The translations under genes and the position numbers were made by a program. Shown piece by piece: positions 1 through 24,303 of a stretch of 24,303 nt of DNA. A model generated the notes under the pieces. The model worked only from the letters and a program-made list of their open reading frames with translations, ran no database searches and was not told the DNA's origin. Origin of the DNA: a virus; IMG/VR virus record IMGVR_UViG_3300042326_001767, positions 1 to 24,303 of that record, one strand, 5' to 3'. How positions within the stretch are numbered: position 1 is the first letter of the stretch; each line of letters opens with the position of its first letter.

Positions 1-1
1 T

Positions 2-1090
2 GGCGGACAAGGTGCGACTGGAGCGACAGGTGACACTGGCGGACAGGGCGCAACTGGGGTTGGGGCTACTGGTGCGACAGGTTTCGCTGGAGATAAATAC
101 ACAACGACTTCCACAACAAGCGAATCAATTGGAACGGGCTCCAAAACATTTACAGTTGAGACGGGATTAGCTCTTAGTATAGGACAACAAGTAATTGTTG
201 CTTATGACGCTTCCAATAAAATGGAAGGTTCTGTTACAAGTTATTCTGGATCTACTTTAGTGGTTAATGTAACGTCAGTAACTGGATCTGGTGGTCCTTA
301 TACTTCTTGGAGTATTAGTTTATCTGGCGCTCCTGGACCAGCTGGCGCGACAGGAACTGCTGGGTCAAATGGTGCGACTGGAGCTACGGGAACCGCAGGA
401 AGTAATGGCGCAACTGGCGCGACAGGAAATACTGGCGGGGAAGGTGCGACTGGTGCGACAGGAACTGCTGGTTCAAATGGTGCGACTGGAGCTACAGGAA
501 CCGCAGGAAGTGATGGCGCAACTGGCGCGACAGGAACCGCAGGAAGTGATGGCGCAACTGGCGCAACTGGAGCGACAGGAACCGCAGGAAGTGATGGCGC
601 AACTGGCGCAACTGGTGCGACAGGGCCAGGAATAGTAAATGCATCTGCATGTTTTGCATGGGACTCAAGTTTAGCCAACGTGGCTAACAATACTGATACT
701 CAAATGCCATTAACAACTACCGTATTTAACAATGATACAAGCGTATTTGATAGAGATAGTAACAGAATTAATATTAAAGTAGCTGGTAGATATTTAATAA
801 CAGTGTTTTATCAAACGTATGATGCTCATAGCAATTGCATCTTTAAAATTAGAATAGACTCTTCTGCAACAAATACAGGGACTCTTACACCTGGACCGTT
901 GGTGTGTAGGGAAGTGCTAAATGGTCAAAGTGGTACAGAATCTGCTGAAAAAGGTTTTGGTGGATCTCTTATTATAGATGTTGCAAGTGCAGGGTTTTAT
1001 GCTATTAGACTAAACGCAAACATTAACACCCCATTCCCTTCAACTGAAGATAGTACAAGCCCAAGAGTTTACATAACAAGATTAAGTTAA
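2..1090 (+). CDS. Collagen-like phage fibre with C1q/TNF-like C-terminal domain (5' partial)
   Basis: The reading frame is open from base 2, so the gene starts before the window; the ATG at 221 is internal. The visible 362 residues hold, in order: a short Gly-X-Y stretch (2-95), a globular spacer of about 75 residues of a type common in phage fibres (ends near 325), a second Gly-X-Y region of [13 protein letters not shown]-type triplets (326-631), and a C-terminal domain of about 150 residues (632-1087). That last domain has aromatic/hydrophobic beta-strand patterning (for example AGRYLITVFYQ and AGFYAIRLNAN) like C1q/TNF jelly rolls, which trimerise collagen stalks. The likely role is a trimeric adhesin or receptor-binding fibre on the virion. 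The collagen/C1q order resembles the Bacillus exosporium protein BclA. Thr in nearly every triplet offers O-glycosylation sites, and glycosyltransferases follow. The collagen and fibre assignment is firm; the C1q fold is inferred from pattern only. Confidence 0.85.
   Translation, partial: GGQGATGATGDTGGQGATGVGATGATGFAGDKYTTTSTTSESIGTGSKTFTVETGLALSIGQQVIVAYDASNKMEGSVTSYSGSTLVVNVTSVTGSGGPYTSWSISLSGAPGPAGATGTAGSNGATGATGTAGSNGATGATGNTGGEGATGATGTAGSNGATGATGTAGSDGATGATGTAGSDGATGATGATGTAGSDGATGATGATGPGIVNASACFAWDSSLANVANNTDTQMPLTTTVFNNDTSVFDRDSNRINIKVAGRYLITVFYQTYDAHSNCIFKIRIDSSATNTGTLTPGPLVCREVLNGQSGTESAEKGFGGSLIIDVASAGFYAIRLNANINTPFPSTEDSTSPRVYITRLS
326..631 (+). repeat. Collagen-like Gly-X-Y repeat region in the first fibre gene
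   Basis: About 34 consecutive Gly-X-Y triplets, dominated by GAT, GTA and GSN/GSD, are encoded by imperfect 9- to 27-bp repeats such as GGCGCAACT and GGAACCGCAGGAAGT. GC content is clearly higher than in flanking DNA. Antisense open frames rich in Pro-Val-Ala here are shadows of the repeat. Confidence 0.9.
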
Positions 1091-1094
1091 TAAT

Positions 1095-1316
1095 ATGAGA
1101 ATATACGGAATATTTGATCAAAATAAAAACTATAAGTTATTGAGGTATTCAGATACCGAACAAACTGATTACACATATCAGGCTTTTGATTATCCAACAA
1201 AAACCTATTATGAAGTTAGAGAAATATGTATTCCTAATATAGAATACTCAGAAAATTATATTGGAAAATATTATAATTCTAATACAGATAGTTTCTCTGA
1301 AGATCCAATAAATTAA
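1095..1316 (+). CDS. Small hypothetical protein (73 aa)
   Basis: A 73-residue protein rich in Tyr, Asn and acidic residues, starting MRIYGIFDQNKNYKLLRY. It begins 4 bp after the fibre stop in the TAATATGAG context used by several genes here, so it is probably co-transcribed with the fibre. There is no signal peptide, membrane segment or motif I recognise. Its place right after a fibre gene, like the 147-aa gene after the second collagen fibre (14903), suggests a small structural or fibre-associated protein; that is inference from position only. Confidence 0.6.
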   Translation: MRIYGIFDQNKNYKLLRYSDTEQTDYTYQAFDYPTKTYYEVREICIPNIEYSENYIGKYYNSNTDSFSEDPIN

Positions 1317-1345
1317 TTTATATAAAATACATAAACTCATATAAT
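1317..1345 (+). promoter_or_regulatory. Sigma70-like promoter before the 371-aa glycosyltransferase
   Basis: TTTATA (1317-1322), a spacer of exactly 17 nt and TATAAT (1340-1345) lie 7 nt before the ATG at 1353. The -10 is perfect; the -35 matches TTGACA at four of six positions. The transcript would have almost no leader, and no Shine-Dalgarno site is visible. AT-richness raises the chance of a random match. Confidence 0.4.
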
Positions 1346-1352
1346 AATTAAT

Positions 1353-2468
1353 ATGAGATTTCATGTATTAGGTCTTCCACATACTGTTACGAGCAAAGAA
1401 TTTAATGCCTGCGCCTATACTCAAAAAGTAGTTAAGTTTTGTAAAATGATGAAAGCTCGTGGGCACACGATTATCCATTATGGACACGAAGACTCGGATG
1501 TTATTTGCGATGAACATGTTACAGTATTAACTAATCGTGATTTTGAAATTAGTTATGGGTCTCACGATTGGAAAAATAAATTTTTTAAATTTAACACTGA
1601 TGATCACGCTTACCAAACCTTTTTTAGAAATGCTATTATAGAAGTTGGTAAAAGAAAACAAAAATATGATTTTATTCTACCCTTTTGGGGGTCGGGCGTA
1701 CGCGCGATATGTGACGCGCATCCTGATTTAATTACTGTAGAACCTGGAATTGGTTATGCTGGTGGGCATTGGGCACGTTGGAAAATCTTTGAATCCTATG
1801 CTATTTATCATGCTTATTGCGGATTAAAGAATGTTGGGCAATGTAATCAAGATTGGTATGAAGTGGTAATACCAAATTATTTTGATTTAGAAGACTTTGA
1901 CTATTGCGACGAGAAAGAAGATTATTTTCTTTATTTAGGTCGCGTATATAATGGTAAAGGAGTCAATATTGCAATTGAAGCTACGCAAATTGCTGGTGTT
2001 AAGTTGGTTATAGCGGGACAAAAAGAAGAAGGATATAAATTACCAGATCATGTTGAATATATTGGATACGCAGATGTTGAAACTCGTAAACGTTTAATGA
2101 AAAAAGCGCGCGCTAGTTTTCTTGCTAGTATGTATGTAGAACCATTTGGTGGAGTCCAAATTGAAAATTTACTTTCTGGAACTCCAACTATTACTACTGA
2201 TTGGGGTAGTTTTGCAGAAAATAATTTACATGGTATTACAGGTTATCGTTGCCGCACAATGGGGGATTTTGTAGAAGCTATTAAAAATATAGATAAAATT
2301 AAACCAATAGATTGTCGCAAATGGGGCGAAAACTTTTCATTGGAACGTGTTGCTCTAATGTATGAAAAATATTTTCAAGATGTTCTCGATGTATATACTG
2401 GAAAAGGTTGGTATACTCTAAAAGACGGTTCTAATTTAGACGCTTTATATAAAAATTATATTAACTGA
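1353..2468 (+). CDS. GT4-like (GT-B fold) glycosyltransferase
   Basis: A 371-aa retaining-type glycosyltransferase of the GT-B/GT4 pattern. The C-terminal Rossmann half begins around residue 190 with [21 protein letters not shown], the usual opening of the nucleotide-sugar domain. It holds the donor-binding stretch [19 protein letters not shown] near residues 264-282, the E-x7-E-like signature of GT4. The N-terminal acceptor half includes [13 protein letters not shown] and a conserved-looking [14 protein letters not shown] segment. It is soluble, with no signal peptide. The sugar and acceptor cannot be read from sequence; candidates are the phage's own fibre, host surface glycan or modified DNA. 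It has its own promoter-like sequence and converges on the next two glycosyltransferases, overlapping the 2461-3255 gene by 8 bp at the stops. Confidence 0.85.
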
Positions 2469-3255
2469 TTTTTTTACCATTTTCGACAAGAGCTTTTTTA
2501 CTTCTCATCGCATGAACAATTGCTGGTTTTACTTTTATTTTTTCAAATGTCATGTATGAAGTATATTCCCATTCTTTATCAACGGGAATCACATCTTTAA
2601 AATTTTCAGTCCAATCACTTGCCCAATAATTTTTATAATTCTCTAGATATCTATCTTTTAATATTGGAGACATTAAATGGGAAATATAACCAATGGAGAC
2701 CTCCTCTGGGACTGTGTAATTATTTGATTTTAAATAATTATGGAATTTATATGCAAAGAAATGTGCCTGTTCGATAAACTCTTTTGTACATATCCAAAAC
2801 CCCCCGTTCGTATTTCTAATTTCTGCAGAATTAACGCCATTAAATCTCATTGATTGTACCAGGTACTGATTTGGTATTCCCCACCAATCAGTCCTTTGGG
2901 TTTTTGTTGTGTTAATAGGACTTTCTAAGAATGAGTGCCAAGGAGAATCTGATAGAATGTCTTCAATTTTTATTTCAGGTTTCCTTACAAAGAAATGGTC
3001 TGCGTCTATAAAAACAAAAATATCATAATCCATTTGTTTCATTTTATTTTTTAGATATTCAAATTTAAAAAATTGTAATTTGTCTAAATTTATAGAATTA
3101 TCTAAACGATAATTGATACAATTATTAATAGGTTTTTCTGTAAAAGTAACAAAGTCCTCTTCCATCCCAACGTCTTTAAAAGAATTTACTAAAGACTGTA
3201 CCATGTAATCATAATCCCCCCAAGAGATCGACCAGTAACATATTTTTTTACTCAT
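2461..3255 (-). CDS. GT-A-like glycosyltransferase with DxD motif
   Basis: A 264-aa protein. Residues 78-88 ([11 protein letters not shown]) carry a DAD motif at 84-86 after a hydrophobic strand, the metal/nucleotide-sugar site of GT-A glycosyltransferases. [13 protein letters not shown] near 148-160 resembles the acceptor/donor loop (NGGxW) of GT6- and GT8-like families. HAMRSKK near the C-terminus supplies a late His often seen as a metal ligand. There is no signal peptide or membrane segment. Its start overlaps the stop of the upstream glycosyltransferase by ATGA, so the two are translationally coupled and probably act on the same glycan. The exact family and substrate are unknown; resemblance to GT6 is a pattern judgement. 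Confidence 0.7.
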
Positions 3256-4298
3256 AAATTGTTGAAAATATTATCCCAAATATTTAAATGATAATCTTTA
3301 TTAGTCCAAATAAATTTACTTAAGTTTAAACTATTATACGATAACTCTTGATATAAATCTGGCATTTTATTTACTAAATTTATATAATGATAGCATTCTT
3401 CGTTATTACCATATAAAAAACCATTCTTGCCATGCCAAATCATGTTAGGAAAATTCCCATAATTTGGGGCTATTGCTGGTATGCCCAATAATTGAGCTTC
3501 AACCATTGATCTCGTTTGATTTTCTATATATTCGTGATGAGCATTAAAAACATATAAATCTAATTGAGATAAAAATTCTACAATTGTCTCTTTATTTTCT
3601 TCTAGAAGATCCCATTTCTCGTTATCAAAAGTAAACCAATTGAATTTTTCTTTTAATATCTTATTCCAGCCCATTACTCTAAATTTTGGATTATTAATTG
3701 GCATCTTTTCATAAAAAAGTGGGAAATCCTCACTAAATTTCATTATATCCGCTCTAGACAATTTACCTACCACAAATTTATTTAGTAAAGATTCTTTCTT
3801 TCTTAATCTTTTATAATTTTCAAAATGAAAATAATTTGGAACAATTAAATTTTTTACTTTTAGAAAATGTTTATAATTTTTTTGTAAAATATATTTATGA
3901 AATTCACTAGTAAAAATTACGGCATCTATATATTTATTTTGAATTGCGTCTGCTTCATCTTTTGTAGACCACATCATATCATTGGACCATATGAGTTTTA
4001 ACCCCATTGATTTAATTTTTGCAATCCTCCATTTTTCAGAAAAAAGACGAAAATTACAAAAAGATATTGCTATACCATTATTGTCTTTATCTGGCAAATC
4101 TTTCCATGATAAAACATTAACACCATGTTTTTTTAAAAAGTTTAAATTATCTAATTCTGATAATCTAGAATCATCATTCGGTATAGAAAATAAGTTATAT
4201 TTACCTGTTATAGATAATAACTGGATTAATTCTTTAAGTCTTGTATCTGCGCCTCCAAGGTCAGATACCCATTGAAAAAAATAAATATTTTTTTTCAT
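3252..4298 (-). CDS. GT-B fold glycosyltransferase (GT4-like)
   Basis: A 348-aa protein with GT-B features. The N-terminus reads FFQWVSDLGGADTRLKELIQ, a glycine-rich loop followed by a helix as in GT4 acceptor domains. The C-terminal half has NQTRSMVEAQLLGIPAIAP, equivalent to the E-x7-E donor-binding region, then NYGNFPNMIWHGKNGFLYGN, the usual xxNGxL turn. The start codon ATG at 4296-4298 sits 11 nt after a strong -10 element. The gene overlaps the next glycosyltransferase by 4 bp, forming a two-gene unit that may also receive read-through from Hsp20. The substrate cannot be inferred. A + strand open frame inside it (3982-4275) is a shadow. Confidence 0.78.
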   Translation of the reverse strand: MKKNIYFFQWVSDLGGADTRLKELIQLLSITGKYNLFSIPNDDSRLSELDNLNFLKKHGVNVLSWKDLPDKDNNGIAISFCNFRLFSEKWRIAKIKSMGLKLIWSNDMMWSTKDEADAIQNKYIDAVIFTSEFHKYILQKNYKHFLKVKNLIVPNYFHFENYKRLRKKESLLNKFVVGKLSRADIMKFSEDFPLFYEKMPINNPKFRVMGWNKILKEKFNWFTFDNEKWDLLEENKETIVEFLSQLDLYVFNAHHEYIENQTRSMVEAQLLGIPAIAPNYGNFPNMIWHGKNGFLYGNNEECYHYINLVNKMPDLYQELSYNSLNLSKFIWTNKDYHLNIWDNIFNNL

Positions 4299-4300
4299 TC

Positions 4301-4331
4301 TTATCGTTTATTATAACGATAATTTTATCGT
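4301..4331. repeat. Overlapping inverted repeats (TTATCGT/ACGATAA) across the -10 element
   Basis: TTATCGTT (4301-4308) and AACGATAA (4315-4322) form a perfect 8-bp inverted repeat with a 6-nt centre. A second inverted repeat pairs ACGATAA (4316-4322) with TTATCGT (4325-4331). Three half-sites in 31 bp straddling the -10 of the minus-strand promoter look like an operator for a dimeric repressor. An alternative is an RNA hairpin terminator for Hsp20. Which one is right is not decidable from sequence. Confidence 0.4.
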
Positions 4332-4338
4332 ATGTAAA
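4310..4338 (-). promoter_or_regulatory. Sigma70-like promoter for the minus-strand glycosyltransferase pair
   Basis: Read on the minus strand, TTTACA (4338-4333) is separated by exactly 17 nt from a perfect TATAAT (4315-4310), which lies 11 nt upstream of the ATG at 4298. It falls in the short gap after the Hsp20 stop, so it is an internal promoter separating the glycosyltransferases from Hsp20. The element is covered by inverted repeats (4301-4331) that could be an operator. Confidence 0.5.
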
Positions 4339-4341
4339 GAT

Positions 4342-4749
4342 TTATTTAATCTTGATTGTTTTTGTTTTAGCCTGTTCAACTTTATGAGCGGAGATCTTGA
4401 GTACACCATGATCAAGTTCGGCTTCAATTGTATTTGTGTCTAAAGTAGAAGGAATACTTACCGAATGATAAAATTTAAGATTATCTTGTTCGGCACTAAT
4501 ATGTAAAACATTATTTTCAGCAGAAAGTTTAATATTCTCTTTGCGAAAACGTGGAAGTTCAATTTCCAAATTATAAGAATCTTTATTTTGTTCTTTAAAT
4601 CCAACCATATTAGAGAAGCTATATGACGGACTTGTAACAACATCAAACATAGTTGACCATTTCGGCCAATTATTATCAATAAGATCTACAATTTCCCATG
4701 TATTGTAACCGCTATAACTTTTAGGAACTAAACTTGCATTAATATTCAT
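4342..4749 (-). CDS. Hsp20 / alpha-crystallin small heat-shock protein
   Basis: A 135-aa cytoplasmic holdase chaperone. The alpha-crystallin domain spans roughly residues 48-130: SYNLEIELPRFRKENIKLSAENN (strands with the usual LPxF element) and the family signature A-x4-GVLKI at residues 110-119. The short N-terminal arm (KSYSGYNTWEIVDLID) resembles that of other phage Hsp20 proteins. There is no C-terminal I-x-I motif of the standard type, although IKIK ends the chain and may serve. Known phage Hsp20 proteins are thought to protect proteins or assist virion assembly during infection. It is transcribed away from phoH across a 104-bp gap; the start lacks a Shine-Dalgarno site. Confidence 0.92.
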   Translation of the reverse strand: MNINASLVPKSYSGYNTWEIVDLIDNNWPKWSTMFDVVTSPSYSFSNMVGFKEQNKDSYNLEIELPRFRKENIKLSAENNVLHISAEQDNLKFYHSVSIPSTLDTNTIEAELDHGVLKISAHKVEQAKTKTIKIK

Positions 4750-4754
4750 AGTGG

Positions 4755-4774
4755 TAGATTAGATATATAATCTA
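4755..4774. repeat. Inverted repeat in the Hsp20 leader
   Basis: TAGATTA (4755-4761) and TAATCTA (4768-4774) are perfect 7-bp arms around GATATA, ending 5 bp from the Hsp20 start codon. It may be an operator or a small leader hairpin in the transcript. AT-only arms of this size can occur by chance. Confidence 0.3.
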
Positions 4775-4828
4775 TGCAAATGTTCAAAAAAAATTTGACA
4801 AGTAAAATAAAAAGTGTCTCTATTATAG

Positions 4829-4843
4829 ATAGTGTAAATATAT
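4829..4843 (+). promoter_or_regulatory. GTGTAA-type promoter signal for phoH
   Basis: TAGTGTAA (core GTGTAA at 4832-4837) lies 22 nt before the phoH ATG, and AT-rich DNA follows. The same signal precedes the genes at 6254, 11364, 15396, 20740 and 22730, and the minus-strand gene ending at 5580. A TTGACA hexamer at 4795-4800 lies further upstream, 20 nt from TATTAT (4821-4826), a less good sigma70 alternative. Confidence 0.5.
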
Positions 4844-4853
4844 ATGTTCTTTC

Positions 4854-5579
4854 ATGAAACAAAAAAAAGAAAACCCTCGTGATGTTTCTCCTTATACGGA
4901 GAAGAAAAAAACAAAAACAACCATAGATTTAAACATTCGTGAATTACCATGGATAGAGAAACAAAAAGAATTTATAAATCTAGCCCTAGATAAAAACACG
5001 AAAATAATTATTGTTAAAGGTGTCGCAGGAACTGCCAAAACAATTTTGGCCGTTTACTGCGCCCTAAGAAAAATTAAAGATAAAAAATCTAGTGAAATAT
5101 ATTACAGTCGCGTTCCGGTAGAAGCTTCTGTTCATGGAATTGGGTATATTAAAGGAACGTCTGAAGAAAAAATGTCACCCTATACACAACCATTGGTTGA
5201 TAAATTAAATGAATTACTCCCGATTCCCCATGTTAAAGCTTTGATGGCGGACGAACGAATTGTTGGCGTTCCACTGGGTTTTTTGAGAGGTTTAAATATT
5301 TCAAATGCCAGTTTTATTATGGACGAAGCGCAAAATTGTCGCGTTGAGGACTTTTTACTAGTTATGACGCGTATGGCAAATTTCTCTACATTATTTATAT
5401 GTGGAGATGCCCAACAATCGGATATTAAACAGAGTGGGTTTGATAAGATATTTAATCTGTTCAATACTGACTGCGCTAAAGAGCGGGGGATTCATACTTT
5501 CGAGTTTGGAAAAGAAGACATTGTACGTTCAGAAATCTTGTCTTATATCATCGAGCGTTTTGAAAATATTAAAAAATAA
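4854..5579 (+). CDS. phoH: PhoH-like P-loop ATPase
   Basis: A 241-aa single-domain ATPase of the PhoH family (helicase-related P-loop fold). Walker A is GVAGTAKT (residues 56-63), Walker B FIMDEAQN (154-161), followed by the family motif GDAQQSD (184-190). The N-terminal 25 residues are lysine-rich and probably disordered. Phage PhoH proteins are widespread in marine viruses and serve as a diversity marker. Their function is unsettled, with RNA-related ATPase or ribonuclease roles suggested, and a link to phosphate starvation is not established in phages. The gene stands alone on the + strand, diverging from Hsp20 and converging with the metallopeptidase gene, whose stop codon abuts its own. 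No Shine-Dalgarno site is seen. Confidence 0.95.
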   Translation: MKQKKENPRDVSPYTEKKKTKTTIDLNIRELPWIEKQKEFINLALDKNTKIIIVKGVAGTAKTILAVYCALRKIKDKKSSEIYYSRVPVEASVHGIGYIKGTSEEKMSPYTQPLVDKLNELLPIPHVKALMADERIVGVPLGFLRGLNISNASFIMDEAQNCRVEDFLLVMTRMANFSTLFICGDAQQSDIKQSGFDKIFNLFNTDCAKERGIHTFEFGKEDIVRSEILSYIIERFENIKK

Positions 5580-5596
5580 TTATTTATAATAATTAT
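5576..5596 (-). terminator. AT-only hairpin between convergent phoH and metallopeptidase genes
   Basis: ATAATTAT (5576-5583) and ATAATTAT (5589-5596) form a perfect 8-bp inverted repeat around a 5-nt loop. It spans both stop codons. On the minus strand the hairpin is followed by six Ts (complement of 5571-5576), the layout of an intrinsic terminator. With no GC pairs it would be weak. Confidence 0.4.
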
Positions 5597-6167
5597 AAAC
5601 TTTCTCAGGTATATTTAAATATTCCTTATAAGATTTTAATATTTTAGACGGGCAAAAATCTTGAACTTTTTGATATTTTTTATTATCATCTGGCCATTTA
5701 TGATATTTATACAACATTGAATATTTATATATAATCGCATTAGCTCCTTGCGCATATTTTTTATGGTTAAATAGTTTATTATTTTTAATAATATTAGTTG
5801 TGCATTTTTCGCAATTTATTTCTAAGTCTATTAAAGATTGTAAAGCTTTTTTATGCTTTTCTGGTTTCGATATAATTTGTGCATATGTAGCGTCATGATT
5901 ACAAAAATTATTCCATAAAGAAGAGTCGTCTCTCCATTGTATAAAATGACAATATTCATGAATCAGAATACCAAACCATTCTTCTTCTAGCAAAGACCCT
6001 TTTGCAACTTTAATAACTGGATTATCTTTTGAATCTAGATAAAAAAGTCCAGAGCATTTACTCTTGCCGCCGCAATAAGATCCTTTTAATAAAATTATTT
6101 TACCATCAAGGGATTCTACATCTTCATTGATAATACTAAAGACCCTTGAATTAATTAAAGACGACAT
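5580..6167 (-). CDS. HExxH putative zinc metallopeptidase
   Basis: A 195-aa protein using the ATG at 6165-6167. A TTG three bases upstream could extend it by one codon, but ATG is the likelier start. ILIHEYCHFIQW places H70-E71-x2-H74 of a gluzincin-like zinc site on a helix, with EWFG just before. A Glu-rich helix DLEINCEKC (about 114-122) could give the third ligand E116 or E120, the E-x-x-x-E layout of many HExxH peptidases. Paired cysteines (C32/C38, C119/C122) may bind a second metal or form a knuckle. There is no signal peptide, so it probably acts in the cytoplasm. Substrate unknown; virion maturation or host protein cleavage are both possible. It has its own GTGTAA signal and diverges from the 6254 unit. 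Confidence 0.65.
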   Translation of the reverse strand: MSSLINSRVFSIINEDVESLDGKIILLKGSYCGGKSKCSGLFYLDSKDNPVIKVAKGSLLEEEWFGILIHEYCHFIQWRDDSSLWNNFCNHDATYAQIISKPEKHKKALQSLIDLEINCEKCTTNIIKNNKLFNHKKYAQGANAIIYKYSMLYKYHKWPDDNKKYQKVQDFCPSKILKSYKEYLNIPEKVYNYYK

Positions 6168-6177
6168 CAATAGTTAT

Positions 6178-6187
6178 TTACACTATA
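6178..6187 (-). promoter_or_regulatory. GTGTAA-type promoter signal for the metallopeptidase gene
   Basis: On the minus strand TAGTGTAAATA (core 6183-6178) lies 16 nt before the ATG at 6167. It matches the phoH signal over ten bases and faces away from the one at 6229. Confidence 0.5.
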
Positions 6188-6226
6188 ATTTTAAAAAAGT
6201 TTTATAGAAGAGATTTTAGAATTTTT

Positions 6227-6240
6227 TTGTGTAAACCTAT
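6227..6240 (+). promoter_or_regulatory. GTGTAA-type promoter signal for the terminase unit
   Basis: TTGTGTAAAC (core 6229-6234) lies 25 nt before the ATG at 6254. A second AGTGT abuts the start codon (6249-6253). This is the most divergent member of the set, lacking the A before GTGTAA. It is placed to drive the co-oriented genes up to 11321. Confidence 0.42.
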
Positions 6241-6253
6241 AGAATACTAGTGT

Positions 6254-6655
6254 ATGAAATATTTTTGCTCAGTATGTGGGAAGACGACTCAGTATAATTT
6301 TGAATTACCAAAATTTTGTGCGTTTTGTGGCCAAGCTTTTGCTAATAAACCCGCATCGTTAGATGCTGAAAATCAACGGCTTAAATTTTTAAATGAATTA
6401 AAATTAAAGAAAAATATAAACTCTAGCGATGACGAAGACTCGGAAAGTATCGAAAAAAATATAAATTACAAAAAAATTAAGCCATCTTTTAAAATAAATA
6501 TGTACCAATCAAAAGGAGAATCTTTAGGTAGTTTAATTGAGAACCCTTCCGCTCCTGTCGAGATCAATAATGGAAATAATGTTATACCTAAAAAAACTAA
6601 AGAAGAAGTTTTGGCAGAATTTCAAAAAGAGGCTGGATCCTTAAGATCTGAATAA
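6254..6655 (+). CDS. Small zinc-ribbon protein
   Basis: A 133-aa protein whose N-terminus holds two CxxC knuckles: C5-x2-C8 and C22-x2-C25 (FCSVCGK and FCAFCGQ), a zinc-ribbon arrangement. The rest is low-complexity, Lys/Asp/Ser-rich and probably disordered, ending in a short charged helix (TKEEVLAEFQKEAGS). Zinc ribbons of this form usually bind nucleic acid or mediate protein contacts in transcription. As the first gene of a unit with the sigma-like gene 6 bp downstream, a transcription-related role is plausible but unproven. No Shine-Dalgarno site is visible. Confidence 0.65.
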   Translation: MKYFCSVCGKTTQYNFELPKFCAFCGQAFANKPASLDAENQRLKFLNELKLKKNINSSDDEDSESIEKNINYKKIKPSFKINMYQSKGESLGSLIENPSAPVEINNGNNVIPKKTKEEVLAEFQKEAGSLRSE

Positions 6656-6661
6656 TCTTAT

Positions 6662-7372
6662 ATGCCAAAAAATAAAAAAGGCATTGTTAGACCATCTTTT
6701 GAAGAATCAATAGATATTATTAATTCGGAAATACAAAAACGTAAACATCGTTGGCATCTTACAGCTATCGCATGGATGGATTTTGAAGATGTTTCTCAGA
6801 GATTAAGAATTCATATTTATAAAAAATGGGATAAATGGGACCCATCAAGGCCAATTCGTCCATGGTTAAACCAAGTTATTAATCATCAAATGACAAATAT
6901 GTTAAGAAATCATTATTCAAATTTCTCTAGACCGTGTTTAAAATGTCCTTTTAATACTGGTGAATATGGTTGTTCGATTTATGGAACGCAAAATAACGAG
7001 TGTAAAGATTATGCAAAATGGGAAAAAAATAAAAAATCTGCGTATGATATTAAATTCCCATTAAGTATTCATAGTCCAAATCATGATAATCCAGAATCAA
7101 CTTTAGAAAATATACTACAAGACAGAGAAAATGGTGTAGATATTCAAACTTTAATACCTGTTTTTCATGAGGTTATGAAAAAATATTTAACTATTATTGA
7201 ATGGAAAGTTTATGATTATATGTTTCTACAGCATTTAGACGAAGTAGAGGTTGCTAAAAAAATGGGATATAAATTAAGTTTAAAAGCAGGGAGGCCCGCA
7301 TATAGACAAATTGGAAAAATAAAATCAAAAATTTTACAAAAAGCCAGGGAAATTGTAAAAGATATTTTATAA
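6662..7372 (+). CDS. Sigma-70-like factor with cysteine cluster
   Basis: A 236-aa protein with the layout of a reduced (ECF-type) sigma factor. Residues about 36-85 resemble region 2: DFEDVSQRLRIHIYKKWDKW then RPWLNQVINHQMTNMLR, the DxEDvxQ...W...N...R pattern that binds core polymerase and melts the -10. Residues about 190-235 form a helix-turn-helix like region 4 (LDEVEVAKKMGYKLSLKAGR). Between them lies an insert with four cysteines, C92-x2-C95-x8-C104-x9-C114, likely a zinc or iron-sulfur site. The promoter signal GTGTAA that recurs in this window could be its target; that is inference. No phage-type RNA polymerase gene is visible in the window. It begins 6 bp after the zinc-ribbon gene and ends exactly where the next gene starts. 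Confidence 0.65.
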   Translation: MPKNKKGIVRPSFEESIDIINSEIQKRKHRWHLTAIAWMDFEDVSQRLRIHIYKKWDKWDPSRPIRPWLNQVINHQMTNMLRNHYSNFSRPCLKCPFNTGEYGCSIYGTQNNECKDYAKWEKNKKSAYDIKFPLSIHSPNHDNPESTLENILQDRENGVDIQTLIPVFHEVMKKYLTIIEWKVYDYMFLQHLDEVEVAKKMGYKLSLKAGRPAYRQIGKIKSKILQKAREIVKDIL

Positions 7373-8485
7373 ATGGACGACATTCTTACATTAGAGCAAA
7401 AAAATAGGTTAGCGGAAATTCTACAAAAAAGTCCGGAAGCCACTCTTACTGAGATTACCGCTTATACTTATAATAATGAAAACATAGATAGTCGCAGTAA
7501 AGAAGGTCGAATTTTAAAACAGTATTTGTTAGATAATAATATTGAGTATAAAAATCGCTCTGTTTTTCAAAGAGGTCGTGTTGAATTAACAAATGAACAC
7601 GAAGAATTTATAAAAAACAATTATAAAAATCAACACTACTTAGACATGGCGAAAATTTTATTTAAAAATAATAATTTAACCCATTTGAGTCTTGAATCAC
7701 GCGAAGTTAATAAATACGTTAATAAATTACAAAAGGATGATCCTACATATTTAGATATGACTACTTATGTTGCTAAAGAATCAGGTGCTCCAACACAAAG
7801 TCATATTGGAGAATATTTTCCACCGCGCCGTATGGATCAAACTTTATATAGAATTAATAAATATCTTAATTTAGGATGGGAAGATAAGAAATTAAAAGCC
7901 GTTCAGATCAAACAAGTTGAGACGCTACAAAGATATTTGAATACTTTTAGTTTTTGCTATCAAATTAATACTTATCGCCGTGAAGATGACCGTAAATTAT
8001 TTGAGGATGCTTTTATTCGTTATACTTATGATAAGGAAGATTTAACACAAGAAGAATTAGATCAATTTATTACCTTATGTACAGAAGTTGTTACGGCTTC
8101 TACAATTTTACAACAAGTTGAAGATTTGCGCCAATTATTACGTCAAGCCTCCGAAGAAGACGAGGGGCGCAATATTAAAATGAGTCTTAATGAGGCGATT
8201 AGTAGTTTACAAACCGAATATAACCAATGTCGTAATAGACAAAATAAATTATATAAATCGCTTGTTGATGATCGATCCAAAAAAATACAGGAGCGTAAAC
8301 AAGAAAATGCTAGTATTCTTAATTTAGTACAGGCGTGGAAAGACGAGGAACGCCGTAAAAGTATTATTCATTTAGCCGAAGCTCAAAAACAAAATTTAGA
8401 AGATGAAGCCAAACGCTTGTCATCTATGGACGAACTAAAAGCAATAATTCGTGGAATTGATATAGATGAAATGGTTCATAGTTAA
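7373..8485 (+). CDS. Hypothetical helical protein, candidate small terminase subunit
   Basis: A 370-aa, highly charged, mainly helical protein. The first 120 residues contain two segments that look like helix-turn-helix units (LTEITAYTYNNENIDSR and LTNEHEEFIKNNYKN...AKILF). The middle, around FPPRRMDQTLYRINKYLNLGW, is hydrophobic and may be globular. From about 235 to the end it is a long coiled coil (QQVEDLRQLLRQASEEDE, QERKQENASILNLVQAWKDEERR). I do not recognise a family. DNA-binding motif plus oligomerising helices, two genes before the large terminase, fits a small terminase subunit, which is otherwise missing here. The start codon follows the sigma gene's stop directly (TAAATG) with no Shine-Dalgarno site. 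Confidence 0.5.
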   Translation: MDDILTLEQKNRLAEILQKSPEATLTEITAYTYNNENIDSRSKEGRILKQYLLDNNIEYKNRSVFQRGRVELTNEHEEFIKNNYKNQHYLDMAKILFKNNNLTHLSLESREVNKYVNKLQKDDPTYLDMTTYVAKESGAPTQSHIGEYFPPRRMDQTLYRINKYLNLGWEDKKLKAVQIKQVETLQRYLNTFSFCYQINTYRREDDRKLFEDAFIRYTYDKEDLTQEELDQFITLCTEVVTASTILQQVEDLRQLLRQASEEDEGRNIKMSLNEAISSLQTEYNQCRNRQNKLYKSLVDDRSKKIQERKQENASILNLVQAWKDEERRKSIIHLAEAQKQNLEDEAKRLSSMDELKAIIRGIDIDEMVHS

Positions 8486-8496
8486 TATAATATATT

Positions 8497-9432
8497 ATGA
8501 ATAAGAACAAAATATACTTAAAATGTAAAGTTTGTGGTGAAGAATTTAATTATTTTGCCGAACTTCAAAAACATTTAAGATATTACCATAAGCTTTCCTG
8601 TAAAACTTATTTTGAAACTTATTGGAAACGTATTGATCGTTTTAATGGGACAAAATTAGAATATAAATCTTTTGACCAATACATTACTTGCGATTTTGTT
8701 GATAAAAAAAACTATAAAAACTGGTTAAAGACTCTTTCCAAAGAAGAGTGTGCGGATTATTTTAAAAGTAAGTTAGAGCAATATTGTGATTTAAAAACTC
8801 TTGATATGGCGCCCAGTCAGGTAGAGTGTCAAAGTATTAATTGTTTATTACCTATTAGTACAATGGAAGCTTTGTCTGGAATCTGTTACAATGATTTATG
8901 TAAAAAAATTGGATTGCATTCCAGATTTAATTATCAAATTCCTGATGAAATTCCTTTCACTCCTATTCCACAAATTATTGTAGATAGTCGTGAACAAAAA
9001 CCATTTCATTTTGAAGAGCATACTTTAATTGAATCTAAATTAGAATATGGCGATTATTCTCTTCACCCTAACAATAAATTAGCAGTAGAGAGAAAAAGTT
9101 TATCTGATTTATATGGAACTTTGAGTGGTGGCCGCGAAAGATTTGAACGCGAAATTCAAAAGGCTAAAAAAATGGAAGGTTATATTGTCGTAGTCGTAGA
9201 ATCGACTCTCAATAATACGATGTATCAAAAACAAAAATTTGGTAAAGCTTCTGGTGAATTTATTGCTCATAACATGAGAAAATTATTACGTCAATATGAT
9301 AATTTACAATTTGTTTTTTGTGATGGGCGCGAAGAAGCGAGAAATAAAACACTTCATATTTTAGGTATGAATGAAGAGGCCTGTAAAATAGATTTACAAT
9401 ATTACTTTGATACAAAATGGCACTCATCGTAG
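8497..9432 (+). CDS. ERCC4-type nuclease with N-terminal C2H2 zinc finger
   Basis: A 311-aa protein. Residues 10-31 form a C2H2 finger (C10-x2-C13-x12-H26-x4-H31). The C-terminal domain from about 158 is an ERCC4/XPF-Mus81-type nuclease: IIVDSREQKPF (D163, R165, E166), LEYGDYS (GDY 185-187), AVERKSLSDLYGTL (E198, R199, K200) and GRERFEREI. These match the GDxnERKx3D core that coordinates the catalytic metal. Family members cut branched or flap DNA. The gene overlaps the large terminase by 16 bp, so it may debranch replicating concatemers before packaging, the job of endonuclease VII in T4; that is inference. The middle region (60-150) is unassigned. Confidence 0.85.
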   Translation: MNKNKIYLKCKVCGEEFNYFAELQKHLRYYHKLSCKTYFETYWKRIDRFNGTKLEYKSFDQYITCDFVDKKNYKNWLKTLSKEECADYFKSKLEQYCDLKTLDMAPSQVECQSINCLLPISTMEALSGICYNDLCKKIGLHSRFNYQIPDEIPFTPIPQIIVDSREQKPFHFEEHTLIESKLEYGDYSLHPNNKLAVERKSLSDLYGTLSGGRERFEREIQKAKKMEGYIVVVVESTLNNTMYQKQKFGKASGEFIAHNMRKLLRQYDNLQFVFCDGREEARNKTLHILGMNEEACKIDLQYYFDTKWHSS

Positions 9433-11321
9433 GAAATCAAAAAAAATCTAAACCATTAGCTAACGTTAATAAAGAGTTACTGAATTTAAAGGGCGATTTA
9501 ACTGACGAAGAAGCACGGGTTAGTCTTGCTAAATTTTTAAGATATAATCTTGGTTTTACTACGGAATTATCAATGGGCTTAACATTAGAAGCCTATCAAG
9601 AATTAACTCTTAATTCTTTTTTTAATAGAAATTATTGTATGTTAGTTTGGGGGCGTGGTGGCGCTAAAAGTTTTTGCGCTGCGATCTATTGTATTCTTAA
9701 ATGCATGTTAGAGCCTGGAACTAAAATACTTATTGCATCTATTAACTTTCGTACTAGTCGTCGTGTTTTTAATGAAATTGAAAAATTTTTAATGTCTCCA
9801 GGCGCAGCACTAGCGCGACAATGCTTTGGTTTAAAAAGTAAGAGAAATGACCAATACGAATGGCAAATTAATGGCGGTAGTATCACAGCTATCCCACTAA
9901 CTGGTGAAAAAATTCGTGGTATCCGTGCTAACGTACTTATATTGGATGAGTTTTTACTTTTACCCCCAGATATTATTGACAATGTTCTTATTCCATTCTT
10001 GAGTTCGCCAAGAGATGTAGGCGAGCGTATTCGTATTAGAAAACTAGAAGAAGAGTTAATAAAAAAAGGTTTATTGCATCCAGATAATAAACATGTGTTT
10101 GAGAACACGTCCCAAATGTTATGTTTAAGTTCTGCTAGTTATACTTTTGAACATTTATTTCGTGTGTATCAACAGTGGTCAAATTTAGTAGAACATCCAG
10201 ATGAGCAAGAGTCTAAAGAGGGCGAGCTGCCTGGGACATATTTTATTTCCCAATTAAGTTATGAAGCGTTACCTCAGCACATGGTCGATCAAGGCGCGAT
10301 CCAAGTTGCTAAAAGTGGTGGGAGTTCACACCATTCGTTTTTACGGGAATATTGTGCCCGTTTTATTGATGGTGGGGATAGTTATTTCTCACCTAAAAAA
10401 ATGCATGAATGTACTATATTAGATGGTGAATATCCAACTACAAAAGTAATTGGAGATAGTGATAAAAAATATGTTTTAGCAATTGACCCTAACTTTTCGT
10501 CTTCTAAAGTTGCCGACTATTTTGCCATGAGCGTGATTGAGCTAGATGAAGAAAAAAAACAAGGCGTATTAGTTCATGGATATCAAGCCGCAGGGTCATC
10601 GTTGCAAGATCATATAAAATATTTTTACTATTTATTTAAAAACTTTAATATTGCGTTAATTGTTATTGACCATGCTGGTGCAGATACATTTATAGATGCT
10701 GTTAATAATTCTCAATATTTTAAAGACATAAATCGTAAAATTGGGTTTGTAGATTTTGATTCTGATAAAGAGAATGAGGATTATACAAAAATGTTAAAAG
10801 ATTGTGCTCGTCAATACAATAAAGATTTTGGTAATATATGTATTAAACAATATTTTACAAGCTTCTTCTTGGGTCGGGCAAATTCTTATTTACAAACCTG
10901 TATAGATCATAAAAAAATATGGTTTGCCTCGCGCGCGAGCAATCACCCAGATATTTTAGAAAATATCTTTACAATGAATCTTCCAATGGAATATATTTAC
11001 CCAAGAGGCATCGGGGATAAAGCAGATAATGAATATGAGACCAAAAAATTAACTGTTAGAGAATTTATTGAACAGCAAGATTTTATTGTTCAGGATACCA
11101 AAGATCAGTGTGCCAATGTAGAGGTTACAACAACATCTAGGGGTACCCAAAGTTTTGACTTACCGTCTCATTTGAGAAAATCAACCAGTATTAATAGAGC
11201 TAGAAAAGATAACTATACTACTCTTATGTTGGGAAATTGGGGCGTAAAAGCTTATTTTGATATAATGGCTCCAGAAAATTTTGCAAAGAAAAATACAGAG
11301 TTCGTTGCAGAATTAATCTAA
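9417..11321 (+). CDS. terL: Terminase large subunit
   Basis: A 634-aa packaging motor. The ATPase domain has a Walker A variant WGRGGAKS (78-85), Walker B VLILDEF (173-179) with catalytic E178, and a likely coupling motif LSSAS near 237-241. The RNase H-like headful nuclease domain follows: VLAIDPNF (D357), IVIDHAGAD (D418, D423) and a later acidic segment DFDSDKENED (447-456). The length is normal for large terminases. It translocates DNA through the portal and cuts concatemers. The start lies inside the nuclease gene, with no Shine-Dalgarno site, suggesting translational coupling. The ATP-binding loop is a glycine-rich, Lys-containing variant as in many phage terminases, so activity is expected. 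Confidence 0.95.
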   Translation: MALIVGNQKKSKPLANVNKELLNLKGDLTDEEARVSLAKFLRYNLGFTTELSMGLTLEAYQELTLNSFFNRNYCMLVWGRGGAKSFCAAIYCILKCMLEPGTKILIASINFRTSRRVFNEIEKFLMSPGAALARQCFGLKSKRNDQYEWQINGGSITAIPLTGEKIRGIRANVLILDEFLLLPPDIIDNVLIPFLSSPRDVGERIRIRKLEEELIKKGLLHPDNKHVFENTSQMLCLSSASYTFEHLFRVYQQWSNLVEHPDEQESKEGELPGTYFISQLSYEALPQHMVDQGAIQVAKSGGSSHHSFLREYCARFIDGGDSYFSPKKMHECTILDGEYPTTKVIGDSDKKYVLAIDPNFSSSKVADYFAMSVIELDEEKKQGVLVHGYQAAGSSLQDHIKYFYYLFKNFNIALIVIDHAGADTFIDAVNNSQYFKDINRKIGFVDFDSDKENEDYTKMLKDCARQYNKDFGNICIKQYFTSFFLGRANSYLQTCIDHKKIWFASRASNHPDILENIFTMNLPMEYIYPRGIGDKADNEYETKKLTVREFIEQQDFIVQDTKDQCANVEVTTTSRGTQSFDLPSHLRKSTSINRARKDNYTTLMLGNWGVKAYFDIMAPENFAKKNTEFVAELI

Positions 11322-11338
11322 TAAAATATCAGATTTTA
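11322..11338 (+). terminator. Short AT-only hairpin after the terminase gene
   Basis: TAAAAT (11322-11327) and ATTTTA (11333-11338) are perfect 6-bp arms around ATCAG, directly after the terminase stop and directly before GTGTAA. It is weak alone and listed because the same layout recurs at other unit boundaries. Confidence 0.22.
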
Positions 11339-11358
11339 GTGTAATAAACTGTTATAAT
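11337..11358 (+). promoter_or_regulatory. GTGTAA-type promoter signal for the portal unit
   Basis: TAGTGTAA (core 11339-11344) lies 25 nt before the portal ATG, with a TATAAT (11353-11358) between them, 5 nt from the start codon. No TTGACA-like hexamer sits 17 nt upstream of that TATAAT, so a plain sigma70 promoter is not a good reading. Confidence 0.5.
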
Positions 11359-11363
11359 AATTT

Positions 11364-13268
11364 ATGGCACGAAATAGTAATAAAAATATTAAATTCCCAG
11401 AGCCACAGGTAATTGAAGGATCTATTAAGTCTAATGAGACTATAGAAATCAAAGCAAGCCGTGGAGAAGTGAATACCTCCGTAAGAAGGAATAGGTCATC
11501 AACTATTTCTAGAACTGATAAATATAAAAATATCGAAGGTGGAGTTATTCCTTTTATTTACGGCGGAGGTTATGGAAAGTATACTTCTAATATTAGTATA
11601 AAAGATACTATTATCTTATGCCAAAAAGCTTATTATAATTTTTCTATTTTTAGGAATACGATTGATTTAATGACTGAATTTAGTTGTTCGCCTATTTATT
11701 TTACTGGTGGAAATGAACAATCCCGTAAATTTTTTCAAGCATGGGGTGACCGTGTAAATTTATGGAAATTACAAGATATGTTTTTCCGTGAATTTTTTCG
11801 TAGTGGTAATGTCTTTTTATATAAATTAAATGCTCAGTTTACTAAACAAGATATGCGCGTTCTTACTGATTTAATTACTACAGAAGCCCGTACGGGAGAA
11901 ATTCCCGTTAGATATATTATTTTAAATCCGGCTGATATTCAAGCTATCGGGTCAGCTTCATTTATTACTCCTCAATATATTAAAGTTTTAAATGATTTTG
12001 AAATGCAGGTTTTAACTAATCCGGATAATGAACAAGATAAAGAACTTGCTCAAAGAGTCAAGAATGTAAAAGATTTAAAAACTACTAGTAATATCACCCA
12101 ATCAAATCAATACATGGTATTTGAATTAGACCCCGAAAGATTTGTTCCAATTTTTTACAAAAAACAAGATTATGAACCGTTTAGCGTACCAATGGGTTTT
12201 CCAGTTCTCGAAGATATTAACTGGAAGCAAGAACTTAAAAACATGGATATGGCAATTAGTCGTACCATACAGCAAACAGTCCTTTTGGTTACAATGGGAA
12301 ATGATGAAGTCGGTATGCCAACCAAAGAACAAATCGCAACATTAAGAAAGATTTTCGAAAATGAAAGTGTGGGTCGTATTTTAGTTACCGATTATACAAC
12401 TAATATTAAATTTATTATACCAGAGATTAGTAATATTCTTGATCCTAAAAAATATGAGGTTGTAGATCGTGATATTCGTTATGGTTTAAATAACGTTCTT
12501 TTTGGCGAAGAAAAATATGCAAATACTAATACTAAAATAGAAGTATTCTTATCAAGATTAAAACATGCGAGAGAAACTTTCATGAATGAGTTTATTATAC
12601 CAGAAATGAAAAAAATTGGTAAAAATCTTGGTTTCAAAAATTTGCCAACCGCCCGTTTTAAAGATGCTGATTTTAAAAATGATATGAACTTAACGAGAAT
12701 TTATTCTCGCTTAATTGAGCTTGGGGTTCTTACTCCAGAAGAGGGGGTTACGGCCATTGAAACTGGTCGTTTACCACTTCCAGATGAAAGTATAGAATCA
12801 CAAAAAGATTTTAAAAAATTACAAGAAGAAGGGTTGTACCAACCTTTATTAAATAAAGGACAGCAACAAGAAACTGGTCGTCCTACCGGAACTGGAACGC
12901 CCCAAACAACAAAAGCTCCTAGAACAGCGCCAACAGCACAAGCTTCTGAAATTAAACCTAAAATAAATGCCGATCTTGTAGCTAAAAATTTGGTTAAATT
13001 TGATAATTTAGTTGAAGCTGTTGAGACAACTTTAAAAGAAAAGTATGATCGTAAAAGACTAACCAAAGAACAAAAAGAAATTATTCAAACAATAGCAGAA
13101 ACAATTGCTACAAATGAATTACCAAAAGATTGGGTTAATAAAATTAATGATTATATTAACAAACCAGTCGAATTAAATGTTAATATGGAAAAGATTAATG
13201 AAATTGCTGCTCAATATGGTTTGGATTATAAAACAGCAATTTTATTATATCATAGTAAATTAGAATAA
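11364..13268 (+). CDS. Portal protein
   Basis: A 634-aa portal vertex protein, placed directly after the large terminase. The N-terminal 55 residues are polar and probably flexible. The core starts around [14 protein letters not shown] (60-73), followed by helices typical of portals and the family-like segment [14 protein letters not shown] (141-154). [10 protein letters not shown] precedes it, and a stretch near 380-430 is likely the clip/stem region. After about residue 495 comes a Gln/Thr/Pro/Ala-rich linker (to about 530), then a helical C-terminal extension ending in a three-helix bundle-like segment ([20 protein letters not shown]). The extension may face the capsid interior or contact scaffold. 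The dodecameric ring and terminase docking are family knowledge. It starts a new GTGTAA unit. Confidence 0.88.
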
Positions 13269-13269
13269 T

Positions 13270-14901
13270 ATGAGTAGAAGTTTAATTAGAAAAAATCAAT
13301 TACATCCAGATATAGGAGATTTAGTAACTGGATATGGAAGTTCTATATTTGTAAAATCTGGAGATTTTAACACACTTTCTCAGTCATTATCCGGTATTGT
13401 TGAGTTTAATAAATCAATTACAGTTCTTATTACTGGTGATCAAAATATTAATGGTTTAAAAAATTTTTCTAACAGAATAACAATTAATAATAGTGGCGTT
13501 GTTCTACAAGGAGAGATTTTGCCTGGAACTGTATATGTAACAGGAGATCAAACTATTAGTGGTTTAAAAAATTTTATAACAAGACCTACTGTTAATGGAA
13601 GCGGAGTTTTTCTTCGAGGAGAATATCCAATAAATGCATATTTATTGATTACAGGATCGGGTGATTTGTCAGCTGGTTTAAAATATGTAATTGATACTAG
13701 TGCCAATAGTTATACTGTTAACCTTCCTTTGGTTCCTTTAACTGGAGATAGTATATCAATACTTGATTATAATAATACTTTTGATATTAATTCTTTAATT
13801 ATTAATAAGCAAAATTCTAAAATTGAGGGATATGACGAAAATTTATTATGCAATGTGAAAGGGTCTTCTTTTGATTTGGTTTATATTAATAATATAAAAG
13901 GGTGGGAAATTATACCTCAATATGCCGTTGTTTCCGCTCCTATTCAAATAATTTCTAGTCCTGGAGCTACAGGCCCTTCTGGCCCATCTGGCAGTCCTGG
14001 TGGTGCTACCGGTGCAACTGGTCCAGCGGGTAATGGCGCGACTGGCGCAACTGGTAGTGGCGCAACTGGAGCAACTGGCGCAACTGGCGCAACTGGCGCA
14101 ACTGGCGCAACTGGCGCAACTGGCGCAACTGGCGCAACTGGCGCAACTGGTAGTGGCGCAACTGGAGCAACTGGAGCAACTGGAGCAACTGGCGCAACTG
14201 GCGCAACTGGAGCAACTGGCGCAACTGGTAGTGGCGCAACTGGAGCTACTGGCACTACCGGTGCGACTGGAGCTACTGGTGCTACTGGCGCAACAGGACC
14301 ACAGGGTACCCCAGGAGGCGCAACTGGCGCAACTGGTATTTTATCTATAGTAGATCAGGAGAAATTAAATAGTATCCAATCTAACGCCTCTCGTAGAAAT
14401 GTATTTTCAGTAGATTTATGCAGAAATATTAATATCTTATACGGTGATAGTAATTATAGTCCTGGAAATCCATCTAATGGATTTTTTCCATTAGGAACTT
14501 ATTTTGGCAATACTGCGTATGGTATGGCAGATTCGCTATTATTTAGTAGTAATCGTTATTTTTGGTTTAATTCTGAGATTTACTTAAACCAAAGAGTACT
14601 TTTCGCCTACTATAAAATTACTATGATAGTAAGAGTAAATGGAGCTTTTAATGACGGTGTTCATTGCAGATTATGGCGTAGGGAATCTAATGGTACACAA
14701 TCAATAGTTCCTGGGCTACAGGATTTTGGTGGTGGTAGTGCTGGTACGGATAGACGATATGTAGCTACTTCTGACCCATTACCAATTGATGGTAATTTTT
14801 ATAGTTTTAGACCAGAATTTGCTGCATATAATGCACTTCCTGGCGGTGGAGGAAATGGAGCTACAATACAAGATGTTAGTTTATTAATATATATGGAATA
14901 A
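13270..14901 (+). CDS. Collagen-like fibre protein with TGDQ/GLKNF repeats
   Basis: A 543-aa fibre. Residues 1-50 may attach to the virion. Two 30-residue modules follow (53-82 and 89-118), each reading TGDQ-xI-xGLKNF...N-SGV-L-GE. A beta-rich domain (122-228) precedes a collagen-like stalk (about 232-356) of nearly pure GAT triplets with GSG interruptions. A C-terminal globular domain (360-543) is rich in Tyr, Asn and Gly and contains [11 protein letters not shown] and [12 protein letters not shown], with the look of a receptor-binding or trimerising tip. The modules recur in the proteins at 15396 and 17207. The start is 1 bp after the portal stop with no Shine-Dalgarno site. The role as a host-recognition fibre is inferred from composition. 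Confidence 0.8.
13426..13623 (+). repeat. Two copies of the TGDQ...GLKNF...GSGV fibre module
   Basis: Copy 1 (13426-13515) and copy 2 (13534-13623) each encode about 30 residues sharing TGDQ, GLKNF, an Asn-rich turn, SGV and GE. Related copies lie in the genes at 15396 (residues 18-46, 107-137, 146-176 and a degenerate one at 302-326), and half a module opens the gene at 17207. Confidence 0.8.
13963..14337 (+). repeat. Collagen-like repeat with eight perfect 9-bp GGCGCAACT units
   Basis: About 125 residues of Gly-X-Y are encoded by 9-bp repeats. Between 14077 and 14148 there are eight consecutive perfect copies of GGCGCAACT, flanked by GGAGCAACT variants. Each unit is in frame, so gain or loss by replication slippage changes stalk length without a frameshift. 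GC content here is far above the flanking fibre DNA. Pro/Val/Ala and Gln/Leu frames on either strand are shadows. Confidence 0.92.
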
Positions 14902-14902
14902 T

Positions 14903-15346
14903 ATGAATATACAAGACCTTAACCAATTAATTCCAAACGAGTACAGAACTTTAAATGTTCCAGAAACATTTATGTACTATCGCTCTGGAGAAGTATTTCC
15001 AATCACTGGTGAATATATATCTCAAAATGATGATTTTATATTTAAATATATAAAAAATAATGGTGTTATGAATATAGAACAAATAAAGTCTTCTGGCCTT
15101 CCAAATGCCATCTATACATCAGAAGAATGGGTTCAAAAATATTTTACGAATTTAGAAGTTTTAGCGTTAATGAGATTAGAGCAAAATATTATATTACAAA
15201 ATAAAAATTTAGGACCAAAAATGCAATCTTCAAAGCAATGGTTAGAAAATATGTTATTTGCAGCTCCTTCTAATAATTTTAATCCAGCGCCGTATTCATA
15301 TGCCGAAATAAGTCAAGAGGCCGAACAAACTCTTTTCCAATCTTGA
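14903..15346 (+). CDS. Hypothetical protein (147 aa) following the collagen-like fibre
   Basis: A 147-aa soluble protein of mixed helix and strand starting MNIQDLNQLIPNEYRTLNVP. An N-terminal half with PITGEYISQNDDFIFKYIK is followed by a helical segment (SEEWVQKYFTNLEVLALMRLEQNI) and a disordered tail. There is no recognised motif, signal peptide or membrane span. It starts 1 bp after the fibre stop, in the GGAATAATATG context, and is the last gene of the portal unit. A role as a fibre connector or fibre-associated protein is a guess from position. Confidence 0.6.
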   Translation: MNIQDLNQLIPNEYRTLNVPETFMYYRSGEVFPITGEYISQNDDFIFKYIKNNGVMNIEQIKSSGLPNAIYTSEEWVQKYFTNLEVLALMRLEQNIILQNKNLGPKMQSSKQWLENMLFAAPSNNFNPAPYSYAEISQEAEQTLFQS

Positions 15347-15348
15347 TT

Positions 15349-15371
15349 TATTAAATTCCTTATATTTAATA
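15349..15371 (+). terminator. AT-only hairpin ending the portal unit
   Basis: TATTAAAT (15349-15356) and ATTTAATA (15364-15371) are perfect 8-bp arms around a 7-nt loop, just after the 147-aa gene and 4 nt before the next GTGTAA. No T-run follows, so intrinsic termination would be weak. Confidence 0.3.
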
Positions 15372-15373
15372 CT

Positions 15374-15390
15374 ACGTGTAAATTATAATT
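15374..15390 (+). promoter_or_regulatory. GTGTAA-type promoter signal for the fibre unit
   Basis: ACGTGTAAAT (core 15376-15381) lies 20 nt before the ATG at 15396, with TATAAT-like sequence 2 nt after the core. There is no Shine-Dalgarno site before the start codon. Confidence 0.45.
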
Positions 15391-15395
15391 AATAT

Positions 15396-17084
15396 ATGCT
15401 TAATTTATCACAGTTTTATCCAGTTAATATTGCAACGGGATTATTTGTATATACAGTTAATAATCAAACAATTAACGGTATTAAAACTTTTAATGAAAGA
15501 ATTATCAGTCCTGAAATAAGAGGGAGCGGTATAGCCGGAGTAAATAAAAAAATTGATTTACAAGCTGGGCAATTATATTCTGGCCCAGTAACAGTTTCTT
15601 TAGATTATTGGAACCGAATTCTTTCAGGAGATTGGGCTTTTGAGCGCAAACCAAATATAAATGGTTCTGGAATAGTATTAAGCGATGAGTTATCTTTATT
15701 CCCAAATTCTATTGTATATACAACTGGAAATCAAACAGTTAATGGTTTTAAAAATTTTACATCCAAACCTACCATTAACAATTCTCAACCGGTTTTATTC
15801 AGTGAAATATCATTATTTTCAAATATAATTGTTTATAAAACTGGGGACCAAGATATTAATGGTCTTAAAAATTTTAATATAAGACCGACGGTTAATAATA
15901 CTAATGTATTTTTAAATGGAGACTCGTATGCAAATGTTAATATTTTATCGTTAAATACTGGCTTACCATTTTTCATACAACCCGCCCGTAAAACTTTTTA
16001 CGAAATAAATTCATTAGATACGAATGGGGTTGTAAATGTTTATTTACCAAGTGGGACAAATTGTTTAGAAGGCGATGAATTAAATTTAACATTTAGTAGC
16101 TTGGGTTGTAAATATAATATTTATCATTTGGATCAAATTAACCCAATTGTTCCTACTGGTATATATTTATTTAAAACAATAGAAAGCGGATTAAGTAAAA
16201 AAGGTCTTAATTTATATCACCAAGGCCCAAATGGAAGAAGATGGACACCTGTTCCGATATTAAATGAAATATATAATTTTATTGATGATAAAAATTGTGT
16301 ATTTACGACTGGAAATCAAAATATTGTTGGAATAAAAACATTTAATGATGTTAATATAAACAAAATTAATGGTAATACAAGTTTTGGTATTTATAATTAT
16401 GAATTTCCAATATATTACTCGGACTCTTCCATCGCGCAGGAAAAATATTTATTAACTGGCTCAAATCCTGTTACGGGTATCCGAAACGGAGATATAGTAA
16501 ATTTTTATTTTGAAAAAGATGTTTATTTTAATCCACAATATGTTCCGACGAGATCTAGAACTTTAAAAGTCAACCCTGGAATTTTAATTAATGTTAATCC
16601 ATCGGACCCTAGTATAAGTGGTTCTCGTAATTTAATTAAATTTAAAAACAATACTCCTTATTCTGGAAAAGCTATAAGAAAAATAAGGTATAATTCTACG
16701 ATTGGAAATGGTTATAAATCTTTTTTTCTATTACCAGAATCTTTTTATAGTAATAACTCTCCAATATTGAGACCTAAAACTAGAAATCTAGAAACTTTTT
16801 ATGATATTTTTGTTCCATCTGGTTCTGGTGTTCAAACTCCGGATGTTAGATTTATTAGATTTCGTACTCCGAGTAGTTTTCCTTTTGTTCAAGGAACTTG
16901 TTTAAATTTACGTTTTACTTTTCAGGCAGATAGTAGTCCATGTATAGTTAGTGGAATAGCATATGGATCAAATACTCCTATATTTACAATATCTGGAGCA
17001 AACTATGATTTTATTCAAAAAGAGCGTGTAATAATAATTAGTAAAGGAGGTGATGGATCAATTCCAGAATTTAAGCATTGGTAA
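15396..17084 (+). CDS. Fibre/appendage protein with repeated TGNQ...G-KNF modules
   Basis: A 562-aa protein, mostly beta-rich and low in charge. It carries three clear modules (residues 18-46, 107-137, 146-176) of the same type as in the gene at 13270 (VYTTGNQTVNGFKNF, YKTGDQDINGLKNF) and a degenerate fourth (302-326, TTGNQNIVGIKTF). Between and after them lie unassigned beta domains, with RPRTRNLETFYDIFVPSGS-like strands near the C-terminus. It lacks a collagen stalk. A structural fibre or baseplate appendage made of tandem modules is the best reading. It is the first gene of a unit that continues through the three next large genes. Confidence 0.7.
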   Translation: MLNLSQFYPVNIATGLFVYTVNNQTINGIKTFNERIISPEIRGSGIAGVNKKIDLQAGQLYSGPVTVSLDYWNRILSGDWAFERKPNINGSGIVLSDELSLFPNSIVYTTGNQTVNGFKNFTSKPTINNSQPVLFSEISLFSNIIVYKTGDQDINGLKNFNIRPTVNNTNVFLNGDSYANVNILSLNTGLPFFIQPARKTFYEINSLDTNGVVNVYLPSGTNCLEGDELNLTFSSLGCKYNIYHLDQINPIVPTGIYLFKTIESGLSKKGLNLYHQGPNGRRWTPVPILNEIYNFIDDKNCVFTTGNQNIVGIKTFNDVNINKINGNTSFGIYNYEFPIYYSDSSIAQEKYLLTGSNPVTGIRNGDIVNFYFEKDVYFNPQYVPTRSRTLKVNPGILINVNPSDPSISGSRNLIKFKNNTPYSGKAIRKIRYNSTIGNGYKSFFLLPESFYSNNSPILRPKTRNLETFYDIFVPSGSGVQTPDVRFIRFRTPSSFPFVQGTCLNLRFTFQADSSPCIVSGIAYGSNTPIFTISGANYDFIQKERVIIISKGGDGSIPEFKHW

Positions 17085-17094
17085 ATATATTAAT

Positions 17095-17187
17095 ATGAGC
17101 AACTTGAACAAAGAGGCCTATGCGCTAGCCCTAAGAAGGTACAGCACGAGGACAACCCGTAGAAATACGTTAGGTTGCCCATGTTAG
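17095..17187 (+). CDS. Possible 30-aa small ORF in a GC-richer island
   Basis: An ATG in the same TAATATGAG context used by larger genes here opens a 30-codon frame ending TAG. The peptide starts MSNLNKEAYALALRRY and ends LGCPC; it has five Arg and two Cys near the C-terminus, and no match I recognise. Codons (CTA, GCC, AGG, ACG, TGC) differ from the TTA/AAT-heavy neighbours. It lies in the 122-bp gap between two fibre genes. The same bases fold as RNA (separate entry), so the coding reading may be incidental. Confidence 0.35.
   Translation: MSNLNKEAYALALRRYSTRTTRRNTLGCPC
17115..17179 (+). ncRNA. Putative structured RNA element (two hairpins, one GAAA tetraloop)
   Basis: Hairpin 1 pairs GGC(C)TA (17115-17120) with TAGCC (17126-17130) around TGCGC. 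Hairpin 2 pairs GG(A)CAACC (17150-17157) with GGTTGCC (17173-17179), then, across a 3-nt bulge (17170-17172), CGTA (17158-17161) with TACG (17166-17169), closed by a GAAA tetraloop (17162-17165). GC content is near half in a gap whose flanks are about 30 percent or lower. It matches no ribozyme, riboswitch or tRNA that I know. Confidence 0.35.
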
Positions 17188-17206
17188 TATATTTAATAAA
17201 AAAATT

Positions 17207-18166
17207 ATGTTAAATGAACGTTTACAAATAGGATATTTAGAAATTAAAAATAGACCAGTTGTTAATGGAACCGGTGTTTTATTACAGGGCGAGGCGTCTG
17301 CATCTTCAGTTATTTTTAATGGTAATAGACAAATTAGAAGAATACCATCTGTTTCAGATGCTCCTTATGGTGGGGGCACAGTATCTGAATTTTTAAATAA
17401 TATGTTTTTTCCATATACTCAATCAGTTTTAACTTTAAACAATTTTACAAATAAAACTTATGGTTATGATACAATAAACTCTGAAACATTTGCGGGAACT
17501 TTAGATGTAAAAGACGATAATGTAACTGGAATTGCATTTTTATTTTCTAATACTGTTTTAAGCGGATCAGCAACCCCATTAGTAACAAATAATAATTACT
17601 CAGTTTCACCTGTTAATTTCTTATTATCTCCACCAGTGCCGTCGAGTCGTCAAAGTACTAGCCCCCAATCTTTTATAACAAGAATATTTGGTATAAGAAG
17701 CGGAACGACTCAATTTACACAAGATTCTAATTCTGTAAGACTTCGTTTTGAACCACCTTACTTTTTTGGGGTATCATCAAATCCAAATTTAGGAGTTGAT
17801 GTTACAGGTTTAACTAGAGTTAATCCTTCTACGTATTTAAATATAAACGGCTCTAATTATAATGTCGGGTCTAGACCTTCTTTTATTAATGGGTTACAAT
17901 TTTCTGTTACTAACGGTTATATTTATTTTGCTTATCCAGATTTTCAGAATGTAGGAGAATCTCTCAATAATTGGGGTTTTCTAAATTCAACTAATGGTAT
18001 TCAGGATGCAAATAACTTTTTAGATTATAGTTCTACGTATACAAATTCAACTGTCAATATTAATTTTCCGACAAGATCAAATATGACTTATAGGATATAT
18101 AGATCACAATTATTAACGCCAATAATTCAACCTACAACCTTCACACTTAATTTTAAATTTACATAA
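17207..18166 (+). CDS. Fibre/appendage protein with one half-module
   Basis: A 319-aa beta-rich protein. The N-terminus LEIKNRPVVNGTGVLLQGE (residues 11-29) is the second half of the TGDQ...SGV-L-GE module shared with the two preceding large fibre genes; the rest of the module is missing, as if truncated. An Asn/Ser/Thr-rich body follows with GGGTVSEFLNNMFFPYTQ (about 57-74), an element often seen in phage proteins with immunoglobulin-like tail domains, and an IKFT-type terminal strand. No enzymatic motif is visible. It starts 19 bp after the small island and ends 12 bp before the next gene. A virion appendage role is inferred. Confidence 0.65.
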   Translation: MLNERLQIGYLEIKNRPVVNGTGVLLQGEASASSVIFNGNRQIRRIPSVSDAPYGGGTVSEFLNNMFFPYTQSVLTLNNFTNKTYGYDTINSETFAGTLDVKDDNVTGIAFLFSNTVLSGSATPLVTNNNYSVSPVNFLLSPPVPSSRQSTSPQSFITRIFGIRSGTTQFTQDSNSVRLRFEPPYFFGVSSNPNLGVDVTGLTRVNPSTYLNINGSNYNVGSRPSFINGLQFSVTNGYIYFAYPDFQNVGESLNNWGFLNSTNGIQDANNFLDYSSTYTNSTVNINFPTRSNMTYRIYRSQLLTPIIQPTTFTLNFKFT

Positions 18167-18178
18167 GGAAAATAATTT

Positions 18179-18685
18179 ATGGGAGTACCATTAGCAGGAG
18201 ATTTTGATGTAGCCGTAACAAAACCAATCGATAGTCGTATGGTTTGGACTGGAACTATATCTAATTTAAATAATATACCAAATAAATATCCAGGTTTATC
18301 ATGTTATGTAACTGGAGATAAAAATTTATATGTATTTCAAGGCGATGATACTTGGGAAAAAATTGTTACAAATAATGTTGACTATATAGAGTTTAATAAT
18401 GCTGGAAATTTTAATATAAATAATACATATAATGGAAATGTTATATATGTAAATAGCGCTCTAAATGTTACCGGTCTTATTACTGGAAATATACAAGATT
18501 ACCCAATTGGATATAATACTACGATTGTACAACAAGGTCTTGGTCGTATTACTATATCTGGGCAATTACCATTAGGAATAATAAATAGAGTAGGGTTTAA
18601 TCAGACCGCTGGACAATATGCAGTTGCATCTATATTAAGATTAAAAGATACTAGTCTTTTTATATTGTATGGAGATATTATATAA
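18179..18685 (+). CDS. Hypothetical fibre/baseplate-associated protein (168 aa)
   Basis: A 168-aa beta-rich protein. The start MGVPLAGDFDVAVTKPIDSR and GLSCYVTGDKNLYVFQGDDTWEKI resemble short N-terminal head domains in phage tail proteins, where a displayed parameter-like repeat precedes a globular part. The C-terminal half is Asn/Gly/Ile-rich (GYNTTIVQQGLGRITISG), fitting a beta sandwich or C1q-like tip. AAGGAA (18165-18170) lies 8 nt before the ATG, one of the few visible Shine-Dalgarno sites. The stop overlaps the next start by one base (TAATG), so the two are coupled. Confidence 0.6.
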   Translation: MGVPLAGDFDVAVTKPIDSRMVWTGTISNLNNIPNKYPGLSCYVTGDKNLYVFQGDDTWEKIVTNNVDYIEFNNAGNFNINNTYNGNVIYVNSALNVTGLITGNIQDYPIGYNTTIVQQGLGRITISGQLPLGIINRVGFNQTAGQYAVASILRLKDTSLFILYGDII

Positions 18686-20676
18686 TGTTTGGAAATTTTA
18701 CAGCAACAGCTGGTGTAGTTGCTAGTAATTTTGTTAACTCGCCAAATATCATTGAACCAACAATTAATTGGAATTTTAATGATGTTTTTATTCTAGATTT
18801 TAATCCACCTGGAGTTGAGAATATAAATGATAGACCCAGAATCAATTCTTGGAGAGATAATGACGGAATTCCAGATTTTAGATATTTACAATATTTATCT
18901 GGTGGTCAAATTATGTTATCCCCAGCTCCAGTTGGGACTTTAATACAACCATGGGGAAATAGAAAAACCGGATCTTATAAATTATCTAAATTATCAATCG
19001 GCGGAAATAGACTTGCGGGAATAGATTTATTTACTCATAATTTTGCGACCCCTATAAATTTAAATCCGCCAATACAAGAATGGTCAATAGATAATTCCCT
19101 AGCTTCGAGTGGCGAGTTAAAATATCAATATTTATTTAAAACTGGAAATAAATATCCAGTTATTGATATTGAAATAGATTATAAAAACAATTGTAAGCCG
19201 GTAACAATACCGACTTGTAATCCGGATACTCAATTATTATCTTATATTGGAACTGGTGCTCTAAATGGGTGTCCTATTTTTTCTTGTATAAATAAATCTG
19301 TTTTTACAACATCGCTTGAGGTTGGTGACGCGTATGATATCGATTGGATTGACGGGCCTGGGAAAGCGCTTTTTGGACGATGGTCTTTTAGTAGTGGATT
19401 TGGTACATTCAGAAATACGAGTAATTCTAATCAATTTGGAAGACAAAGTATCGGTAATGATGCGTTCTTTATTGTTGGGACTACGGGTTCTATATTATCA
19501 AGTCATATAGCGAATTTTGATTTAACCAAACAATTGAATACGGGGAGTTCTTTGTCATTCGATGTTAATTATGCATGGTATGGCGGAGTAAGAGAGGTTA
19601 TTTTTAGAGGTTACGGGGGTATAATACAAGAATTTGGATCTCCCCATCCAGACGCTATAAACAACACTAGATATCGTTTTTTTCATGGTGAAAATGATAA
19701 TTTAACTTTTTTTACTTCTGGAATCGCAGGTGTTCCAACTACCACTGGCACACATTTAATTACTGGAGGTTTGGGTGCCTATTTAAAAGCTTTTAATTAT
19801 AGATTAACTAATTTAGGAACTGGCATGGAAATGGTAGTTAGATCTACTGGTATTTCTGAACCATTATATATTAATCGTATTACTGGACTAAATATAGATT
19901 GGTCAAATTTTGTTACCGGTTTAACGTTTACTGCAAGGACTTTTCCGAATGTGTCTCCAGTAGACTGGTTTAATTATGGATTATATTTTAATAATATTAA
20001 ATATGAGACTGTTCCAGATCCGATTTCTCAAATATTTGTAACAAATCTAAGCTCTAATAGTTTTAAACTTAGTTGGAATAATATTAATAGTGCAACCGGG
20101 TACAGATTAGATATATCTACCGATTCAAATTTCACAAATTATATTGCTGGATATAATAATAAAACATTAAATGTAAATTTTGAGCTTGTTCAAAATGTAG
20201 CCAGTAGTACAAATTATTATACAAGAGTAAGAGCTGTTAACGAATTAGGCCAAAGCGTTACATCTCCGGTTTTAAATGTTAAAACAATTAGTAGCGATTC
20301 AATAATTCTTACAAGAAATTTTCCCGATATAGCTATCATGGGTGACGTACTAGGGTGTCAAAAATTAGAAATTTTTAATTATGTTAATACATCAAATGTA
20401 AACTTAGAATATTCTATTATAGGGGACGTAGATGACGAATTATTTATTAACAATGTTCTTTATGAGTCTGGTATGTATCCTTTTTTGGGATGGCCATCTC
20501 GAGTATGTAATTGCAGTTTTCCTATTAATGGTGCGCATTCAATAACCCCATATAATGGAACACTAGCGCCAGGACAATCCTTAAAACTAGAAACAATGAG
20601 TTATGATAATCCTGGAGGAGCAACTCTTTTACGTTATAATTTGCAAGTTATATTTTATATGCAAGTTATATTTTAG
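18685..20676 (+). CDS. Large appendage protein with fibronectin type III domain
   Basis: A 663-aa protein. Residues about 205-440 form a beta-rich region with lectin/jelly-roll character (WSFSSGFGTFRNTSN, SLSFDVNYAWYGGVREVIFRGYGG). Residues about 443-535 are a fibronectin type III domain: SFKLSWNNINSATGYRLDISTD and TNYYTRVRAVNELGQSVTSP show the W, the Y-x-V/L and the YxxRVRAVNxxG strand signatures. A further beta domain (540-650) has several cysteines (CQKLEIFNY, RVCNCSFP). FN3 domains are common in tail and adhesion proteins and can bind host glycans. The last six residues come from an 18-bp tandem duplication that moves the stop codon. It is translated by overlap with the upstream gene and ends the fibre unit. 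Confidence 0.72.
   Translation: MFGNFTATAGVVASNFVNSPNIIEPTINWNFNDVFILDFNPPGVENINDRPRINSWRDNDGIPDFRYLQYLSGGQIMLSPAPVGTLIQPWGNRKTGSYKLSKLSIGGNRLAGIDLFTHNFATPINLNPPIQEWSIDNSLASSGELKYQYLFKTGNKYPVIDIEIDYKNNCKPVTIPTCNPDTQLLSYIGTGALNGCPIFSCINKSVFTTSLEVGDAYDIDWIDGPGKALFGRWSFSSGFGTFRNTSNSNQFGRQSIGNDAFFIVGTTGSILSSHIANFDLTKQLNTGSSLSFDVNYAWYGGVREVIFRGYGGIIQEFGSPHPDAINNTRYRFFHGENDNLTFFTSGIAGVPTTTGTHLITGGLGAYLKAFNYRLTNLGTGMEMVVRSTGISEPLYINRITGLNIDWSNFVTGLTFTARTFPNVSPVDWFNYGLYFNNIKYETVPDPISQIFVTNLSSNSFKLSWNNINSATGYRLDISTDSNFTNYIAGYNNKTLNVNFELVQNVASSTNYYTRVRAVNELGQSVTSPVLNVKTISSDSIILTRNFPDIAIMGDVLGCQKLEIFNYVNTSNVNLEYSIIGDVDDELFINNVLYESGMYPFLGWPSRVCNCSFPINGAHSITPYNGTLAPGQSLKLETMSYDNPGGATLLRYNLQVIFYMQVIF
20641..20676 (+). 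repeat. 18-bp tandem duplication spanning the stop codon
   Basis: TTGCAAGTTATATTTTAT (20641-20658) and ATGCAAGTTATATTTTAG (20659-20676) differ only in first and last base. The unit-1 final codon TAT occupies the place of the TAG stop in unit 2. The C-terminus is thus LQVIFYMQVIF, extended by six residues. Confidence 0.85.
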
Positions 20677-20690
20677 AACTGATAATTAAA

Positions 20691-20710
20691 ATAAAATATA
20701 AATATTTTAT
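20691..20710 (+). terminator. AT-only palindrome ending the fibre unit
   Basis: ATAAAATAT (20691-20699) and ATATTTTAT (20702-20710) form 9-bp arms with a 2-nt centre, between the 663-aa gene and the lysis cassette. As RNA a loop of at least four bases would leave eight pairs. It is a weak terminator candidate or a protein-binding palindrome. Confidence 0.3.
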
Positions 20711-20721
20711 AATTTAAAAGT

Positions 20722-20735
20722 TAGTGTATATAAAT
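20722..20735 (+). promoter_or_regulatory. GTGTAT promoter-like signal before the lysis cassette
   Basis: TTAGTGTATATAAATA (core 20724-20729) lies 16 nt before the ATG at 20740. It is the GTGTAA signal with one change. It also contains TATAAATA, the T4 late promoter sequence, but that string is not present at the other sites and is likely fortuitous. Confidence 0.42.
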
Positions 20736-20739
20736 ATAT

Positions 20740-21009
20740 ATGAGATATTTATTAATATTCAGCATGTTCTTGACTGGATGTATATGTTTAAACCCAGATC
20801 ATAAAAAATCTGCACCGCCAATTGCTAATACTGGAGAAGTCATTAGCTCATTAGAAAAAACAAAAACTGAATTACAAAAAGCTGGCGAATCAAATACTGT
20901 AGTTGGTGAAAAAGTAGAAAAAGCTTTAACACTTGCCGAGCGTTTAGAAAAATTGTTGGAGCAGATAGACCAATCAGAATCAAAAATAATAAAGGAGCCA
21001 ATTAAATGA
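20740..21009 (+). CDS. Small lipoprotein of the lysis cassette (outer-spanin candidate)
   Basis: An 89-aa protein with a signal peptide ending in a lipobox FLTGC, placing the lipidated Cys at residue 14. The mature chain is short: a Pro-containing linker (NPDHKKSAPPIAN) and then a charged helix with heptad pattern (LEKTKTELQKAGES, VEKALTLAERLEKLLEQID) to the end. Outer-membrane lipoproteins of this size at the head of a lysis cassette are typical outer spanins, which fuse inner and outer membranes at lysis with an inner-membrane coiled-coil partner, here the next gene. The genes overlap by ATGA. The spanin role is inferred from architecture and position, as sequences of spanins are not conserved. 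Confidence 0.65.
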   Translation: MRYLLIFSMFLTGCICLNPDHKKSAPPIANTGEVISSLEKTKTELQKAGESNTVVGEKVEKALTLAERLEKLLEQIDQSESKIIKEPIK

Positions 21010-21518
21010 AAAAATTATTATTAATTATATTATTAGTTTTACCTGTTACGAGTTTTGGTCAATTTTGGAAACCAAAACCTAAAGCAACTCCAAAACCAAC
21101 TCCGGTTTTAGTAGAAAAATCAAAAACACCAATTCAAGATGCAAAACAAATTGTTAAAGAATTACAATCAGAATTAAAAATTGCAAAAAATGAAAACGCA
21201 AAGTTGAAGCAAAATTTAAATGAAGCTAATGTTAATGTTAAAAATGGATTTATACAAATCGAAAAATTAAATAAAGACATTACTACTTTAAAAGAATGGG
21301 GTATTGTTCAACAAGCAGAGGCTCAAAAATGGCTTGAAAAATATACAAATGCAATCAAACGATATCATCGTTTAAAATGGATTGCCGCAATTATTGCTGG
21401 TGCGGTTGGGGTACTTTTGGGCTTGCAAATTATGGGGTTTGTTCCGCCACCATATAACTTGTTAGTTCCAATTGGTGGTGCGGGATTATTTTCAACACTT
21501 GTTTGGGTGTTTTTATAA
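21006..21518 (+). CDS. Membrane-anchored coiled-coil protein (inner-spanin-like)
   Basis: A 170-aa protein. Residues 1-19 are a signal peptide or signal anchor (KKLLLIILLVLPVTSFGQ), 20-35 a Lys/Pro-rich linker, 42-115 a long coiled coil (QIVKELQSELKIAKNENAKLKQNLNEA). Residues 124-144 and 151-170 are two membrane segments separated by a Pro-rich turn (FVPPPY). The anchor is therefore at the C-terminus, opposite to the usual inner spanin, which is anchored at the N-terminus; the N-terminal hydrophobic segment may be either a cleaved signal or a second anchor. AAAGGAG (20991-20997) lies 8 nt before the ATG, a clear Shine-Dalgarno site. Function in lysis is inferred from neighbours. Confidence 0.6.
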   Translation: MKKLLLIILLVLPVTSFGQFWKPKPKATPKPTPVLVEKSKTPIQDAKQIVKELQSELKIAKNENAKLKQNLNEANVNVKNGFIQIEKLNKDITTLKEWGIVQQAEAQKWLEKYTNAIKRYHRLKWIAAIIAGAVGVLLGLQIMGFVPPPYNLLVPIGGAGLFSTLVWVFL

Positions 21519-21519
21519 T

Positions 21520-21999
21520 ATGTGGAATAATATTAAAAATATTGCAAGTAATGCTGCCGCATTTTTAAGTTCAAATAAAGTTCCACCTGGAACTCCTATT
21601 GAATTACAATCTTCATTACGAAATGAAAACCATTTTAAATCTAAAAAATTCTTTTTAGCATTTTCTTCATTTATTGGGTTATTGGCTTTTTATTTACTCT
21701 CGGTTTTTATATTATTTTTATTACCTACTAAGAATGAGCTTATCGCTGGATATGTTACAATTTTTACAAAGACGGTAGAAATTATTGCAATTATTGTAGC
21801 AAGTTATATTGGTGTTCAAGCGGCTGTTGATTTTAAATATGGAAGTTCTTCTAATGTAAATTTAGATTCTATTTTAACGTCCGAACAACGAGAAGAAAAA
21901 GTAATTGAAGAACAAACTATAGTTTATGCGAATAAATTTAAAGATGATCCTTCATATGCTCCAATTGAATGGGTATTTAGTTACGGAGATCAACAATGA
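21520..21999 (+). CDS. Two-helix membrane protein (holin candidate)
   Basis: A 159-aa protein starting at the ATG that begins 1 bp after the upstream stop. A longer in-frame start at 21472 would lie inside the previous gene and lacks support. Two hydrophobic segments (about 44-68 and 76-103) are joined by a short polar turn (PTKNEL). The N-terminal 40 residues are amphipathic and the C-terminus from 104 is charged and soluble (LTSEQREEKVIEEQ). Two spans of this size next to an endolysin fit a class II holin, which opens the inner membrane to time lysis. The 55-residue C-terminal tail is longer than usual. The stop overlaps the endolysin start by 4 bp. Confidence 0.55.
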   Translation: MWNNIKNIASNAAAFLSSNKVPPGTPIELQSSLRNENHFKSKKFFLAFSSFIGLLAFYLLSVFILFLLPTKNELIAGYVTIFTKTVEIIAIIVASYIGVQAAVDFKYGSSSNVNLDSILTSEQREEKVIEEQTIVYANKFKDDPSYAPIEWVFSYGDQQ

Positions 22000-22691
22000 A
22001 AGCATTAGAGCGTGGAGATGTTAATGAAGAAGTTAAACAATGGCAATTGTTTTTACAAAGTGCTGGTTATAAAATTCCAACAGTTGATGGAGCTTTTGGG
22101 CCACAAACAGAAAAAGAAACTATAAAATTTCAACTTAAAAATGGCTTAAAACCAGATGGAGTTGTTGGACCAAAAACTTGGAAATTCGTAACTAATATTT
22201 CTAACAACACTCCCTTATCGCAACGCTGGCCAAAACAAGATTATACATCAATGTGTAATTTTTATGGGCCGGTTGGGGAGAACATAACAAAACTTGAAGT
22301 CCCATATAAATTAAAATTAGCATGGGATCCTACAACAACATTAAATAAAATTTCTTGTAATGAAAAAGTAGCCAAATCTTTATATACAATTTTTGAAAAT
22401 ACATTAAAAATATATGGAGAAAAAGAAATAGTCAAATTAAGATTAGATATGTTTGGCGGTTGTGTTAATGTAAGACGAAAAAGAGGTGGGTCTTCTTGGT
22501 CTATTCATTCTTGGGGCGCAGCTGTGGATTTAGACCCTGATAACAATCAATTAAAAATGGGAAAAGATAGTGCTTCTTTTGCTAAGCCCATATATAACGA
22601 TTTTTGGAAAATTGTAGAAGCCGAAGGCTGGACAAGTTTAGGTCGTGCGAGAAATTTTGATTGGATGCATTTTCAAGCAGCTTATTTATAA
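21996..22691 (+). CDS. Endolysin: peptidoglycan-binding domain plus M15 (VanY-like) peptidase
   Basis: A 231-aa lysin. Residues 2-65 form a peptidoglycan-binding type 1 domain: RGDVNEEVKQWQLFLQSAGY, VDGAFGPQTEKETIKFQ and PDGVVGPKTW. The C-terminal domain (about 100-231) is an M15-type zinc peptidase: SIHSWGAAVDLD gives the H171-x6-D178 pair of the SxHxxGxAxD signature, and DWMHFQ gives D222 and the third ligand H225. M15 members cut peptide stem bonds of peptidoglycan. GGCVNVRRKRGG in the middle is a loop of the domain. No signal peptide, so export needs the holin. GGAG (21985-21988) lies 7 nt before the start. It is the last gene of the lysis cassette. Confidence 0.9.
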   Translation: MKALERGDVNEEVKQWQLFLQSAGYKIPTVDGAFGPQTEKETIKFQLKNGLKPDGVVGPKTWKFVTNISNNTPLSQRWPKQDYTSMCNFYGPVGENITKLEVPYKLKLAWDPTTTLNKISCNEKVAKSLYTIFENTLKIYGEKEIVKLRLDMFGGCVNVRRKRGGSSWSIHSWGAAVDLDPDNNQLKMGKDSASFAKPIYNDFWKIVEAEGWTSLGRARNFDWMHFQAAYL

Positions 22692-22702
22692 TAAATTATA
22701 AA
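22685..22702 (+). terminator. AT-only hairpin at the end of the lysis cassette
   Basis: TTTATAA (22685-22691) and TTATAAA (22696-22702) are perfect 7-bp arms around TAAA. The left arm includes the endolysin stop codon, and the GTGTAA of the next unit starts 7 nt after it. Weak by composition. Confidence 0.3.
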
Positions 22703-22706
22703 AATA

Positions 22707-22729
22707 AAGTGTAATAAATATAATATAAT
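22707..22729 (+). promoter_or_regulatory. GTGTAA-type promoter signal before the prohead protease
   Basis: AAGTGTAATAAATA (core 22709-22714) lies 21 nt before the ATG at 22730, followed by two TATAAT-like strings. The layout is the closest match to the portal promoter (AGTGTAATAAA in both). Confidence 0.5.
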
Positions 22730-24303
22730 ATGCCTACATATGAAGATGTTTCTGTAGAAATGGTCGATCCAAAAACAGGATTTGATTTATCTGATTTATC
22801 AATTTCATTTACTCGCCCAGTATCATTGTGCGCTTTTGAACTAAAAGAATCTAAAGATAAAGAAATTGTAATCGGCAATAAACTTAAAAATGTTGCCTTA
22901 TTAGCCGAAGAAAGTGTAAATTTACAAATGGATACAATGAAAGATTTCAAATATTCAATTAAATTTAATGGTATTATTGTTCAAGCGATGGTTCCTTTCG
23001 ATCAAGATAAATATTTAGCTGTGGCTTCGATTGATCAATTAAAACAATATCTTCCTAGTAATGTAGATCTTGATGTGAATCGTGACTTAATGGGTGTTGC
23101 TTTTGATGCTTTTGTTGTTAATCGCGGAAATAAAAATGGTCATATTATTAGTACGGATGTTGCGTTAGCAATGGTCGAAAATTTTATTAATAAGCCATTT
23201 AATATCGAACATAATCGTAAAATAGTTGTTGGTGTTTGTACCGGTTATGGATTTAGTGAATTTGGAAGTAGCAAGCCTTTAACTTTAGAAGAGGTTAAAG
23301 CTATGAAAGATCCTTTTAATGTAGTTCTTTCTGGATATGTATGGAAAATTGTAAATCCAGAATTCGCATCTGAACTTGTTGAAAGTAGTGATCCATCCTC
23401 TAATAAATATCTTTCTGTAAGCGCAAGCTGGGAACTTGGATTTAATGAATTTAACGTAGCTAAAGGAAATAAAAATTTAGCTGATGCAACCATTATAGAA
23501 AAAGAAGAAGATATTGTAGAATTAAAAGATCGTCTTAAAGTTTTTGGTGGAAATGGCTATACAGAAGATGGAGATATAGTTCTTTTAAATCTTCAGGGGA
23601 ATGTTCTTCCTTTAGGTATTGGTTTTACTAATACACCAGCTGCTGAAGTTAGTGGTGTTGTTATTTCTTATGATAAGCCACAAACAGAAGAAACTGTTAA
23701 AGCCGAAGAAGAGAAATATGTTTGTGCCAAATGTGGATACAAAGGTTCTGAAGCAGAAGTTTGTCCAAAATGTGGTAGTGAAGATTATGAAGAAATTGAA
23801 GAAGAAGATGATGAAGAAGAAAATGAAGTAGAGTCCTCTGAAATTAAAATGAATAAAAAAAGTGTCCATTCTGTAAATAATAATGTAAAAAATAATATGC
23901 AACTAAAAAATATTGATGATATTACGGACGATTCCATCAAAGAAGTTGCTGCTAGTGCTGTTCGTGAATTTATCTCGAACCGTATTGCAGAACTTGCTCA
24001 AGAATGGAAATCAAAAGTTGAAGAAAAAGAAACAGCACTTAAAGCTGCCGAAGATCAAATTTCAACATTGAAAACAGATCTTGAAGCAATCAAAGCTGAC
24101 AGTGAAAAAGTAAAAGAAGAATTCACAAAAATTCAAGAAGATCTTAAAGCCAAAGAAATTGAAGCCAATTTCCAACGTAGAATGGCCTTACTTGATGAAG
24201 AATTCGATCTCACTGATGAAGATCGTACTATCATCGCAGAAGATTTAAACGCCATTGAGAATGATGAACAATTCGAAAAATGGTACAAAAAGTTCTCTAC
24301 ATT
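22730..24303 (+). CDS. Prohead protease fused to zinc ribbon and coiled-coil scaffold (3' partial)
   Basis: The frame runs from ATG 22730 and is open to the window end, giving 524 residues with no stop. Residues about 115-245 look like a prohead maturation protease: PFNIEHNRKIVVGV carries a candidate catalytic His (161) and NKYLSVSASWELGF carries a candidate Ser (229 or 231), as in the His/Ser proteases of tailed phages. A zinc ribbon follows (C332-x2-C335-x9-C345-x2-C348), then a run of acidic residues (351-366), a Lys/Asn linker, and from about 400 a long coiled coil (AELAQEWKSKVEEKETALKA) typical of scaffolds. Protease plus internal scaffold in one chain would build and then digest the capsid core. 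The large fibre and lysis genes separate it from the portal. The protease call rests on motif pattern only. Confidence 0.65.
   Translation, partial: MPTYEDVSVEMVDPKTGFDLSDLSISFTRPVSLCAFELKESKDKEIVIGNKLKNVALLAEESVNLQMDTMKDFKYSIKFNGIIVQAMVPFDQDKYLAVASIDQLKQYLPSNVDLDVNRDLMGVAFDAFVVNRGNKNGHIISTDVALAMVENFINKPFNIEHNRKIVVGVCTGYGFSEFGSSKPLTLEEVKAMKDPFNVVLSGYVWKIVNPEFASELVESSDPSSNKYLSVSASWELGFNEFNVAKGNKNLADATIIEKEEDIVELKDRLKVFGGNGYTEDGDIVLLNLQGNVLPLGIGFTNTPAAEVSGVVISYDKPQTEETVKAEEEKYVCAKCGYKGSEAEVCPKCGSEDYEEIEEEDDEEENEVESSEIKMNKKSVHSVNNNVKNNMQLKNIDDITDDSIKEVAASAVREFISNRIAELAQEWKSKVEEKETALKAAEDQISTLKTDLEAIKADSEKVKEEFTKIQEDLKAKEIEANFQRRMALLDEEFDLTDEDRTIIAEDLNAIENDEQFEKWYKKFST

Follow-up and report, generated by a model that had tools for sequence, protein, structure and literature searches.

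Between two fibre genes of a viral contig a genuine structured RNA element was identified, in which the pairing rather than the letters is conserved and which had not been catalogued previously. The element resides in the window, i.e., the whole stretch of 24,303 nucleotides that was analysed, where two co-directional genes of the fibre cluster are separated by a gap of 122 bp (17085-17206). The features of this locus are as follows.

15396-17084, + strand: upstream tail-fibre/baseplate gene, 562 aa, matching Pfam BppL_N (3.2e-12) and a PHROGs tail protein, with the end ...FKHW-UAA
About 16452-17081, + strand: C-terminal domain of the 562-aa fibre gene, placed by domain alignment; marker of every element-bearing phage
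17082-17195, + strand: structured RNA element in full, UAA stop codon through 3' arm, resting on the MFE fold, shuffles and covariance models
17082-17107, + strand: 5' arm of the outer stem, with 16 bp (17082-17097), A17098 opposite C17179, and 9 bp (17099-17107)
17170-17195, + strand: 3' arm of the outer stem, made up of 17170-17178 and 17180-17195
17108-17169, + strand: variable branched core, 62 nt, 52% GC
17117-17151, + strand: core hairpin with an interrupted stem, predicted in the MFE structure, without covariation support in the window's own clade
17158-17169, + strand: core hairpin CGUA-GAAA-UACG of the MFE structure, the tetraloop of which is not kept in relatives
17095-17187, + strand: 30-codon ORF MSNLNKEAYALALRRYSTRTTRRNTLGCPC, judged to be no gene
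17207-18166, + strand: downstream fibre-cluster gene, 319 aa, starting 11 nt 3' of the stem

AlphaFold modelling of the fibre C-terminal domain gave a weak, beta-rich model (mean pLDDT 54; 57-80 across the last 80 residues), for which no significant PDB matches were found. The same cluster holds a fibre gene with collagen-like repeats (window 13270-14901), and beside the structural cluster a glycosyltransferase gene (window 1353-2468, PHROG 3408 match with E 4.9e-195) and a small minus-strand Hsp20-like gene (window 4342-4749) were identified.

Attention had been drawn to this gap by an earlier note, which described a GC-richer patch at 17095-17187. The patch is present, possessing 48.4% GC as compared to 31.7% window-wide; however, since an equally high GC content is found in 2.8% of the 93-mers of the structural region (9400-24303), composition alone is weak evidence. 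The limits given for the element lie in a real structure, the true extent of which is 17082-17195, whereby the patch corresponds to the branched core region. In the MFE fold, 17082-17107 pair with 17170-17195, yielding an outer stem of 25 bp with one A.C mismatch, which includes both the stop codon of the upstream gene and the ATG of the 30-codon ORF and leaves 11 nt up to the ATG of the next gene. Both hairpins named in the earlier note are predicted, but the 25-bp stem that encloses them had been overlooked; likewise the GAAA hairpin (CGTA-GAAA-TACG in the DNA) exists but is not the key feature, its loop being unconserved and the long outer stem conserved. The stretch from stop codon to ATG folds with an MFE of -36.6 kcal/mol (z -6.1), a value as low as this being reached by none of 1000 dinucleotide shuffles, and the bare gap alone gave z -4.25 (0 of 200 shuffles). 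For the nine readable family members, all nine gave z values from -5.2 to -8.4 (0 of 1000 shuffles each). The fold of the element exceeds chance, and the structure extends on both sides beyond 17095-17187.

A close relative, IMGVR_UViG_3300042475_003616, was found via the flanking proteins and is 98.4-98.8% identical over 13-19 kb. Across the 322 bp surrounding the element only two bases distinguish this relative from the window, both of which locate inside the stem, and each change keeps or restores a pair: A17098 is G in the relative, by which the A.C mismatch becomes G-C, and C17178 is T, by which G-C becomes G.U. Reading the two changes as one compensatory pair was rejected, as they affect adjacent pairs, each on one side. 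A terminase search gave 80 loci, among which the fibre C-terminal domain was found, besides the nearest relative, in L079 only, a locus from the contig of L090 with a perfect stem at the same place and a different core. Searching IMG/VR for the domain itself yielded ten contigs in total, with 40-60% identity outside the nearest relative, which fall into five groups, window included (window/L085; L086=L087=L088; L089/L090; L091/L094; L092/L093). All ten domain-bearing contigs possess a stem of 14-26 bp directly 3' of the stop codon, and their cores are nearly unrelated in sequence. Recent import, as offered earlier to explain the codon choice, is not supported in view of this distribution, the element occupying one and the same position in ten contigs from five diverged clades and always lying beside the same fibre domain. 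A domain scan with the version of the most distant clade gave no further contigs, the exact core pattern retrieved the nearest relative only from IMG/VR, and the fibre C-terminal domain was absent from 20 related records searched for it. Among 50,697 phage records, DNA similarity of the gap and its flanks returned only AT-rich chance matches and tblastn of the fibre domain returned none; a genome collection contained neither a relative nor the fibre domain, and by terminase the closest isolates show only about 23-35% identity. Because the element immediately adjoins the domain, the tie between the two may be plain co-inheritance.

The geometry of the junction is steady across the family. In nine of nine members the distance between the beginning of the stem and the first base of the stop codon is 0-8 nt, and 8-21 nt separate its end from the ATG of the next gene. 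The element measures 109-121 nt, and the total gap amounts to 115-130 nt in every phage measured, as compared to mostly -4 to 63 nt for the other neighbouring-gene gaps in the clusters. A stem with three hairpins is the best or a near-best shape for each of the nine (within 0-2.7 kcal/mol), and the relatives' cores, unrelated in sequence as they are, are able to form two to three hairpins. Taking about two helical turns, i.e., at least 20 bp of double-stranded RNA, as the length criterion for an RNase III site, the enclosing stem reaches 22-26 bp in the window and in L085, L089, L090, L092 and L093, but in L086 and L091 it branches after only 14-16 bp.

Covariation in homologous gaps, proposed as a check in the earlier note, was found. 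Fifteen outer-stem pairs were aligned in six distinct arm sequences, whereby 97.8% of the cells pair and 8 of 15 pairs changed on both sides, a count reached by none of 500 shuffles and falling to 0-2 in slid registers; these significance figures come from five groups with six distinct arm sequences and ignore relatedness, and the arm register is the choice of MAFFT, which gives a lower yet clear covariation count as compared to the first register. RNAalifold, run on a plain MAFFT alignment, returned the same 18-bp stem, with two-sided change in 19 of 26 predicted pairs. Together with the fold statistics, the covariation bears out the expectation that RNA structure constrains the bases. Between the sisters L092 and L093 three pairs changed on both sides, two of the three in the core, and between L091 and L094 substitutions within one core helix preserve its pairing. 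Wobbles recur in the outer stem, with G.U at pair 2 and U.G at pair 7 each in four of six arm sequences. Such compensatory changes amid near-complete sequence replacement indicate that the junction is under selection as structure.

A covariance model was built from all nine members and gives the window element 74 bits, the window being included in the model. It yielded one match per element-bearing contig searched, plus antisense echoes at the same places, with nothing elsewhere among 1.37 Mb of loci and no match in 45 further related records. Because this model includes the window, a second one was built without the window's clade, for which the window element, found at its true position with 21.6 bits (E 0.021), is the only match in 70.7 kb; once filters are switched off, the element of the nearest relative scores 25.2 bits. 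A strict inverted-repeat scan, used in place of a permissive one that mostly returned coding-region noise, found the element as a single copy per contig examined. The element is without a match in Rfam 15, and the covariance model is ready for further searches.

In eight of nine members the better fold is that of the sense strand rather than of the antisense strand, and the outer stem contains 10 G.U cells versus 1 A.C cell, as would be expected of a sense transcript that folds. The Rfam search of the gap suggested earlier gave no family above the gathering threshold in the window or six relatives, relaxing E adding chance-level matches only, and ARAGORN reported no tRNA in the window and none at the element in relatives. 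A + strand terminator was not found at the element: the 3' arm is followed by AUAAAAAAAUU or AGGAG and by no U-tract, hence it is not an intrinsic terminator. Neither a promoter above chance expectation at the element nor, among the members, a conserved unpaired segment usable as seed or active site was detected.

Considering this, it is tentatively suggested that the element is a cis-acting structured RNA of the polycistronic fibre mRNA, serving as an RNase III-type processing or stability site which separates two fibre messages. A processing site between the fibre genes had been among the proposals of the earlier note and still is the likeliest reading, as double-strand-specific processing sites have just this appearance, with a long stem and an exchangeable cap between phage genes of the same direction. 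On transcription, the stop-codon region of the upstream gene would pair with the sequence just 5' of the downstream ribosome-binding region, giving a double-stranded stem of 14-26 bp capped by a branched core of nearly free sequence. This stem may then serve as a double-strand-specific (RNase III-type) site by which the fibre message is cut or insulated, whereby the upstream mRNA would be left with a protected 3' end and the downstream mRNA with a free start region, and the two neighbouring fibre proteins could be produced in different amounts. Fibre proteins determine the host to which a phage binds, and the proportions in which they are made are of importance to assembly. The core would need compactness only, which would account for its free sequence drift. 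Cleavage by RNase III is established for RNAs of lambda, T7 and T3 (PMC5371410). As no RNase III gene was detectable in the phages searched, a host enzyme would be needed.

With the RNase III stems of phage polycistronic mRNAs (T7, T3, lambda sib/int) the element shares a long stem between co-directional genes, directly 3' of a gene, the lack of a U-tract and the conservation of pairing rather than sequence, whereas its tie to one fibre domain sets it apart from them. The usual T7 RNase III sites are single irregular hairpins; here, where cleavage is putative, a nearly perfect stem closes a branched core of roughly 60-75 nt. A nearly perfect stem would moreover be cut on both strands, unlike the single-cut T7 sites, which counts against the processing reading, as does the fact that a simple processing stem has no obvious need for a branched core of steady length or for a strict link to one domain. 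Precursor-rRNA processing stems likewise consist of a long stem enclosing a folded body, but the body of the element is about 60-75 nt long, unconserved in sequence and located between fibre genes. REP-like or 3'-UTR mRNA-stabilising hairpins resemble it in being placed directly 3' of a stop codon within a gene cluster, but the element occurs as a single copy per contig examined and is not dispersed as REP-like repeats are. It is conceivable, albeit doubtful, that the element represents a novel class of phage RNA acting in cis, stem-closed and four-way-junction-like, placed at the stop codon, with a freely drifting core, co-inherited with one fibre tip domain and controlling fibre dosage or co-translational assembly.

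Other explanations have to be weighed against processing. A phage or host protein, e.g., the fibre protein or an assembly factor, might bind the stem-capped RNA and thereby regulate fibre translation or co-translational assembly, an idea to which the strict tie to one fibre C-terminal domain (ten of ten contigs), the wobbles kept at pairs 2 and 7 and the shape shared by all nine members would be well suited; it is nonetheless considered unlikely, given that only the outer stem is conserved, cores and loops are not, and the domain tie is explicable as co-inheritance of neighbouring sequence. Translational coupling, in which the fold takes out the spacer of 115-130 nt and brings the stop near the next start, such that terminating ribosomes re-initiate as at the tight junctions of the cluster, appears less probable again. 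The position of the stem between stop codon and ATG is consistent with it in all nine members, most other junctions in the clusters amount to only a few nt, and both the bypassing of a gap (T4 gene 60) and re-initiation within polycistronic mRNAs are known (PMC11194080). Like the T4 gene 60 bypassing element, the present one is a structured non-coding gap in a phage mRNA, yet it separates two genes and interrupts none, and conserved take-off or landing codons matching that system were not seen. A ribosome on the stop codon would furthermore melt the base of the stem, and coupling leaves unexplained why a long insert was retained rather than lost.

An independent small RNA that is set free from the fibre transcript and acts in trans would agree with the length of 109-121 nt, the stable fold and an enclosing stem like those by which rRNA precursors are processed, but it is improbable in view of the missing conserved unpaired seed or active-site segment, the missing Rfam match and the missing promoter above chance. 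More improbable still is a function at the DNA level, be it as recombination site, cruciform, attC-like site or DGR hairpin, by which the fibre tip would be swapped or diversified. The location directly 3' of the fibre tip domain fits such a role, as does the fact that attC sites and DGR hairpins sit at gene ends and attC caps are variable, and with these hairpins the element has in common an imperfect palindrome with a variable cap near a gene end. However, neither tyrosine recombinase (PF00589) nor reverse transcriptase (PF00078) was found in any of 14 contigs, including those of 170 kb and 132 kb, though contigs may be incomplete, and this argues against a DGR or attC-like role; G.U is preferred to A.C on the sense strand, where the pairing is favoured, the element is present as a single copy, and no core sequence is shared that could recombine. 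The least probable explanation is a small protein gene. The 30-codon ORF does exist as an open reading frame at 17095-17187 and is intact in the window and its nearest relative, with one synonymous and one non-synonymous change, but both changes are compatible with RNA pairing as well, and among the first 83 loci no peptide matching the 30-aa ORF was found outside the nearest relative. The longest ORFs in the elements range from 7 to 30 codons (7-26 in the elements other than those two) and show no relationship from one group to another, and their reading frames are interrupted by 1-nt indels that distinguish sister elements, hence the family does not share the 30-aa peptide, and the small Arg-rich peptide gene considered earlier is not supported.

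Some further observations were made on the window and the fetched loci. A leader of some 95 nt, located at window 6161-6258, ends with AATACTAGTGTATGAA just 5' of a gene at 6254. This 16-mer is found exactly in 22 fetched loci (e.g., L008 5830, L018 5836 and L049 5826) and the leader ending with it is able to fold on itself (L008, z -4.3); it is probably a promoter or leader that is conserved 5' of the packaging cluster. Repeated palindromes of the type AAGTnnTTGATnnTCAAnnACTT occur in L113 (4095, 5463, 6792 and 10756), L123 (17826) and L132 (1625), and similar palindromes were seen in L124 (2877-3012) and L044 (636-837). The element-bearing 170-kb contig IMGVR_UViG_3300042695_002264 (L113-L116) carries 21 tRNA genes of many specificities.
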